From contig QHVI01000044.1 in the NCBI GenBank assembly GCA_003223515.1, positions 1-57,611 of the forward strand: a stretch of 57,611 bases of DNA, given 5' to 3'. Position numbers and translations under genes: made by a program. The notes beneath the pieces are model-generated. The model was not told the origin of the DNA. It did no database searches and saw nothing but the letters and a program-made list of their open reading frames with translations. This document shows positions 1-57,611 of this stretch, piece by piece. The stretch is from Candidatus Angelobacter sp. Gp1-AA117 (GTDB taxonomy: Bacteria > Acidobacteriota > Terriglobia > Terriglobales > Acidobacteriaceae). Within the stretch, counting starts at the first letter, position 1. Every line of letters begins with the position of its first letter.

Positions 1-241
1 CCTTACTTCGTTGATGCGGCCGCAAAAACATCTGGGGCCGAGTTTGCCACCGGCTCTGGTTGGCCGCAAGAGGGTAGGTCTGCACTACATCGCTTTTCTG
101 AATCTGGGGATTGAGGATAAAAGACTTGTCACGATGACAACCTTAAAAATCGCGGAATTCAACCGCACCGTGACGAACTTCGGGTAAGGTTTGGTTGCAG
201 CTCCGCTATGCCGTGACCGATCCCCCCGATTCAAGTCCGGC

Positions 242-2479
242 TCAGCTTCCTGGATGGTATTCCCGTTCGGTGTGTCCCTGCAGTTGTGAGCGGTAGAAGT
301 AGACGTCGCGCAGGTCGCCCTTGCTGTAGCGGAGGCCTTCATCGTCAAAATGACGGGACTTTGGATGACCGCTTTCGCCCCCGGCGGTTACAGCTTTGGC
401 GCGAACGCGTTCACCAAACTCCACTACTGCAACGAAGCTGTTGCCGCTGTCGCCGTACCATTTCTTTGTGCCGGGATAAGCATGAGCGCCAAATGAGGCC
501 AGCGATCCCCAGGCGCTGGAGGTGAAACCGACCGGAATACTGGGGGCCGCATCATTGAATTTCGGTACGATATCGTCATTCAGCCGCTGGAACCGGTTGA
601 TGTTTCCCCAGGGGGTTTTCCAGGCTCCGAAAGAGGCCTGGAGTTTGTCAGAAGCGGCCCCCAGAGCCTGTAACAGCGTTTCCGGCGCAGCCTTTCCGGC
701 AATGTAGTCTTCCACGGAAATGCCAGCCTTTTTAGCGTCAGCGCGCACGCGATGCTGCATGTCCTCTGCCCAAAATATGGCAAGAGATGTAGGGACGGAG
801 TTAACGGACCAGCGGTGATCCCAGGTATGCAGGGCCGCGATTTGCTCTGAGAGCTTCTGCTTGAGCGGGGCTGAAGAGGGAGATTGGTCCCAGGCTCTGA
901 TCAAGGCAGGCAATGGCTTGTCAAACCAGGTGAGATAACTGTCGTAGGCAGCAGCGATGAGAGAGTCCAGCGTGAAGTCTTTCTTGTTTTCCAGTACCTT
1001 GATGGCGTGCAGTCCTCGGGCCGACTCGCCTCCCGTTTCCACGTAAGCGGGATAATCCTTTTTTCTGGGGCTGCTTGGTCCGGCAGCCGACCATGGCCAG
1101 TTGTTGGAGTTGTAAAGCCAGCCGCTCCTGGGATTCAGCAGATGCGGTGTCTCGTCAATGGAAAGAAATCCCTGCCATTCTGTCTCAGGATTGCCGCCAT
1201 CGACCGGCCTGGTAAAGTCGAACCTGGTGCTGCGCCGAGGGATGAAATTTCCGTGAAAGTAGGCGATATTGCCGTCGGCATCGGCAAAGATGGTGTTGTT
1301 CGAGGAGTTTGCCTTGAACTCCATGGTTTTCCGGTAAGACTTGTAATCGGTGGCTTTGGTGCGCAGAAAGGACTGGCTCAGCGCCTCGATTGGCTTCTGC
1401 ATCAGCCGGATGCTTATCCACTTGCCGTTCTCTTCGCGAATTATGGGCCCGTGATGCGTCCAATAGGCGGTGAATGTCTTTTGCGCCATTCCATGATCGG
1501 TCTTGTAAGGGACCGTAATCTGCCGGACGATGAGTGGCCGTTCTTCCTTACCGTATTCGTAGTAATAGCGATTGTCTTTCTTCGTGACGGTTTCCAGATA
1601 CTCGTCCACCGCGTCCACGCCGCTGGATGTATGCATCCAGCCGATGCGCGGATTGAATCCCTGGTAAATGAAAAACTGGCCCCAGGTCGCGGCGCCGTAG
1701 GCGTCCAAACCTTCCTCGCTGACCATCTGCAGCTCCGAGCGAAAGAAGAACGAGGTGTGCGGATTGATCAGCAACAGCGCATGATGATCCGCCGTGTTTG
1801 ACGGAGCGATGGCCATGCCATTGGATCCTGTGGGCTCAGCCATGTCATCATCGTTATCGTCATTGACACTCTCCCTATCGAAGGCGCGGGCCGTCTGGGG
1901 AGCGGGAGTTTTTCCATAAAAGGCTGCGAGCTGCTTGAGGTTCACGCGTTCAATGTCGCCTCCAATGCTTCCTTCAGTGAAGGAAAGCGCCATCCAGGGC
2001 TCGAATCGCTGGATGACGCGCGGTTTCACCTCCGGATGCTTATAGAGGTAAAAATTCAGACCGTCGGCAAATGCGTTCATCAGCTTTTGCAGCCACTCCG
2101 GGCTTTCCGTATATTGCTTCTTCAGAGCGTCAGGATCAATGAAGAGCTTCATACGCAGATCCTGATAAATTCTGGATTCGCCTTCGGTCTCGGCCAGCCG
2201 GCCCATGGCGTTGATGTAGTTCGTCTCGACGCGATTGAAGTCATCTTCCGCTTGTGCATACTCTGCGCCGAAGACGGCATCGGCGTCTGTCTTTCCGTAA
2301 ACGTGCGCGATGCCCCAATCGTCACGAATGATCGTGACATTGGCAGCTTCGTGCTTCCAGCGGGCGATATCCTCCTCGTGGATCTCTGAAGCAAAAGAAC
2401 CGCGCACAGCAGCAAGAACAATAATGATGGCCAGGATGAGCAAGCCAGGGCCTGGTCTTTCGAGGGGTTTCCCGTTCAT
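242..2479 (-). CDS. Penicillin acylase family (S45) amide hydrolase
   Basis: An N-terminal-nucleophile hydrolase of the penicillin G acylase / acyl-homoserine-lactone acylase family. These enzymes cleave an acyl side chain from a small amine and act in the periplasm after autocatalytic cleavage exposes a Ser at the start of the beta chain. The 745-residue product has a hydrophobic export segment at about residues 12-30, the early family motif RDDWGIAHVYG, and an Asp-rich linker ending in GSNGMAI, where Ser219 is the expected nucleophile. NPHTSFFF follows, as usual for the beta chain. The ATG is preceded by AAGGAAG at good spacing. Length fits the family. It appears to be a single-gene transcript. 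Substrate (beta-lactam, acyl-homoserine lactone or other amide) cannot be read from sequence. Confidence 0.9.
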   Translation of the reverse strand: MNGKPLERPGPGLLILAIIIVLAAVRGSFASEIHEEDIARWKHEAANVTIIRDDWGIAHVYGKTDADAVFGAEYAQAEDDFNRVETNYINAMGRLAETEGESRIYQDLRMKLFIDPDALKKQYTESPEWLQKLMNAFADGLNFYLYKHPEVKPRVIQRFEPWMALSFTEGSIGGDIERVNLKQLAAFYGKTPAPQTARAFDRESVNDDNDDDMAEPTGSNGMAIAPSNTADHHALLLINPHTSFFFRSELQMVSEEGLDAYGAATWGQFFIYQGFNPRIGWMHTSSGVDAVDEYLETVTKKDNRYYYEYGKEERPLIVRQITVPYKTDHGMAQKTFTAYWTHHGPIIREENGKWISIRLMQKPIEALSQSFLRTKATDYKSYRKTMEFKANSSNNTIFADADGNIAYFHGNFIPRRSTRFDFTRPVDGGNPETEWQGFLSIDETPHLLNPRSGWLYNSNNWPWSAAGPSSPRKKDYPAYVETGGESARGLHAIKVLENKKDFTLDSLIAAAYDSYLTWFDKPLPALIRAWDQSPSSAPLKQKLSEQIAALHTWDHRWSVNSVPTSLAIFWAEDMQHRVRADAKKAGISVEDYIAGKAAPETLLQALGAASDKLQASFGAWKTPWGNINRFQRLNDDIVPKFNDAAPSIPVGFTSSAWGSLASFGAHAYPGTKKWYGDSGNSFVAVVEFGERVRAKAVTAGGESGHPKSRHFDDEGLRYSKGDLRDVYFYRSQLQGHTEREYHPGS

Positions 2480-2615
2480 GAGCAGCTTCCTTCAGTGGGC
2501 AGGGAGTGTAACGCGAATGGATTTGCAGCCGAACATCTTACCAAATCGCAGGGGCCTGGGAATTGAGCGAGTCGAATTTGCCAACGAGAAGAGGAGGGCG
2601 ACGCTGCGCCCTGGA

Positions 2616-2788
2616 AGGAACATCCGTTCAGACTCATTCCTGGCAAGATGTATCAAGAGATTTGAAAAAGTGTTCACGCCTTGAAAAATAGATAGCCCTG
2701 AATAGAAGAGAGATTTTTATCGTCCGTAGATTGCTTGCGGATGGTTTCAGCCGTCCCTTCGGGACTCAACGGGCTTATCCTCGCTTAC
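2616..2788 (+). pseudogene. Truncated duplicate of the small ORF at 2854 and its downstream region
   Basis: This stretch repeats 3014-3178 almost base for base. It carries the codons for the last residues of the 70-aa protein (EHPFRLIPGK, then YQEI and a stop) and about 110 bases of downstream sequence including CCGTCCCTTCGGGAC. It lacks a 3-base ATG repeat found in the other copy and has no matching 5' part, so it looks like a gene remnant left by duplication. The rest of 2480-2853 shows no gene. Confidence 0.6.
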
Positions 2789-2853
2789 TAAAGTGGGGCG
2801 CAATGGTAGGCAGGTTGCGTCGAGGATAGAGACAATTTACCGTTGAAAGAGCC

Positions 2854-3066
2854 ATGATGCGAGTATTTTTCGTATTCGAAGATCCGCTGGACGAGACCGG
2901 ACTCAATCTCTCGTATATTGACGTTCCAACGCAGAATCCAACCAAAGCGATTGAATGGGTCGAAAATGCCGCTGATTCGGGAGAGCTTTGGGCGCAACTT
3001 TATCCAGATGAACAGGAACATCCGTTCAGACTCATTCCTGGCAAGATGATGTATCAAGAGATTTGA
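2854..3066 (+). CDS. Small hypothetical protein (70 aa)
   Basis: Not a family I recognise. The product is short, acidic and soluble-looking, with no membrane segment or signal peptide. It starts at ATGATG after a weak AAAGAG. Its C-terminal 14 codons recur in a truncated copy 400 bases upstream, which argues that the reading frame was once a real gene, since the repeat ends at the same stop codon. It sits alone on the plus strand between two minus-strand genes. It could be a minor conserved protein of this lineage or an accidental ORF. Confidence 0.45.
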   Translation: MMRVFFVFEDPLDETGLNLSYIDVPTQNPTKAIEWVENAADSGELWAQLYPDEQEHPFRLIPGKMMYQEI

Positions 3067-3178
3067 AAAAGTATTTCACGCCTTGAAAAATAGATAGTCT
3101 GAACAGAAGAGAGACGTAGATTGTTTGCGGATGGTTTCAGCCGTCCCTTCGGGACTTAACGGGCTTGTCCTCGCTTAC
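3014..3178 (+). repeat. Direct repeat, second copy (overlaps 3' end of the small ORF)
   Basis: Near-identical to 2616-2788: both run from AGGAACATCCGTTCAGACTC through the stop codon to TCCTCGCTTAC. The copies are about 400 bases apart. Downstream, 3179-3411 holds further GC-rich inverted short repeats (for example GGCATTCCGCTGCGCTCCATGCC) and no gene. Confidence 0.75.
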
Positions 3179-3411
3179 CCGGCATTCCGCTGCGCTCCAT
3201 GCCGGGCTACTTTCATGTCGTGCCTTCGGCACTTGCGGAATTGCTTGCAGAATTCTGGACTGTGCCGCCCCGCTGGGGGGCGTCGAAAGTGGCTTTGAGG
3301 TCGTCGAAAACTCCTCTGAGGTCGTCGACAGTTTGGAAGTATCTCCAATGTTTTCAGTAGAACGTGACACGAATCGGTAGTCTGAGCACGTAATTTGAAT
3401 GCAATGAAAAG

Positions 3412-3437
3412 AAAAGGCCCGCCGAAGCGGGCCTTTT
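3412..3437 (-). terminator. Rho-independent terminator of the lipoprotein gene
   Basis: AAAAGGCCCGC, a CGAA loop and GCGGGCCTTTTT form an 11-bp stem, followed on the minus strand by a T-rich tract. It lies just past the stop codon of the minus-strand lipoprotein gene at 3455. The symmetric A/T flanks mean it could act in both directions. Confidence 0.85.
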
Positions 3438-3454
3438 TGAGTGAGCCAGGGGAA

Positions 3455-4786
3455 CTATTCAGGCTGAACGATACGTGCAGCGACCATGGTGTAAGCGGTG
3501 CCGTTCACGAACAGCAGACCACGCACGCGCACCGTGGCGCCATTCGAGAGGGTCACGTTCTTGATTTCCGTGCCGCTCTGCGTCTGGACTGCAACGGCGG
3601 TGCCGCCGGTCAGGGTAGCAAACGCGGAGGTGCTTCCCACGGTCAGTGTGAAGTTGCCGCCGCTCAGCGCGCTGATGGTGCCGGTCAGGGCCTGCTCGGT
3701 CAGTTTGATCTTATCGCCGGTGGCCGTGCCGGCATTGTTGGACGCGGTTTCGCTGTCAACCTCCACCCGCTGTGCTTTGCCGATATGGGTAGCATCGAAA
3801 GCCGGGAGCGTGCCGCTGAGATTCCTGCTCTGAACGGCGAACTTGGTGCCGTTGCCGATGGAGACGGTCACCGAGGTACCCAGAGTGGTTGAGGTTACAG
3901 AAGACTTCTGGGTGCTGACCACGATCTGCGTTGCCGGGCTTCCGGTCACAGAGGTGACAAAGCCTTCGACTTCCTGGCCATTGGCGGTTTCAGTTTCCGA
4001 TTCCACCTTGGTAGCCAGCAGCGTGCCGTCAGTCTGCGTAACCGCATCCACGGAGACGATCATGCCATTGGCGAGCTGGGAGAAGCTGGTGATGCCATCT
4101 TTGAACTGCGTGCTGGAATTGGTCGTAAAGGTGACCGGCTGGGCAGTCTGTGATGGCTGAATGGTGAACTTGGGCGAAGAAACGTTGGTGATGGCGCCGC
4201 GAATGTCTTCCATCTCGCCATGCTCATCATCTTCACCACCGTTGTTGGCCGGGACAGAGGCAGTAGTGGCCGTGAACTGTGGCGTAACGGTAGCGGCAGT
4301 ATTGGTGGCGTTCAATGTAATGGAGGTCGCCAGGTTCAGGTCGAAGTTCAGTACCGCGGCATTTGCTCCGATGGTGATCGGAGAGGGGAAGGTGACCGTT
4401 ACAGTAGAAGCGGTGAGCGTAGCGGGAATCTTCGAAGGCCCGCTGGCCGTCATGATCACCACTTCAGGATTGGCCACGCCGATGGTTGCGCCGGTGTAGG
4501 TTCCGGACGGAACAGAGATCAGCGAAAGAGGTTCCAGAATGCCTGCGGCATGGACAAACTCAAACTCGGTCGGCTTGGGCAGCACGCTGGGGTTTGATCC
4601 GCCGCTCAAGGTGATGCTGTTGATCAGCATCTCAAAACCGATAACCTGATCGTTGGTGGCATCACCAAAGTTGATGGTTGTATTGGCTGATGTCGGTGTG
4701 CTGGTGATGGAGCTACTGCCTCCACTGCCGCATCCCGGCAAGAACAGAAGTGAACTCAAAAGAACTGCTAAAATTAACCGCTTCAT
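3455..4786 (-). CDS. Secreted lipoprotein with DUF4382-like and DUF5666-like domains
   Basis: A 443-residue exported lipoprotein. The start is the ATG at 4786, because GGAGG lies five bases upstream and the product then opens MKRLILAVL with a lipobox LPGC near residue 20. The longer frame upstream has no export signal. The N-terminal half (DQVIGFEMLINSITL, then an AGTYTGATIG-like strand) resembles DUF4382. The second half holds two to three copies of a small beta-barrel unit of the DUF5666 type (VEGFVTSVTG; LTGTISALSGGNFTLTVG). It is Ser/Thr/Gly-rich, as expected for an extracytoplasmic beta protein. Function unknown. A terminator follows the gene, so it is monocistronic. Confidence 0.75.
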   Translation of the reverse strand: MKRLILAVLLSSLLFLPGCGSGGSSSITSTPTSANTTINFGDATNDQVIGFEMLINSITLSGGSNPSVLPKPTEFEFVHAAGILEPLSLISVPSGTYTGATIGVANPEVVIMTASGPSKIPATLTASTVTVTFPSPITIGANAAVLNFDLNLATSITLNATNTAATVTPQFTATTASVPANNGGEDDEHGEMEDIRGAITNVSSPKFTIQPSQTAQPVTFTTNSSTQFKDGITSFSQLANGMIVSVDAVTQTDGTLLATKVESETETANGQEVEGFVTSVTGSPATQIVVSTQKSSVTSTTLGTSVTVSIGNGTKFAVQSRNLSGTLPAFDATHIGKAQRVEVDSETASNNAGTATGDKIKLTEQALTGTISALSGGNFTLTVGSTSAFATLTGGTAVAVQTQSGTEIKNVTLSNGATVRVRGLLFVNGTAYTMVAARIVQPE

Positions 4787-5674
4787 CGAATCCCTCCAAA
4801 ACTTGTGGCAAAAGTTCAAATAAATTCTGGCTGTATATCCAGTAGAGCGACCATCCAGCCAGTTTGATATGGGCGCCGCAGGCACTTTCCGGCTTAGCCC
4901 TGGTCTTTCCAAGTACATGTCCTACAGGATGTTAAAGCGATTTGCTCAAGCTGCTGCCGGAGCAAATGGCAAGCTCACCTGGCGAATTCCTCATCCTGAA
5001 AGCGGATTCATCGCCATGCGATGAATCCTTCGGCTGCGCAAGCTTGCCTCAGGACAGGCTCAGAGGCCTCCGATGCGCTTACGCGAAAAACTTCCGTTGC
5101 CCTCGGGTACTTTTTACATCTGATGCCTGGGTTTTAACCTAACCGTGAAACATTAAAAAGCGATTAAAATCCTGTATTTACTCGCTTTACCTATGCAGGT
5201 CCGGAAGGGGTCCCCAAGACACTTTCGGGGACAAGCCCTGCACTCGATACAACCTAGTGCAATTCTGCAACCAATCAGCAACTCAGGTTTTCCAGACCAG
5301 AGGGACAATCTCAAGTTGTTCCTCATCTGCTAAGACAACTTTGTGGACGGTCCGGAACAGAAATTCTTTGAGCTTGGCAGGTTTCATTCCGGAAGGCAGG
5401 ACACGTCATCGGTTTTGTGCTTTTGCGGTTTTGCGGCTTGCCATTTGACAATCCGGTTGGCGCTCGTTTTAACTTTAACAAACGTTTGTAACCAGCGCAT
5501 TTGGAAGTGGAAACAAACACATAGATCCTTGGCTGCGCGCATTGGAACTTGGATTCGGAAACACCTGTTCAGGCGTTCGGTCAGGATGACACAAACAATA
5601 GAGCCGTTCGTTTTGAGGTTGAACCATTCGTTCGATCAATCCGTAAAAGTGAAGAACAACTGCGAGGAGGCAGG
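4787..5674. other. Gene-free interval with a candidate promoter
   Basis: No convincing coding sequence on either strand across 888 bases; the small ORFs lack start signals and sensible composition. The only item of note is a promoter-like TTGACA at 5445-5450 with TTTAAC 17 bases on. Confidence 0.5.
5445..5473 (+). promoter_or_regulatory. Candidate sigma-70-type promoter for the M16 pair
   Basis: TTGACA, 17-base spacer, TTTAAC. The -35 is perfect and the -10 matches 4 of 6. It would give a 5' leader of about 195 bases before the M16 gene at 5675. Leader function unknown. Confidence 0.4.
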
Positions 5675-7216
5675 ATGCGCCGCTTTTCCCCCGTCTTTTT
5701 GATTGCCGCATTCATGGCATGCATGGTGGGCAGCAGCATCGCCCAGGATCTGGCTTCGTTTGAAAAGCGCACGACTGTGAAGGTGCTGAAGAATGGCCTT
5801 ACGGTGGTGGTATGCGAGCGTCCTGAGGCGCCGGTATTTTCTTTTGCCACGATCGTAGATGCAGGTTCGGTGCAGGACCCATCAGGTCAATCGGGCCTGG
5901 CGCACATGTTTGAGCACATGGCGTTCAAAGGCACTGACCGGATTGGCACCACCAACTATGCCCAGGAAAAAATTGCGCTCGACAAGGTGGAGCAGGCATA
6001 TGCGGCTTATGACCGTGAAGACCGCAGAGAGGTGGGCCGTGACCCGAAGAAGGTGGCGGCGCTGAAAGCAGAGTTTGACAAGGCGGTGGAAAACGCCAAC
6101 AAGTTCGTGATCAAAAACCGCTTTGGCGAGATTGTGGAGCGTGAAGGCGGCATAGGCTTGAATGCGGGCACGAGCCTGGACAGCACCGATTATTTATACT
6201 CCATGCCCGCAAACCGGCTGGAACTGTGGGCTTATCTCGAGTCGGAACGCTTTCGCCATCCGGTATTTCGCGAGTTCTATAAAGAGCGTGACGTGGTGCA
6301 TGAAGAGCGGCGCCTGCGCATCGACAGCAATCCGATCGGGCGAATGGTTGAGCAGTTTCTGGCTGCGGCCTACGAGGCGCATCCTTATGGCCGCTCCGGC
6401 GTGGGATGGCCCTCGGAGCTGGATCACCTGAGCGTGACCGAAGCAGAGAAATTTTTTCATAAATACTACGGGCCTGCGAACGTGGTGATTGCAGTGGTGG
6501 GTGATGTGAAGCCGGAGCAGTTTCTTCCGATCGTAGAAAAGTACTTTGGAAGGATTCCGGCAGCGCCAAAACCCGAGCCATTGACCACGGTGGAGCCGCC
6601 GCAGACGGCCGAGCGCAGCGTCGTCATGCACGAAACATCCCAGCCGTTTTATATCGAAGGCTATCACCGGCCAAGCTATCGTGATCCCGATGATGAGGTA
6701 TACACCGTCATCTCCGATCTGCTCTCCGCGGGCCGCACTTCGCGGCTCTACCGCACCCTGGTGAGGGATAAAAAGATTGCAGTGGCGGCAGCAGGGTTCT
6801 CCGGTTTTCCCGGGCAGAAATATCCCGGCCTGTTTGCTTTTCTGGCGGTTCCGCTGCCGGGGCACACCAACCAGGAACAGGCGCAGGCCATTCACGACGA
6901 GATTGACCGCCTGAAGAACCAGGATGTGAGCGATGAAGACTTACAGATGGTGAAGACGCGAATCAAGGCCGACCTGATCCGCGGGCTGGCCAACAATGAA
7001 GGGCTGGCGCAACAACTCGCCACCTACCAGACGCGTTATGGAGACTGGCGTGAGCTTTTCCGGTCTGTTGACCGCATCGATAAAGTGACCAAGGCAGATA
7101 TCCGGCGCATCGCCAACAAGACCTTCGTGGAAGGAAACCGCACGGTGGCCATGATCGAAAATACATCCCAAAAGAAACCAGGGCAGGGCGCGCAGAAGCA
7201 GAAGGAGACGCAATAA
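5675..7216 (+). CDS. M16 family zinc metallopeptidase, catalytic subunit
   Basis: Periplasmic peptidase of the pitrilysin/insulinase M16 family. The start at 5675 is set by GAGGAGG five bases upstream and by the signal peptide that follows (RRFSPVFLIAAFMACMVGSSIAQ); the frame is open further upstream but without signals. The inverted zinc motif HxxEH is intact as HMFEH (residues 77-81), and the downstream metal-ligand region (YLESERF, VVHEERR) is present. The second M16 domain occupies about residues 260-480. It overlaps the next gene by one base (TAATG), so the two are translationally coupled. The partner lacks the zinc motif, the usual arrangement for two-chain M16B enzymes. Expected role: degradation of peptides in the periplasm. 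Confidence 0.9.
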   Translation: MRRFSPVFLIAAFMACMVGSSIAQDLASFEKRTTVKVLKNGLTVVVCERPEAPVFSFATIVDAGSVQDPSGQSGLAHMFEHMAFKGTDRIGTTNYAQEKIALDKVEQAYAAYDREDRREVGRDPKKVAALKAEFDKAVENANKFVIKNRFGEIVEREGGIGLNAGTSLDSTDYLYSMPANRLELWAYLESERFRHPVFREFYKERDVVHEERRLRIDSNPIGRMVEQFLAAAYEAHPYGRSGVGWPSELDHLSVTEAEKFFHKYYGPANVVIAVVGDVKPEQFLPIVEKYFGRIPAAPKPEPLTTVEPPQTAERSVVMHETSQPFYIEGYHRPSYRDPDDEVYTVISDLLSAGRTSRLYRTLVRDKKIAVAAAGFSGFPGQKYPGLFAFLAVPLPGHTNQEQAQAIHDEIDRLKNQDVSDEDLQMVKTRIKADLIRGLANNEGLAQQLATYQTRYGDWRELFRSVDRIDKVTKADIRRIANKTFVEGNRTVAMIENTSQKKPGQGAQKQKETQ

Positions 7217-9471
7217 TGAGTGGCATTCATTTCCGCAGGGTGATTCTGGTACTGGTTTTAGCAATCGGAAATCTTTTGCCTGCGCAGAGCCAGCCTGCAA
7301 AAACAGCAGCGCAAGGCACGCCGCCGACGGGCAAGGCCGCACCTACGGCAAAAACGTCTCCGGCTGGAGAAAAAGCGCAGAGCGATCTGGCTGCCGGCGA
7401 TATCGCTGCCATCAAGAAGCCGCCCCTGCCACCCTTTCATCCGCAGCAGCCAAAGAGAATCCAGCTTGAGAACGGCATGGTGATCTTTCTGCAGGAAGAC
7501 CACGAGTTGCCGTTGATTGACGGCACGCTCTACGTCCGTGGCGGCTCCAATGATGAACAGGGCGATAAAGTTGGATTGGTTTCGGTTTATGCAAATGCGT
7601 GGCGCACAGGGGGCACCAAAACTAAAACCGGCGACCAGTTGGATGACTTGCTGGAGGCACGCGCGGCGCGGGTTGAGTCAAACCCGAATCCGACGGCTAC
7701 TTCTCTGGGCTTCTCCTGCCTGAAGGCAGATTTCGATGCGGTTCTGGACATATTCAATGATGTGCTCCATAACCCGGAATTCCGCCAGGAGAAAATCGAT
7801 CTGGCCAAAGATGCGATGAAGGCCAGCATTGCGCGGCGCAATGACAACCTGGGCCAGATCGCAGGACGCGAAGCGGCAAGGCTGGGATTTGGCGCGCAGA
7901 GCCCTTACGCGCGTGTACCTGAGTACGCTACGGTCAATGCCATTACCCGCGAAGACCTGCTCAACTGGCACAGCCGGCATGTCCACCCCAACAACATCAT
8001 TTTTGGCATTGTGGGCGATTTTGATTCGGCGCAGATGGAAGCCAGGCTGCGCAAGCTGTTCGAAAGCTGGCCCAAAGGCGCGCAATTCATGTCAAAGGAA
8101 GCGCCAGTCTCTGATCCCAAGGCCGGAATGTATTTTGTGGAGAAAGAAGATGTAAACCAGAGCGAGATCCGCATGGTTTCTCTCGGATTGCGCCGCGACA
8201 ATCCCGATTATTACGCGGTGGAAGTGATGAACCAGGTTTTCGGGGGCGGCTTCTCTTCCCGCCTGTTCTCGAATCTGCGCACAAAAGCCGGCTTGGCTTA
8301 TGCGGTGTTTGGGAGCGTGGGCTCGAATTTCACCCACGTGGGTTTGACCACACTGGGCATAGGCACCAAGAGCGGCACCACAGCGCAGGCGGTCGCGGGG
8401 CTTTACAAAGAAGTGGACGACATGAGGAATAATGCTGCGACAGCGGCGGAGTTGCAGCGGGCCAAAGATGCCATCCTGAACTCGTTTGTGTTTGAGTATG
8501 ACTCCAAGGACAAGGTCATGCTCCAGCGTATGCAGTATGAGCTGTACGGGTATCCTGCGGATTTTCTGGAACGCTTCCAGAAAGGGGTAGAGCAGGTCAC
8601 AGCCGCCGATGTAGACCGCGTCGCCAAAAAATATCTCAGCAAAGACAAGCTGGCGGTGCTGGTGGTGGGGAAGTCGGCGGATTTTGACAAGCAGCTCAGC
8701 ACCTTTGGCCAGGTCACACCCATCGATATCACCATTCCACAGCCTGGGGCAGGCGGCTCCAATGCATCGGCGAGCGCGCCAGTTACCTCCAATCCTGAAG
8801 GAAAGGCGCTGATTGCCAAAGTGATTGAGGCCTCGGGCGGGGCAGCCAAGCTGAGTTCGATCAAAGCGGTGCGCCTGAAAGCAAGTTTGACACTCAAGGC
8901 GCAGGGAATCTCGCTGGAGAGCGAACAGGCCGAAGTGCCGCCGGACAAAACCTACATGAAAATGAACACACCCGGCGGAGAGATGGTGATTGTTGCCTCT
9001 CCGCAAGACAGCTTCATGGCCATGGGCGCGATGGGGGTGAGGCCACTGCCATCTTCTCAGAAGGAAGATTCCCTGAACGGAATGAAACGATCGGTTTGGT
9101 CTCTGGCCCAGCATCTGAATGACCCGCAATACATCTTCAGTGCTCAGGGCACGGAAAAGATTGGAGATACAGAAGCTGCGGTGCTGGAGATTCATGCAGG
9201 CCAGCAGCAGTTCCGCTGGTATGTAGATCCGAAAACCGGGTACGTACTGCGCGAGCAGTCCACAGCGACGGGACAGACCGGTCCGGAGACGCGCATCACC
9301 GACCTCTCAGATTACAAGGCTGTGGAAGGAATTACGGTGCCCTTCCATGAAGAAGTGAGCATCAACGGAACACCTGCCCTCAGCATTGCCGTGAGCAGCT
9401 ACGAATTCAATCCAACGATCGATCCGAAGATATTCGAGAAGCCTGCGGGAAGTGGCGGAGAACAGAAATAA
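7216..9471 (+). CDS. M16 family non-catalytic subunit with C-terminal LolA-like domain
   Basis: Partner of the preceding peptidase, 751 residues, exported (hydrophobic start, then a Pro/Ala/Lys-rich linker to about residue 70). The position of HxxEH reads VSVYA, so zinc cannot be bound the usual way. The conserved substrate-cleft segment (GGGFSSRLFSNLRTKAGLAY) is kept, as in non-catalytic M16B partners. After the M16 core ends near residue 500, a further region of about 200 residues (LIAKVIEASGG, YVDPKTGYVLREQS, GITVPFHEEV) resembles the half-barrel of outer-membrane lipoprotein-sorting (LolA/LppX-like) proteins. That tail could dock the peptidase on lipoproteins or the outer membrane; this is inference. 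Confidence 0.87.
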   Translation: MSGIHFRRVILVLVLAIGNLLPAQSQPAKTAAQGTPPTGKAAPTAKTSPAGEKAQSDLAAGDIAAIKKPPLPPFHPQQPKRIQLENGMVIFLQEDHELPLIDGTLYVRGGSNDEQGDKVGLVSVYANAWRTGGTKTKTGDQLDDLLEARAARVESNPNPTATSLGFSCLKADFDAVLDIFNDVLHNPEFRQEKIDLAKDAMKASIARRNDNLGQIAGREAARLGFGAQSPYARVPEYATVNAITREDLLNWHSRHVHPNNIIFGIVGDFDSAQMEARLRKLFESWPKGAQFMSKEAPVSDPKAGMYFVEKEDVNQSEIRMVSLGLRRDNPDYYAVEVMNQVFGGGFSSRLFSNLRTKAGLAYAVFGSVGSNFTHVGLTTLGIGTKSGTTAQAVAGLYKEVDDMRNNAATAAELQRAKDAILNSFVFEYDSKDKVMLQRMQYELYGYPADFLERFQKGVEQVTAADVDRVAKKYLSKDKLAVLVVGKSADFDKQLSTFGQVTPIDITIPQPGAGGSNASASAPVTSNPEGKALIAKVIEASGGAAKLSSIKAVRLKASLTLKAQGISLESEQAEVPPDKTYMKMNTPGGEMVIVASPQDSFMAMGAMGVRPLPSSQKEDSLNGMKRSVWSLAQHLNDPQYIFSAQGTEKIGDTEAAVLEIHAGQQQFRWYVDPKTGYVLREQSTATGQTGPETRITDLSDYKAVEGITVPFHEEVSINGTPALSIAVSSYEFNPTIDPKIFEKPAGSGGEQK

Positions 9472-9559
9472 TCAAAACCTTATCGCTGATAACGCTGATG
9501 AAACGGATCAAGGGCTGATTGATTTCCGATTCATCAGCGCAATCAGCAGTGAGGTTGTG

Positions 9560-11278
9560 TCATTTTTTGGGATATTGTATGGGCTGCGCCTGCAAGTGAT
9601 GTCTGCGCAGGGCACGGCCGGGCATAGCGCCGGTCATCTTTCCATCTTCGAAAGCGATCTGGCCATTGACGATTACATATTTCACGCCCTCGGAAATCTG
9701 AGTCGGGTCCGTATATGTAGCTTTGTCGATGATCGTTCTGGGATCAAAGAGGGTTATATCGGCAAAGTAGCCGGTCTTGATCAATCCTCTTTGAGCTAAA
9801 TCGTCGCGTTGCGCGGGCAGGCCGGTGATCTTATGAATTGCTTCTTCCAGCGAGAGTAAATGCAGATCACGAACGTAATGGCCGAGAAAGCGCGGCATGC
9901 TGCCCCAGGTGCGCGGGTGAGCATGCGACTCGTAAAGCAGGCCGTCGGGCGGCATTTCACCTGCATCCAGGCCAATGGAAGTAAAGGGCTGTTTCAATCC
10001 GTACTGCAGGTCTTCTTCGCTGGCGATGAAATAGAGCGCGCCGGTAAGGCCTTGATCGGCAAGAATGAAATCGAACAAAGCATCCAGCGGATCTTTTTTC
10101 TGCTGTTCAGCAATCTGGGCCACGGTCTTGCCGGTGTATTGCTTGAGGTCAGGATTCACGACCGAGGACACCATCACGCCGGAGGGACCGCCGCTGTCAA
10201 AGTACAGGTTTTCCCAGTCAGGATGATCGGCGGCTAACTCATTCTTGATGCGCGCGCGGATTTGCGGATCATGGAGCCGCTCCAGCAGCTTGTCCATGCC
10301 GCCATCGGCAGCCCAAGGCGGCAGAGTTGAAGCCAATGCGGTAGCACCCGCCACATACGGATACATATCGGCAGCAACCTCCTGCCCGGCATTGCGAGCC
10401 TCGCGAAGCATCTTGATCACGTTGGGCATTGATCCCCAGCGGGTCTTGCCGCTGACTTTCAGATGGAAGATCTCCACCGGGACATGGGCTTCACGTCCGA
10501 TTCTCAGCGCTTCCTGAATCGCCGCGATCTCGCTCTGGCCTTCGCTGCGCATGTGCGTGGCGTAGATGCCTCCATATATCTTCACGATTTTGGCGAGCGC
10601 GACCAGTTCTTCAGTCTTTGCGTAGTGTCCGGGTGGATAAATCAGCGCGGTAGAAAGGCCGAAAGCGCCCTGCTTCATGGCATCGGCCACAAGGGTCTGC
10701 ATCTTCTGCAGTTCTTGAGGAGTGGGCTCGCGGTTCACATCACCCAGCACCGCTTCGCGGACCTGGGCTGCGCCGACGTAAGTGCCGAGATTGATCGGGG
10801 TGCCCTGCTTTTGCAGGCGCGCGAAGTAGCCGTTGAGGTCCGTCCAGTCGATTTTCAGGTGATAGGGCGCGAGCGAGGGCTCAATGGCTGCGATGGTCAG
10901 CGTGTCTTGTGGAGCGATGGAGCCGCCCTCACCGGTGATTTCCGTGGTGATGCCCTGGGAAAGTTTGCTCAGGGCGCGATTGTCGATGAGCAAAGAGGTT
11001 TCTGACTGGCCCAGCATATCAATGAATCCGGGCGAGACGACCAGGCCTTTGGCATCAATGGTGCGCTTGGCTTTGGCGCCAGGAAGAAGACCGATCTTGA
11101 CGATGCGGTCTCCACGGATAGCAATGTTGGTGATGTGGCCAGGCTGTCCGGAGCCGTCGATGAGCTGGCCGTGAAGAATAAGGATGTCATAGGTATTGGC
11201 CGTCTGGGCAGCGGCAAAAATGGCTGCGAGGACAGTGGCGATCAAGATGAAGGGTTTCATGCGAGGAAATTCTAGCAT
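9560..11278 (-). CDS. N-acyl-D-amino-acid deacylase-like amidohydrolase, altered metal motif
   Basis: Exported amidohydrolase of the D-aminoacylase group, 572 residues. The ATG at 11278 is chosen because AGGAGG sits five bases upstream; the ATG at 11260 is a possible alternative. A signal peptide (FILIATVLAAIFAAAQ) follows. Family landmarks: ILHGQLIDGSG, VVSPGFID, THMRSEG, IFHLKVSG, HPRTWGSMPRFLGHYV, and the C-terminal DITLFDP. The first strand motif, normally GFIDxHxHxD, reads GFIDMLGQSE here, so the two first-strand His ligands are missing while later His residues remain. It may be a mononuclear or altered-specificity enzyme, or inactive. Convergent with the M16 pair, with about 90 bases between. 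Confidence 0.82.
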   Translation of the reverse strand: MLEFPRMKPFILIATVLAAIFAAAQTANTYDILILHGQLIDGSGQPGHITNIAIRGDRIVKIGLLPGAKAKRTIDAKGLVVSPGFIDMLGQSETSLLIDNRALSKLSQGITTEITGEGGSIAPQDTLTIAAIEPSLAPYHLKIDWTDLNGYFARLQKQGTPINLGTYVGAAQVREAVLGDVNREPTPQELQKMQTLVADAMKQGAFGLSTALIYPPGHYAKTEELVALAKIVKIYGGIYATHMRSEGQSEIAAIQEALRIGREAHVPVEIFHLKVSGKTRWGSMPNVIKMLREARNAGQEVAADMYPYVAGATALASTLPPWAADGGMDKLLERLHDPQIRARIKNELAADHPDWENLYFDSGGPSGVMVSSVVNPDLKQYTGKTVAQIAEQQKKDPLDALFDFILADQGLTGALYFIASEEDLQYGLKQPFTSIGLDAGEMPPDGLLYESHAHPRTWGSMPRFLGHYVRDLHLLSLEEAIHKITGLPAQRDDLAQRGLIKTGYFADITLFDPRTIIDKATYTDPTQISEGVKYVIVNGQIAFEDGKMTGAMPGRALRRHHLQAQPIQYPKK

Positions 11279-11307
11279 TTGGCCCTCCTGAACATTCTCA
11301 TGGTTAT

Positions 11308-11447
11308 TTACCGCGAAGGACGCTAAGGACGCGAAGGAAGCAAAAGAAAAAATCAAAGAGCTTTGATCCCAGATAACATTCCCACTGATCAAATACTCAT
11401 TTATGCATTCTCGTCACCTTGGCGTCCTTAGCGCCCTTTGCGGTTAA
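11308..11447. repeat. Inverted pair of GACGCTAAGG-type dispersed repeats
   Basis: The arm TTACCGCGAAGGACGCTAAGG (11308 onward) is answered by its inverted form GGCGTCCTTAGCGCCCTTTGCGG at 11420-11444, about 80 bases later. It belongs to the same family as repeats near 14.3, 39.8, 41.0, 42.5, 44.5, 50.5 and 56.4 kb. Probably non-coding. Confidence 0.7.
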
Positions 11448-11481
11448 TTCAGGAATGCAGCTTAGGGGCTGACTGCTTTTA

Positions 11482-11496
11482 GCAATTTGGGAGAAG
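11482..11496 (+). promoter_or_regulatory. Upstream motif shared by the two secreted-protein genes (copy 1)
   Basis: GCAATTTGGGAGAAG lies 72 bases before the first secreted-protein gene and recurs at 12334-12348, 52 bases before the second. It may be part of a shared promoter or just a relic of the gene duplication. Confidence 0.35.
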
Positions 11497-11567
11497 AAGT
11501 GGAAGGCGGGGATTCGGTGTAATTAGAAGTAACTAAGAATCCGTTCAGTGAAAAAGGAGAGTTCCCG

Positions 11568-12275
11568 ATGAAACGTCTGCATGCTTCAGCAAGGTCGATG
11601 GTTTTTCTAATGATGGTATTTGCCGCCTCGATGGCGTTCGCGCAGGGTGGCTATGATCTTCTGCAAACCGGCAGTGGCGCGTCTATTGATCTTTCCAGTC
11701 TCGGTCTGGGCGTGGTGCCACTCCAGGGAGTGCCGATTCAGAGCTCTACCGGTTCGGCAGATACAATCGTCCATCGCACCCAGAACATCCCATCAGGCGG
11801 TGGGAGCGTACCAGTGAATGTTACCGCGCTGCTCATGAAGAGCACCAGCCCGGTAACTTTCCATAGCCAACCTGCTGATGTATATGTGACGATCAACAAT
11901 TCCGGTGGCACGATTTCGACCAGCACAGTGCCGCAGCCGGACAGCCTTTCGCCTTCAACCGGTACTGGAACGTTTCGCACGGATGGAACGTTTGACTCAA
12001 GCCTTACCGTCAATGCCGATTTGATCTTTGTAAAGGCCGGGACCAGCGTGGGAAATTCAGGGAACTACCTGGGGCATCAAGCGGCTTCGGCGATCAGCCT
12101 CAGTTCCACCAACTCAAGCTGGAGTACGACACCGCCGCCGGGGTATCCCTCATCTACAAGTTTCCCTTCGGGCGGTGTTTATCCCCGACCGGTACACACA
12201 GCCCAGCATCCAGTGGTGCCAGCCGGGCCCAGTCCCTCGCCGAGCCCGTCGCCCTCGCCGACTCGTACTCCCTAG
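11568..12275 (+). CDS. Secreted protein of unknown family, paralogue A
   Basis: Unknown family. 235 residues with a clear signal peptide ending at MAFAQ, then GGYDLLQTGSGASIDLSS and a Ser/Thr/Gly/Pro-rich body predicted to be beta strand, with no Cys and no membrane helix. It ends in a PSPSPSPSP tail. AAAGGAG precedes the ATG. The next gene encodes a close paralogue over nearly the whole length, so this is a tandem duplication. Both lie on the same strand upstream of the NusG-like gene and the enediyne-type cassette. An extracellular structural or carrier role is possible but nothing in the sequence proves it. Confidence 0.8.
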   Translation: MKRLHASARSMVFLMMVFAASMAFAQGGYDLLQTGSGASIDLSSLGLGVVPLQGVPIQSSTGSADTIVHRTQNIPSGGGSVPVNVTALLMKSTSPVTFHSQPADVYVTINNSGGTISTSTVPQPDSLSPSTGTGTFRTDGTFDSSLTVNADLIFVKAGTSVGNSGNYLGHQAASAISLSSTNSSWSTTPPPGYPSSTSFPSGGVYPRPVHTAQHPVVPAGPSPSPSPSPSPTRTP

Positions 12276-12333
12276 TAATTCCTGTTCTACCGAAGACGGC
12301 AGCGCATTTGCGCCGCCATTTTTCTGCAAGTTG

Positions 12334-12348
12334 GCAATTTGGGAGAAG
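12334..12348 (+). promoter_or_regulatory. Upstream motif shared by the two secreted-protein genes (copy 2)
   Basis: The same GCAATTTGGGAGAAG as at 11482, located in the 124-base gap between the paralogues. This suggests the second gene has its own control region. Confidence 0.35.
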
Positions 12349-12399
12349 CAGCCCATACGCGAATGGTATGTAATCAGCTCTGTTTAAGGAGTGTTTCTG

Positions 12400-13218
12400 A
12401 TGAAGCGTTTTTCCTCTCCACTATTTCAAGCTTTGTTCGTGGCTGTAATGCTGTTTGGGTGTTCGTTGATGGCTACAGCCCAGAGCGCGGGTTATGATCT
12501 GCTGCAAACCGGCTCCGGCGCATCCATTGATTTGAGCAGCATGGGTCTTGGGCAGGTGCCGCTGCAGGGTGTTCCAATCCAGGGTTCAACCGGCAGCACC
12601 GATACCATTATGCACCGCACCCAAGATGTGCCTTCGGGCGGCGGAACTGTTCCGGTAGAGCTCTATGCCTTATCTATGAAGAGCCAGAACAGCGTCACTT
12701 TCCAGGGACAACAGGCCGACGTTTATGTGACCGTGAACAACTCCGGCGGGACGATTTCCACCAGCACTCTGCCGCAGCCCGATGCGCTTTCACCTTCTAC
12801 AGGCACCGTCACAGTGCGTCCCGATGGAACGTTTGATTCCAGCATTACCATCAACGCGCAAATTATTTTCACAACTGCAGGAGGAAATCCGGCGAATTCA
12901 GCGAACGTGATTGGCCACCAGGCGGCCTCCCCGATTACGTTAAGTTCTACCAACTCGTCATGGAGCGCCAGCGCGCCCTCAGGATATCCCTCATCGAGTA
13001 CTTATCCTTCAGGCGGATTCTATCCGCGTCCGGTGCATGTAGGACCGCATCCGGTAGTGCCCAGCACCTGCAACACGAGCCCCTCGCCCAGTCCGAGTCC
13101 AACACCCAGGGTCGGATCAGGGGTGAAAGCGGCGGCGGCTCCCACCGGTAAAGCAACGCTCAACAATGGCATTACCTTCCAGACGGAATGCATCTCAAAC
13201 GTGAACTTTACCAACTAG
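12400..13218 (+). CDS. Secreted protein of unknown family, paralogue B
   Basis: Tandem paralogue of the preceding gene, 272 residues. The ATG at 12400 is preferred over the in-frame GTG at 12391 because AAGGAG sits at the right distance for the ATG. A signal peptide ends at MATAQ, and the mature protein begins AGYDLLQTGSGASIDLSS, as in paralogue A. It has the same TVNNSGGTISTST core and PSPSPSPTP linker, but continues about 35 residues further to a tail ending NVNFTN with one Cys. The two probably share a fold and location outside the cytoplasm. No database family recognised. Confidence 0.8.
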   Translation: MKRFSSPLFQALFVAVMLFGCSLMATAQSAGYDLLQTGSGASIDLSSMGLGQVPLQGVPIQGSTGSTDTIMHRTQDVPSGGGTVPVELYALSMKSQNSVTFQGQQADVYVTVNNSGGTISTSTLPQPDALSPSTGTVTVRPDGTFDSSITINAQIIFTTAGGNPANSANVIGHQAASPITLSSTNSSWSASAPSGYPSSSTYPSGGFYPRPVHVGPHPVVPSTCNTSPSPSPSPTPRVGSGVKAAAAPTGKATLNNGITFQTECISNVNFTN

Positions 13219-13738
13219 CTTTTACGCGGCGGCATGAATCGATTTTGTGCCGCCGCTCGAAAACAAAATGGGGTCAATGAGTAAGCTTAGCCGTATCGCG
13301 ATATAGAAAGACCTGCAAGTTAAAGCGCCCGCCGTCTATGTCTTCCTGGCCAGAGACTACTCTGCCGTTTCTTCCACTTTTGGAAAGTCGAACGATGTGG
13401 TGTATAGCACCTTTATGTGGTTGCGCGACATACTGCATCGGGTGTAGCGTGTGCCGCATGGGTCCCATTTGGGACTCTCTAAACTGCGATGGTTCCTGCC
13501 ATAGAGCCAGCTACACGATGAGGGTGGCGGGAATTCTCACAAGCTAACACCAGCGAGAAGCCGGGTTACCGATTGTCCCGGCCTGGCGCGCAGTTTTTCA
13601 TCCTGATGCTAGTTGCAATCTGAGTGGTTAAGGTCACATGAGCCCTGTAAGTGACGGGGCGAAGCTGCACCTTGTTCTCAACCGCTCCCAAGTGATCCTC
13701 AAGAAAAACAGCATTTTTAAACATAAAGAGAGTTGCTC
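13219..13738 (+). other. Gene-free leader region before the NusG-like gene
   Basis: No coding sequence supported in 520 bases. Several short complementary stretches (for example GTCAC near 13634 and GTGAC near 13653) could fold in RNA, but no known riboswitch or terminator is recognisable. A leader of this size ahead of a specialised NusG gene is a reasonable place for its RNA or DNA recruitment element; this is inference. Confidence 0.35.
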
Positions 13739-14293
13739 GTGCAGAACTATCCCTCCCCTATAGACGCGCACGATCCAAAATGGTTTGTGCTATTTGTGCG
13801 TTCGAATCAGGAAAAAAGAACTGCCCTGAGGCTGAAAGAGTACGCGATTGAACATTTCCTTCCCAGTTACCGGTCGGTTCGCCATTGGAAAGACCGGCGA
13901 GTCACGCTGGAGATGCCTTTGTTCCCCGGCTATGTTTTTGTGCGCCTGCCTTTTATAGAACGCGCCCGCGTGCTCACACTGCCCAATGTGGTTTCACTGG
14001 TAGGCTCCAGAAATATTCCTTCAGAAGTTGCCGAAGAGGAGATCGAATGGATCCGGCGGGCAATGGAGCATGGGAATGTAGCGCCACATCCGTATCTGAT
14101 TGCCGGCCAGCGCGTGATGATCATCTCGGGAGCATTGAGCGGCATCCAGGGAATCCTGCTGCGGCAACAGAACAACACCCGCGTGGTCATTTCCATCGAT
14201 TCGATCTCGCGCGGTTTTGTGGTGGAGGTGGATGTGGCCGCCATCCGGGTGATGGCGCATAGCGTGCCGCTGGAGAAACGGAAAGTCGTTTAA
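13739..14293 (+). CDS. Specialised NusG paralogue (UpxY/LoaP/TaA type antiterminator)
   Basis: 184-residue NusG-family transcription elongation factor. The NGN domain (KWFVLFVRSNQEK, LPSY, PLFPGYVFVRL) spans about residues 12-100, and a KOW domain (GQRVMIISGALSGIQGILL) follows at about 110-170. Start: GTG at 13739 with GAGAG six bases upstream; a TTG at 13733 leaves no space for a ribosome site. Housekeeping nusG normally lies with secE and ribosomal genes, and this copy does not, so it is a specialised paralogue. Such proteins (RfaH, UpxY, LoaP, TaA) allow RNA polymerase to read through long polysaccharide or polyketide operons. Here it lies just upstream of the unbL-pksE cassette in the same direction, so that is the likely target. 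Confidence 0.87.
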   Translation: MQNYPSPIDAHDPKWFVLFVRSNQEKRTALRLKEYAIEHFLPSYRSVRHWKDRRVTLEMPLFPGYVFVRLPFIERARVLTLPNVVSLVGSRNIPSEVAEEEIEWIRRAMEHGNVAPHPYLIAGQRVMIISGALSGIQGILLRQQNNTRVVISIDSISRGFVVEVDVAAIRVMAHSVPLEKRKVV

Positions 14294-14317
14294 GCACTCA
14301 AGTAAGAAAAAGCTTTC

Positions 14318-14383
14318 ACCGCAGAGGGCGCAGAGAACGCAAAGGATTCAAAAGGATTCAAAAGGAATTCAAAAGAAATTCAG
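14318..14383 (+). repeat. Dispersed GCAGAG repeat arm plus AAAGGATTCA tandem repeats
   Basis: CACCGCAGAGGGCGCAGAG is followed by two exact AAAGGATTCA units (14341-14360) and two decayed ones. They fill the 112-base gap between the nusG-like gene and unbL. No terminator hairpin is seen here, so the cassette could be read from upstream. Confidence 0.6.
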
Positions 14384-14405
14384 AAAACAAATTCATAGAA
14401 ACTTC

Positions 14406-15401
14406 ATGTCAAGGCTATTCCACAATCTGCTCAAGATTGATTTGCGAGAAGCGGACTTTGCGCGGCGGGGATTTCATTGCTCGCGTCCGGAAGTTCGCGA
14501 ATGGCTGGAGCACGTGGGGCGCACTTTTCTGGGTGGATACCATGCAGCATTGCAGGCGCGCTCCGATGCTGAACTGGTGGACAAGCTGGAGACGGTCGAA
14601 CCGGTGTACCGGGGCTTTGCCTATGAAGGCACGGCGATGGCGCTGGCATTGCTCGATGGAATTACACTGCGCGGCAGACGTCTGCAGCAGTTTCTCGGCG
14701 GAGCAGGACGCCACCATGTATACATGCTGCACGTAGGCGCGGGCTGGGCCGGGGCGCGACTACCCTGGCTGCGCCTGCGCATGGATACAGCCATCAGCCA
14801 ATATGATCGCGTGTTGCGCTGGCTGGCCGTGGATGGCTATGGCTTTCATGAAGGCTATTTTCACCACGACCAGGTCATTAACGCAGGCAAGCTGCCATCG
14901 CGGCTTTCAGAGACTGCCCGCCACGTCTTCCTTCAAGGTTTGGGACGCAGCTTGTGGTTCGTTCACGGCGCTGACATTCTGGAGATTTCTCAGACCATTG
15001 CCGGTTTTCATCCAGACTTTCGCGGCGATGCCTGGAGCGGCGCAGGACTGGCTTGCGCGTATGCAGGCGGAAGCAGCCGAAATGAAATAGAAGAGTTGCG
15101 CTGGATCGCGGGCTCCCATGCTTCCAGTGCAGCGCAAGGCGCTGCGTTTGCGGCCAAAGCGCGGCAGCTTGCCGGCAATCCGGCGCGGCACACTGAAATC
15201 GCCTGCGAAATCCTGTGCGGCATGAACAGCGAAAGAGCTGCCGCCCTGTGCGACGAAACTCTTGCCCAGGTAAGCGATGCTGATCCTTCGCCCTACCAGC
15301 GCTGGCGAGAGCTGCTGAGAAATTCTTTTGCTCCTTCTTTCACTCTGAGAGGTAAACCCCATGAACTCACTCCCCAACCGGCTGCGCCGAAACATTCCTA
15401 G
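14406..15401 (+). CDS. unbL: Enediyne-cassette protein UnbL (DUF1702)
   Basis: 331-residue protein of the DUF1702 family, the UNBL member of the conserved five-gene enediyne PKS cassette (PKSE, TEBC, UNBL, UNBV, UNBU). Recognisable features: a start LLKIDLREADFARRGF, then LEHVGRTFLGGYHAAL, GFAYEGTAMALALLDGI, HHVYMLHVGAGWA, DGYGFHEGYFHHDQ and LWFVHGADILEI, rich in Gly and aromatic residues. No export signal or membrane helix. The biochemical role of UNBL is not established; in actinobacterial clusters it is needed or conserved along with the PKS. The start codon has a poor ribosome site. Its 3' end overlaps unbV by 41 bases, which ties the two into one operon. Confidence 0.88.
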   Translation: MSRLFHNLLKIDLREADFARRGFHCSRPEVREWLEHVGRTFLGGYHAALQARSDAELVDKLETVEPVYRGFAYEGTAMALALLDGITLRGRRLQQFLGGAGRHHVYMLHVGAGWAGARLPWLRLRMDTAISQYDRVLRWLAVDGYGFHEGYFHHDQVINAGKLPSRLSETARHVFLQGLGRSLWFVHGADILEISQTIAGFHPDFRGDAWSGAGLACAYAGGSSRNEIEELRWIAGSHASSAAQGAAFAAKARQLAGNPARHTEIACEILCGMNSERAAALCDETLAQVSDADPSPYQRWRELLRNSFAPSFTLRGKPHELTPQPAAPKHS

Positions 15402-17313
15402 AATGGTTGCGGCTGTGCTTGTAGTCTTTCTGTTCTTTCAGGCCCGCGTGCCGGAAATTTCCGCGGGCGAGCGGCTGCAACTGGCTTCGCGTTTTCATTT
15501 CACGCGGCACACTCTGCCTTCAAGCGGTGATCTGAATGCGAGAACCGTAAGGCCGGTGCAGCCGAGCTTGAAACGCATCTCCGCATGGATTTCGTCAGTA
15601 GGCGCGGCCATCGCGGCCGGCGATCTCGATGGCGATGGTCTTTCGAATGACACATGCCTGGTTGATCCGCGCAGCGATCAGGTCACCATTGCACCGGCGC
15701 CCACTACCGGGGAGAGATACAAGCCATTCACGCTGCGGCCGGCCAGCTACGATCCTGAAACGATGGCTCCGATGGGCTGCCTGATTGGTGATCTGAATGA
15801 AGATGGCCTGGCAGATATTGTCGTTTATTACTGGGGACGAACACCGGTTGCTTTTCTGCGCACCGGCGGCACTCCCGGTCACGCGAGCGTGCTGGAAGCG
15901 AAGAATTATCAGGCGGTGGAGCTTGTCCCCGGCAACCAGCGCTGGTTCACCAATGCGGCGCTGTTTGCCGATCTGGACGGCGATGGGCATCCTGACCTGA
16001 TCATCGGCAATTATTTCCAGGATGGCGGCCACATTCTCGATGCTTCGGCCAATGGCGTGGAGACGATGCACAACACCAAGTCACGCTCTTTCAACGGCGG
16101 CAGCAAGCATGTGCTGTTGTGGAAAGAGGCAGGCGGTGGCGAGCATCCATTCGTGCGTTTTGAAGAAGCAAAGAATGTATTCAGCCTGGCGGTGGAGCAT
16201 GGCTGGACATTAGGGGCAGGAGCGCAGGACCTGCATGGCGATCTGCTGCCTGAACTTTATTTCGCTCACGATTTCGGTCCTGACCGGCTGCTGCACAACC
16301 GTTCCACTCCCGGACATCTGGCGTTTGATCTGCTCGAAGGCACGCGCGGGTTCACTACACCTGCCTCGAATGTGCTGGGGCGCGATTCATTCAAAGGCAT
16401 GGGAGTAGATTTTGCGGATGTGAATGGCGATGGCATCCCGGATATTTTTGTGAGCAACATTGCGGATGATTACGCGCTGCAGGAGAGCCATTTCCTGTGG
16501 TTGAGCACCGGTGACAAAGAGGCGATGAAGAAGGGCAAAGCGCCTTACGTCCAGGCCAGCGAGCGGCTGGGACTCTCACGCAGCGGCTGGGGCTGGGATG
16601 CGCGCATGGCCGACTTCGACAACGATGGCCAGCTTGAAATTGTGCAGGCCACCGGATTCATGAAAGGCAAGATCAATCGCTGGCCGGAACTGCAATCGCT
16701 GGGAACATCGAATGACAGCCTGATTCACGATCCGCGGCTGTGGCCGGGGTTCAAGCCGGGTGACGATGTGAGCGGCGACAACAAGACTGCATTCTTCGTG
16801 CAGGCTGCCGATCATCGCTACTACAACATTGCAGAGGAAACCGGACTCGCTATTCCGGCAAATACGCGCGGAATCGCAGTTGCCGACGTAGACGGCGACG
16901 GGCGGCTGGACTTCATCATCGCCGATCAATGGGGCGATTCGTACCTCTACAAAAATGAAGGCTCTTCACAAGGAGCGTTTCTCGGATTGCATCTGGTGCT
17001 GCCGGTGAAGGGCGGGCCCGCGGTATTCCGGGAGCGCGCCGGACATCCCGGACCCGATCTCTATGGCAGGCCTGCATTCGGAGCGACTGCGGTGGTCGAG
17101 CTTCCGGATGGGCGCAAGTTTTCCGCGCAGGTAGATGGCGGCAGCGGACATTCCGGCAAGCGCAGCCCTGATCTTCATTTCGGACTGGGCAGGATTTCGC
17201 CTGACACGCTGCTACGAGTGAACCTGGCATGGCGCAACAGCAACGGGCAGGTCGTAAGAAAACAAATTGATGTGAAACCAGGCTGGCACAGCGTTGAGCT
17301 TGGAAGTGAATGA
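15361..17313 (+). CDS. unbV: UnbV, FG-GAP/CRTAC1-like exported protein (copy 1)
   Basis: 650-residue UNBV protein of the enediyne cassette. An N-terminal hydrophobic segment (MVAAVLVVFLFFQ) gives export or anchoring. The body is a beta-propeller-like series of FG-GAP/EF-hand-like calcium motifs: DLDGDGLSND, DLNEDGLADI, DLDGDGHPDL, DVNGDGIPDI and DVDGDGRLDFI. The C-terminus has the ASPIC/UnbV signature GHSGKRSPDLHFGLG. GAGAGG precedes the ATG, inside the end of unbL. The stop lies 10 bases before the unbU ATG. It is closely similar over its full length to the second copy at 25349, more so than expected for distant paralogues. Acts outside the cytoplasmic membrane; exact reaction unknown. Confidence 0.9.
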   Translation: MNSLPNRLRRNIPRMVAAVLVVFLFFQARVPEISAGERLQLASRFHFTRHTLPSSGDLNARTVRPVQPSLKRISAWISSVGAAIAAGDLDGDGLSNDTCLVDPRSDQVTIAPAPTTGERYKPFTLRPASYDPETMAPMGCLIGDLNEDGLADIVVYYWGRTPVAFLRTGGTPGHASVLEAKNYQAVELVPGNQRWFTNAALFADLDGDGHPDLIIGNYFQDGGHILDASANGVETMHNTKSRSFNGGSKHVLLWKEAGGGEHPFVRFEEAKNVFSLAVEHGWTLGAGAQDLHGDLLPELYFAHDFGPDRLLHNRSTPGHLAFDLLEGTRGFTTPASNVLGRDSFKGMGVDFADVNGDGIPDIFVSNIADDYALQESHFLWLSTGDKEAMKKGKAPYVQASERLGLSRSGWGWDARMADFDNDGQLEIVQATGFMKGKINRWPELQSLGTSNDSLIHDPRLWPGFKPGDDVSGDNKTAFFVQAADHRYYNIAEETGLAIPANTRGIAVADVDGDGRLDFIIADQWGDSYLYKNEGSSQGAFLGLHLVLPVKGGPAVFRERAGHPGPDLYGRPAFGATAVVELPDGRKFSAQVDGGSGHSGKRSPDLHFGLGRISPDTLLRVNLAWRNSNGQVVRKQIDVKPGWHSVELGSE

Positions 17314-17323
17314 GGAGCAAAAC

Positions 17324-18091
17324 ATGGCATACGCGACACTGAATTTCTATCCCAACAAAGACCCTAAGATGCGGTTCTTTGCGTTATGGTATTTCTGCAC
17401 GCTGCTCATTCTCTGGACCATACTCGGCGATACCGTGCTGGGATTTGAGCAGTCATACGCGCAACCCATCGTGGCGGTGCTTACAGCGTGCGTTGTGGCA
17501 TTCCTGCTGGAATGGCTTGATGCCAAGGTGAACAACCGCACGCCACGATTTGCGGGAAGCTGGCGGAACGCAGTGAACTTCCTGCCGCCATGCATTATTC
17601 CCGGCCTGGCGTGCGCGATGCTGATTTACCCCAACGAGCGGCTGAGCCCGATTGTTTTTGCGGCGGCAATGTCACTGGCATCGAAGGTGCTGATTCGCGC
17701 GCCGATCGGGAATGGACAGACGCAGCATGTTTTCAATCCTTCAAACGCGCAGGCGCTGATTCGCAGCATGATCTTTCATACGCCACTGGCAGTGCCGTTT
17801 CTGCCAATGACCAGCGCAGGATTCATTCTGTTCGCGCTGTACATGATTCCCGATCCGGCGACCACGCCTATCAAACCTTTGCGGCAAGTGCTGTTCGGGC
17901 TGAGCGTGGCCACGCTCTATGCGCTCCTCTTTGTCGCTCATGTGGTGTATGGCCTGTTCCTTGCCCTGGCGCTCACCAGCGCCACCAGAGGGATTTCGCT
18001 GTGGGTGAATGCTCAACTCAAGCGTAAACCGGCGCCCCAGCCTGTGATGAGGGTGCGGGAACGTCCGCAAGTGGCAATCGCAGGCGACTGA
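17324..18091 (+). CDS. unbU: UnbU, polytopic membrane protein (copy 1, internally shortened)
   Basis: 255-residue UNBU-type integral membrane protein. The ATG at 17324 is set by GAGGAG six bases upstream; a TTG at 17294 would only add a tail overlapping unbV. It has five to six hydrophobic helices, and the FNPSN and DPATTP motifs recall the NqrB/RnfD membrane flavoprotein family, to which UnbU proteins are related. Compared with copy 2 at 27311, residues after NPSN (position 141) jump directly to AQALIRSMIFHTP. About 63 residues, roughly two helices, are missing in frame near base 17747. It may still fold, or it may have lost function, with copy 2 compensating. It is followed 13 bases later by pksE. 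Confidence 0.85.
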   Translation: MAYATLNFYPNKDPKMRFFALWYFCTLLILWTILGDTVLGFEQSYAQPIVAVLTACVVAFLLEWLDAKVNNRTPRFAGSWRNAVNFLPPCIIPGLACAMLIYPNERLSPIVFAAAMSLASKVLIRAPIGNGQTQHVFNPSNAQALIRSMIFHTPLAVPFLPMTSAGFILFALYMIPDPATTPIKPLRQVLFGLSVATLYALLFVAHVVYGLFLALALTSATRGISLWVNAQLKRKPAPQPVMRVRERPQVAIAGD

Positions 18092-18104
18092 CAGGGGGCC
18101 TTTA

Positions 18105-21100
18105 ATGAGTGCAATTGCGATCGTGGGCATGGCGTGCCGCTATGCCGAAGCGCGTTCTCCACGGCAATTGTGGGAGAACGTGCTGGCACAGAGGAGATCT
18201 TTCCGGCGCATACCGCGCGTGCGTCTGCGCGTGGAAGACTACGCGGTGGAGGGCCAGGTGGAAGACCGCATCTATCTGACAGCGGCCGCCGTGCTTGAAG
18301 ACTACGAATTCGACCGCGTGCGCTTCCACGTTTCGAAAGAGACATTCGTTTCTACCGACCTCGCTCATTGGCTAGCGCTGGATACTGCCGCACAGGCATT
18401 AACCGATGCCAGATTGCTGGAGTCCAGCGCCAGCCAGCGCGAGCGCACCGGCGTTTATATCGGCAACTCGCTGACGGGTGAATTTTCCCGCGCCAATCTC
18501 CTGCGGCTGCGCTGGCCGTATGTACGGCGCGTGCTGATGGCCGTCCTCGAAGAGAACAACACCAGCCGCAGCGAGATGGAAAAACTGGTGCAACAGATGG
18601 AAGCGCTGTACAAGAATCCATTTCCGGCGACCACCGAAGAATCGCTGGCGGGCGGCTTGGCCAACACGATTGCCGGACGCCTCTGCAATTACTTCAACTT
18701 CCAGGGCGGCGGCTACACCGTAGATGGCGCCTGCGCTTCCAGCCTGCTGGCGGTGACCACGGCATGTTCGGCCCTGGAAAGCGGTGACGTTGATGTTGCC
18801 ATTGCAGGCGGAGTGGACCTGAGTCTTGATCCATTTGAACTGGCAGGATTCTCCAAGCTGGGCGCGCTGGCGAAAGACAAGATGCGCATCTTTGATGAGC
18901 AATCATCGGGCTTCTGGCCGGGCGAGGGCTGCGGCATGGTGGTGCTCATGCGCCATGAAGATGCCCTGGCGCATCAACTGCCCGCGTATGCCGTAATTCG
19001 CGGCTGGGGAGTTTCTTCCGACGGCAGCGGCGGCATCACGAGGCCGGAACCGAGCGGACAAATACTGGCGTTGCGCCGGGCCTACCAGCGCGCGCAATAC
19101 CAGATCGACGATGTGGCCTATTTTGAAGGCCACGGCACTGGAACAAATGTGGGCGATGCCGTGGAGTTGCAGGCGCTCTCTGCAGCAAGACGTGAAGTGC
19201 AGCCGAATGCCGCGCCTGCGGCGATTGGGTCAATCAAAGCCAACATTGGACACACCAAAGCTGCGGCTGGAGTTGCGGGACTGATCAAAGCGGTCATGGC
19301 GGTGCAGGCAAAGATTCTTCCGCCGACGACTGGATGCGAGAAGCCACACGCGGAACTCACGGCAGACAGGCCGATGCTGCGCGTGCTCCAGGAAGGCGAG
19401 CTGTGGCCGGAGGAGTTGCCGGTGCGCGCCTCAGTGAGCGCCATGGGCTTTGGTGGCATCAACACCCATGTCACCCTGGAAGCTCCGGATGTCTTCCGCC
19501 GGAAGAGCTTTACCGCGTTTGAGCAGACGCAGCTTGCTTCAGCGCAGGATTGCGAGCTGTTTCTTTTCCAGGCGGCTGATGCCGAGCAACTGGCTGAGCA
19601 GTTGCAAAACACCCTGGAGCTTGCCGGTGAGCTGTCTTACGCAGAGCTGACCGATCTGGCTGCGGCGCTGGTGAAAAATCTATCGCCAGAGAAATCGATT
19701 CGCGCTGCATGCGTGGCTTCCAGTCCTGAAGAACTCGAAAGAAACCTGAAAAAGCTGAAAGAGTGGTGCACAGCGGGAGTGCCGGAGGAAATCGATCCCC
19801 GGCAGGGAATGTTTCTGAGTCATCGCGAGGAGTCTCCGCGCATAGGATTTCTCTTTCCCGGACAAGGCTCGCCGGTTCATACCGAAGGCGGGATATGGTC
19901 GCGCCGGTTCCCTGGGATACGCGATCTGTACCAGCGCGCCAGCCTGCCAAAAACGAAAAGCATTGCCACAGAAACAGCGCAGCCCAGCGTGGCCACTGCT
20001 TCGCTCGCCGGGCTGCGCGCGTTGCAGTCTTTGGGAATTGAAGGCGCGGTTGCCGTGGGACACAGCCTGGGAGAAATTACGGCGCTGCACTGGGCCGGCG
20101 CCTGCGGTGAAGACGATCTGCTGCGCATCGTTTCGCATCGTGGACGGGTAATGGCGGAGATGGCGACGCCTTCAGGGACCATGGCTTCCATCCGCGCTAA
20201 CTGGCAGGAGGTGAAGCAAAGGCTGAATGGCGATCCGTTGGTGATTGCCGGATACAACTCTCCGCGACAGACGGTGATCTCCGGTGATGCTCAGGCGGTC
20301 AGGCGTTTTACGGGCAGGCTCAGCTCCGATGGCATTGCCACTACCATGCTGCCGGTTTCCCATGCCTTTCATTCCCCGCTGGTGGAGAACGTGGCGGCTG
20401 TTTTCTCCTCGTATCTGGCGGCGGAACACTTGGGAGCGGTGAGGCAGCGCGTGATTTCAACGGTGACCGGATCGGTGCTACAGCAGGATAGTAATCTTCA
20501 CGAACTGCTGACCCGGCAGATCACGATGCCGGTGCGCTTTGCCGATGCGGTGATGATGGCTGCGGTGGAAGCCGGCCTGTTCATCGAGGTGGGCCCGGGC
20601 GCGGTGCTCTCTGGAATTACCGTTGAATGCACAAACAAGCCGGTGATTGCGTTAAACGTTGGCGGAGATTCGCTGCGCGGTCTGCTCATGGCTGCGGGAG
20701 CGGCTTTTGCCATGGGCGCGAAGGTGCGCGCGGCAGCGCTGTTTGAGAACAGGTTTTTCCGCCCGCTTGATCTCAGGCGCAGGCATACGTTCCTGGCTAA
20801 TCCGTGTGAGAGCATCTCCGCGCCGGAGATTGCAGTGCCTTCCGTGCCGGCCGCGCCTAAACAGTTCGCAGTAGCAGAAAAGCCTGTAACTCGTGATGCT
20901 GTGGAGATCCTGCGCCATCTGGTGGCCCAGCGGACTGAGTTGCCGCTGAGCGCCATCACACCGGAAAGCAGGTTTCTCGATAACCTGCACCTGAATTCCA
21001 TCACCATTAGCCAGATCATCCTTGAAGCTGCGGCGCAGTTAGATCTTTCGCCTCCAGTGGCCCCGGCTGAGTACATCAACGCCAGCATTCGCCGGGCCGC

Positions 21101-23843
21101 AGAGGCCCTGGAGCAGATGCGGCAGCTTGCGCCTGCGCAGGCGGCTGAAAAGCATCCGCAGGGAGTGGAACCATGGACGCGGGTATTGGAAATTGAGTAT
21201 GTGGAGCAGCCCCGGCGGGCTGCACATTCCGGTTCAGCAGGGAAGTGGGAAATATTGGCGCTGGACGGCTCATCGCTGAAGCAGCAACTGGAAGAAGAAT
21301 CCGGCAGGCTTTCAGGAGACGGACTGCTGTGCTGTGTTCCTGCGCGGCGTGATGAAAGAACGGCTGCGTTTCTGCTGCAATCTGTACAAACGGCTCTTCG
21401 GGGGAACGTGCGACAGGTAGTGTTTGTGCAGCAGAGTGGAGGAGCGTCGGCGCTGGCCCGCACGCTGTATCTGGAATGTCCTGCGATGAAAGTCACTGTG
21501 GTGGATGTGCCGCACGATCATCCACAGGCGGTCGAGTGGATCATTCAAGAAGCAAACTGTGCCGCGGGGTTCACCGAAGCGCGCTATGACAAAGCGGGAG
21601 TCCGCCGCGAACCGCGCATCAAGGTTCTGTGGCCGGAAAAGAGCAGCGAAAATCCATTCACACCGGACGACCTGCTGCTGGTAACGGGCGGCGGCAAGGG
21701 CATCGCCGCTGAATGCGCGCTGCAACTGGCGCGCGAGTTTGGATTTCGCCTGGCGTTACTAGGGAGATCGGATGCATCGCAAGATGCAGAACTCAAGCAG
21801 AACCTGCAGCGCTTCAGCGAGGCGGGTATTTCCTTCCGCTATTTCACGGCTGATGTTACAGATGCCCAGGCTACAGCCAGGGTGATTCAGCAGATTCAGG
21901 TAGAAGCGGGCACGATCACGGGGGTGCTGCACGGCGCAGGAACTAATCTACCTAAGCGCCTGGAAGAGATCACTACCGCTGACCTGCAGGCGACGCTCGC
22001 TCCCAAGGTTGCAGGCCTGGAAAATATTCTGAACAACATTGATGCGCGCCACATGCGTCTGCTACTCACCTTTGGGTCGATTATTGGACGGGCCGGACTG
22101 CATGGTGAAGGGCATTATGCGCTGGCTAACGACTGGTTGAATCTCGCGGTGGAGCAATGGCAGAGGGAGCATCCGGAGTGCCGCTGCATGAATCTCGAGT
22201 GGTCGGTATGGGCAGGCGCAGGCATGGGCCAGCGGCTGGGTGTATTGGAATCGCTGGTGCAGCAGGGCATCACGCCGCTGCCGCTCGAAGATGCCATTGG
22301 CACGTTAAAAACCATGATGGCATGGAAAGGGGCCCCAGTCTCTTCTATCGTGACGGGACGCTTCGGTAATCTGCCGACGCTGCAATTTGAGAAACGCGAG
22401 CTTCCGCTGCTGCGTTATCTCGAGCATGTGCAGGTGCATTATCCGGGCATTGAACTGGTAGCGGATTCGGAGCTGAGCACAGATACCGACCCATATCTCG
22501 CCGATCACAGCTTCCAGGGCGAACAGCTTCTCCCGGCGGTATGCGGCATTGAGGCGATGGCCCAGGTAGCCGTGGCGCTGGAACAAACCTCAGAGTTGCC
22601 GAAATTTCAGAACCTGCGTTTCGAGCACCCGATTGTGGTACCGGCGCGCAAACCGGTCAGGATACGAGTGGCAGCCCTGAAACTTTCACCGGAAAGAATC
22701 GCGGTTGTGATTCGCTGCTCCACGACGTCATTCCAGGTGGATCACTTCAGCGCTGAATGTGTGTTCCATACGAGGCATGAGGTTTCCAGGATGCCCGATG
22801 ACTTGCATGCAGGAGCCAGTCCGCTGCCGCTCGATCCGTCTCACGATTTGTATGGCGGCATCCTCTTCCACACAGGACGCTTCCGCCGCGTGGAGAGATA
22901 CCACCTGCTGCTGGCCGACCGAAGCGTTGCCGCATTGAATGCTCCCATTTCTGCAGCGTGGTATGCGCGGCACCTGCCGGGCGAATTCCTGCTGGGTGAC
23001 GCCGCTTCCCGCGATGCGGCACTGCATTCCATTCAGGCGTGCATTCCGCACAAGACTATCCTGCCGATAGGCATTGACCGCATCATTGTTGATCCAGGGT
23101 GGACTCATGAAAGCGCAACAGTGTACGCGATGGAACGCCTGCGCGACGGTGAAAACTTTATCTACGATCTATGGATTCAGGATGCGCGCGGCAACACGCT
23201 GGAAACGTGGAAAGGGCTGCACCTGCGGGCCGTGGCTTTTACTGAAGCTCCGGAATTATGGCCTGTGGCTTTGCTGCCGCCATACATAGAACGAAAGCTA
23301 AGTGAGCTGATTGGGTCGACAAATCTGAAAGTTGCGCTGGCGGGATGCAGAGACGAGATTGCCGACCTGGTCCAACAAATGGCCGGGCCGGAAGCAACGA
23401 TCAGCCATCGCCCTGATGGCAAGCCTGAGTTACCGGGAGCGGAGATTTCTCTCTCGCGCAGCGGCCAGCTCACGCTGATTGCGACAAGTGGTGTATCCCT
23501 TGGCTGCGACATGGAGAAGGTAGTGCCGCGTGAATGGGAAAAGCTTCTGGGGAATGAGGGATTTGCGCTGGCGCAGCTCGTCAGCCGCAGAGCAAACATC
23601 GATCTCGATGCGGCTGCCGCGCAGGTGTGGACGGTCAGAGAAGGGCTGCGCAAGTGTGGTGCGAGTTTTGACCAGCAGTTGCGGTGGAAATCATCCTCTG
23701 CGGATGGATGGAGTGTTTTCTCGGCCCAGGGGTTTGCGGCGGCAACGTTTTCGGCGCAGATACAGGAAGGCAGTTCTTTCGCGTTCGGATTTGTTGTGAA
23801 ACCCGCCCATGAACAGAGGGAAACAGCGGCAGGGGCTGCTTGA
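18105..23843 (+). CDS. pksE: Enediyne-type iterative type I polyketide synthase
   Basis: 1912-residue iterative PKS with the PksE domain order. KS is at about 1-465 (Cys210 in DGACASS, His343 in GHGTGT, His383 in NIGHTKAAAG). AT is at about 575-900 (Ser654 in GHSLGE, HAFHS at 756). ACP is around Ser965 (LHLNSITI). KR is at about 1185-1430 (VTGGGKGI, Ser1325, Tyr1338). DH is at about 1450-1690 (His1468 in ADHSFQGEQLLP). A C-terminal phosphopantetheinyl transferase follows at about 1740-1912 (GCDMEKV, Asp1802; WTVREGLRK, Glu1846). All catalytic residues are present. The start MSAIAIVGMACRYAEA is typical of PksE. PksE enzymes activate their own ACP and make a conjugated C15-C16 polyene, the precursor of enediyne cores and shunt polyenes. 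No docking or reductase additions. Confidence 0.95.
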   Translation: MSAIAIVGMACRYAEARSPRQLWENVLAQRRSFRRIPRVRLRVEDYAVEGQVEDRIYLTAAAVLEDYEFDRVRFHVSKETFVSTDLAHWLALDTAAQALTDARLLESSASQRERTGVYIGNSLTGEFSRANLLRLRWPYVRRVLMAVLEENNTSRSEMEKLVQQMEALYKNPFPATTEESLAGGLANTIAGRLCNYFNFQGGGYTVDGACASSLLAVTTACSALESGDVDVAIAGGVDLSLDPFELAGFSKLGALAKDKMRIFDEQSSGFWPGEGCGMVVLMRHEDALAHQLPAYAVIRGWGVSSDGSGGITRPEPSGQILALRRAYQRAQYQIDDVAYFEGHGTGTNVGDAVELQALSAARREVQPNAAPAAIGSIKANIGHTKAAAGVAGLIKAVMAVQAKILPPTTGCEKPHAELTADRPMLRVLQEGELWPEELPVRASVSAMGFGGINTHVTLEAPDVFRRKSFTAFEQTQLASAQDCELFLFQAADAEQLAEQLQNTLELAGELSYAELTDLAAALVKNLSPEKSIRAACVASSPEELERNLKKLKEWCTAGVPEEIDPRQGMFLSHREESPRIGFLFPGQGSPVHTEGGIWSRRFPGIRDLYQRASLPKTKSIATETAQPSVATASLAGLRALQSLGIEGAVAVGHSLGEITALHWAGACGEDDLLRIVSHRGRVMAEMATPSGTMASIRANWQEVKQRLNGDPLVIAGYNSPRQTVISGDAQAVRRFTGRLSSDGIATTMLPVSHAFHSPLVENVAAVFSSYLAAEHLGAVRQRVISTVTGSVLQQDSNLHELLTRQITMPVRFADAVMMAAVEAGLFIEVGPGAVLSGITVECTNKPVIALNVGGDSLRGLLMAAGAAFAMGAKVRAAALFENRFFRPLDLRRRHTFLANPCESISAPEIAVPSVPAAPKQFAVAEKPVTRDAVEILRHLVAQRTELPLSAITPESRFLDNLHLNSITISQIILEAAAQLDLSPPVAPAEYINASIRRAAEALEQMRQLAPAQAAEKHPQGVEPWTRVLEIEYVEQPRRAAHSGSAGKWEILALDGSSLKQQLEEESGRLSGDGLLCCVPARRDERTAAFLLQSVQTALRGNVRQVVFVQQSGGASALARTLYLECPAMKVTVVDVPHDHPQAVEWIIQEANCAAGFTEARYDKAGVRREPRIKVLWPEKSSENPFTPDDLLLVTGGGKGIAAECALQLAREFGFRLALLGRSDASQDAELKQNLQRFSEAGISFRYFTADVTDAQATARVIQQIQVEAGTITGVLHGAGTNLPKRLEEITTADLQATLAPKVAGLENILNNIDARHMRLLLTFGSIIGRAGLHGEGHYALANDWLNLAVEQWQREHPECRCMNLEWSVWAGAGMGQRLGVLESLVQQGITPLPLEDAIGTLKTMMAWKGAPVSSIVTGRFGNLPTLQFEKRELPLLRYLEHVQVHYPGIELVADSELSTDTDPYLADHSFQGEQLLPAVCGIEAMAQVAVALEQTSELPKFQNLRFEHPIVVPARKPVRIRVAALKLSPERIAVVIRCSTTSFQVDHFSAECVFHTRHEVSRMPDDLHAGASPLPLDPSHDLYGGILFHTGRFRRVERYHLLLADRSVAALNAPISAAWYARHLPGEFLLGDAASRDAALHSIQACIPHKTILPIGIDRIIVDPGWTHESATVYAMERLRDGENFIYDLWIQDARGNTLETWKGLHLRAVAFTEAPELWPVALLPPYIERKLSELIGSTNLKVALAGCRDEIADLVQQMAGPEATISHRPDGKPELPGAEISLSRSGQLTLIATSGVSLGCDMEKVVPREWEKLLGNEGFALAQLVSRRANIDLDAAAAQVWTVREGLRKCGASFDQQLRWKSSSADGWSVFSAQGFAAATFSAQIQEGSSFAFGFVVKPAHEQRETAAGAA

Positions 23844-23994
23844 TAAGGCATCCAGGAACCATACCGCCCGCTTCACGGGCTCTTCGACTTTTCCCCTACG
23901 CACCCAAGCTTGCGGTGTGGCTAAAAGAATATCGCCAGCTTCGCTGGCTGTGCGGCGAGCACAGGTGTAAATCGGATTCCAGAGAGCAAGAGCC
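23844..23994 (+). other. Gap between pksE and tebC with a small hairpin
   Basis: GCCCG, CTTCA and CGGGC (23866-23880) form a 5-bp hairpin without a long T tract, so a weak attenuator at best. Otherwise no gene. Confidence 0.35.
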
Positions 23995-24429
23995 ATGATC
24001 AATGCATACGAATACCGGCATGTAGTTGGGTTTGAAGAGACCAGCCTGGTGGGCAACGTCTATTACGCGAACCACCTGCACTGGCAGGGACGAGCCCGCG
24101 AGATGTTTCTGCGCGATTATGCTCCGGAAATCCTCGAAGAGATGGAGCGCGGACTGGCGCTGATTACATTGCGCTGCTCCTGCGAATACCTGGGCGAGTT
24201 GAAAGCGTTTGACCAGGTGATTGTCCGCATGTTCCTGGCAGCCACATCGCAGAACCGCATTGCCATGCGCTTTCAATACTGGCGCGAAGGCGAGCAGCGC
24301 GAATTAGTGGCGCGCGGCGAGCAGGAGATCGCCTGCATGCGAAGGCAGGGAGACAATCTGATTCCCGCCGCGATACCGGCATGCTTGCGGGAAGCGTTGG
24401 CGCCCTTTGCAGAGGCAGTGCACCAGTAA
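23995..24429 (+). CDS. tebC: Enediyne hot-dog thioesterase TebC (CalE7/SgcE10/DynE7 type)
   Basis: 144-residue single hot-dog-fold thioesterase. It opens YEYRHVVGFEETSLVGNVYYANHLHWQGRARE in continuous sequence, the segment that in CalE7-type enzymes carries the substrate-binding Arg and Asn/Tyr residues. LRCSCEYLGELKAFDQV and the QNRIAMRF strand follow, as in the 4-hydroxybenzoyl-CoA thioesterase superfamily. It is expected to release the polyene beta-keto acid from the PksE ACP. Length matches the family. It is the fifth gene of the cassette, so all five conserved members lie within 10 kb in the order unbL-unbV-unbU-pksE-tebC. Confidence 0.92.
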   Translation: MINAYEYRHVVGFEETSLVGNVYYANHLHWQGRAREMFLRDYAPEILEEMERGLALITLRCSCEYLGELKAFDQVIVRMFLAATSQNRIAMRFQYWREGEQRELVARGEQEIACMRRQGDNLIPAAIPACLREALAPFAEAVHQ

Positions 24430-24469
24430 GACACAATCAGACATCCGGCAGAATTTCAGAAAGGAACTT

Positions 24470-25324
24470 ATGGCTACAGCAGTTGTGCGCGACGCAACCG
24501 TGCGCTCTCACTATGATTCCGTGGAGCGCGTGATTACCACGATGAGGAGCCACATCGACCAGCCTCTCTCACTGCACTCGATGGCAAAGGTGGCGTGCGC
24601 AAGCCCCTTCCATTTCAACCGCACCTTTCGCCATGTGACGGGCGTGCCGCCTTCGCAGTTCCTGTATGCACTGCGGCTGGATGAGGCACGGCGGCTGCTC
24701 ATAGAGACTGAAAAGAAGGTCATCGACATCTGCTATGACGTGGGCTACAACAGCGTAGGCACATTCACGCGCCGGTTTACCGATCTGCTGGGGGTCTCCC
24801 CGAGCACCTTCCGCGATCTCGCGCGGCTGCCGCTCATGCATGCGCCTGAGTATCCTGCGCCAATGATCATTGCCAATGGCCACTTGAAAAAAGGGCCGGC
24901 GATTTGCGGGCGTGTTCATGCCCCGGCGGATTTTCGCGGCTTTATTTTCGTGGGGCTGTTCAGCACTCCCGTACCGCAGGCCAGGCCGGTGGCCTGCGCC
25001 ATCGCTGATGAAAGCGGCTTCTATCATCTGGAACGTGTTCCTGAGGGAGAGTTCTACCTGTTCGCGCTGGGCATGGAGCAGACTGCACCCGCATCTGCCT
25101 ATTTCCAGTACGATTCGGCACTGCGCGCCGGCGGACACTCCATTTCAGTGACCCGCAATTCCATCTATGGCGCTACGAATTTATATCTGCGGCCTTCTTC
25201 CTCATTTGATCCCCCTATTCTTCTGGTGCTCGCGTTATTGATGGAGGAATACTTCGAGCGCGTCGAACAGATTCCATCTGCGGTCTTCGTTACACCGGCG
25301 TTGCTGGCCCATGCGCAAGGATGA
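24470..25324 (+). CDS. AraC-type regulator with C-terminal transthyretin-like domain
   Basis: 284 residues. The ATG at 24470 follows AAGGA; the frame upstream overlaps tebC and lacks a start signal. An AraC double helix-turn-helix occupies about residues 15-118 (SLHSMAKVACASPFHFNRTF; ICYDVGYNSVGTFTRRF; GVSPSTFR). Unusually the DNA-binding part is N-terminal. It is followed by a beta-rich region at about 143-205 (GRVHAPADFRGFIFVGLF, DESGFYHLERVPEGEFYLFA) that reads like a carboxypeptidase-regulatory/transthyretin-like sandwich, then about 80 residues of uncertain type. No sugar-binding AraC pocket. Placed between tebC and the second unbV on the same strand, it is the likely local regulator. 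Confidence 0.85.
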   Translation: MATAVVRDATVRSHYDSVERVITTMRSHIDQPLSLHSMAKVACASPFHFNRTFRHVTGVPPSQFLYALRLDEARRLLIETEKKVIDICYDVGYNSVGTFTRRFTDLLGVSPSTFRDLARLPLMHAPEYPAPMIIANGHLKKGPAICGRVHAPADFRGFIFVGLFSTPVPQARPVACAIADESGFYHLERVPEGEFYLFALGMEQTAPASAYFQYDSALRAGGHSISVTRNSIYGATNLYLRPSSSFDPPILLVLALLMEEYFERVEQIPSAVFVTPALLAHAQG

Positions 25325-25348
25325 ATCGTTCAGATAAAGGGCTTCTTT

Positions 25349-27295
25349 ATGAAAAGCATTCTTGAGCAGCTCAAAGCTCGCCTGAAAATCATCGTCTCGC
25401 TGGTAATCGTGATTGGGCTGTATCTGGCGATACAGCTTCCCGGTGTTTCGGCGAACGAGAAGTCTTCCCTGGCCAGCCGTTTTCATTTTGACCGGACGGC
25501 GCTGCCGCGGGTCCCTGGTTTCCCCAAGAAAAACGCGCGGGTGGTGAATCCTCGCTTGCAGAAAATCTCTGCCTGGATTTCTTCGGTGGGCGCTTCCGTG
25601 GCCCTCAACGATCTCGATGGTGATGGCTTGCCGAATGATGCCTGTTATGTCGATCCCAGGATGGATCAGGTGATCGTAACTCCGGTTCCCGGAACTCCGG
25701 CACGTTACCAGCCGTTTGTCTTGAGTGCCGCGCCGCTGCCTTATGATGCGGCCACCACTGCGCCGATGGGATGCCTGCCACTGGATGTGAATGAAGACGG
25801 GCTTCTCGATATCGTGGTGTATTACTGGGGGCGCTCGCCCATCATCTTCCTGCAAAAGAAGATGCAGCAACCTCTGGGCCGGGAGAGCTACGTGGCTCAG
25901 GAACTTCTGCCCAAGGTGGAAGACTGGTACACCAACGCCGCCACTGCCGCTGATCTCGATGGCGATGGCCACATTGACCTGATCTTTGGAAATTATTTCG
26001 GCGATGGTTCGCGCATTCTCGATGCGCACTCCAGCTATGCGGCGGAGATGCCGGATTCCATGTCGCGCGCCTTCAACGGCGGCAGCAAGCATTTCCTGCT
26101 GTGGAAGAGCGCCAGCGGCGGTGACGCGCCGAAGGTGGAGTTCAGCGATCAGCGCGAGGTGCTTGAGGGCGCTGCCAAATCCGGCTGGACTCTGGCCCTG
26201 GCCGCCTGCGATCTCGATGGAGATATGCTTCCCGAGGTCTACATTGCCAATGATTTCGGGCCGGATGTGCTGCTGCACAACGTCTCCACTCCCGGCCACC
26301 TGCATTTTCAGCGCCTGATGGGCAAGCGCACGCTGATGACCCCGGCCTCGAAGGTGCTGGGGCATGATTCGTTCAAGGGCATGGGCGTGGATTGCGGCGA
26401 TCTGAACCAGGACGGCCTGCCGGACTTCGTAGTCAGCAACATCACATCAGAGTTCGCGCTGGAAGAGAGCAACCTGGTGTATCTCAGCACCGGCGATCTG
26501 AAGGCGATGCAGAAAGGCTTTGCTCCGTTCAAGGAAGTCAGCGAACCGCTGGGGCTTTCACGCAATGGATGGTCGTGGGACATCCGCTTTGGCGACTTCG
26601 ATAATGAAGGGACGCTGCAGGTGGTGCAGGCTGCCGGTTTCGTGAAAGGGAACACCGACCGCTGGCCTGAACTGCATGAGCTTGCCATGGGCAATGATGG
26701 TTTGTTGCGGCATCCGGCAAGCTGGCCGCGTTTCCATCCGGGCGATGACCTGAGCGGGAGCGACCACAATCATTTCTTTGTCCCATCTTCTGGTGGAACG
26801 TATGTTGATCTTTCCCAAGAGTTGCGCCTGGATAATCCGCAGGTCACGCGAGGAATTGCCACTGCGGATGTAGATGGAGATGGCTTGCTGGATTTCGCCA
26901 TCGCCAATCAGTGGCAGGATTCAGCCTTCTATCACAATGAGAGCAAGGCCGCAGGCCATTTCCTGCAACTCTATCTGCTGTTGCCGGTGAATGCAGGCGC
27001 AGGCGCCTTAACCAGAGATATGCCGGGTCATCCCACACGCGAGATTCAGGGCCGGTATGCCATAGGCGCCACAGCCACGGTTCATCTGCGGAATGGCAAG
27101 CGCATGATCGCCCAGGTGGATGCCGGCAACGGGCACTCCGGCAAGCGCAGCCCGGAATTGCATTTCGGACTGGGACAATTTTCTTCTTCGGAGCCGGTGG
27201 CGGTGGATCTCTGCTGGCGCGACCGGAACGGAACGATTCATCGCGAGACACTCAGCCTGAAACCGGGCCTGCATACCATCGTGCTCGGGTCTTAA
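25349..27295 (+). CDS. unbV: UnbV, FG-GAP/CRTAC1-like exported protein (copy 2)
   Basis: 648-residue paralogue of the UnbV at 15361, collinear throughout. It has an export segment (IVSLVIVIGLYLAIQLPGV), the repeated calcium motifs DLDGDGLPND, DVNEDGLLDI, DLDGDGHIDL, DLNQDGLPDF and DVDGDGLLDFAI, and the C-terminal GHSGKRSPELHFGLG. Start ATG 24 bases after the AraC stop, with AAAGG upstream. It is followed 15 bases on by its own unbU. Duplication of the pair as a unit implies that UnbV and UnbU work together at the membrane. Confidence 0.9.
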   Translation: MKSILEQLKARLKIIVSLVIVIGLYLAIQLPGVSANEKSSLASRFHFDRTALPRVPGFPKKNARVVNPRLQKISAWISSVGASVALNDLDGDGLPNDACYVDPRMDQVIVTPVPGTPARYQPFVLSAAPLPYDAATTAPMGCLPLDVNEDGLLDIVVYYWGRSPIIFLQKKMQQPLGRESYVAQELLPKVEDWYTNAATAADLDGDGHIDLIFGNYFGDGSRILDAHSSYAAEMPDSMSRAFNGGSKHFLLWKSASGGDAPKVEFSDQREVLEGAAKSGWTLALAACDLDGDMLPEVYIANDFGPDVLLHNVSTPGHLHFQRLMGKRTLMTPASKVLGHDSFKGMGVDCGDLNQDGLPDFVVSNITSEFALEESNLVYLSTGDLKAMQKGFAPFKEVSEPLGLSRNGWSWDIRFGDFDNEGTLQVVQAAGFVKGNTDRWPELHELAMGNDGLLRHPASWPRFHPGDDLSGSDHNHFFVPSSGGTYVDLSQELRLDNPQVTRGIATADVDGDGLLDFAIANQWQDSAFYHNESKAAGHFLQLYLLLPVNAGAGALTRDMPGHPTREIQGRYAIGATATVHLRNGKRMIAQVDAGNGHSGKRSPELHFGLGQFSSSEPVAVDLCWRDRNGTIHRETLSLKPGLHTIVLGS

Positions 27296-27310
27296 GAGAG
27301 AACCAATTTC

Positions 27311-28243
27311 ATGATGATGAAAGAAATGTCACCGGCAGATCGTCTTGCTGGATTGCGGCGCTTCGCTATTGCCATCACCGCATTTAATGTCCTGGGCCAT
27401 ACGGTATTCGGTTTCGAGCAGGCATGGATTCAGCCATTCGTAGGCATCGGCTCTGCGTATGCGTGCGAACTGGTGCTGGAACTAATCGACTGCTACACGC
27501 AGAAGCGCAAACCACGCTTCATGGGAGGTTGGCGCACGGTAGTGGACTTCTTCCTCTCCGCTCACATCACCGGTCTGGCGGTGGCGATGCTGCTCTACAC
27601 CAACACGCGCCTGCTGCCCATTGCCTTTGCCGCTGCTGTGGCTATTACTTCCAAGGCATTGTTCAGAGTGGCGTGTCCGAATGGCACGCGTCACTTCCTG
27701 AATCCCTCGAATTTCGGGATCACGGTGACGCTGCTGTTGTTCGCGTGGGTGGGGATTGCTCCGCCGTATCATTTCACCGAGAACATTCACGGCTGGGGAA
27801 GCTGGATTCTTCCTGCGGCAATCGTCTGCAGCGGCAGTTTGCTGAACACATTTGTCACTAAGAGAATCCTGGTGGCGCTGGGCTGGATCTCGGGATTCTT
27901 TGTTCAGGCCGTCTTTCGCAACCTGGTGTTCGATACTCCCTTGACTTTGGCGGTGTTGCCGATGACCGGCGTGGCCTTTGTCCTGTTTACCTTTTATATG
28001 GTCACCGATCCGGCGACCACTCCCGGAACACGGCAACGACAATTTCTGTTCGGCGCTGCCGTGGCGGCTGTGTATGGATTGCTGGTGATGTCACACATAG
28101 TGTTCGGCTTCTTCTTCTCGCTTACGCTGGTGTCGTTCACGCGTGGCGCTTCGATCTATGCGAGCAATTTATTGAAACAGACAGTGATGCGGAAAGCTCC
28201 AGCACAAGCGACCATGGCCTCGGCCAAAGAGATGGCCGGATAG
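27311..28243 (+). CDS. unbU: UnbU, polytopic membrane protein (copy 2, full length)
   Basis: 310-residue UNBU-type membrane protein with about eight hydrophobic helices. It has FLNPSN (residues 130-134) and TDPATTP (about 233-238), related to the NqrB/RnfD flavin-dependent membrane subunits. It retains residues 135-197 (GITVTLLLFAWVGI through GWISGFF) that are absent from copy 1. Length is closer to actinobacterial UnbU proteins, so this is likely the ancestral form. Last gene of the cluster; a terminator hairpin follows within 25 bases. Confidence 0.88.
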   Translation: MMMKEMSPADRLAGLRRFAIAITAFNVLGHTVFGFEQAWIQPFVGIGSAYACELVLELIDCYTQKRKPRFMGGWRTVVDFFLSAHITGLAVAMLLYTNTRLLPIAFAAAVAITSKALFRVACPNGTRHFLNPSNFGITVTLLLFAWVGIAPPYHFTENIHGWGSWILPAAIVCSGSLLNTFVTKRILVALGWISGFFVQAVFRNLVFDTPLTLAVLPMTGVAFVLFTFYMVTDPATTPGTRQRQFLFGAAVAAVYGLLVMSHIVFGFFFSLTLVSFTRGASIYASNLLKQTVMRKAPAQATMASAKEMAG

Positions 28244-28264
28244 AGCAGAATTAAGTACTCTATA

Positions 28265-28296
28265 AAAAAGTTCCTCGTTTGTGGCGAGGACTTTTT
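28265..28296 (+). terminator. Intrinsic terminator of the enediyne-type cluster
   Basis: AAAAAGTTCCTCG, a TTTGTGG loop and CGAGGACTTTTT, a stem with one bulge followed by T residues. It begins 22 bases past the unbU stop and precedes the AbiE promoter. Confidence 0.75.
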
Positions 28297-28297
28297 G

Positions 28298-28334
28298 TTG
28301 TGCACAATACTTCAAAATAGTTATAGTATTGTGC
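28298..28334 (+). promoter_or_regulatory. Promoter with palindromic operator of the AbiE pair
   Basis: GCACAATACT (28302-28311) and AGTATTGTGC (28325-28334) are perfect 10-base inverted arms with a 13-base spacer, ending one base before the ATG. TTGTGC (28298) and TATAGT (28322) give a plausible promoter inside the palindrome. The transcript would then start at or within a few bases of the ATG, consistent with the absence of a ribosome site. AbiEi antitoxins are known to repress their own promoter through inverted repeats. Confidence 0.7.
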
Positions 28335-28335
28335 C

Positions 28336-28947
28336 ATGGGACAACGCAAAAATTCAGCCCACCGTCTTTATGAAATCGCGGAAACTCAATCCGGATTTTT
28401 TACGACGAAGCAGGCCAAAGCTGCCGGTTATGCGGAGAATACACATTCCTACCATGTGAAGGCGGGAAACTGGATTCGCGAGCACCGTGGGATTTATCGC
28501 CTTACTCATTTTCCACAGAACGACCGGCCTGATCTGATACTGTGGTGGCTCTGGTCGAATAATCGCCAAGGCGTCAGCCAGGGAGTTTACAGTCATCAGA
28601 CGGCCCTCAGCATGCATGATCTGACAGATCTGATGCCTGCAAGGCTTCACATGACCGTGCCCAACAGTTTTCGAAGGAACAGCCGGATTCCGAAATCGCT
28701 TGTGCTGCACTACAGCGAGCTTTCTGAGTACGATACCGAAATACTTCATGGCGTGCGCGTCACACGTCCACTGCGCACCATTCTCGATCTTGTCGGTACT
28801 GGTGATTTGCTAATTTCAACCCTCCGGAACGCGCTGCGCGAAGGGCTTCAGCGAGGGCTGATTCGTACAAGCGAAATATCAGGCGCCCAGCACAAGCTAC
28901 ACGATGACAAGAAAGCAATTCAATTCCTACGGAATGCGGCGGCGTAA
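28336..28947 (+). CDS. abiEi: AbiEi-type antitoxin/transcriptional repressor
   Basis: 203-residue antitoxin of a type IV toxin-antitoxin system. An N-terminal winged-helix domain spans about residues 5-60 (GFFTTKQAKAAGYAENTHSYHV, REHRGIYRL). The AbiEi C-terminal domain follows (SHQTALSMHDLTD, LHMTVP, GVRVTRPLRTILDL). It counters the toxin without binding it and represses the operon through the palindrome directly upstream. The stop overlaps the toxin start by one base (TAATG). Probably leaderless. Context: between the biosynthetic cluster and housekeeping genes, as is common for mobile defence modules. Confidence 0.87.
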   Translation: MGQRKNSAHRLYEIAETQSGFFTTKQAKAAGYAENTHSYHVKAGNWIREHRGIYRLTHFPQNDRPDLILWWLWSNNRQGVSQGVYSHQTALSMHDLTDLMPARLHMTVPNSFRRNSRIPKSLVLHYSELSEYDTEILHGVRVTRPLRTILDLVGTGDLLISTLRNALREGLQRGLIRTSEISGAQHKLHDDKKAIQFLRNAAA

Positions 28948-29810
28948 TGCCACAAAAGGCATATCGTTCGGCCGCAGACTTTCGAAGAGCTCTGGAAGAC
29001 CGGCTTCAGGATATTGCAAAGAAAGAAGTCACCGACCTCCAACGCCTTCGCCGGGAGGTTGCGTTTGATCGTTTGCTGGCTCGTCTATTCCGTAATGTGC
29101 AGCCTGAAAGCCCGTTATTTGCGCTAAAAGGTGGATATGCCATGGAATTGCGCATGTCATCTGCGCGTGCGACGAAGGATATTGATCTAACCGCTCAAAT
29201 TCTCGGCCCTCCCGATCACGCAAACAAAATATTGCTACAGAAGCTTCAAGAGTGTGCTGCTTTTGATGCCGGTGACTTCTTTCTATATATGATTGCTGAA
29301 TCTGTTTCAGACGTCGATGCAGCGCCGTACGGAGGCGCAAGATTTCCGGTTGAGGCACGACTCGATGGTCGAACATTCGTGAAATTTCATATCGATGTCG
29401 GAATCGGTGATGCGATTATGGAGCCACTGGAAATTGTCAAAGGCAAAGAATGGCTCCAATTTGCAGGCATTCCAAATCCATCTATTTACATGATTCCGCG
29501 TGAGCAGCAGTTCGCGGAGAAACTACACGCTTACACGTTGCCCCGTGCTACCGGTATGAATAGCCGCGTCAGAGATCTTATAGATATGGTTTTGCTGATT
29601 CAATCTAATATGATGGACGTCAGCAAGGCATCCGAGGCACTCCAGATTACGTTTACTCGGCGCAAAACTCATGTTTTACCTGATGTCCTGTCGTTTCCTC
29701 CTAAGGATTGGGACCGGCCATTCCAAGCCTTGGCCCAGGAATGTCATGTTGAAATCGGCTTAGAAAATGCATTTCTGCTGGTGCAGCAGTATATGAGCAG
29801 CCTCCGGTAA
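28947..29810 (+). CDS. abiEii: AbiEii-type nucleotidyltransferase toxin
   Basis: 287-residue toxin of the AbiEii/DUF1814 nucleotidyltransferase family. The motif region is intact: ALKGGYAMELR (Gly62-Gly63), then RATKDIDL with Asp78 and Asp80, and the later EQQFAEKLHAY helix. Family members transfer nucleotides to tRNA acceptor ends and block growth, causing abortive infection. It is translationally coupled to the antitoxin. Convergent with the osmC-like gene, with only 19 bases between. Confidence 0.87.
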   Translation: MPQKAYRSAADFRRALEDRLQDIAKKEVTDLQRLRREVAFDRLLARLFRNVQPESPLFALKGGYAMELRMSSARATKDIDLTAQILGPPDHANKILLQKLQECAAFDAGDFFLYMIAESVSDVDAAPYGGARFPVEARLDGRTFVKFHIDVGIGDAIMEPLEIVKGKEWLQFAGIPNPSIYMIPREQQFAEKLHAYTLPRATGMNSRVRDLIDMVLLIQSNMMDVSKASEALQITFTRRKTHVLPDVLSFPPKDWDRPFQALAQECHVEIGLENAFLLVQQYMSSLR

Positions 29811-29829
29811 AAAACACATGACGCTCTAT

Positions 29830-30282
29830 TTAAACCGTTGCCACTTCTTCCAGCACTTCCACTCGCGATTCGAGGATGACCTCGCTTTGCAGTGAGCGGG
29901 TTACGAGGCAGGCGCGTTCGGCTTTTTCCAGCAGCCGTGTTCCTCGTTCGCAATCGGCTGGATCCTTCACCGTCAATACGGGCAGGATCAGGATGCGGGT
30001 AAAGCGATATCCACCGTCAACTTTTTCTACTGTGCCTTCCACGCTGATTTGCAGTGCAGCCGGTTCAAACTTCGAGAATTCGGCGACGGCTCCAAAGGCA
30101 GCGACGAAGCAGGAGGCTACCGCGCCCAGCAGGAAATGCTCCGGAGTCCAGAGACCAGCCTCACCGTGAAATTCGGGCGGAGCGGAAAATGGCAGGCCGG
30201 GAATACCAGTTTCAGCGGTAACTACGCCATTGCGTCCCCTCGTCCAATTGGCAGCGACTTCAAAACGATAACTTGCGTTCAT
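29830..30282 (-). CDS. OsmC/Ohr family protein
   Basis: 150-residue OsmC-family thiol peroxidase-like protein. The start at 30282 is set by GGAGGT six bases upstream; the longer frame has no signal. Both redox Cys are present: Cys58 in GAVASCF and Cys125 in ERACLVT. The family reduces organic hydroperoxides in the cytoplasm. WTPEHFLLGAVASC is the usual OsmC-type helix. Whether it is true OsmC, Ohr or the YhfA branch cannot be settled by eye. Confidence 0.87.
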   Translation of the reverse strand: MNASYRFEVAANWTRGRNGVVTAETGIPGLPFSAPPEFHGEAGLWTPEHFLLGAVASCFVAAFGAVAEFSKFEPAALQISVEGTVEKVDGGYRFTRILILPVLTVKDPADCERGTRLLEKAERACLVTRSLQSEVILESRVEVLEEVATV

Positions 30283-30503
30283 AGTGTGACCTCCAGATGC
30301 ACATTGTTTTGCGGAGCCTACTGCCTTACATTGTTGCCGAGCAGTGGGCACGCAGGATGTGACGGCGGTCACGTGATTTCACAGCAGCTTGTCAGGCGTG
30401 CTGGGCAACGTTAGGTTAGGATGCAAATCAGGGGCAGGGAGCCAGAAAACAAAGATGCATCAGCCGCAGGCAGCGGCTCTGGTAATCAGCCAGCAGGTGC
30501 CCG

Positions 30504-30770
30504 TTACGGGGCGCTGCTGATGCCTGAGTAAATCGCCAAGCCGGCAATAATCACGATCAATGCGGCCGAGCATGCGCCAAAGGTGCGTACCCAGGGTTGC
30601 AGCCGCTTCATTCTCACGATGAGTTCTTCCTGTTCTTTCGCCATGTGAGCCTGAGCGTCATCGAGGAAAAGCTGGTCGTCTTCGTGCATCGTCAGGGTAC
30701 CGCGGTAGATCAGGAGAAGGATCAGAACGGCTGTCAAAACGGCCCAAACGATCAGCAGTAGAGTCAGCAT
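30504..30770 (-). CDS. Small two-helix membrane protein
   Basis: 88 residues with a hydrophobic helix at about 2-22 (LLLIVWAVLTAVLILLLIY), an acidic amphipathic middle (EDDQLFLDDAQ) and a second helix at about 64-84 (ACSAALIVIIAGLAIYSG). No recognised family. Start ATG after a GGGTGG-like site. It is encoded 220 bases upstream of the osmC-like gene on the same strand. Confidence 0.7.
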   Translation of the reverse strand: MLTLLLIVWAVLTAVLILLLIYRGTLTMHEDDQLFLDDAQAHMAKEQEELIVRMKRLQPWVRTFGACSAALIVIIAGLAIYSGISSAP

Positions 30771-31027
30771 TAGACACCACCCTTTGTTGGAACCGGTCCC
30801 GCCTACTCGAGGCCATAAATCGGAGGTTATGGCCAGAGGGTATGTGAGGCCTTTAGCAGATTATATGCCCGGTTTTTATGCGATTTTCAATATATTTTCA
30901 GAGTTGCCGGAAGCCAGAGAGAGCAGCTTTGTTCAGCCGTTTGGGGGCCAAAAAGGGGATGATTGCGACCCCGGCAGGGCATGGTTCATCTAATATATGA
31001 CTAATAGAATCAAGCAGAAAGGGATGC

Positions 31028-31033
31028 TATAAT
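31028..31033 (+). promoter_or_regulatory. Candidate -10 element of the Fe-S carrier gene
   Basis: A consensus TATAAT 27 bases before the ATG; the -35 region (TAGAAT at 31005) is poor, suggesting an activated or regulated promoter. Confidence 0.45.
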
Positions 31034-31059
31034 CCCAGTAGTTTCAAGGAGAAAACATC

Positions 31060-31458
31060 ATGGCTTCCACCACAACACCGGCTACCCCGAACACAACACC
31101 GGCTACCCCGAATGTCGAGACCACCCCGAAGGCGCCTGTTTCCCTTACACCGACCGCTGTCGGTAAGGTGAAGGAGATCATGTCGCAACAGAACCCTGTT
31201 CCGGCCGGTCTGCGCATTGGCGTGGTTGGCGGAGGCTGCTCGGGCTTCTCTTACTCCATGTCGTTTGAGAATGCGCCGGGAATGATGGACAAAGTTTATA
31301 ATTTTGACGGCGTGAAAGTGTTCGTGGACGCCACCTCAGTGATGTACCTGAATGGTTGCGTGGTAGATTACATTGAGACGCTGGAAGCGGCGGGATTCAA
31401 ATTCGAGAACCCCAACGTGAAGAGCACCTGCGGATGCGGGTCTTCATTCAGCGTATAA
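31060..31458 (+). CDS. A-type iron-sulfur carrier (IscA/ErpA/SufA family)
   Basis: 132-residue HesB/IscA family protein that carries or inserts Fe-S clusters in the cytoplasm. The three ligand cysteines are present: Cys60 (GGGCSGF), Cys124 and Cys126 (TCGCGSSF). An N-terminal extension of about 25 residues contains the repeated TPATPN peptide and looks disordered. AAGGAG precedes the ATG. It lies alone, with a strong terminator 20 bases past the stop. The subfamily (ErpA versus SufA) is not decided. Confidence 0.92.
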   Translation: MASTTTPATPNTTPATPNVETTPKAPVSLTPTAVGKVKEIMSQQNPVPAGLRIGVVGGGCSGFSYSMSFENAPGMMDKVYNFDGVKVFVDATSVMYLNGCVVDYIETLEAAGFKFENPNVKSTCGCGSSFSV

Positions 31459-31478
31459 GTGAACTCAGACGTTCTTCA

Positions 31479-31506
31479 AAAAGGCACAGCTTCGGCTGTG
31501 CCTTTT
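31479..31506. terminator. Bidirectional intrinsic terminator
   Basis: A perfect 12-bp stem, AAAAGGCACAGC and GCTGTGCCTTTT, closed by a TTCG tetraloop. A-tracts and T-tracts on both sides mean it can end both the Fe-S carrier transcript and the convergent pilus operon. Confidence 0.9.
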
Positions 31507-31600
31507 GTGTTTGCGAAGAAATCAAACCTTACCGCTGAAACGCCAATTTGAACTGATTTTCGCTGATAAACCAAATCAATAGAGGAGGTAACGATGCTGT

Positions 31601-32371
31601 TTACTTTGATAAAGGTGGCGGACTGGGGCTCGCAGTGGGAGATGGAGTTGGTCCGCCGGGACCGGGATTAGGTCCTCCCCTGGGTGTGTCCAAGCGCGGA
31701 TCGTAGACAAACAGCCACTCGTTGTAATGATCTTTGCCATTCAGTTCTTTGATGGATTTTTCTTTGCTGGTGCTGGTAACGCCGATAATGCCGGCGCCGC
31801 CAAACTGCACGTTGCTGCCGCCCAATGAACCGGAGCCGGGGCCGGAATTGGTTGATGGGCCAATGGTCGGACCAGGACTGTTGCTGCCAATGCTGCCGGT
31901 AGTGCCGGTAGTGCCGGTAGCACCGGTAGTTCCAGTAATCCCGGTACTCCCAGGCCCGTTATTTGTACCCATAGTACCCGGAGAGGAAAATAAGTTGTTC
32001 CCGCCACCTCCGGCGGCATTCAACTGTCCATTGCCGGCATTCAACTGCACCTCGCCCACGTGCAACAGCCGCCATTCATCTTTGCCGGTCATAGGATCTT
32101 TATAGTGCTTGCGCAGGTAGCGAATCTGGTTGGTGTTATCGAGCTGTTCCAGGGAAGCAGGATAGCGCCCGTTTTTGCGGACGAAGCGCTTGATGGCCAT
32201 CTTGTACTGTTCGGCGCGATGGATCAGCTCTTCTTCCTTGCTGCGCCTGATCTGCTGGGAGATGCGCGGTAACTCAACGCTGAGCGCGATCAGCATCAGA
32301 GTCATCAGCAGCATGACAGCCAGCAGGATGTAACCCTGCTCGTTGCGCGAATTGGAGGGTAGCTTTGTCAT
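31601..32371 (-). CDS. Type II secretion/type IV pilus pseudopilin-like protein
   Basis: 256 residues from the ATG at 32371, four bases after the preceding stop codon. A prepilin-type start, EQG followed by YILLAVMLLMTLMLIAL, gives the cleavage site and N-terminal helix; the usual Glu5 is replaced by Ala. The globular part begins RAEQYKMAIKRFVRKNGRYPASLEQL and DPMTGKDEWRLL, as in GspG-like pseudopilins. A low-complexity Gly/Thr/Asn region with GTTG units follows, and the C-terminus is PNPGPGGPTPSPT. Last gene of the operon. Confidence 0.8.
   Translation of the reverse strand: MTKLPSNSRNEQGYILLAVMLLMTLMLIALSVELPRISQQIRRSKEEELIHRAEQYKMAIKRFVRKNGRYPASLEQLDNTNQIRYLRKHYKDPMTGKDEWRLLHVGEVQLNAGNGQLNAAGGGGNNLFSSPGTMGTNNGPGSTGITGTTGATGTTGTTGSIGSNSPGPTIGPSTNSGPGSGSLGGSNVQFGGAGIIGVTSTSKEKSIKELNGKDHYNEWLFVYDPRLDTPRGGPNPGPGGPTPSPTASPSPPPLSK
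31893..31945 (-). repeat. Short in-frame tandem repeat in the pseudopilin gene
   Basis: A 9-base unit related to GGTAGTGCC is repeated about five to six times and encodes the GTTGTTG-type stretch. Units differ by one or two bases. It is likely to vary in length by slippage. Confidence 0.65.
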
Positions 32372-32375
32372 CCCA

Positions 32376-32945
32376 TTAACCCGTGGGCGCACTCAGAGGA
32401 ATCTGCTGCTTGTTATTGTTGAGCAGGTCTTCAATCACGACTGCTGAGTTCATGATCTGCACAACCTTGTACTTGCGATTGATGACATCGCCTTCTTTGG
32501 CGACAAAGATGTCATCGCCGTCCGCCAGGAAAACCTTTTTCGGCTCACCGGGCCGGCTGCTGAAACCATAAAACTTCACCGTGATGGGTGGCGGTGGCGG
32601 TGGTGGTGGAGGCGTAATCGGACCCGTAACCACCGGCGCCACGATCTTTACTGGTGGCGGCGGTGGCGGCTCTTCCATACGGAAGATGTTGCGCTTGCCG
32701 CCTTCGTACTGGACTTTCTGGCTGGCCGTAAGCCGATCGAGGCGCAAAGTAGGATCAAGGTTGCGGGCAGAAAGCAATCCCGGCTTCTTTTGAGCGGCAG
32801 GAGCGGAGGCGCTGGACGCCTGCGCGGGAGTGGCCGAGGGGCCGCCAGAGAGCGCCTTGATCAGATAAATCGAGGAAGGAATGGCAATGACCACGAGCAC
32901 GATCATGGCGATGAATTCCTTTTTATTTTCTGCGCCGATCTTCAC
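32376..32945 (-). CDS. PilP/GspC-like inner-membrane protein
   Basis: 189 residues: a cytoplasmic start, one helix (FIAMIVLVVIAIPSSIYLI, about 11-30), and Ala/Pro-rich and poly-Pro linkers (residues about 90-120). A C-terminal HR-like beta domain follows (VKFYGFSSRPGEPKKVFLA, GDDIFVAKEGDVI, YKVVQI) of the PilP/GspC type that links the inner-membrane platform to the secretin. Position after PilO supports PilP. The assignment of the exact family is by context and domain layout. Confidence 0.72.
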   Translation of the reverse strand: MKIGAENKKEFIAMIVLVVIAIPSSIYLIKALSGGPSATPAQASSASAPAAQKKPGLLSARNLDPTLRLDRLTASQKVQYEGGKRNIFRMEEPPPPPPVKIVAPVVTGPITPPPPPPPPPITVKFYGFSSRPGEPKKVFLADGDDIFVAKEGDVINRKYKVVQIMNSAVVIEDLLNNNKQQIPLSAPTG

Positions 32946-33482
32946 TTAAGCTGTTTCCTTCAAAAACGTATCAAACTTGATTTGCACCTGCACTACACCG
33001 CCCTCCTGGCCATTCAATGAGAGCTGGGTAATCAGGAAGAGCATTTTGTCGCGTTCCAGAGCGTTGATGAAACGCGGAATCTTGCTGTAGTCGCCGGACA
33101 CGGTGGTCTCTATTTTTATTCTCTGGAGATCCGGAAGGCCGGTTTTATCGGACGAGTACTTGATGTTCTGGGCAGAGACGCCGGTCTCCTGGGCGATCTT
33201 CTGAACGCGCTCGGAAATGATCGACCAGCGGTTGGCTACGCGATCCTTGTAAAGTCCATTGATCTGCTCACGGCTATCTGCCAGCTTTTTCTCGATGCCA
33301 TGCAGCGGAGCGGCACCGAGCATTTTCAAGTCCAACTCTTTTTTCAGGTCGTTCTCTTCCACGCGCTGCGAGCTTCTGCTGCTGCCGGGCCAGCCCAGAT
33401 ACAGAATCAGGGCGATGCAGATGACGCCCAGAACTGCGAATATGGCAATAAAACGGCGGCGCATTCGCTGGATCGGAGTCAT
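32946..33482 (-). CDS. pilO: PilO-like pilus assembly protein
   Basis: 178 residues. One N-terminal helix (FIAIFAVLGVICIALILYLGW), a coiled-coil stretch (about 38-75) and a C-terminal alpha/beta domain (IKIETTVSGDYSKIPRFINALERD, GVVQVQIKFDTF) typical of PilO/GspM-like bitopic proteins. The ATG directly abuts the pilN stop. It forms the inner-membrane alignment complex with PilN and PilP. Confidence 0.8.
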   Translation of the reverse strand: MTPIQRMRRRFIAIFAVLGVICIALILYLGWPGSSRSSQRVEENDLKKELDLKMLGAAPLHGIEKKLADSREQINGLYKDRVANRWSIISERVQKIAQETGVSAQNIKYSSDKTGLPDLQRIKIETTVSGDYSKIPRFINALERDKMLFLITQLSLNGQEGGVVQVQIKFDTFLKETA

Positions 33483-34106
33483 TTACATTCCCTCCCTGGC
33501 CGGCGATGCCTGTACCGCAGCACCAGGATTGTAAAAAGTCACGATTTTGAACTCGACGGTGCTGGTCTTATTCTGCCACTGCTTGATTTCTTCACTCTGA
33601 ATTTCAGGGAAGCGGAAGCGGGGCGAACCCTCCATGTGGCGGATCAACTCCAGACCGTTGTCATGTTTTTCGCCGTCGATGATCAATTCCAGCTTGAGCC
33701 GGTTGTCAGGCGAGGTCGCCTTGCCTTCAGAAGCAATAGGATGGATAGCCACCACAAAAGCGCGGCCAGGCATGATCTTTTCCAGATCAGAAAAGAGCTG
33801 CGTCCAGGAGAACTGGCGCTGCTCGATGATGTTGTTCCAGAAATCCGACTGCTCCACGGCATCACGGTTTTCAGCGCGGTCGCGGATGGCCTGGTTCTGC
33901 GCGCGGTCCCGGTCTACTTCTTCGATCTGCCTGCGGAGCTTGTCGATGCGCTGCCTGTCACTGACAGTGTCTCCATGGTGTTTCCAGGCCCATGCTCCCA
34001 GGCCGACGGTGATGATCAGGGCCAGAGCCAGGGCAGATCCCCAGCGAAGATAAAACTCGCCGGCATCTTCATATTTCTGTGACGAGAGATTGATATTGAT
34101 GCGCAT
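33483..34106 (-). CDS. pilN: PilN-like pilus assembly protein
   Basis: 207 residues. The N-terminal RININLSSQKYE is the short cytoplasmic peptide that binds PilM in PilN proteins. One helix (ALALALIITVGLGAWAW) and a coiled coil rich in Arg/Asp (DRQRIDKLRRQIEEVDRDR) come next. A periplasmic ferredoxin-like domain ends in VEFKIVTFYNP. It overlaps neither neighbour but touches both. Confidence 0.85.
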   Translation of the reverse strand: MRININLSSQKYEDAGEFYLRWGSALALALIITVGLGAWAWKHHGDTVSDRQRIDKLRRQIEEVDRDRAQNQAIRDRAENRDAVEQSDFWNNIIEQRQFSWTQLFSDLEKIMPGRAFVVAIHPIASEGKATSPDNRLKLELIIDGEKHDNGLELIRHMEGSPRFRFPEIQSEEIKQWQNKTSTVEFKIVTFYNPGAAVQASPAREGM

Positions 34107-35009
34107 TTATCCGACCAGGGCCCCCGCAACTCCAGCCACGGCGGCTGGATCAATCTTATTTCCACTCAGGTTCTGGCCAGGTGAGATTTCCGGCACCAGT
34201 TCTTCCACACGCGCGCCGGTATGCTGGTGAAGCATGGGGCCAATCTCGTCCACAGAGGCCACACCGCTTACGAAGATGCGCTCGATGCGGGCGCCAAAAC
34301 TATCTTCAAAGAAGACAATGGAGGGCAGTACGGTCTCTGCCAGTTCGCTGGCGCTCACGTTTTCACCGTTGGGATTGTCAAGGGTGCGGATCAGCCGCAA
34401 CTCCTGATTCACTGCCGTGGCCACGGTGACATTGAAGCTATCAACCTTCAGCACCAGCGTAGGAGTGTTGCCGTCAATCAGGCCCAGCACTGCCAGGCAG
34501 GAAGGCAGAACCACGCCCGCAGCATAGCCGACATCGCGAAATGCCGCTTCGTATTCCTGCACGATTTCACGCGGAGAAATCGCCGCTACGATCTGCACGG
34601 CGCCGTTGACCCGGCGAACATCATAGGAAAGCGCGGCCTCTTCCACGTCAAAAGGAAGCGACTTCTTCAGCCGGAAACGAACCACCGACTCGCTTTCCTG
34701 CTGCTTGGCCGGGAGGTCTTCAAAGTCGAGCAGCAGAACGCGAATCGCGGTATCGGGAAGCACGGCAATAATGTCGCGGGATTTGCCGCCAATGGCTGCC
34801 AGCGCGCCGCTCAGGGCGTTGCGCAAAGCAGTGCTGTCCTGAATGTTCGGGCCGGTCAGGCTGGGCAGCACTGCGCCCTCATTCAGCTGGCGTATCGTGA
34901 ACACCTCAAGCCGGTTCGACTTGTCTGCTGAGCGCGCCGCGATCACCCGGTGCGGAGTGATCTCGCAGGCCAGGTGCGGACGCGCGCCGGTTTGTTTCTT
35001 TGCTGCCAT
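34107..35009 (-). CDS. pilM: PilM-like actin-fold pilus assembly protein
   Basis: 300 residues, soluble, with an actin-like ATPase fold of the PilM type: LACEITPHRVIAARS as phosphate strand, IIAVLPDTAIRVLLLDFEDLP, FRLKKSLPFDVEEAALSYDV, and a C-terminal IFVSGVASVDEI segment. It binds the PilN tail at the inner membrane. The order PilM-PilN-PilO-PilP is conserved in type IV pilus loci. Starts three bases after the ATPase gene. Confidence 0.85.
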   Translation of the reverse strand: MAAKKQTGARPHLACEITPHRVIAARSADKSNRLEVFTIRQLNEGAVLPSLTGPNIQDSTALRNALSGALAAIGGKSRDIIAVLPDTAIRVLLLDFEDLPAKQQESESVVRFRLKKSLPFDVEEAALSYDVRRVNGAVQIVAAISPREIVQEYEAAFRDVGYAAGVVLPSCLAVLGLIDGNTPTLVLKVDSFNVTVATAVNQELRLIRTLDNPNGENVSASELAETVLPSIVFFEDSFGARIERIFVSGVASVDEIGPMLHQHTGARVEELVPEISPGQNLSGNKIDPAAVAGVAGALVG

Positions 35010-35012
35010 GCG

Positions 35013-36668
35013 TTAGCGGTTGCTCTCGATGAACGTGACCTTGTTGATCTCTTTCAATGTGGTTATGCCTGTCCTGATCTTACCAAGCGCCGATTCGCGC
35101 AGGAAACGCATTCCTTCGTCATGGGCCGCCTTGCGGATCTCCGAGGAAGGCCGCTTTTCCAGAATCAATTCACGGATGCGGTCCGTCAGATCGAGCAACT
35201 CGTGGATGGCGGTACGCCCGTGATAGCCGGTGCCTGCACATTCGATGCAGCCTGGTCCTTCATAGAATGGAATGTTGCCCCATTCTTGCAGATCAAGTCC
35301 GCTGGCTTCGAGCATGTCATCACCGTAGTGCACGCGCGTCTTGCAGTGCGGGCAGATGATTCGGACAAGGCGCTGGGCGAGCACGCAGTTCAGAGCAGAG
35401 ACGAAGTTGTAGGGCTCTACACCCATGTTGATGAAGCGCCCCAGTACGTCGACCACGTTGTTGGCGTGCACGGTGGTAAAGACCAGGTGGCCGGTAAGCG
35501 CGGAGTTGATGGCGATCTGCGCGGTTTCCACGTCGCGGATTTCGCCCACCATGATCTTATCCGGGTCATGGCGCAGGATGGAGCGCAGACCACGGGCAAA
35601 AGTCAGGCCCTTCTTCTCGTTGACGGGAATCTGCGTGATGCCCTTGATCTGGTATTCGACCGGATCTTCAATGGTGATGATCTTGTCTTCTTCGGTCTTG
35701 ATCTCATTAAGCGCGGCGTACAGCGTGGTGGTCTTGCCGCTGCCCGTGGGGCCGGTCACCAGCACCATGCCGTAGGGCTCGGCGATGTAACGCCGGAACT
35801 TGCGCAGATCTTCCTCGTCGAAACCCACAACATCCAGCACCAGGTTGCGGAACTTTTCGCTCATCGACTCTTTATCGAGCACGCGCAGCACGGCGTTTTC
35901 GCCGTGAATGGTAGGCATGATGGAGACGCGGAAGTCGATGAGGCGTCCGTTGTATTTCACGCGGAAGCGGCCGTCCTGAGGTACGCGGCGCTCGGCGATA
36001 TCGAGTTCGCTCATCACCTTGATGCGGGTGATGATGGTGGAGTGGTGCTCCTTGGCAATGGCCTGCATGGCCTGCTGGAGCACGCCGTCAATACGGTACT
36101 TCACCAGCACTGAATCGCTTTCGCATTCGATGTGAATGTCACTGGCGCGCTTCTGCAGGGCGGTGAAGATGGTGGTGTCCACCAGCCGGATGATGGGGCT
36201 GGTATCGCTCTCAGAGGTGATGCGGTCGATGGAGAGGTTTTCGTCGGCGGTGGCCTCTTCTTCTCGCACCACGTCGAGAACGAAGCCCTCGCTGGCCTCT
36301 TCCAGCACGCGCTGTGACTGCTCGGTCTTCTTGAGAATGTCACTGATCTGGCTGAGCAGCGCCACCTTGGTCTTGATGCGCCGGTTGAGCAGCAGCCCGA
36401 TCTCGTCGATCAGCATGAGCTTGCTGGGATCGGCAATGGCAATCCACATCGTGCCTTCGCGCTCTTCCAGAGGCACGAAGTTGTAGCGGAACATCAGGTC
36501 TACGGGAACTGATTTGAACAGCTCGGCATCCAGATGATAATTGCGCAGATCGATAAATTCGCAGCGGTAACGCGCCGCAAGATCGCGGGCCCGCTCCTCG
36601 GTCATAGCGCCGTTGCCGTTGGCCAGCACGCCGTTTTCCGTGGTCGTATGTAACGTTCTTGGATTCAT
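35013..36668 (-). CDS. GspE/PilB-type assembly ATPase
   Basis: 551-residue secretion/pilus hexameric ATPase. The N-terminal N1E-like domain contains FVPLEEREGTMWIAIADPSKL. Walker A GPTGSGKTTT is at about residues 306-315, the Asp box region is ITIEDPVEYQIKG, Walker B is DPDKIMVGEIRD, and the His box is TGHLVFTTVHAN. The C-terminal zinc site has paired cysteines (CPHC and CIEC, about residues 443-484), seen in PilB and most GspE proteins. It powers polymerisation of the pilus or pseudopilus. Second gene of the operon after the gspF-like gene. Confidence 0.93.
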   Translation of the reverse strand: MNPRTLHTTTENGVLANGNGAMTEERARDLAARYRCEFIDLRNYHLDAELFKSVPVDLMFRYNFVPLEEREGTMWIAIADPSKLMLIDEIGLLLNRRIKTKVALLSQISDILKKTEQSQRVLEEASEGFVLDVVREEEATADENLSIDRITSESDTSPIIRLVDTTIFTALQKRASDIHIECESDSVLVKYRIDGVLQQAMQAIAKEHHSTIITRIKVMSELDIAERRVPQDGRFRVKYNGRLIDFRVSIMPTIHGENAVLRVLDKESMSEKFRNLVLDVVGFDEEDLRKFRRYIAEPYGMVLVTGPTGSGKTTTLYAALNEIKTEEDKIITIEDPVEYQIKGITQIPVNEKKGLTFARGLRSILRHDPDKIMVGEIRDVETAQIAINSALTGHLVFTTVHANNVVDVLGRFINMGVEPYNFVSALNCVLAQRLVRIICPHCKTRVHYGDDMLEASGLDLQEWGNIPFYEGPGCIECAGTGYHGRTAIHELLDLTDRIRELILEKRPSSEIRKAAHDEGMRFLRESALGKIRTGITTLKEINKVTFIESNR

Positions 36669-36677
36669 AAATACCCG

Positions 36678-37892
36678 TTAGTGAATCTGTGAGCCCAGCG
36701 AGAAGATCGGCAAATAGAGCGCGATCAGCACGAAGGCCACGATGGTTGCCATAAATATGAGTAATACCGGCTCAATCAGCGTCAGCGCAGTGGCCAGTGA
36801 GTTCTGTACATCCTCTTCGTAGAATTCAGCCACTGAATTCAACATGCTGGACAGTGCGCCGGTGGATTCACCCACCTCGATCATTTCCACTGCCAGTTCG
36901 GGAAAAAATTTGGTGTCTTCCAGGCTGCCGGAGAGCGAGCGTCCTTCACGCACCCACCGGCCGGCCTGCTCCACGCTGGCGGAAATCTTGCGGCTGTTGA
37001 TGGAACTGCTGGCGGTTTCCAGCGAGGGCACCAGCGGCATGCCGCCGCTCAACAGAGTAGAGAGCGTGCGGGAAAACATGCTGACCTGGTACTTCAGCCA
37101 CACTTCACCAAAGATCGGAACCTTGAAACGCAGGGTATCCAGAACCCGGGAGCCGCTTTCAGAACGCAGCCAGACGAGCCCTGCCACAAGGAGGCCGAGA
37201 AATACGGGCACAACAATGTAGAAATACTCATGGAGCGTGGATCCAAAAGCCAGCAACAGCTTGGTCATGCCGGGGAGTTCCGCATTGAACTGCGCGTACA
37301 TCTCCGCGAACTTTGGCACTACATATGTAATAAGGAATGAGAGCATTACCACCAGCGCTACGATCAGCAGGGCCGGATACCACAGGGACGAGAGAAGTTT
37401 CTTCCGGAACGATGATGTTATTCGTTGGTAAGAAACGTAACGGCTCAACACTTCTTCCATGTTTCCTGCGCGCTCCCCGGCGAGCAGGGTGGTGGTGTAA
37501 ATCTTCGTGATTGCCCCCTGGCCTTTTCCCTGGGCCGCAAAAGCTTCAGAAAGCAACTGCCCGCTTTTCACCCTCTCGCGAACATTTTCGAGCAATGTGC
37601 GGAAATAAGGATTGCGCTGGCGCTTACGCAGCAGATCCAGGCCGGTGAGGATGGGGAGTCCCGCCTTAATCAGGGTTACAAATTGCTGGTTGAAGACGAT
37701 GAACTCGTCAGCCCTGACCTTCTGCCTGGAACCAAAGGCCGCTCCGAGCATGCCCCGGTGATCTTTCACCGAATAGACCAGGAAGCCCTGCTGGACAAAG
37801 CGGTCCCGAACCTCTTTTTCAGAGAAGCCGCTCTCCACTTGCTGGAGCACGCGACCGCGCTCGTCGGCCATTTTTACAAGGAATTCAGCCAT
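36678..37892 (-). CDS. GspF/PilC-type inner-membrane platform protein
   Basis: 404 residues with two GspF domains (about 68-195 and 270-395). Three transmembrane helices are at about 168-192, 218-240 and 375-400 (SLWYPALLIVALVVMLSFLI; VFLGLLVAGLVWL; VLLIFMATIVAFVLIALYLPIF). The signature FVTLIKAGLPILTGLDLLRKR is present. First gene of the operon, transcribed leftward into the ATPase with a 9-base gap. It forms the membrane platform with PilMNOP. Confidence 0.92.
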   Translation of the reverse strand: MAEFLVKMADERGRVLQQVESGFSEKEVRDRFVQQGFLVYSVKDHRGMLGAAFGSRQKVRADEFIVFNQQFVTLIKAGLPILTGLDLLRKRQRNPYFRTLLENVRERVKSGQLLSEAFAAQGKGQGAITKIYTTTLLAGERAGNMEEVLSRYVSYQRITSSFRKKLLSSLWYPALLIVALVVMLSFLITYVVPKFAEMYAQFNAELPGMTKLLLAFGSTLHEYFYIVVPVFLGLLVAGLVWLRSESGSRVLDTLRFKVPIFGEVWLKYQVSMFSRTLSTLLSGGMPLVPSLETASSSINSRKISASVEQAGRWVREGRSLSGSLEDTKFFPELAVEMIEVGESTGALSSMLNSVAEFYEEDVQNSLATALTLIEPVLLIFMATIVAFVLIALYLPIFSLGSQIH

Positions 37893-38528
37893 GGGAAATT
37901 ATATGCGGGGGGAGAGCTACTCCTAGCTAAAGTCTACCATTTATTGGGGTTTCTGCTCCCAACTTAAATAGAACGCAGAGGGCCGGAAATATTGCATCTC
38001 TCGATACTTTTAGAGGACAATTTTTGCCTCAACGAAAGTCTTTATGGAGCGCAGCCGTACTCGGCCAATGTCACTTACTTTGCACATTCGAGCATGAATT
38101 TAAGAGAATTTTCGCATGGGCGGGCGGCGGCGGGGCAGATTCCTCCGCCCTACTCACGCGCTGAAGAAAACGCGCGTGAGCTTAACGGGCGTTCGGAATG
38201 ACATCTCTCATTGGGATGCAGCATGGTGCCCCTAAAGTAAGTGGCATTAGCCGCGCTCGGCTGCGGGGATAAATCTTTCCTGAGTCGAGAAGAATTTGGC
38301 GAACAATCGTACAGATGGGTGGCAGAAGGAGGACGCACCGAAGAACTCCGAGAATGCTTACGCTGACGGGGTTACGGCGGTTTACCCCTGTTTTTATGGT
38401 GGGATGACAGAAGTCTTTCATGCGATGGCCCCTGGATCACCAGGCTGCGTCGTTGCCTGCCATTCTTCCCGGCTGATAAACTCAATAGTTTGTTCTACCA
38501 TTCCTGAACTCTTCATACAGGTTCTCTT
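37893..38528. other. Gene-free interval between divergent genes, with repeats
   Basis: 636 bases without a supported gene. It holds a full copy of the MITE-like element (38066-38248) and the flanking module GGCTGCGGGGATAAATCTTT, which recurs near 56.7 kb. Promoters for the leftward pilus operon and the rightward thiolase gene must also lie here but are not obvious. Confidence 0.6.
38066..38248. mobile_element. MITE-like element, copy 1
   Basis: 183-base element with terminal inverted repeats AATGTCACTTACTTT and AAAGTAAGTGGCATT (one mismatch). It is flanked by 13-base direct repeats AGCCGTACTCGGC and AGCCGCGCTCGGC (two mismatches). A near-identical element of the same length lies at 56511-56693. 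There is an internal palindrome around CGCGCTGAAGAAAACGCGCG. No coding capacity. These are the features of a non-autonomous miniature transposon. Confidence 0.75.
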
Positions 38529-39734
38529 ATGAATTCACAGACTACCGATATTGCAATTGTCAGCGGTGCGCGCACGCCTATGGGTCGCTATTGCGGCAAG
38601 CTGCGCGATTTTACAGCTTTAGACTTGGCGGCCGTCGCCAGCCAGGAGGCTATCCGCCGCTCAGGCGTCAATCCTAAAGAATTTGAACATGCGGTCTTTG
38701 GCAATGCCCAGCAGACCTCCGGTGACGCGCTCTATGGCGCTCGCCATGTGGCGTTGAAGGCCGGATTGCCGCAAGAGGCGCCTGCGTTGACAGTGAATCG
38801 TCTTTGCGGCTCAGGCATGCAGTCGATCGTGACTGCCGCACAACTCATTCAGCTTGGTGAAGCCACTACGGTGCTGGCCGGAGGCATGGAGTCCATGTCG
38901 CAGGCGCCGCACGTGATTCGCGGCGCGCGCTGGGGCTTCGGCCTGGGCGAAGGCAAGATGGAAGATTCGCTCATGGTAGCGCTGCTCGACACCTACTGCG
39001 GCCTCTACATGGCCAATACTGCGGAGCTCTATGCCGAACAGCAGGGCATTACCCGCGAGAAGATGGACGAGTTCTCGCTGCAGTCGCAGCAGAAGGCCGG
39101 CGCGGCACAACAGGCCTGCCGTCTTGCCGAGGAGATCACTCCGGTGCCGCTCAGGAACAAACGCGGTGAAGCAACGGGCGAGATGTTCGAGAAAGACGAC
39201 CATCTTCGTCCGGAGACGACGATGGAAGCATTGGCCAAGCTGAAACCGGCATTCGGCAAAAACGGGACGGTGACTGCCGGAAATGCCAGCGGCATTGTCG
39301 ATGGCGGCGCAGCCGTGGTGCTCATGCCGCTGGAGCAGGCAGAGAAGCGCGGCGCCAAACCCATGGGACGAATCGCAAGCTGGGGGATCGCTGGAGTCGA
39401 TCCGAAGATCATGGGCAGCGGCCCGGTTCCGGCATCACGGCTGGCGTTGAAGAAAGCCGGGTTGAAGCTCGAAGATATTGATCTGATCGAGGTTAACGAG
39501 GCTTTTGCCGGGCAGTATCTCGCCGTAGAAAAAGAACTGGGGCTGGACCGCAGCAAGGTCAACGTAAATGGCGGCGCGATTGCACTCGGGCATCCGCTGG
39601 GAGCAACGGGCACGCGCCTGGTGATCACGCTGCTTTATGAATTGCGTCGCCGCAAAGGGAAGTACGGCTTGGCTACGGCCTGCATCGGTGGCGGACAGGG
39701 CATCGCGATGATCGTGGAGAACCTGCAGCGATAA
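38529..39734 (+). CDS. Acetyl-CoA acetyltransferase (thiolase)
   Basis: 401-residue thiolase that condenses two acetyl-CoA to acetoacetyl-CoA or cleaves 3-ketoacyl-CoA. It has the nucleophile Cys in NRLCGSGMQS, the NEAFAGQ motif, the active-site His in GGAIALGHPLGATG, and the second catalytic Cys in ATACIGGGQG. Soluble, normal length. Followed by 3-hydroxyacyl-CoA dehydrogenase and crotonase genes separated by repeat blocks, so the three act in one C4 acyl-CoA path (butyrate/PHB-type metabolism or beta-oxidation). Confidence 0.92.
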   Translation: MNSQTTDIAIVSGARTPMGRYCGKLRDFTALDLAAVASQEAIRRSGVNPKEFEHAVFGNAQQTSGDALYGARHVALKAGLPQEAPALTVNRLCGSGMQSIVTAAQLIQLGEATTVLAGGMESMSQAPHVIRGARWGFGLGEGKMEDSLMVALLDTYCGLYMANTAELYAEQQGITREKMDEFSLQSQQKAGAAQQACRLAEEITPVPLRNKRGEATGEMFEKDDHLRPETTMEALAKLKPAFGKNGTVTAGNASGIVDGGAAVVLMPLEQAEKRGAKPMGRIASWGIAGVDPKIMGSGPVPASRLALKKAGLKLEDIDLIEVNEAFAGQYLAVEKELGLDRSKVNVNGGAIALGHPLGATGTRLVITLLYELRRRKGKYGLATACIGGGQGIAMIVENLQR

Positions 39735-39740
39735 AAGATC

Positions 39741-40035
39741 TACCACAGCGTAGTGGAGCCACAACCAAAACCTTTTAACCGCAGAGGACGCAAAGGACGC
39801 AGAGGAAGCAAATATAAGCTTATGTGTATTGAATTTGATCGTGTTTTGTTCCTCAAGGCTCTTGTGAATGCCGCCAAAGCTGAACCCGTACAGGGCTGCA
39901 AAAGCAGCATGAAATCTTTGCAGAAAAACAAGAATATTGGATATAGCAATGCAGAGAACGCAAAGCACGCAGAGAGAATGAGTAAATTCTTCTCCTCTGC
40001 GCTCTCTGCGCTCTCTGCGTCCTCTGCGGTTAAAG
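39741..40035. repeat. Dispersed repeat, copy A1, with inverted GCAGAG arms
   Basis: Opens with CCACAGCG and GGAGCCACAACCAAAACC, then AACCGCAGAGGACGCAAAGG. It ends with the inverted arm CTCTGCGTCCTCTGCGGTTAA near 40010-40031. The middle (AAAGCAGCATGAAATCTT, GGATATAGCAATGCAGAG) matches copy A2 at 41.1 kb. It fills the thiolase-dehydrogenase gap; short ORFs inside are spurious. Confidence 0.75.
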
Positions 40036-40073
40036 GTTTGCTAATTGCTGATTGCTGATCTACAGGAAGGGAT

Positions 40074-40952
40074 ATGACGATCAAGAAAGTCGGTGTTCTG
40101 GGTTGTGGTTTGATGGGTTCCGGCATCGCGCAGGTCAGCGCCACCGCCGGTTATGACGTTACCGTGCTTGAACAGGAGCAGCCTTTTCTCGATAAAGGCT
40201 TTGCTGGAATCGAGAAGTCGCTGGCCAAGTTTGCCGAAAAAGGCAACCTGAAGGAGCCGGTGGAGACAGTCCGTGGTCGGCTCAAGGGAACGACCAGCGC
40301 TCAGGCGCTTGCAGACTGTGACATTGTCATCGAAGCCATCATCGAGAACATTGAAGAGAAGAAGAAAACATTTTCGGCGCTGGATGCGATCGTAAAAAAA
40401 GACGCCATCTTTGCCAGCAATACTTCCTCGATTTCCATCACCGAAGTAGCTGCGGCCACCAAACGCCCTGACCGCTTTGTTGGCCTGCATTTCTTTAATC
40501 CTGTGCCGCTGATGAAATTAGTAGAGGTGGTACGCACCATTGCCACCAGCGACCAGGCGTTTGAAACGGCATACGAATTCGGCAAGAGCCTGGGAAAAGT
40601 CCCGGTACGCACCAGCGACAAGACCGGGTTCATCGTGAACCGTTTGCTGGTTCCTTATTTGCTGGACGCGATACGGGCTTATGAAGAAGGGGTAGGCTCG
40701 ATTCCTGACATAGATAATGCCATGAAGCTGGGCTGTGGCTATCCTATGGGGCCATTCACGTTGCTCGATTTTGTAGGGCTGGACACCACGTACTACATCA
40801 CCCATGTGATGTTCGATGAATTCAAGGAACGCCGCTTCGCCTCACCACCACTGTTGAAGCGCATGGTGATGGCGGGCTGGTATGGGCGTAAGACCGGCAA
40901 GGGCTTCTACGATTACACGGATCCGAATAATCCGGTTCCGAACAAGTTTTAA
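40074..40952 (+). CDS. 3-hydroxybutyryl-CoA dehydrogenase
   Basis: 292-residue NAD(P)-dependent 3-hydroxyacyl-CoA dehydrogenase that interconverts acetoacetyl-CoA and 3-hydroxybutyryl-CoA. The Rossmann motif GVLGCGLMGSGIAQ is at residues about 7-20. The catalytic His lies in GLHFFNPVPLMKLVEVV, then the helical domain with GFIVNRLLVPYL and GCGYPMGPFTLLDFVGLD. AGGAAGG precedes the ATG. Length fits the stand-alone Hbd/PaaH-type enzyme rather than the FadB fusion. Confidence 0.92.
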   Translation: MTIKKVGVLGCGLMGSGIAQVSATAGYDVTVLEQEQPFLDKGFAGIEKSLAKFAEKGNLKEPVETVRGRLKGTTSAQALADCDIVIEAIIENIEEKKKTFSALDAIVKKDAIFASNTSSISITEVAAATKRPDRFVGLHFFNPVPLMKLVEVVRTIATSDQAFETAYEFGKSLGKVPVRTSDKTGFIVNRLLVPYLLDAIRAYEEGVGSIPDIDNAMKLGCGYPMGPFTLLDFVGLDTTYYITHVMFDEFKERRFASPPLLKRMVMAGWYGRKTGKGFYDYTDPNNPVPNKF

Positions 40953-40957
40953 TTGGA

Positions 40958-41170
40958 CCGCAGCGTGGCGAGCCACAACCAAAACCTTTTACCGCAGAGG
41001 ACGCAAAGGACGCAGAGGTAACAAAAGTAGTTTATGTGTATCTGATCTGGCACTGTTTCAGTTCCTTAAGACTTTTTCGGTCGCCAAAGCTGGATTGGAA
41101 GGGGGGTAAAAGCAGCATGAAATCTTCCGCAGGGAAAATAAGAATTTGGATATAGCAATGCAGAGGGCAC
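40958..41170. repeat. Dispersed repeat, copy A2
   Basis: CAGCGTGGCGAGCCACAACC, then ACCGCAGAGGACGCAAAGG and GTAACAAAAGTAG, ending AGCAATGCAGAGGGCACC. Same family as copies at 39.7, 42.4 and 56.4 kb. The last bases form the ribosome-site region of the next gene. Confidence 0.75.
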
Positions 41171-41185
41171 CGGAGGAGCTGATCC

Positions 41186-41611
41186 ATGAAACGCCCGGTG
41201 ATCGCCACCGTGGTGGCAGTGATTCAAACGGTGGTGGCAGTTGTAAGCGTGCTGGGCGTGGTTTTTCTGGCCTACCAGAACTATTTTCTCCCGCCGGGTA
41301 ACACGCCGGAAGAGACGCAGGCGATACACATGGGACTCCGGATCGCGATCTGGAGCGCCGCAATCTGTGCTGTAATCACATTGCTGGTTTGCTGGGCACT
41401 GTGGAAGAGATGGCGATGGGGCTGGTGGCTGGGAGCGGTCTTTTACGTTCTCGTGCTCGCTTCCATGCTTTACGGCTCAGTGGCAGACCGGGAGATGATG
41501 GATACAGATGACATCACTATCGCAGCCGTCTTTCTGCTGTTAGCGATGTTGCTATTTCTTCCGCCGGTGCGGCGGTTTTATTTGTCTCGCACGAAACCAG
41601 TGGCGGATTAA
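41186..41611 (+). CDS. Small four-helix membrane protein
   Basis: 141 residues with four predicted membrane helices (about 6-30, 52-74, 80-100 and 112-130): VIATVVAVIQTVVAVVSVLGVVF, IWSAAICAVITLLVCWALW, WWLGAVFYVLVLASML, IAAVFLLLAMLLFLPP. No family recognised. GGAGGAG lies upstream of the ATG. It is sandwiched between the dehydrogenase and crotonase genes. Confidence 0.75.
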   Translation: MKRPVIATVVAVIQTVVAVVSVLGVVFLAYQNYFLPPGNTPEETQAIHMGLRIAIWSAAICAVITLLVCWALWKRWRWGWWLGAVFYVLVLASMLYGSVADREMMDTDDITIAAVFLLLAMLLFLPPVRRFYLSRTKPVAD

Positions 41612-41661
41612 GGTCATGGGCCGCACCGGATTTCTAGCTGCGCTCGAAATTGAAAACAAAT

Positions 41662-42438
41662 ATGGAAAACGTCAGACTCGAGAAGAAAAACAAAATTGCT
41701 TACGTCACCATCGACCGGCCAAAGGTGCTGAATGCGCTCAATATGGCCACCATGCAGGAGTTGCACCAGGTCTTTGCAGAGCTGAAGGACGACAAGGAAA
41801 TTCGCGTGGTCATCCTCACAGGTGGCGGTGAAAAGGCCTTCGTGGCGGGCGCAGACATCAACGAACTGGCAAAGAACGATGCAGTGCAGGCCAAGGCGTA
41901 TACACACCGTGGCCAGGCGGTGCTTGACCTAATTGAGAACCTGGGCAAGCCGGTGATTGCCTGCGTCAATGGCTTTGCCCTGGGCGGCGGATGCGAAATC
42001 GCCATGGCCTGCACCATGCGCCTGGCCAGCGAAAATGCAAAATTCGGGCAGCCCGAGGTGAAGCTGGGCATCATCCCTGGTTATGGCGGCACGCAGAGAC
42101 TGCCCCGCCTGGTGGGAACGGGACTGGCCATGCAGATGGTGCTGACCGGAGAGATGATCTCTGCGCAGGAGGCGCACCGCATAGGTCTGGTGAATGAAGT
42201 TGTTCCTGCCGGCCGGCTGATCCCCCGCGCCGAAGAAATCGCCGGGAAGATTATCGGCATGGCGCCGCTAGCCATCCAGTACTGCATGGAAGCGGTAAAT
42301 CAGGGCATGAACATGACGCTGCAGGAAGGACTGTTTCTGGAAGCCACGCTGTTTGGGGTTTGCTGCGCAACCGAGGACAAGAAAGAAGGCACGACTGCTT
42401 TCCTGGAAAAACGCGCTGCAAATTTTCAAGGCAAGTAA
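41662..42438 (+). CDS. Enoyl-CoA hydratase (crotonase family)
   Basis: 258 residues from the ATG at 41662; an in-frame TTG at 41650 is less likely. The crotonase fold has the oxyanion-hole stretch FVAGADINEL and both acid-base glutamates, in FALGGGCEIAM and GQPEVKLGIIPGYGGTQRLPRLVG. It hydrates crotonyl-CoA to 3-hydroxybutyryl-CoA, completing the step next to the dehydrogenase above. Weak ribosome site. Confidence 0.92.
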   Translation: MENVRLEKKNKIAYVTIDRPKVLNALNMATMQELHQVFAELKDDKEIRVVILTGGGEKAFVAGADINELAKNDAVQAKAYTHRGQAVLDLIENLGKPVIACVNGFALGGGCEIAMACTMRLASENAKFGQPEVKLGIIPGYGGTQRLPRLVGTGLAMQMVLTGEMISAQEAHRIGLVNEVVPAGRLIPRAEEIAGKIIGMAPLAIQYCMEAVNQGMNMTLQEGLFLEATLFGVCCATEDKKEGTTAFLEKRAANFQGK

Positions 42439-42847
42439 GGAGCTAACCACAGCGTGGCGAGCCACAACCAAAACCTTTTACCGCAAAGGACGCAAAGGTA
42501 ACAAAAGTAGTTGATGTGTATTGAATTTGGCGGTGTGTTGCTTCCTGGGGACCGCACCCATCCTTCGCTGCGCGGAAGAATTCGTCGCAAACAGAGAAGA
42601 ATTCGAACGTTGGTAATACAGAGAACACCGAGACACGGAGGAGCACGGAGACGCATAATCTTTTATGGAGCGCAGCCGCTCCTGGCCTGTGACTTCAGTC
42701 TAAGTCCTTTAGAATCAGCAGCGGCTTTTTCTGAAGTCACAGATTGTTTCAATCCGATTCCATCGGTGGCGCGGCTCGGATGCGGGGAAGAATCTTCAGG
42801 GAATTGAAAGATACAGTGGATGCAGAAGAGAGAAGGGGACTCCAACC
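42439..42847. repeat. Gene-free interval: dispersed repeat copy A3
   Basis: Starts CCACAGCGTGGCGAGCCACA and ACCGCAAAGGACGCAAAGG. It then carries GACCGCACCCATCCTTCGC (42550-42568), which matches the MITE target of copy A4 without an insertion. Further on are ACACCGAGACACGGAGG, TTATGGAGCGCAGCCG, the hairpin described next, and GCTCGGATGCGGGGAAGAATC. No gene supported. Confidence 0.7.
42687..42742. repeat. Inverted repeat, 12-bp arms
   Basis: CTGTGACTTCAG and CTGAAGTCACAG are perfect arms with a 32-base loop. They are inserted after GGAGCGCAGCCG, the same module that flanks the MITE at 38.05 kb. It may be a smaller inserted element or an RNA hairpin. No T tract, so not a classical terminator. 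Confidence 0.6.
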
Positions 42848-43210
42848 ATGGCTGATGGGCTGATCACATTGTGCCGCTACCGTGATCTTCCAGAGGCACT
42901 GCTGGCCAAAGGCAAGCTGGAGGCTGCTGGAATTGAATGCTTTCTCGCAGACGATAACATGATTCGTCTCGACTGGTTCAACTCTAACGCGATAGGTGGC
43001 ATGCGTCTGCAGGTGCCGGAGAAAGATGCCGAGGCTGCCATAGAGATTCTTGAGTCAGGAATTCCAGCGGTCCTGATTGATGAGTCGACAGGCGAACAAT
43101 ACCGCCAGCCGGAATGCCCACAATGCCATTCTCGCGATGTATCTGAGTTCCCTGATCTTTTCCGTTGCAGCGCATGCAACCATAAGTGGAATGAGGATTT
43201 GTCGAAGTGA
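42848..43210 (+). CDS. DUF2007-like protein with C-terminal zinc ribbon
   Basis: 120 residues. The N-terminal 75 residues (LCRYRDLPEALLAKGKLEAAGIECFL, then LQVPEKDAEAAIEIL) match the DUF2007 signal-transducing-like fold. The C-terminus has CPQC (Cys90, Cys93) and CSAC (Cys107, Cys110), a zinc ribbon. Function unknown. Its stop overlaps the GTG start of the ribH fusion (GTGA), so they are co-translated. Confidence 0.8.
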   Translation: MADGLITLCRYRDLPEALLAKGKLEAAGIECFLADDNMIRLDWFNSNAIGGMRLQVPEKDAEAAIEILESGIPAVLIDESTGEQYRQPECPQCHSRDVSEFPDLFRCSACNHKWNEDLSK

Positions 43211-44043
43211 TTAAATCCATCACCACAATTCGTCACGTCAGCAATTCCAGGGAATTCGATGCGCTTACTTCTTTGTTTTCCTCACTGGGTCTTGCCAGGG
43301 CAACAGAGTGGAAAACCTCCAGGGGACAGGGCATTCCTTTCGAAGCCGGCGTGGGCAAGCTGGAATTCGTCATCGGCAAAGAACCTCTTGCTGCTGATAT
43401 CTGGATTGAGGTCACCGATCTCGATACTATCCATGATCTGATCAAAAAGCAGGTAACCAGGGTTGGTGAAATTCAGGAGACCAACTGGAATTCCCGTATG
43501 CTGCTGGTCGAGCCTGGGAAAGGAATGAAGATAGCGTTCTGGCAGCATCAGCAGCCCCGGCACGATGCAATTGAAGGCGATCTGAATGCGCAGGGGATGC
43601 GTTTTGCCATGGTGGTGAGCCGCTGGAATTCATTCATCACCGAGCGTCTGCTGCAGGGCGCGATGGATGCCCTGCGGCGCACCGGATGCCGCCGCGAAGA
43701 CATTACTGTGGTCCGCGTGCCCGGCTCGTTTGAGATTCCGTCGCAGTCGCGTACGCTGGCAGAGACCGGAAAATTCGATGCCATTATTACGCTGGGCTGC
43801 CTGATCCGCGGCGAGACCACCCATTACGAGCACATTGCCACCGAGGTGACGCGAGGAATCGGGCAATCGGCGCAGGAGACCGGAGTGCCGCATACCTATG
43901 GCGTGCTCACCTGCGAAACCCTGGAGCAGGCGCTGGACCGCGCCGGGTTGAAGGCCGGCAACAAAGGTTTTGAAGCAGCTATGTCGGCGGTGGAGATGGT
44001 CAGCCTGAAACAGAAGACCGCCCGGCCTGCATCCAAGAGCTAA
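43207..44043 (+). CDS. ribH: 6,7-dimethyl-8-ribityllumazine synthase with N-terminal VOC-like domain
   Basis: 278 residues, GTG start overlapping the preceding stop. Residues about 1-115 look like a vicinal-oxygen-chelate (glyoxalase/bleomycin-resistance) domain: ITTIRHVSNSREFDALTSLFSSLGL, FEAGVGKLEFVIG, DIWIEVTDLDTIHDLI, LLVEPGKGMKIAFW. From about 121 it is a complete lumazine synthase: MRFAMVVSRWNSFITERLL, VPGSFEIP, GCLIRGETTHYEHIA (catalytic His206), TYGVLTCETLEQALDRAG, NKGFEAA. RibH makes the riboflavin precursor. Usual length is about 155, so the extra 120 residues are a fusion. nusB follows after five bases, a common ribH-nusB pairing. Confidence 0.9.
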   Translation: MIKSITTIRHVSNSREFDALTSLFSSLGLARATEWKTSRGQGIPFEAGVGKLEFVIGKEPLAADIWIEVTDLDTIHDLIKKQVTRVGEIQETNWNSRMLLVEPGKGMKIAFWQHQQPRHDAIEGDLNAQGMRFAMVVSRWNSFITERLLQGAMDALRRTGCRREDITVVRVPGSFEIPSQSRTLAETGKFDAIITLGCLIRGETTHYEHIATEVTRGIGQSAQETGVPHTYGVLTCETLEQALDRAGLKAGNKGFEAAMSAVEMVSLKQKTARPASKS

Positions 44044-44048
44044 TAACT

Positions 44049-44483
44049 ATGGGAACACGGCGCAAATCCCGCGAGCTTTGCCTGCAGATGCTGTTCCAAC
44101 GGGACATGGGCAAGCAAACGCCCGAGGAGGTGCGCAAGACTTTCTGGGCAGAGCGTTCCGAAGTGGATGAAGCTACACGCGGTTTTGCCAACGACCTGTT
44201 TCAGGTGGCCACCGAGCGGCAGCAGGAGATCGATGAGTTGATCCAGCGACATGCGCAGCACTGGCGCATGGAGAGAATGGCTACCGTCGACCGCAACGTG
44301 CTGCGGGCCAGCGTGGCGGAGTTTGTCGGCTACAATCACACCCCCCGTCCGATCATCATCAATGAGGCCCTGGAGATCGCCCGCAAATTCTCTACACCGG
44401 AATCGGTGCAGTTCATCAATGACGTGCTTGATTCCGTGGGCAAAGAGTTGGAGACAGCAGGCAGCAAACCCCGCTCAAGATAA
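44049..44483 (+). CDS. nusB: Transcription antitermination factor NusB
   Basis: 144-residue all-helical NusB, which binds boxA RNA with S10 in rRNA antitermination. It starts GTRRKSRELCLQMLFQRDMG and carries MATVDRNVLRASVAEF and PIIINEALEIARKFSTPESVQFINDVLD, the conserved core. It is five bases downstream of ribH, the classic arrangement. Confidence 0.93.
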   Translation: MGTRRKSRELCLQMLFQRDMGKQTPEEVRKTFWAERSEVDEATRGFANDLFQVATERQQEIDELIQRHAQHWRMERMATVDRNVLRASVAEFVGYNHTPRPIIINEALEIARKFSTPESVQFINDVLDSVGKELETAGSKPRSR

Positions 44484-44485
44484 CC

Positions 44486-44636
44486 CTTTAACCGCAGAGA
44501 ACGCAGAGGGCGCAGAGAAGAATGGGTGAGTGGGTAATTTGGTAATGAGTAAATTGAAGATTTCGCCCCAGCCATCTAAGTCATCTGACAATGAATCTGA
44601 TTCTCTGCGCACCTTGCGGCCTCTGCGGTTGAGATT
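44486..44636. repeat. Inverted pair of dispersed GCAGAG repeats
   Basis: TTTAACCGCAGAGAACGCAG (44486 onward) faces its inverted form TCTCTGCGCACCTTGCGG and CCTCTGCGGTT at about 44600-44632. It lies between nusB and the purM promoter. Confidence 0.7.
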
Positions 44637-44642
44637 TTGTTT

Positions 44643-44675
44643 TTGACATATTCACAACGCCGGAACTGTTAAAAT
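44643..44675 (+). promoter_or_regulatory. Candidate promoter of the purM operon
   Basis: Perfect TTGACA at 44643-44648. TGTTAAAAT at 44667-44675 supplies an AT-rich, possibly extended -10. It lies about 60-90 bases upstream of purM. Confidence 0.5.
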
Positions 44676-44732
44676 GGGCCTTCCTTCAATCGCAATTTCT
44701 TTGCCCAATTCGCACCAAATGGAACTTAAGTT

Positions 44733-45770
44733 TTGAAAAATACTCCAATCACTTACGCCGATAGCGGCGTCGATATCGACCGTGCCGACCGGGCCAAGCA
44801 GCGCATCAAGTACCTTGCCCATCGCACCTTTACCCGCGGCGTCGTGGGCGAGATCGGCGGCTTCGGCGGCCTGTTCGCCATCGATAAAAAGAAATTCCGC
44901 GAGCCGGTGCTGGTTTCCAGCGTGGATGGTGTGGGAACCAAACTGAAAATCGCCTTCATGATGAGGCTGCACCATACCGTAGGCGGCGACCTTGTCAACC
45001 ATTGCGTGAACGACATTGCCGTTCAGGGGGCCAGTCCGCTCTTCTTCATGGACTACCTGGCGACCGGCAGCCTGGAGCCGGATATTGCGGAAAAGATTGT
45101 TGAAGGAATTGCCGAAGCCTGCCGCCATAACGGATGTGCGCTGATCGGCGGCGAGACGGCCGAGATGCCCGGCTTTTATCCAAAGGGTGAGTACGATCTG
45201 GCTGGATTCATCGTCGGCATTGTAGATAAGAAGAAGATCATCACCGGCGATCAGGTGGAACCCGGCGACGTGCTTGTAGGCCTGCCCTCCAACGGCCTGC
45301 ACACCAATGGATATTCCCTGGCGCGCAAGCTCTTCTTTGAAGTGGCGAAATATACGCCGGATACTTACGTTACCGACATCAAGAACAAGGCCGGCAACGA
45401 GCTCATGCGCGCGCACAAGAGCTACTGGCCGGTCTTGCGCAAGCTGATCGATGCGGAACTGGTTCACGCCATGGCCCACATCACCGGGGGCGGCATCACT
45501 GACAATCTGCCCCGTGTGATGCCTAAAGGGACGGCTGCCGTGGTAGAGATGGGCACGTGGCCGGCGCTGCCTGTATTTGCTCACATGCAGAAGATCGGCA
45601 ATGTCCCGCAGGATGACATGATGCGCACTTTCAACATGGGCATTGGCATGGTGCTGGTGGTGCCTGCCAGGAAGTATAAGAAGGTGCAGAGCATCATCGA
45701 GCGTTCCGGCGAGAAAAGCTATCTGATCGGCCGCATCATTCGCGGCGACCACAAGGTCCATTACGCCTAG
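44733..45770 (+). CDS. purM: Phosphoribosylformylglycinamidine cyclo-ligase (AIR synthetase)
   Basis: 345 residues. TTG start with GGAA about ten bases upstream; no in-frame ATG fits, as the nearby ATG at 44719 stops at once. PurM motifs: TYADSGVDIDRADRAK, SVDGVGTKLKIA, HCVNDIAVQGASPLFFMDY, GGETAEMPGFY, GLPSNGLHTNGYSLAR, HITGGGITDNLPR. It catalyses ATP-dependent ring closure of FGAM to AIR in purine synthesis. purN follows after three bases. Confidence 0.95.
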   Translation: MKNTPITYADSGVDIDRADRAKQRIKYLAHRTFTRGVVGEIGGFGGLFAIDKKKFREPVLVSSVDGVGTKLKIAFMMRLHHTVGGDLVNHCVNDIAVQGASPLFFMDYLATGSLEPDIAEKIVEGIAEACRHNGCALIGGETAEMPGFYPKGEYDLAGFIVGIVDKKKIITGDQVEPGDVLVGLPSNGLHTNGYSLARKLFFEVAKYTPDTYVTDIKNKAGNELMRAHKSYWPVLRKLIDAELVHAMAHITGGGITDNLPRVMPKGTAAVVEMGTWPALPVFAHMQKIGNVPQDDMMRTFNMGIGMVLVVPARKYKKVQSIIERSGEKSYLIGRIIRGDHKVHYA

Positions 45771-45773
45771 CTC

Positions 45774-46403
45774 ATGAGCCAATCAAAAAAACTGGGCATT
45801 CTCCTTTCCGGACGCGGCTCAAATTTCGAGGCTATCGCCGATGCCATCGAGTCCGGGCGGCTCGATGCGGAGATCGCCATCGTTATCTCCAATCGCGCAG
45901 ATGCTCCCGGTCTGGAAACGGCCAAACGGCGCGGCTTGAATACCAAACTGATTCCATCCAGAGGACGCGTTCGCGAGGAACACGATGCCGAAGTCGTGGC
46001 TGCCCTGAAGGAAGCGCAGGCCGATCTTGTCTGCCTGGCTGGCTACATGCGTTTGCTCTCTCCGGAATTTGTGCGGGCCTTTCCTCATCGCATCCTGAAT
46101 ATTCACCCATCGCTGCTGCCAGCCTTCGCTGGCCTTGAGGCGCAGAAGCAGGCGGTGGACTACGGCGCGAAAGTTTCCGGCTGCACGGTGCACTTCGTAG
46201 ATGAGCATCTGGATCACGGTCCTATCGTTCTGCAGAAAACCGTTCCTGTGCTCGACAGCGATGACGCGCACACGCTCTCGTTGCGCATTCTGGAGCAGGA
46301 GCACATAGGCTATGCAGAAGCCATTCAACTGGTGCTTTCCGGCGCCATTGAAGTAGAGGGCCGAAGAACTGTGCGGCGGACAGGCAAGGCGGAGGGCAAA
46401 TAA
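45774..46403 (+). CDS. purN: Phosphoribosylglycinamide formyltransferase
   Basis: 209 residues. Folate-dependent GAR transformylase: GILLSGRGSNFEAI at the phosphate site, LAGYMRLLSPEFV, IHPSLLPAFAG with the catalytic His, and GCTVHFVDEHLDHGPIV with the catalytic Asp. Start ATG three bases after purM; dut follows with a 2-base gap, so purM-purN-dut form an operon. Confidence 0.95.
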   Translation: MSQSKKLGILLSGRGSNFEAIADAIESGRLDAEIAIVISNRADAPGLETAKRRGLNTKLIPSRGRVREEHDAEVVAALKEAQADLVCLAGYMRLLSPEFVRAFPHRILNIHPSLLPAFAGLEAQKQAVDYGAKVSGCTVHFVDEHLDHGPIVLQKTVPVLDSDDAHTLSLRILEQEHIGYAEAIQLVLSGAIEVEGRRTVRRTGKAEGK

Positions 46404-46405
46404 TC

Positions 46406-46837
46406 ATGCTCAAAGTGAAGCTGCTCACGCCGGAAGCCAAGCCGCCCAGCGTAGGACATCCGGGAGAAGACCTGGGGTACGACATTTATGCGGCGCAGCC
46501 GGTAACCATTCCTGCGAAGGGGCACGCGGCTGTCTCCACAGGTATTGCCATCGAATGCACTTCGGCCAGCGGAGAAAAGATGGGAGCGCTGCTGCGTGAC
46601 AAGTCGTCGATGGCGGCGCGGCGGCTGGTATTGACCGGAGGCGTCATCGACGCGGGCTATCGCGGCGAGATTCGTGTCTTGATGGAAAACCTGGGGGATG
46701 TTCCTGCCGAGATCCATGCCGGAGATAAGATCGCTAATCTGATCCCGTATCCAGTTCTGACCGTAGAAGTCGAAGTTGTAGACGATCTTGCGGATTCCAG
46801 CCGCAAAGCCGGCGGCTTCGGCTCAACCGGCAGATGA
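46406..46837 (+). CDS. dut: dUTP diphosphatase
   Basis: 143-residue trimeric dUTPase, which removes dUTP and supplies dUMP. Motif 1 DLGYDIYA, motif 2 RDKSSMAARRL, motif 3 GGVIDAGYRGEI, motif 4 GDKIANLI and motif 5 RKAGGFGSTGR are all present. Normal length. Last gene of the purM-purN-dut run. Confidence 0.95.
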   Translation: MLKVKLLTPEAKPPSVGHPGEDLGYDIYAAQPVTIPAKGHAAVSTGIAIECTSASGEKMGALLRDKSSMAARRLVLTGGVIDAGYRGEIRVLMENLGDVPAEIHAGDKIANLIPYPVLTVEVEVVDDLADSSRKAGGFGSTGR

Positions 46838-46902
46838 TCTTGCACTTTGAAACTGCATTGCTAATGTCATGCGGGTAATTCGCCAAATTCGCGTCCGACT
46901 TT

Positions 46903-46956
46903 GGTTTTCTCAGTGCCTCGGTGTCTCCGTGGCAGGTTTTTTCTTGCAGCTATAAT
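46903..46956 (+). promoter_or_regulatory. Repeat-derived region with -10 box of tyrS
   Basis: CTCAGTGCCTCGGTGTCTCC is a common dispersed repeat. It is followed by TATAAT at 46951-46956, five bases before the first ATG of tyrS. Transcription would start at about the ATG, implying a leaderless message. No clear -35. Confidence 0.45.
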
Positions 46957-46960
46957 CAAT

Positions 46961-48220
46961 ATGATGCCCAACTTTCCACCTGTTGACGAACAACTCGCCT
47001 ACATCAAAAAAGGCTCGGCGGAGATCATCCACGAAGGTGAACTGCGCGAGCGTCTGGAGAAATCGTTAAAGAGCGGCGTTCCGCTCAAAGTGAAAGCCGG
47101 GTTCGATCCCACCGCGCCCGACCTGCACGTGGGCCATACGGTGCTGATCCGCAAGCTCAAGCATTTTCAAGACCTTGGCCATACCGTGATCTTCCTGATT
47201 GGCGATTTCACGGGAATGATTGGCGATCCTACGGGACGCTCGGCCACGCGTCCGCCGCTTACGCGCGAGCAGATCGACCAGAACGCGGAAACCTACAAGG
47301 CGCAGGTGTTCAAGATTCTCGATCCGCAGAAAACCGTGGTGGATTTCAACTCGCGCTGGCTCGCGAAGCTCACCCCTGAGGACATCATGCGGCTGCTGGG
47401 CAAGTTCACCGTCTCGCAGATGCTGGAGCGCGAAGAATTTCACAAGCGATTTCAGGAAGAAAAGCCCATCTCCCTGCATGAACTGATGTATCCGATATGC
47501 CAGGGCTATGACTCGGTGGCGCTTCAGGCGGATGTGGAACTGGGAGGAACAGACCAGAAGTTCAACCTGCTGGCCGGGCGCGATCTCCAGAGGAGTTTTG
47601 GGCAGCCCTCGCAGATCGTGCTGACCATGCCCATCCTCGAAGGCACTGACGGCGTGCAGAAGATGTCAAAATCCTACGGGAATTACATCGGCATCAACGA
47701 GCCCCCGCAGGAAATTTATGGCAAGGTCATGTCGATCTCTGACGATCTCATGTGGCGTTACTACGAACTGCTGACCGATGTGACCACCCGCCAGATCGAG
47801 CAGATGAAGGCCGATGTTGCCGCCGGACGCCAGCATCCCATGGAACTGAAGAAGGCGCTCGCCCGCCGCATCGTCCAGGATTTCTATTCCGAACAGGCTG
47901 CCCAGCAGGCTGAGGAGAACTGGGCCAAGCAGTTTCAGAAGCATGAAGTGCCTGAGGATGTGGAGACGGTTGAGGTAAATTATGCCGAGGTCGCAGCGCA
48001 AGCGCCGGCATCAGATCACCACCGTCCGGTCAAGCTTGATAAGCTGCTGCTGCGGGCGGGATTGGCGGACTCTGCCAGTGATGGCCAGCGCAAGATCAAG
48101 CAGAATGCGGTGAAGATCAACGGCAATGCCTGCTCCGAGTTGGTAATACAAGCGAGTGTCCCCGGTGAAGTGACGGTCAGGGTAGGAAAACGGATTAAAA
48201 AAGTGCGCGTGGTGGGATAA
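46961..48220 (+). CDS. tyrS: Tyrosyl-tRNA synthetase
   Basis: 419 residues from ATGATG at 46961 (the second ATG at 46964 equally possible); the open frame upstream is repeat sequence. Class I synthetase with [11 protein letters not shown] (HIGH), [15 protein letters not shown], the tyrosine-site region [18 protein letters not shown], and KMSKSYGN. The C-terminal S4 RNA-binding domain contains [32 protein letters not shown]. It charges tRNA-Tyr in the cytoplasm. No ribosome site between the -10 box and the ATG. Confidence 0.95.
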
Positions 48221-48236
48221 GCTGTTCTCCTCCACC

Positions 48237-49082
48237 ATGAAAGTTGCCGCCCTGCTCGGCCCTTCAGTTAAAACAGCCGCGATTCGTCGATTCCAAATTC
48301 ATCCGGATATCCAGATTACTCCGGTTGAGCAACTCACAGCCGATTGGGACGCTGCGCTGATCTTCGGCGGGGACGGCACAGTCCACCGGTATCTTCCGCA
48401 GCTTCATGCTTTTAAGATTCCAGTTCTGGTGGTACCCAGCGGAAGCGGCAATGATTTCGCGCACACGCTTGGCATCCATAATTCATCGATTGCGCTGCAG
48501 GTGTGGAAAGGTTTTTGTGCCGGTCAAACCAATGTTCGGAAAATCGATCTAGGCCTGATCCGCAAAGACAAAGAGGAAACCTTGTTTTGTTGCGTTGCAG
48601 GAGCAGGTCTGGATGCCCAAGCCAATGCACGCGCCAATCGCATGCCAACCTGGCTGCGAGGTGCAGGAGGATATCTGGTCGCAGCGCTCCAGACGCTTAT
48701 CAAGCTGGAGCCGCTGGAAATCCATTTGAATTGCGAGTGCGGCTGTGAGAAATGTCCGGGATTGTTTGTCGCTATTGGGAATGCTTCGCGCTATGGCCAC
48801 GGCTTCAAAGTTGCGCCCAAAGCTGCATTGGACGATGGCAAACTCGACATCTGCCTGGTCAGGCGGATGAATAAGATGAAAGTACTTTGCTGCCTGCCTA
48901 CGATTTACTTCGGAGCGCACCTGCGTCTGCGGGAAGTCAGCTATTTTCAGGCTCCATCGGCTAGGCTCGATACCCGTCCACGGCTTGAACTTTATGCCGA
49001 CGGCGAATACATCTGCGATACTCCTGTGGAAATCAGTGTGGCGCCCGGGGCGCTGAAGGTGATTTCACCTAAATATCTTTAG
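48237..49082 (+). CDS. Diacylglycerol kinase-family lipid kinase (YegS/BmrU/LCB5 type)
   Basis: 281 residues of the DAGK catalytic fold: FGGDGTVHRYLPQL (nucleotide loop), VVPSGSGNDFAHTLGI, CCVAGAGLDAQANARA, and a C-terminal beta domain with LYADGEYICDTPVEISVAPGALKVI. It phosphorylates a lipid hydroxyl; substrate not determinable. Starts 16 bases after tyrS. Confidence 0.88.
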   Translation: MKVAALLGPSVKTAAIRRFQIHPDIQITPVEQLTADWDAALIFGGDGTVHRYLPQLHAFKIPVLVVPSGSGNDFAHTLGIHNSSIALQVWKGFCAGQTNVRKIDLGLIRKDKEETLFCCVAGAGLDAQANARANRMPTWLRGAGGYLVAALQTLIKLEPLEIHLNCECGCEKCPGLFVAIGNASRYGHGFKVAPKAALDDGKLDICLVRRMNKMKVLCCLPTIYFGAHLRLREVSYFQAPSARLDTRPRLELYADGEYICDTPVEISVAPGALKVISPKYL

Positions 49083-49094
49083 TGCAAGGACTTC

Positions 49095-49123
49095 TTGACG
49101 CGGAAAGTTATTTCAGGTGGAAT
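49095..49123 (+). promoter_or_regulatory. Candidate promoter of the HU-like gene
   Basis: TTGACG, 17-base spacer, TGGAAT, ending ten bases before the chosen ATG. It is close enough that the leader would be very short. Confidence 0.4.
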
Positions 49124-49133
49124 AAGGGCTGCC

Positions 49134-49481
49134 ATGACCAAAGCCGATCTGATTGAAGAAGTCTCTCGCCTTGCCGAGTTGACGCGCAAAGACAGCGAAA
49201 TCATCGTGGAAACCATCTTTGACAGCGTAGTCCGCTCCCTGCGGGCCGGCGACAAGATTGAGATTCGTGGTTTTGGCAGCTTCCGTACGCGCCAGCGCCG
49301 CCCCCGCGTGGGCCGCAATCCCAAGACGGGCGCGCGGGTCGAGGTTCCGGCCAAAAAGATTCCTTATTTCAAGCCCAGCAAGGAACTGAAAGACCTGATC
49401 AACCACATGGAAGCTGAACTGCTTGCGCAACAGCAGCAACAGCCCGTTCCCTCTGCGACACCCGAGCCATCGCAATCCTGA
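49134..49481 (+). CDS. HU/IHF-family DNA-binding protein
   Basis: 115 residues from the ATG at 49134, which has AAGGG upstream; the longer frame would start inside the promoter. HU fold: MTKADLIEEVSRLAELTRKDSEII, GDKIEIRGFGSFRTRQRRPRVGRNPKTG (DNA-binding arm), KKIPYFKPSKELKDLI. A Gln-rich tail (AQQQQQP) and PSATPEPSQS extend past the usual 90-residue end. It bends and compacts DNA. Resembles the IHF-alpha-like HU branch. Confidence 0.9.
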   Translation: MTKADLIEEVSRLAELTRKDSEIIVETIFDSVVRSLRAGDKIEIRGFGSFRTRQRRPRVGRNPKTGARVEVPAKKIPYFKPSKELKDLINHMEAELLAQQQQQPVPSATPEPSQS

Positions 49482-49546
49482 GCGCTCACAACTTCTGATT
49501 GTTATCTCGTCGGACCAGCTAAGCGATGGCATTCCCCGAAAGTTAT

Positions 49547-50437
49547 CTATTTCCTGATTCCCGCAACAGCCATCATCCTTCCGGTTGTGCCTTTTTCTGC
49601 GCGATGCGAGAAGAAGCGCCGTGTGCCGCACGACGTGCAATGGCCAAGTGTTGTGATGTGACTTTCCAACACTCCGGCAGAAAGCAACTGACGGCGGTTG
49701 GCTTCCGTGAGGTCCAGATGGAGCTTCGGTCCCCAGTCGCCATGTCCGGGAGCGCGCATGTTCATAAACAGCAGCGGATATTTCTCACGCACTGGATCGG
49801 GAGTAAAAACCTCGTGAAACAACAGCTGGCCATATTCGAACTGAGATTCGAATTGGTCTTTGAGTTCCTGGCCCACTTCATAGCAGCACTTCTGGATACC
49901 CGGCCCGATCGCGGCAGTGATATCTTCCGGCATGGAGCCATATTCGCAGCGCATGATTCCGAGACCCTTCTCGACGATGCGCTTGATCGTGCCGCGCCAT
50001 CCGGCATGAAACACCCCGATGGCTTTGTTTCTCGTATCCGCCAGGATGACTGGAAGACAATCGGCAGTTTGAATGGCCAGCATGAGCCCGGGCACGCTGG
50101 TGACCAGCCCATCGCCGGTAAGCTGGCTGGGATTACTGGATTTCACAACATGAACGATGTCGGAATGAATCTGCCGCAGCGCAATCAGCGGCCATTCAGA
50201 TGCGCCCAGGCTGCGCAAGAATGCCTTTCGATTTTTTTCAACCGTAGGGCGGGAGTCTTCTTTGGTGAAGCTCAGGTTCAGCGTTTTCTCTTTGCCATAC
50301 ACGCTGGTAAATCCACCTGTGCGGGTGCTGAAGCCATGAATGAGCCACGGAATCTTCCTGAGCGAAGCTCCCTGCAAGACCTGAATTCGTCGCGCGGGCC
50401 AATTTACCTTTGAGATTTTTTTCGCGAGCGCAGCCAC
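49547..50437 (-). CDS. YfiH/YlmD-type multicopper-like purine nucleoside enzyme
   Basis: 296 residues of the Cu-oxidase_4 (YfiH) family. LRQIHSDIVHVV carries the first His, QTADCLPVILAD the Cys, and VFHAGWRGTIKRIVEKGL the second His, forming the family's zinc/copper site. Members have been reported as purine nucleoside phosphorylase/adenosine deaminase and peptidoglycan-editing factor. It is encoded opposite to its neighbours. Length is slightly above the usual 250. Confidence 0.9.
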   Translation of the reverse strand: MAALAKKISKVNWPARRIQVLQGASLRKIPWLIHGFSTRTGGFTSVYGKEKTLNLSFTKEDSRPTVEKNRKAFLRSLGASEWPLIALRQIHSDIVHVVKSSNPSQLTGDGLVTSVPGLMLAIQTADCLPVILADTRNKAIGVFHAGWRGTIKRIVEKGLGIMRCEYGSMPEDITAAIGPGIQKCCYEVGQELKDQFESQFEYGQLLFHEVFTPDPVREKYPLLFMNMRAPGHGDWGPKLHLDLTEANRRQLLSAGVLESHITTLGHCTSCGTRRFFSHRAEKGTTGRMMAVAGIRK

Positions 50438-50561
50438 AGATTTATTCTATAGAACCTCATTGCATGTTTCACCGCTAAGGACACTAAGGCGCAAACCAAA
50501 GGCAAGCGCAATTGCGAAGTTCTGCATCGAAACCTGTGTAGCCCAGAGTAACTGCCGTGGT

Positions 50562-51908
50562 ATGCAGCTAAAGATGCATAGGGTGAAAAACACGAAGAAA
50601 ACATCAAAGGATGAAGTCGCCCAGGCTCTGGACCGGTCACGGGCGTTGCGCTGGTTTGCCATTGTCTCCATGGTGGCGATTGCCTCGTGGGTCGTGATTG
50701 CGCTGTTTGGGCCGGTGCCGAAATATGAACTGGCCAGCAGACCCACTCTGCCGCTCGCATCCACAGAATTTATCAACCAGCTTGCCGCCATCGCAGATGC
50801 GCGCATTGAAGAGCACACCCGCGTAGAGGCAATCGCTAACGGAGCGAATTTTTATCCCGCGGAGATCGAAGCCATTCGCGCAGCCCGCCAGAGCGTCGAT
50901 CTGGAGGCTTACATCCTGGAAAAAGGAGAGATCGCCGGCAAGATCGTGGAAGCCCTTACCGAGCGCGCACGCGCCGGTGTGGAAGTGAATGTTGTTGCCG
51001 ATGCCATGGGCAGCGTCAGCACGCGCAAAAGCTTCTTCGATGATCTGAAGAAAGCCGGCGGACACGTGGACTGGTACCACCCTCTGCGCTGGTACAACTG
51101 GCCACGCGCCAACAACCGCACGCACCGCGAGATGCTGATCATCGATGGCAAGACGGCATTTGTCGGCGGGGCCGGAATTGCCGATCACTGGTTTAAGCAA
51201 GTCAAGAAAGATGCTCCCTGGCGCGACAGTATGTTTCGCGTCACTGGCGATGCGGTCACTTCACTGCAGGGAATTTTTACCGAGAACTGGCTGGAGGCCT
51301 CCGACCACATTCTCCTGGGTGAAAAGTATTTTCCTCCAGCTGCAAATACAGACGGAGCGGTTGCGATGGCGATCGGCAGCAGTCCGTCGGAGGGCGGATC
51401 GACGCGCGCGCGCATGCTTTTCCAGGTGCTGATTGCCTCGGCAAAAAATAATCTGAGCATTACCACGCCGTATTTCCTGCCGGACCAGAGCCTGCGCAAG
51501 GAGTTGGTGCGCGCCGTCCAGCGCGGCGTGAAGGTGCAGATTCTGGTGCCCGGAAAACATAGCGACCATGGCATGACCCGCAGTTCCAGCCGCGGGCTCT
51601 ACGGCGATCTACTCAAGGCCGGAGCAGAGATTTACGAGTACCAACCTGCGATGATTCATGCCAAGATCATGGTTGTAGATGGAATCTGGAGTGTGGTCGG
51701 TTCCACGAATCTCGATCAGCGCTCCTTCGGCCTTAACGATGAAGATAATCTGGTAGTCTTGGACAAGGAGTTGTCAGCGCGGCTGCTCACCGATTTTCAC
51801 AACGACCTGTCTCAATCACGGCGTGTCACACTGGAAGAGTGGACGAACCGTCCGGTCTGGGAGCGCGGAATGGAATGGCTGGGCTGGCTCATCTCCCGCG
51901 AACAGTAG
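50562..51908 (+). CDS. Phospholipase D/cardiolipin synthase-like protein
   Basis: About 448 residues; the start is uncertain (ATG 50562 or 50574, neither with a good ribosome site; upstream sequence is a dispersed repeat). One N-terminal helix (LRWFAIVSMVAIASWVVIALFG) is followed by two PLD domains. The second catalytic motif is intact, HAKIMVVD with GSTNLD. The first reads HREMLIID, with Glu where Lys is expected in HxKxxxxD. Likely membrane-anchored phospholipid transferase; the altered first motif makes the reaction uncertain. The EEP protein gene follows 14 bases on, as in E. coli ybhO-ybhP (clsB locus). Confidence 0.85.
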   Translation: MQLKMHRVKNTKKTSKDEVAQALDRSRALRWFAIVSMVAIASWVVIALFGPVPKYELASRPTLPLASTEFINQLAAIADARIEEHTRVEAIANGANFYPAEIEAIRAARQSVDLEAYILEKGEIAGKIVEALTERARAGVEVNVVADAMGSVSTRKSFFDDLKKAGGHVDWYHPLRWYNWPRANNRTHREMLIIDGKTAFVGGAGIADHWFKQVKKDAPWRDSMFRVTGDAVTSLQGIFTENWLEASDHILLGEKYFPPAANTDGAVAMAIGSSPSEGGSTRARMLFQVLIASAKNNLSITTPYFLPDQSLRKELVRAVQRGVKVQILVPGKHSDHGMTRSSSRGLYGDLLKAGAEIYEYQPAMIHAKIMVVDGIWSVVGSTNLDQRSFGLNDEDNLVVLDKELSARLLTDFHNDLSQSRRVTLEEWTNRPVWERGMEWLGWLISREQ

Positions 51909-51922
51909 TTCTAAGATCGCCG

Positions 51923-52687
51923 ATGTCTGCTTTAAAGGAAATACCACTTTTCCGGGTCGCCACCTATAACACCCACAAATGCAGGGGCATGGATGGACGC
52001 ATTCGTCCACTCAGAGTTGCGCAGGTCTTGCGTGAACTGGATGCCGACGTAATTGCTCTGCAGGAAGTAGTGAGCCTCACAGGAGGACGCAGAGAACAGA
52101 ACCAGGCCCAATACCTTGCCGATGCCATAGGCTATGGATATCACATTGGTGAAACCCGTAAGCTGCGCGGCGCTGTTTACGGAAACGTGGTGATCAGCCG
52201 CTTTCCCGTCAAAGACGTGGAAATCTATGACCTCACAGCGTCCCGGCGGGAAGAGCGCGGCTGCATTCGCTGCGACCTGGAAATCGCGCCGGGAAAACTG
52301 GTTCATGTCTTCAATGTCCATCTTGGCACAGGCTATCTGGAGCGCCGTAAGCAGGCGCATCTCCTGCTCAGCAGAGACGTGCTGCTTTCGCCCAGGCTGA
52401 AGTTCCCACGGCTGGTCATCGGCGACTTCAACGAATGGACCCAGGGGCTGGTTTCGCGCATGTTGTCGGAACGATTCGAAAGCGTGGACATCAAACTGCA
52501 TCTCAAGCGCAGGCGCACCTATCCCGGCGTGCTGCCCATCATGCATCTCGATCACATGTACTTTGATCGCCAGTTGATGCTCGAAACTTTCCTGCTGCAC
52601 CGCAGCCGCATGGCGCTGATCGCGTCAGACCATCTGCCGCTGGTGGCGGAGTTCCGGTTGCAGATGAAATCCGGCAAAGCTGCGTAA
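51923..52687 (+). CDS. Endonuclease/exonuclease/phosphatase (EEP) family protein, YbhP-like
   Basis: 254 residues from the ATG at 51923. EEP fold: VATYNTHKCRG (Asn/His), ALQEVV with the metal-ligand Glu48, HVFNVHLGTGY, VIGDFNEW, and SDHLPLVAEF with the catalytic Asp-His. No export signal. Members hydrolyse phosphodiesters in lipids or nucleic acids; pairing with the PLD-like gene suggests a lipid role, as proposed for YbhP/YbhO. Normal length. Confidence 0.87.
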   Translation: MSALKEIPLFRVATYNTHKCRGMDGRIRPLRVAQVLRELDADVIALQEVVSLTGGRREQNQAQYLADAIGYGYHIGETRKLRGAVYGNVVISRFPVKDVEIYDLTASRREERGCIRCDLEIAPGKLVHVFNVHLGTGYLERRKQAHLLLSRDVLLSPRLKFPRLVIGDFNEWTQGLVSRMLSERFESVDIKLHLKRRRTYPGVLPIMHLDHMYFDRQLMLETFLLHRSRMALIASDHLPLVAEFRLQMKSGKAA

Positions 52688-52780
52688 GCGCACTCAGCAG
52701 TCAGACCCTGAATGTCACCACCGGCCTTCAATGCAATCCGAGCAGATGCAGACCGCTGGATTACCGGAGAGGCGCTAAGG

Positions 52781-54748
52781 ATGCAAAGGGAGCATAAAAT
52801 TGAGTCTGTGTCACGGCTCACGTTTGTGGTTGGAAAAGGCGGGGTAGGAAAGACTACGGTTTCCTGCGCCTATGCTTTGCATCAGGCGGCGCGCAACCCG
52901 CGTGAATCGGTGCTGTTGATGTCCACTGATCCCGCGCATTCGCTGGCAGACATGCTGCAAGTCCCGCTGAAATCTACGCCTGAACGAATTGCAGACGCGA
53001 AAGGGAAGCTCTCGGCATGGCAGATTGACAGTGACCGTGAGTTCAAGAAATTCCTCGCCGGGAATCGTGACGCCATCCTGAACATCATCGAGAATGGGAC
53101 ATTCTTCTCCAAAGAAGAGATCGCTCCACTGCTTGATACGACCTTGCCGGGGATGGCGGAGATGGCCGGATTACTTGCCATCCACGAACTGCTTGAGAGA
53201 CAGGATTACGATCACATCGTGGTGGATACCGCGCCGTTCGGTCATACACTGCGCCTGTTTGAACTGCCCGCGCATTTCCAGCGCTTCCTGAACTTCCTGA
53301 ATGTAGCTTCCAGCCGGGACGCCTTGCTGGCAGAGCGCTTCGGCGGACGCGCTGTCTTGCCGTCGCATGCGTTTATCGCGCGCTGGGAAGAGATGGTGAA
53401 ACAACTGCGCGACGCCTTTAGATCGAATCAGGCAGAGATCTTCCTGGTCACGTCGCCCGAAATCTTCTCCCTGAATGAAGCCCTGCGCTCCCTGGAAACA
53501 CTGGATCAATCTGTCCCGGAGATGAGGGTAACTACGATCTTCCTGAACCGTGTGGTGCGGGATGCTCAGGAATGTGTGCACTGCCGTCAGCGGGAGCAGA
53601 TGGCGGACAGGGCCGAAAAATTTCTGAAAAGGCAGTTCCCGCATATCCCATTACTCATCGGGCCAGATCCCGGGAATCCCATCCTAGGCCTGGAGTTGCT
53701 CCGGCGATTTGGCGTACGGGTATTTGATAGTCGCAAGGTGCGTTTGGAAGCGAAACCACCGGCGCAATCGGCAGGCAAGTTGAAGCTGAAAACTTCCGAA
53801 TGGCCGGTGGCGGAAGTTCCACTCTCATTCACGATTGGCAAAGGTGGGGTAGGAAAAACCACGACCACAGCCGCACTGGCTTTTCATACACGTAAGGAAC
53901 AGCCGGAGATACCGGTGATGGTGTGCTCTACTGATCCAGCCCCTTCACTGGATGACATCTTTCAGAAGCTAATCGGAAATAAGCAAGTCGCCGTATTGGG
54001 TGATGCCAAATTCAGGGCGATGGAGATAGATTCGGTTTCCGAGTTCCGGCAATGGGCGGCACGCATCAGGAAGCAATTGAGTTCTGAATTGAGCATGCAG
54101 TCCGGCGGGCTGCATGTGGATCTTACTTTTGAAAAAGAAGTTTTCGCCGCCCTGATGGATATTGTGCCTCCGGGCGTGGATGAGGTCTTCGCCATCTTCC
54201 GCATTCTTGATCTGGTGCAGACGCAAGCCGGTAAGGTTTTCATCGATATGGCCCCTACCGGCCACGCACTCGAATTACTGCGTATGCCGGAGCGCATCCT
54301 GCTGTGGTCACGGCTGTTGTTGAAAAGCCTCGCGGCGCACCGTACACTGGCCCTCGCGCAAGACGTAGCTGTCGAATTGGCTACCCTGGGGCAGCGCGTG
54401 CGCAAGCTGCTCGAGATCATGCGCGACCCCGGGCAAAGCTGTGTGTGGGCAGTCATGCTGCCGGAGCCGGTTCCAGACAGGCAAACCACCTGGCTTTTGA
54501 AGGCGGTGGACGAAATTGGTATTGTGGTGAAGGCATTGTTCGTGAATCGTGTACTGATTCCCGACGGAGAAGAATCAGGTTGTTCCAGATGCACGCGCGC
54601 GCGCGGCTGGCAGATGGCAATCTTGAAGACCTTGCAGAAAAAATACGGAAAACATCGCACCTATCTTGCGCCCGAACTGGCGGGAGAAATTGCAGGCGCG
54701 GCGATGCTCAGGAAGTTCACGACCAGACTATGGCAAACAGCGAAATAA
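52781..54748 (+). CDS. Two-domain ArsA/Get3-like ATPase of the gas-vesicle operon
   Basis: 655 residues from ATG 52781, set by GGAGAGG eight bases upstream. Two tandem ArsA/Get3 ATPase halves: GKGGVGKTT at about 18-26 and again at about 353-361, with STDPAHSL and STDPAPSL switch-I-like motifs and DTAPFGHTLRL and DMAPTGHALEL switch-II motifs. Each half carries a CxxC (Cys265/Cys268 and Cys601/Cys604), as in the zinc site at the Get3 dimer interface. This is a fused Get3-like pseudodimer rather than a recognisable arsenite pump subunit: no arsB, arsR or arsC nearby. It overlaps gvpF/L by 19 bases, so it belongs to the gas-vesicle operon. It may chaperone hydrophobic vesicle proteins. Confidence 0.87.
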   Translation: MQREHKIESVSRLTFVVGKGGVGKTTVSCAYALHQAARNPRESVLLMSTDPAHSLADMLQVPLKSTPERIADAKGKLSAWQIDSDREFKKFLAGNRDAILNIIENGTFFSKEEIAPLLDTTLPGMAEMAGLLAIHELLERQDYDHIVVDTAPFGHTLRLFELPAHFQRFLNFLNVASSRDALLAERFGGRAVLPSHAFIARWEEMVKQLRDAFRSNQAEIFLVTSPEIFSLNEALRSLETLDQSVPEMRVTTIFLNRVVRDAQECVHCRQREQMADRAEKFLKRQFPHIPLLIGPDPGNPILGLELLRRFGVRVFDSRKVRLEAKPPAQSAGKLKLKTSEWPVAEVPLSFTIGKGGVGKTTTTAALAFHTRKEQPEIPVMVCSTDPAPSLDDIFQKLIGNKQVAVLGDAKFRAMEIDSVSEFRQWAARIRKQLSSELSMQSGGLHVDLTFEKEVFAALMDIVPPGVDEVFAIFRILDLVQTQAGKVFIDMAPTGHALELLRMPERILLWSRLLLKSLAAHRTLALAQDVAVELATLGQRVRKLLEIMRDPGQSCVWAVMLPEPVPDRQTTWLLKAVDEIGIVVKALFVNRVLIPDGEESGCSRCTRARGWQMAILKTLQKKYGKHRTYLAPELAGEIAGAAMLRKFTTRLWQTAK

Positions 54749-55479
54749 CTGACGGGCAGGCACTCTACCTGTACGGCATTTCAAAATCCTCGGGGGGGAA
54801 ACCGCCTAAGATCGGCAGCAGCGGAATTGATGGTGTCCATCCGGTGCAGACCATTGCCTGCGGCGATTTTCTCTGCTGGATTTCTGCTGTTGACCGCAAT
54901 GAGTTTGCTGACGCGATTAACCGTAATCTGGAAAACCTGGAATGGCTGGCGCTGCACGGTGTACGCCATCAGCAGGTAGTCTCGGATATTTCTTCCCGAG
55001 GCGTGATGATTCCTGCACGTTTCGGCACGATTTTTTCGACCGAGCAGGCGCTGGTGAAAGATGTGCAAGGAAGAAAGACCGCATTGCAGAAGGTATTCTC
55101 GCGCATCTCAGATGCCGACGAGTGGGGCGTAAAGATTTTCGCTGAACCACGCGCACCACAAAAGGCCAGCGTGGCCCGTTCCGGCCGGGAGTATCTGCAG
55201 CAAAAGGCGGCGCGGTTGAAGCGGCCAGAGCGCGACGATGCGGGCATACAGGAATTCGCCACCGAGTTGGCCAAAATCGCCTCCGATTCCGCGGCTACCG
55301 GCAAGGTGAGCGGAGCACAGCCCAACCTGTTGTGGCAGTCCACCTTCCTGGTGCCGCGCAGCCAGCGCAAACAGTGGGATGCAGCGCTCAAGGATTTTGT
55401 AAAGAAATGGAGCGGCTCGCGGCGCATCGAAGTAAATGGGCCGTGGCCGCCGTATTCTTTTGTCTCCGATGCAGAGTGA
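54730..55479 (+). CDS. Gas vesicle protein GvpF/GvpL family (first copy)
   Basis: 249 residues. The start is the ATG at 54730 inside the end of the ATPase gene; the frame remains open far upstream but that part is the antisense-free shadow of the ATPase. Family marks: an N-terminal ALYLYGISK, a middle GVMIPARFGTIFS, and a C-terminal GPWPPYSFV, the typical GvpF/L ending. These proteins assist nucleation of the gas vesicle and contact GvpA. Its stop overlaps the next gene by 11 bases. Confidence 0.92.
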   Translation: MANSEITDGQALYLYGISKSSGGKPPKIGSSGIDGVHPVQTIACGDFLCWISAVDRNEFADAINRNLENLEWLALHGVRHQQVVSDISSRGVMIPARFGTIFSTEQALVKDVQGRKTALQKVFSRISDADEWGVKIFAEPRAPQKASVARSGREYLQQKAARLKRPERDDAGIQEFATELAKIASDSAATGKVSGAQPNLLWQSTFLVPRSQRKQWDAALKDFVKKWSGSRRIEVNGPWPPYSFVSDAE

Positions 55480-55699
55480 CTTTCAAACCATAACGACGGG
55501 CGGCAGCAGTGAAGACGAGTTCTCGCTGCTGGAGATTCTCGACCACGTACTCAACACCGGAGTGGTGATCCACGGCTCGGTGGTCATTTCTCTCGCAGGA
55601 GTTGACCTGGTTTATTTGGGATTGAATGTGATTCTAACCTCAGTCGAAACCGCGCTGCGCAGCATTCAAGCCGCAGAAGACAAGCGGAGCTTACGCTGA
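55469..55699 (+). CDS. Gas vesicle GvpA-superfamily minor protein (GvpJ/M/S type)
   Basis: 76 residues. The core LLEILDHVLNTGVVIHGSVVISLAGVDLVYLGL is spelled as two blocks here: LLEILDHVLNTGVVI and GSVVISLAGVDLVYLGL, followed by LTSVETAL. The GVVI...ISLAGVDLVYLGL pattern fits the minor GvpJ/GvpM/GvpS branch better than structural GvpA, which has a WARVSLVGIE-like segment. It is expected at vesicle tips or nucleation sites. The ATG overlaps the gvpF/L stop, and its stop TGA overlaps the next start. Confidence 0.9.
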   Translation: MQSDFQTITTGGSSEDEFSLLEILDHVLNTGVVIHGSVVISLAGVDLVYLGLNVILTSVETALRSIQAAEDKRSLR

Positions 55700-56364
55700 A
55701 CCGCGTACTCGTCTATTGCGGATTTCATAAAAATCCGGCGCTCTCTTTGCCAGCTTCCGGAGTCCGGGGTGCTGCCATGCAGGTGCTGGAATCCGGCGGT
55801 CTCAATCTCTTATGGTCAGAGGTCGAATGGCCCCTGTCATCCGAATCCATCCAAAATGATGCGGTGGAATTTCACAGAGTGATCACTCACGTGTTTTCCC
55901 AGACAGCCGTGGCGCCGTTTCGTCTGCTTACGGTGTTTGACGACGTGCAGGCGCTGGCGAGCTTTGCAGCCAGCGTGCAGAACGATTTCCTCGCCGACCT
56001 GGAACGTCTTAAGAACATGGTGCAGATGGAGTGCGTGATCTACTTCAAACCCGTGCGCGATGCAGATCGAAGCTCGGGGCAGGCCTATTTGCGGCAAAAG
56101 GCAGAGGTGCGGCGGAGCATCGACGAGTACAGCAACGCGGTGAGAGACTCACTTGCCTCACTGGCCAGAGATGTACGGATCCGCGAGGTAAATACCGGCA
56201 GCCGAATCTTTTGTCTGGTGGGGCGCGGAGAGGAAGCGCTGTTTCGATCACATGTAGAAGGCATCGCTGTTCCAGCAGGCCTGGAGCGCCGCCTCAGCGG
56301 CCCCTGGCCCCCGGCCGAATTCTTGAGCGATTTCGTGAAAACCCCGACACCAACGCCTGAATGA
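55696..56364 (+). CDS. Gas vesicle protein GvpF/GvpL family (second copy), probable CTG start
   Basis: About 222 residues. The frame is open with family-like sequence from CTG at 55696: LVYCGF, then LPASGVRG, matching the usual N-terminal strand of GvpF/L. No ATG, GTG or TTG occurs in frame before 55747, which would remove that strand. GGAG lies six bases before the CTG, and CTGA overlaps the gvpJ-type stop. So a CTG start is the best reading. Later marks: FRLLTVFDD, SGQAYLRQKAE, GPWPPAEFL. Shorter alternative start: TTG 55747 (205 residues). Confidence 0.85.
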   Translation: MNRVLVYCGFHKNPALSLPASGVRGAAMQVLESGGLNLLWSEVEWPLSSESIQNDAVEFHRVITHVFSQTAVAPFRLLTVFDDVQALASFAASVQNDFLADLERLKNMVQMECVIYFKPVRDADRSSGQAYLRQKAEVRRSIDEYSNAVRDSLASLARDVRIREVNTGSRIFCLVGRGEEALFRSHVEGIAVPAGLERRLSGPWPPAEFLSDFVKTPTPTPE

Positions 56365-56375
56365 GATACTAAGAT

Positions 56376-56765
56376 TTACCACAGCGTGGCGAGCCACAAC
56401 CAAAAACCTTTTACCGCAGAGGGCGCAGAGGACGCAGAGGAAGCAAAAGTAGTTGATGTGTATTGAATTTGGCGGTGTGTTGGGTCCTATGTACCGCACC
56501 CGCCCTTGGCCAATGTCACTTACTTTGCACATTCGAGCATGAATTTAAGAGAATTTTCGCATGGGCGGGCAGCAGCGGGGCAGATTCCTCCGCCCTACTC
56601 ACGCGCTGAAGAAAACGCGCGTGAGCTTAACGGGCGTTCGGAATGACATCTCTCACTGGGATACAGCATGGTGTCCCTAAAGTAAGTGACATTACCCGCC
56701 CTTGGCTGCGGGGATAAATCTTTCACGAGTAGAGAAGAATTTGACGAATAGCAATGCAGGGGGCG
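56376..56765. repeat. Dispersed repeat copy A4 interrupted by the MITE-like element
   Basis: CCACAGCGTGGCGAGCCACA, ACCGCAGAGGGCGCAGAGG and GTTGATGTGTATTGAATTTGG match copies A1-A3. The 183-base element is inserted at 56511. The module resumes with GGCTGCGGGGATAAATC and ends AGCAATGCAGGGGGCGCAGAG. An inverted arm TCTGCGCTCTCTGCGTCC lies at about 56851-56870. The whole gap 56365-56995 has no gene. Confidence 0.75.
56511..56693. mobile_element. MITE-like element, copy 2
   Basis: 183 bases, ends AATGTCACTTACTTT and AAAGTAAGTGACATT: perfect 15-base terminal inverted repeats. Flanked by perfect 13-base direct repeats ACCCGCCCTTGGC (56498-56510 and 56694-56706). Same length and nearly the same sequence as 38066-38248. 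No ORF. Confidence 0.8.
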
Positions 56766-56995
56766 CAGAGTACGCAGAGGGATTGGGTAAATGGTTGATT
56801 TGGTAAGTGAGTAAACGAGACCTGCCTCAAAATTAGTAATTTACTCCTTCTTCTCTGCGCTCTCTGCGTCCTGCCCTAAAAATAGCTGCCCTAAAAATAG
56901 CTGGGTGCTTACGGTGGATACCTTAACCCGAAGCGCAATTTTCATGTTTTCTGGGTGGGACGTTAGTCCCATGTCCGACTGCGGTAAAAGCATTT

Positions 56996-57355
56996 ATGTC
57001 AGAAGTACGCAAAATCACGCCTGAAGCAATCGCTGCCGCAGTCTCTGACCTGAATCGCGAGTTGAAAGCGGTGGGCGAGGGCACCCTCGACCGCATTGAT
57101 TGTTCGCCAGACAATATTGAACAGGGTCTTGCCCGCCTGGTACTCAGCCTGATTGAGTTACTGCGGCGACTGCTGGAGCGGCAGGCCATCCGGCGCATGG
57201 AGGGCGGATCCCTTACCGATGCCAAGATCGAAGAGATGGGGCAGGCGTTGATGAAGCTGGAAACCAAGATTCACGAGATTGCCGCCATGTTCGGCCTGCG
57301 CCCCGAAGACCTTAATCTGGAATTAGGGCCACTGGGCAATCTGCTTGATAAGTAA
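56996..57355 (+). CDS. gvpK: Gas vesicle protein GvpK
   Basis: 119 residues. GvpK family: RITPEAI-like start (KITPEAIAAAVSDLNRELK), NIEQGLARLVLSLIELLRRLLERQAIRRME, and the C-terminal EEMGQALMKLETKIHEIAAMFGL with DLNLELGPLGNLLD. Soluble, helical, required for vesicle formation in several systems. It is separated from the other gvp genes by the 630-base repeat block but in the same direction, so it may be transcribed with them or from a promoter in the repeat. Confidence 0.93.
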   Translation: MSEVRKITPEAIAAAVSDLNRELKAVGEGTLDRIDCSPDNIEQGLARLVLSLIELLRRLLERQAIRRMEGGSLTDAKIEEMGQALMKLETKIHEIAAMFGLRPEDLNLELGPLGNLLDK

Positions 57356-57503
57356 GAACGTTTCCCGGTAAAACAGCAGGGCAACCTGAGTTTTGAATGG
57401 TCATTCGTTGCTGATTGTGGTCATCTAGGAGTGTGTCGGGAATAGATCTTGGGGAATCTCATAAGACATGTGTTGAAGAGCAGAAGTGGGGTTAGGATGG
57501 GGC

Positions 57504-57611
57504 ATGGGAAAGTGCTTCCGTCCAGACGATTTGGATCAAAATCTGCTGCTGCCACCCTCACTGCACGACTGGTTGCCAGAAAAACATCTGGCGCGTTTTT
57601 TGGTCGATGTG
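57504..57611 (+). CDS. IS1182-type transposase, 5' end only
   Basis: Runs off the window edge. The visible 36 residues (CFRPDDLDQNLLLPPSLHDW, then LPEKHLARFLVDV) match the N-terminus of IS1182-family DDE transposases. AGGATGG lies upstream. The left terminus of the element probably lies in 57356-57503 but cannot be fixed without the other end. Confidence 0.82.
   Translation, partial: MGKCFRPDDLDQNLLLPPSLHDWLPEKHLARFLVDV

Follow-up and report, generated by a model that had tools for sequence, protein, structure and literature searches.

The locus analyzed here raises two questions: whether an acidobacterium carries a genuine enediyne-type biosynthetic cassette, and what such a cassette might make without the usual tailoring genes. 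In actinomycetes, a set of five genes initiates the synthesis of enediyne antibiotics; to our knowledge, the conversion of the heptaene to the enediyne core has long awaited an explanation. The window, i.e. the whole stretch of DNA that was analyzed, comprises 57,611 nucleotides of Candidatus Angelobacter sp. Gp1-AA117 (contig QHVI01000044.1, C8 among the 206 contigs of a 6.48-Mb genome). An earlier note had described positions 13739–28243 as a complete enediyne-type PKS cassette in an apparent acidobacterium. The enediyne-type cassette at this locus is real and belongs to a widespread, chemically unexplored non-actinomycete kind; what is new here is the apparent exchange of its UnbV-UnbU module and a family of associated, predicted barrel proteins. 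The host is indeed acidobacterial, and the matching sequence from G401, a genome of the same genus, is that of locus L047, labeled 'Acidobacteriaceae bacterium'.

Gene organization of the cassette

The main genes between 11568 and 28243, from the two barrel genes through unbU2, are all located on the plus strand. Barrel A (11568–12275, 235 residues) belongs to a 'GxxDTIxxR' family and is a predicted exported protein; barrel B (12391–13218) is its tandem paralogue, with 71% identity over the matched part. These two genes belong with the cassette and were left out of the range first proposed. They are followed by a 41-bp leader element (13626–13666) and a gene for a NusG paralogue of the UpxY antiterminator type (13733–14293), which is not a cassette enzyme and whose place is kept in G398 and G401. 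The cassette proper consists of UnbL/E3 (14406–15401; DUF1702, PF08012, 348.8 bits, E 2.9e-104), UnbV1/E4 (15361–17313; FG-GAP PF13517 and ASPIC PF07593, 75% identical to its G401 counterpart), UnbU1/E5 (17294–18091), PksE (18105–23843; 1912 residues, KS-AT-ACP-KR-DH-PPTase) and the TebC/E10 thioesterase (23995–24429). The contiguity of these five genes is confirmed by Pfam and by a CalE7-type match for TebC, as is the presence after them of an AraC-type regulator (24407–25324; PF12833), which also follows TebC in G398 and G401, and of a second pair, UnbV2 (25349–27295; 75% identical to a UnbV on another G398 contig) and UnbU2 (27311–28243; full length, 310 residues). From UnbL to UnbU2, neighboring genes overlap by up to 41 bp or are separated by 13–24 bp (24 bp between AraC and UnbV2), with a single 151-bp gap before TebC. 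The word 'complete' was too strong, since the UnbU within the cassette is shortened; the earlier note had missed this feature, as well as the NusG gene and the pair of probably exported proteins encoded upstream.

An AbiEi/AbiEii toxin-antitoxin pair (28336–29810) lies directly after the operon, with GC3 values of 0.54 and 0.46 compared to 0.59–0.70 for the operon and barrel genes.

PksE, TebC and the KS phylogeny

The KS, AT, KR and DH domains of PksE were detected by Pfam, and the ACP and PPTase are visible by alignment only, with SgcE and eight other PksE proteins. The claimed domain order and intact catalytic residues hold for all residues checked: KS Cys210, His343 and His383; AT Ser654; ACP Ser965; KR Ser1325, Tyr1338 and Asn1342; and DH His1468 and Asp1581. 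Both PPTase segments, GCDME and WTVREGLRKCG, are present as well. TebC matches CalE7 (PDB code 2w3x, E 2.2e-44), an 'ACP-polyene thioesterase' (PDB code 4i4j, E 4.7e-41) and DynE7 (E 4.6e-39).

The KS of the window shares 58–74% sequence identity with most complete members of the enediyne group (minimum 50%, for L042) and at most 38% with PUFA-like and modular KSs. The KS phylogeny proposed in the earlier note was calculated by maximum likelihood from 72 KSs, after removal of nine rows: two duplicates (L038 and L023), three partial sequences (L049, L069 and L087) and four duplicate outgroup KSs. The enediyne group, which includes the window, is set apart at 100/100, so that an enediyne-type PKS is borne out and placement in a PUFA clade, the outcome named beforehand as adverse, is not observed. 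Row L042, from a Sinorhizobium plasmid, carries a wrong group label and has a long branch. A PUFA synthase (PfaA) was rejected for the same KS position and for its TIGR02813 score of 498.6 bits versus a cut-off of 1010.1. The nine actinomycete KSs, including SgcE, form one clade (100/99) with the window outside it, and recent transfer from actinomycetes was rejected on these grounds. The closest relatives are G398 and G401 (100/98), followed by Bryobacterales F-183 (91/97). Acidobacteriota KSs are dispersed across the tree, and G257, of the same genus, carries a PksE from another lineage. The KSs of L071 (a 'Rhizobium' metagenome bin) and L075 (the cyanobacterium Microseira wollei) are 97% identical, reflecting either transfer or a binning error.

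The cassette shares all five genes with the E3/E4/E5/E/E10 set of the C-1027 cluster of Streptomyces globisporus (L041; PMC5181780). The PksE domain order is the same, the window KS is 60% identical to SgcE, and TebC is likewise of the CalE7/DynE7 type. Unlike C-1027, the window has its KS outside the actinomycete clade and contains neither E6–E11 nor a P450; it does contain a second UnbV-UnbU pair, a shortened UnbU1, a NusG gene, the leader element and predicted exported barrels.

Distribution of the cassette and of tailoring genes

DUF1702 was found in 12 of 396 genomes sampled across the phylum and in none of 14 control genomes; the cassette match is far beyond chance. Within the genus, five of nine genomes contain DUF1702 and the same five give strong TebC matches, with one weak match (E 4e-4) in a sixth; the cassette is therefore not absent from related genomes, a possibility that had been raised against it. 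Scanning genomes with a single PksE sequence returned no relative. A search of the species-level collection with a TebC alignment gave 505 stretches encoding a TebC relative, and the best 80 of them, which come from many phyla, were examined as loci, a sample that leans toward the TebC type of the window. Among these best 80 of 505, PksE scores at least 900 bits in 52 of the 75 non-actinomycete loci and all five genes are present in 33. The loci were read to at most 10 kb per side and many contigs are shorter, which limits these counts. In one genome, G391 (L029 and L030), a divergent DUF1702 and a UnbV-UnbU pair accompany a PksE matched in pieces only (KS, AT and parts of KR-DH), which could be a PksE system that is split or distant. 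This distribution points to a wider chemistry, with the enediynes of actinomycetes as one of its branches.

The absence of recognizable tailoring genes was upheld: none of these families is found by Pfam among 48 frames scanned in the window, and no E6, E7, E8, E9, E11 or F of C-1027 lies beside the cassette. It is not distinctive, as had been implied, but usual outside actinomycetes: with a 40-bit threshold and these six C-1027 proteins as the only probes, 3 of the 75 non-actinomycete loci (among the best 80 of 505) have any match, each a P450. The corresponding matches occur in 5/5 genome loci and 3/4 plasmid loci of actinomycetes. The idea that missing tailoring genes make the locus special was also rejected because the five-gene cassette on a plasmid of an actinomycete, Streptomyces clavuligerus (L044), has none of the six within 12 kb.

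Proposed product

In the preferred reading, to which a probability of roughly 0.55 is assigned, PksE and TebC would synthesize a C15 polyene hydrocarbon, the predicted membrane-side UnbU and UnbV together with UnbL would likely oxidize it, and the two predicted exported barrels would likely hold the greasy product outside the cytoplasm. The product may be an enediyne, a polyyne or a plain polyene. With no tailoring genes in the cassette, the candidates for forming the enediyne core would come down to UnbL, UnbV and UnbU.

An alternative whose chances fall somewhat short of even is that the product is a polyene or polyyne lipid and not an enediyne warhead. As the maturation enzymes are missing, the C15 polyene would be only partly oxidized; it would function as a membrane, pigment or surface lipid carried by the barrels. 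Consistent with such a lipid, no homologue of E6, E8, E9, E11 or F (at least 40 bits) is found in the 75 non-actinomycete loci among the best 80 of 505, cassettes occur across many phyla, and enediyne KSs are reported even in anaerobes in the portions of PMC10308959 available. The genome of the window itself has no SgcE7-like P450, one P450 in all (PF00067) and only weak GMC matches. However, UnbL, UnbV and UnbU are retained and conserved with those of enediyne clusters, the core could form without E6–E11, and the loci extend to at most 10 kb on each side, many on shorter contigs.

UnbU1 and the second UnbV-UnbU pair

Homologues of E3, E4 and E5 are adjacent in the cassette, with a short E5 there and a full-length second E5 downstream. 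UnbU1 contains 265 residues, compared to ~317 in its homologues. It carries a 63-residue in-frame internal deletion, with the junction near 17746–17750, that removes all of the segment equivalent to UnbU2 residues 135–197; more than half of this stretch is missing in none of 65 other aligned UnbU sequences. The predicted model of UnbU2 has the membrane fold of PF03116 (RnfD/NqrB). RnfD and NqrB are membrane subunits of electron-transfer complexes. Their likeness to UnbU comes from the predicted fold, with 12–18% sequence identity and a PF03116 Pfam match below the cut-off. UnbV1 has a hydrophobic N-terminal stretch that, judged by eye, resembles a membrane anchor.

Pair 1 is absent from the cassette of G398, and a pair of the second lineage is present in both that genome and the genome of the window. 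Given the short UnbU in pair 1 here, these observations led us to infer that UnbV and UnbU act as an exchangeable module and that pair 2 would supply the UnbU activity in the window genome. Such a natural swap of the pair suggests joint action of both proteins.

The deletion could instead be an artefact of a draft assembly, in which case the cassette would hold two working UnbV-UnbU pairs. This has a minority chance, although a sizeable one: the assembly, probably of a metagenome bin, consists of 206 contigs, the reading frame is preserved exactly across the change, and the parts flanking the gap are conserved. Against it, a real in-frame loss has a prior of 1 in 3, and the G398 cassette independently lacks pair 1. 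None of the 120 homologues listed is as short as UnbU1, which fits an artefact and a real deletion alike.

Predicted exported barrel proteins

Barrels A and B have signal-like N-termini, as judged by eye. Their predicted fold is nearest to DynF (PDB code 6ubl); Foldseek searches of the PDB and of viral models gave no hit at E≤0.001. DynF is a lipid-filled barrel of the dynemicin pathway (PMC8725005). The window barrels differ from it in their signal-like N-termini and in the lack of detectable sequence similarity, none being found in barrel-profile searches of PDB sequences to E 10. Both are candidate product-binding proteins, a function that the earlier note called missing.

The barrel family is present in five of the nine genus genomes and absent from the other four (these genomes are related and not independent), with only two marginal matches in the other 195 genomes of the taxonomic family. 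A barrel gene adjoins TebC, AraC or UnbU in six loci, from four other Acidobacteriota, one cyanobacterium and one Troglogloeales bin; in Thioploca it lies on the cassette contig, 9.5 kb away. Four of these seven loci are Acidobacteriota, and the narrow profile used first had already matched four of the seven, at E 4e-6 or better. Iteration was needed for L049, L050 and L059 to reach E<1e-3, and L085 (E 0.0011) was left out of the count. None of the matches to the broad profile is a protein named as an enediyne gene by any source. In L059 (3767–5905, Troglogloeales), one protein seemingly contains two copies of the barrel domain ahead of repeats of the calcium-binding type.

The barrels might be hitchhikers, exported proteins of the lineage inherited along with the cassette and without a role in it. 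Conservation of their sequences between phyla is weak, co-occurrence within the genus may reflect descent, and the protein collection contains 380 homologues at E≤0.001, counted as proteins alone. This is nonetheless unlikely in view of the presence and absence pattern in the genus, the near-absence from the 195 other family genomes, the location beside cassette genes in six loci and on the same contig in Thioploca, and the narrow-profile matches. A probably exported, cassette-tied barrel family in several phyla opens a new route to studying export and self-protection and supplies a partner for the polyene that can be tested.

That the cassette is decaying and yields no product, as the shortened UnbU1 could indicate, is very improbable given a 1912-residue open PksE frame with intact motifs and a full-length second pair 24 bp after AraC.

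It can be proposed, as a speculative generalization, that many non-actinomycete cassettes are stand-alone minimal systems, in which PksE, TebC, a swappable UnbV-UnbU membrane redox module and UnbL would yield a reactive C15 product, and that some of them would also have an exported DynF-like barrel, a component not previously described, to carry and shield this product outside the cell in the manner of the chromoprotein apoproteins of actinomycetes.

Proposed transcriptional control

The NusG paralogue scores 114.6 bits against NF033644 (UpxY), above the cut-off of 100, and below the cut-offs of the LoaP and RfaH models. Like the specialized NusG antiterminators UpxY and LoaP, it is encoded upstream of a long operon; its target element in the window is putative. 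The window, G398 and G401 share an almost unchanged leader (AGGTCACA....CCCTGTAAGTGACGGGGCGAAGCT) within a spacer that has otherwise diverged, with no differences among the three species in its last 24 bases. Of 150 loci, 8 contain its 19-base core, and each of these is a copy of the cassette leader of one of the three species. The leader contains the inverted repeat GTCAC/GTGAC and has a pseudoknot-like look, with no testable covariation since the core is identical in the three species; a comparison with Rfam gave two matches at chance level only. We infer a role for the leader in antitermination, in which it would act with the NusG/UpxY protein to allow RNA polymerase to read through the ~14.5-kb operon. 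The AraC protein, which has a helix-turn-helix near the N-terminus and a C-terminal part outside any Pfam family, would switch the operon on. AraC-like genes adjoin cassettes in several phyla.

Relation to previous reports and genomic setting

PMC5181780, as far as its available text extends, describes the set of five genes and how it is used as a marker. Non-actinomycete enediyne KSs from several phyla are reported in PMC10308959, and a methanotroph cassette of unclear function (Methyloprofundus and Methylotuvimicrobium) in PMC8788690. These systems likewise have an enediyne-type KS or E3, E4, E5, E and E10 and no known product; the sections available of the two papers do not name Acidobacteria as enediyne-KS hosts (PMC10308959 mentions them in other contexts only) or refer to barrels or pair exchange. 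Excerpts of PMC9723772 list 'enediyne' genes as enriched functions in soil bins from several phyla including Acidobacteria (E4 only), and excerpts of PMC12607638 list them likewise for marine Gallionella. In the open-licence literature, no report was found of an enediyne cassette in Acidobacteria or of a barrel linked to such a cassette. Candidatus Angelobacter is known for its many gene clusters; 'enediyne' was not found by term search in the paper on this taxon (PMC9723581). Several close homologues bear the name Candidatus Angelobacter, and UnbU is already named in the public annotation of bins of this taxon (P0012 and P0035).

Contigs C90 and C109 of the same genome contain large PKS genes with open frames of ~4000 residues. 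Elsewhere in the window, between 52712 and 57355, an ArsA-like ATPase is followed by gas-vesicle genes (two GvpL/GvpF and one GvpK) in this acidobacterial host.
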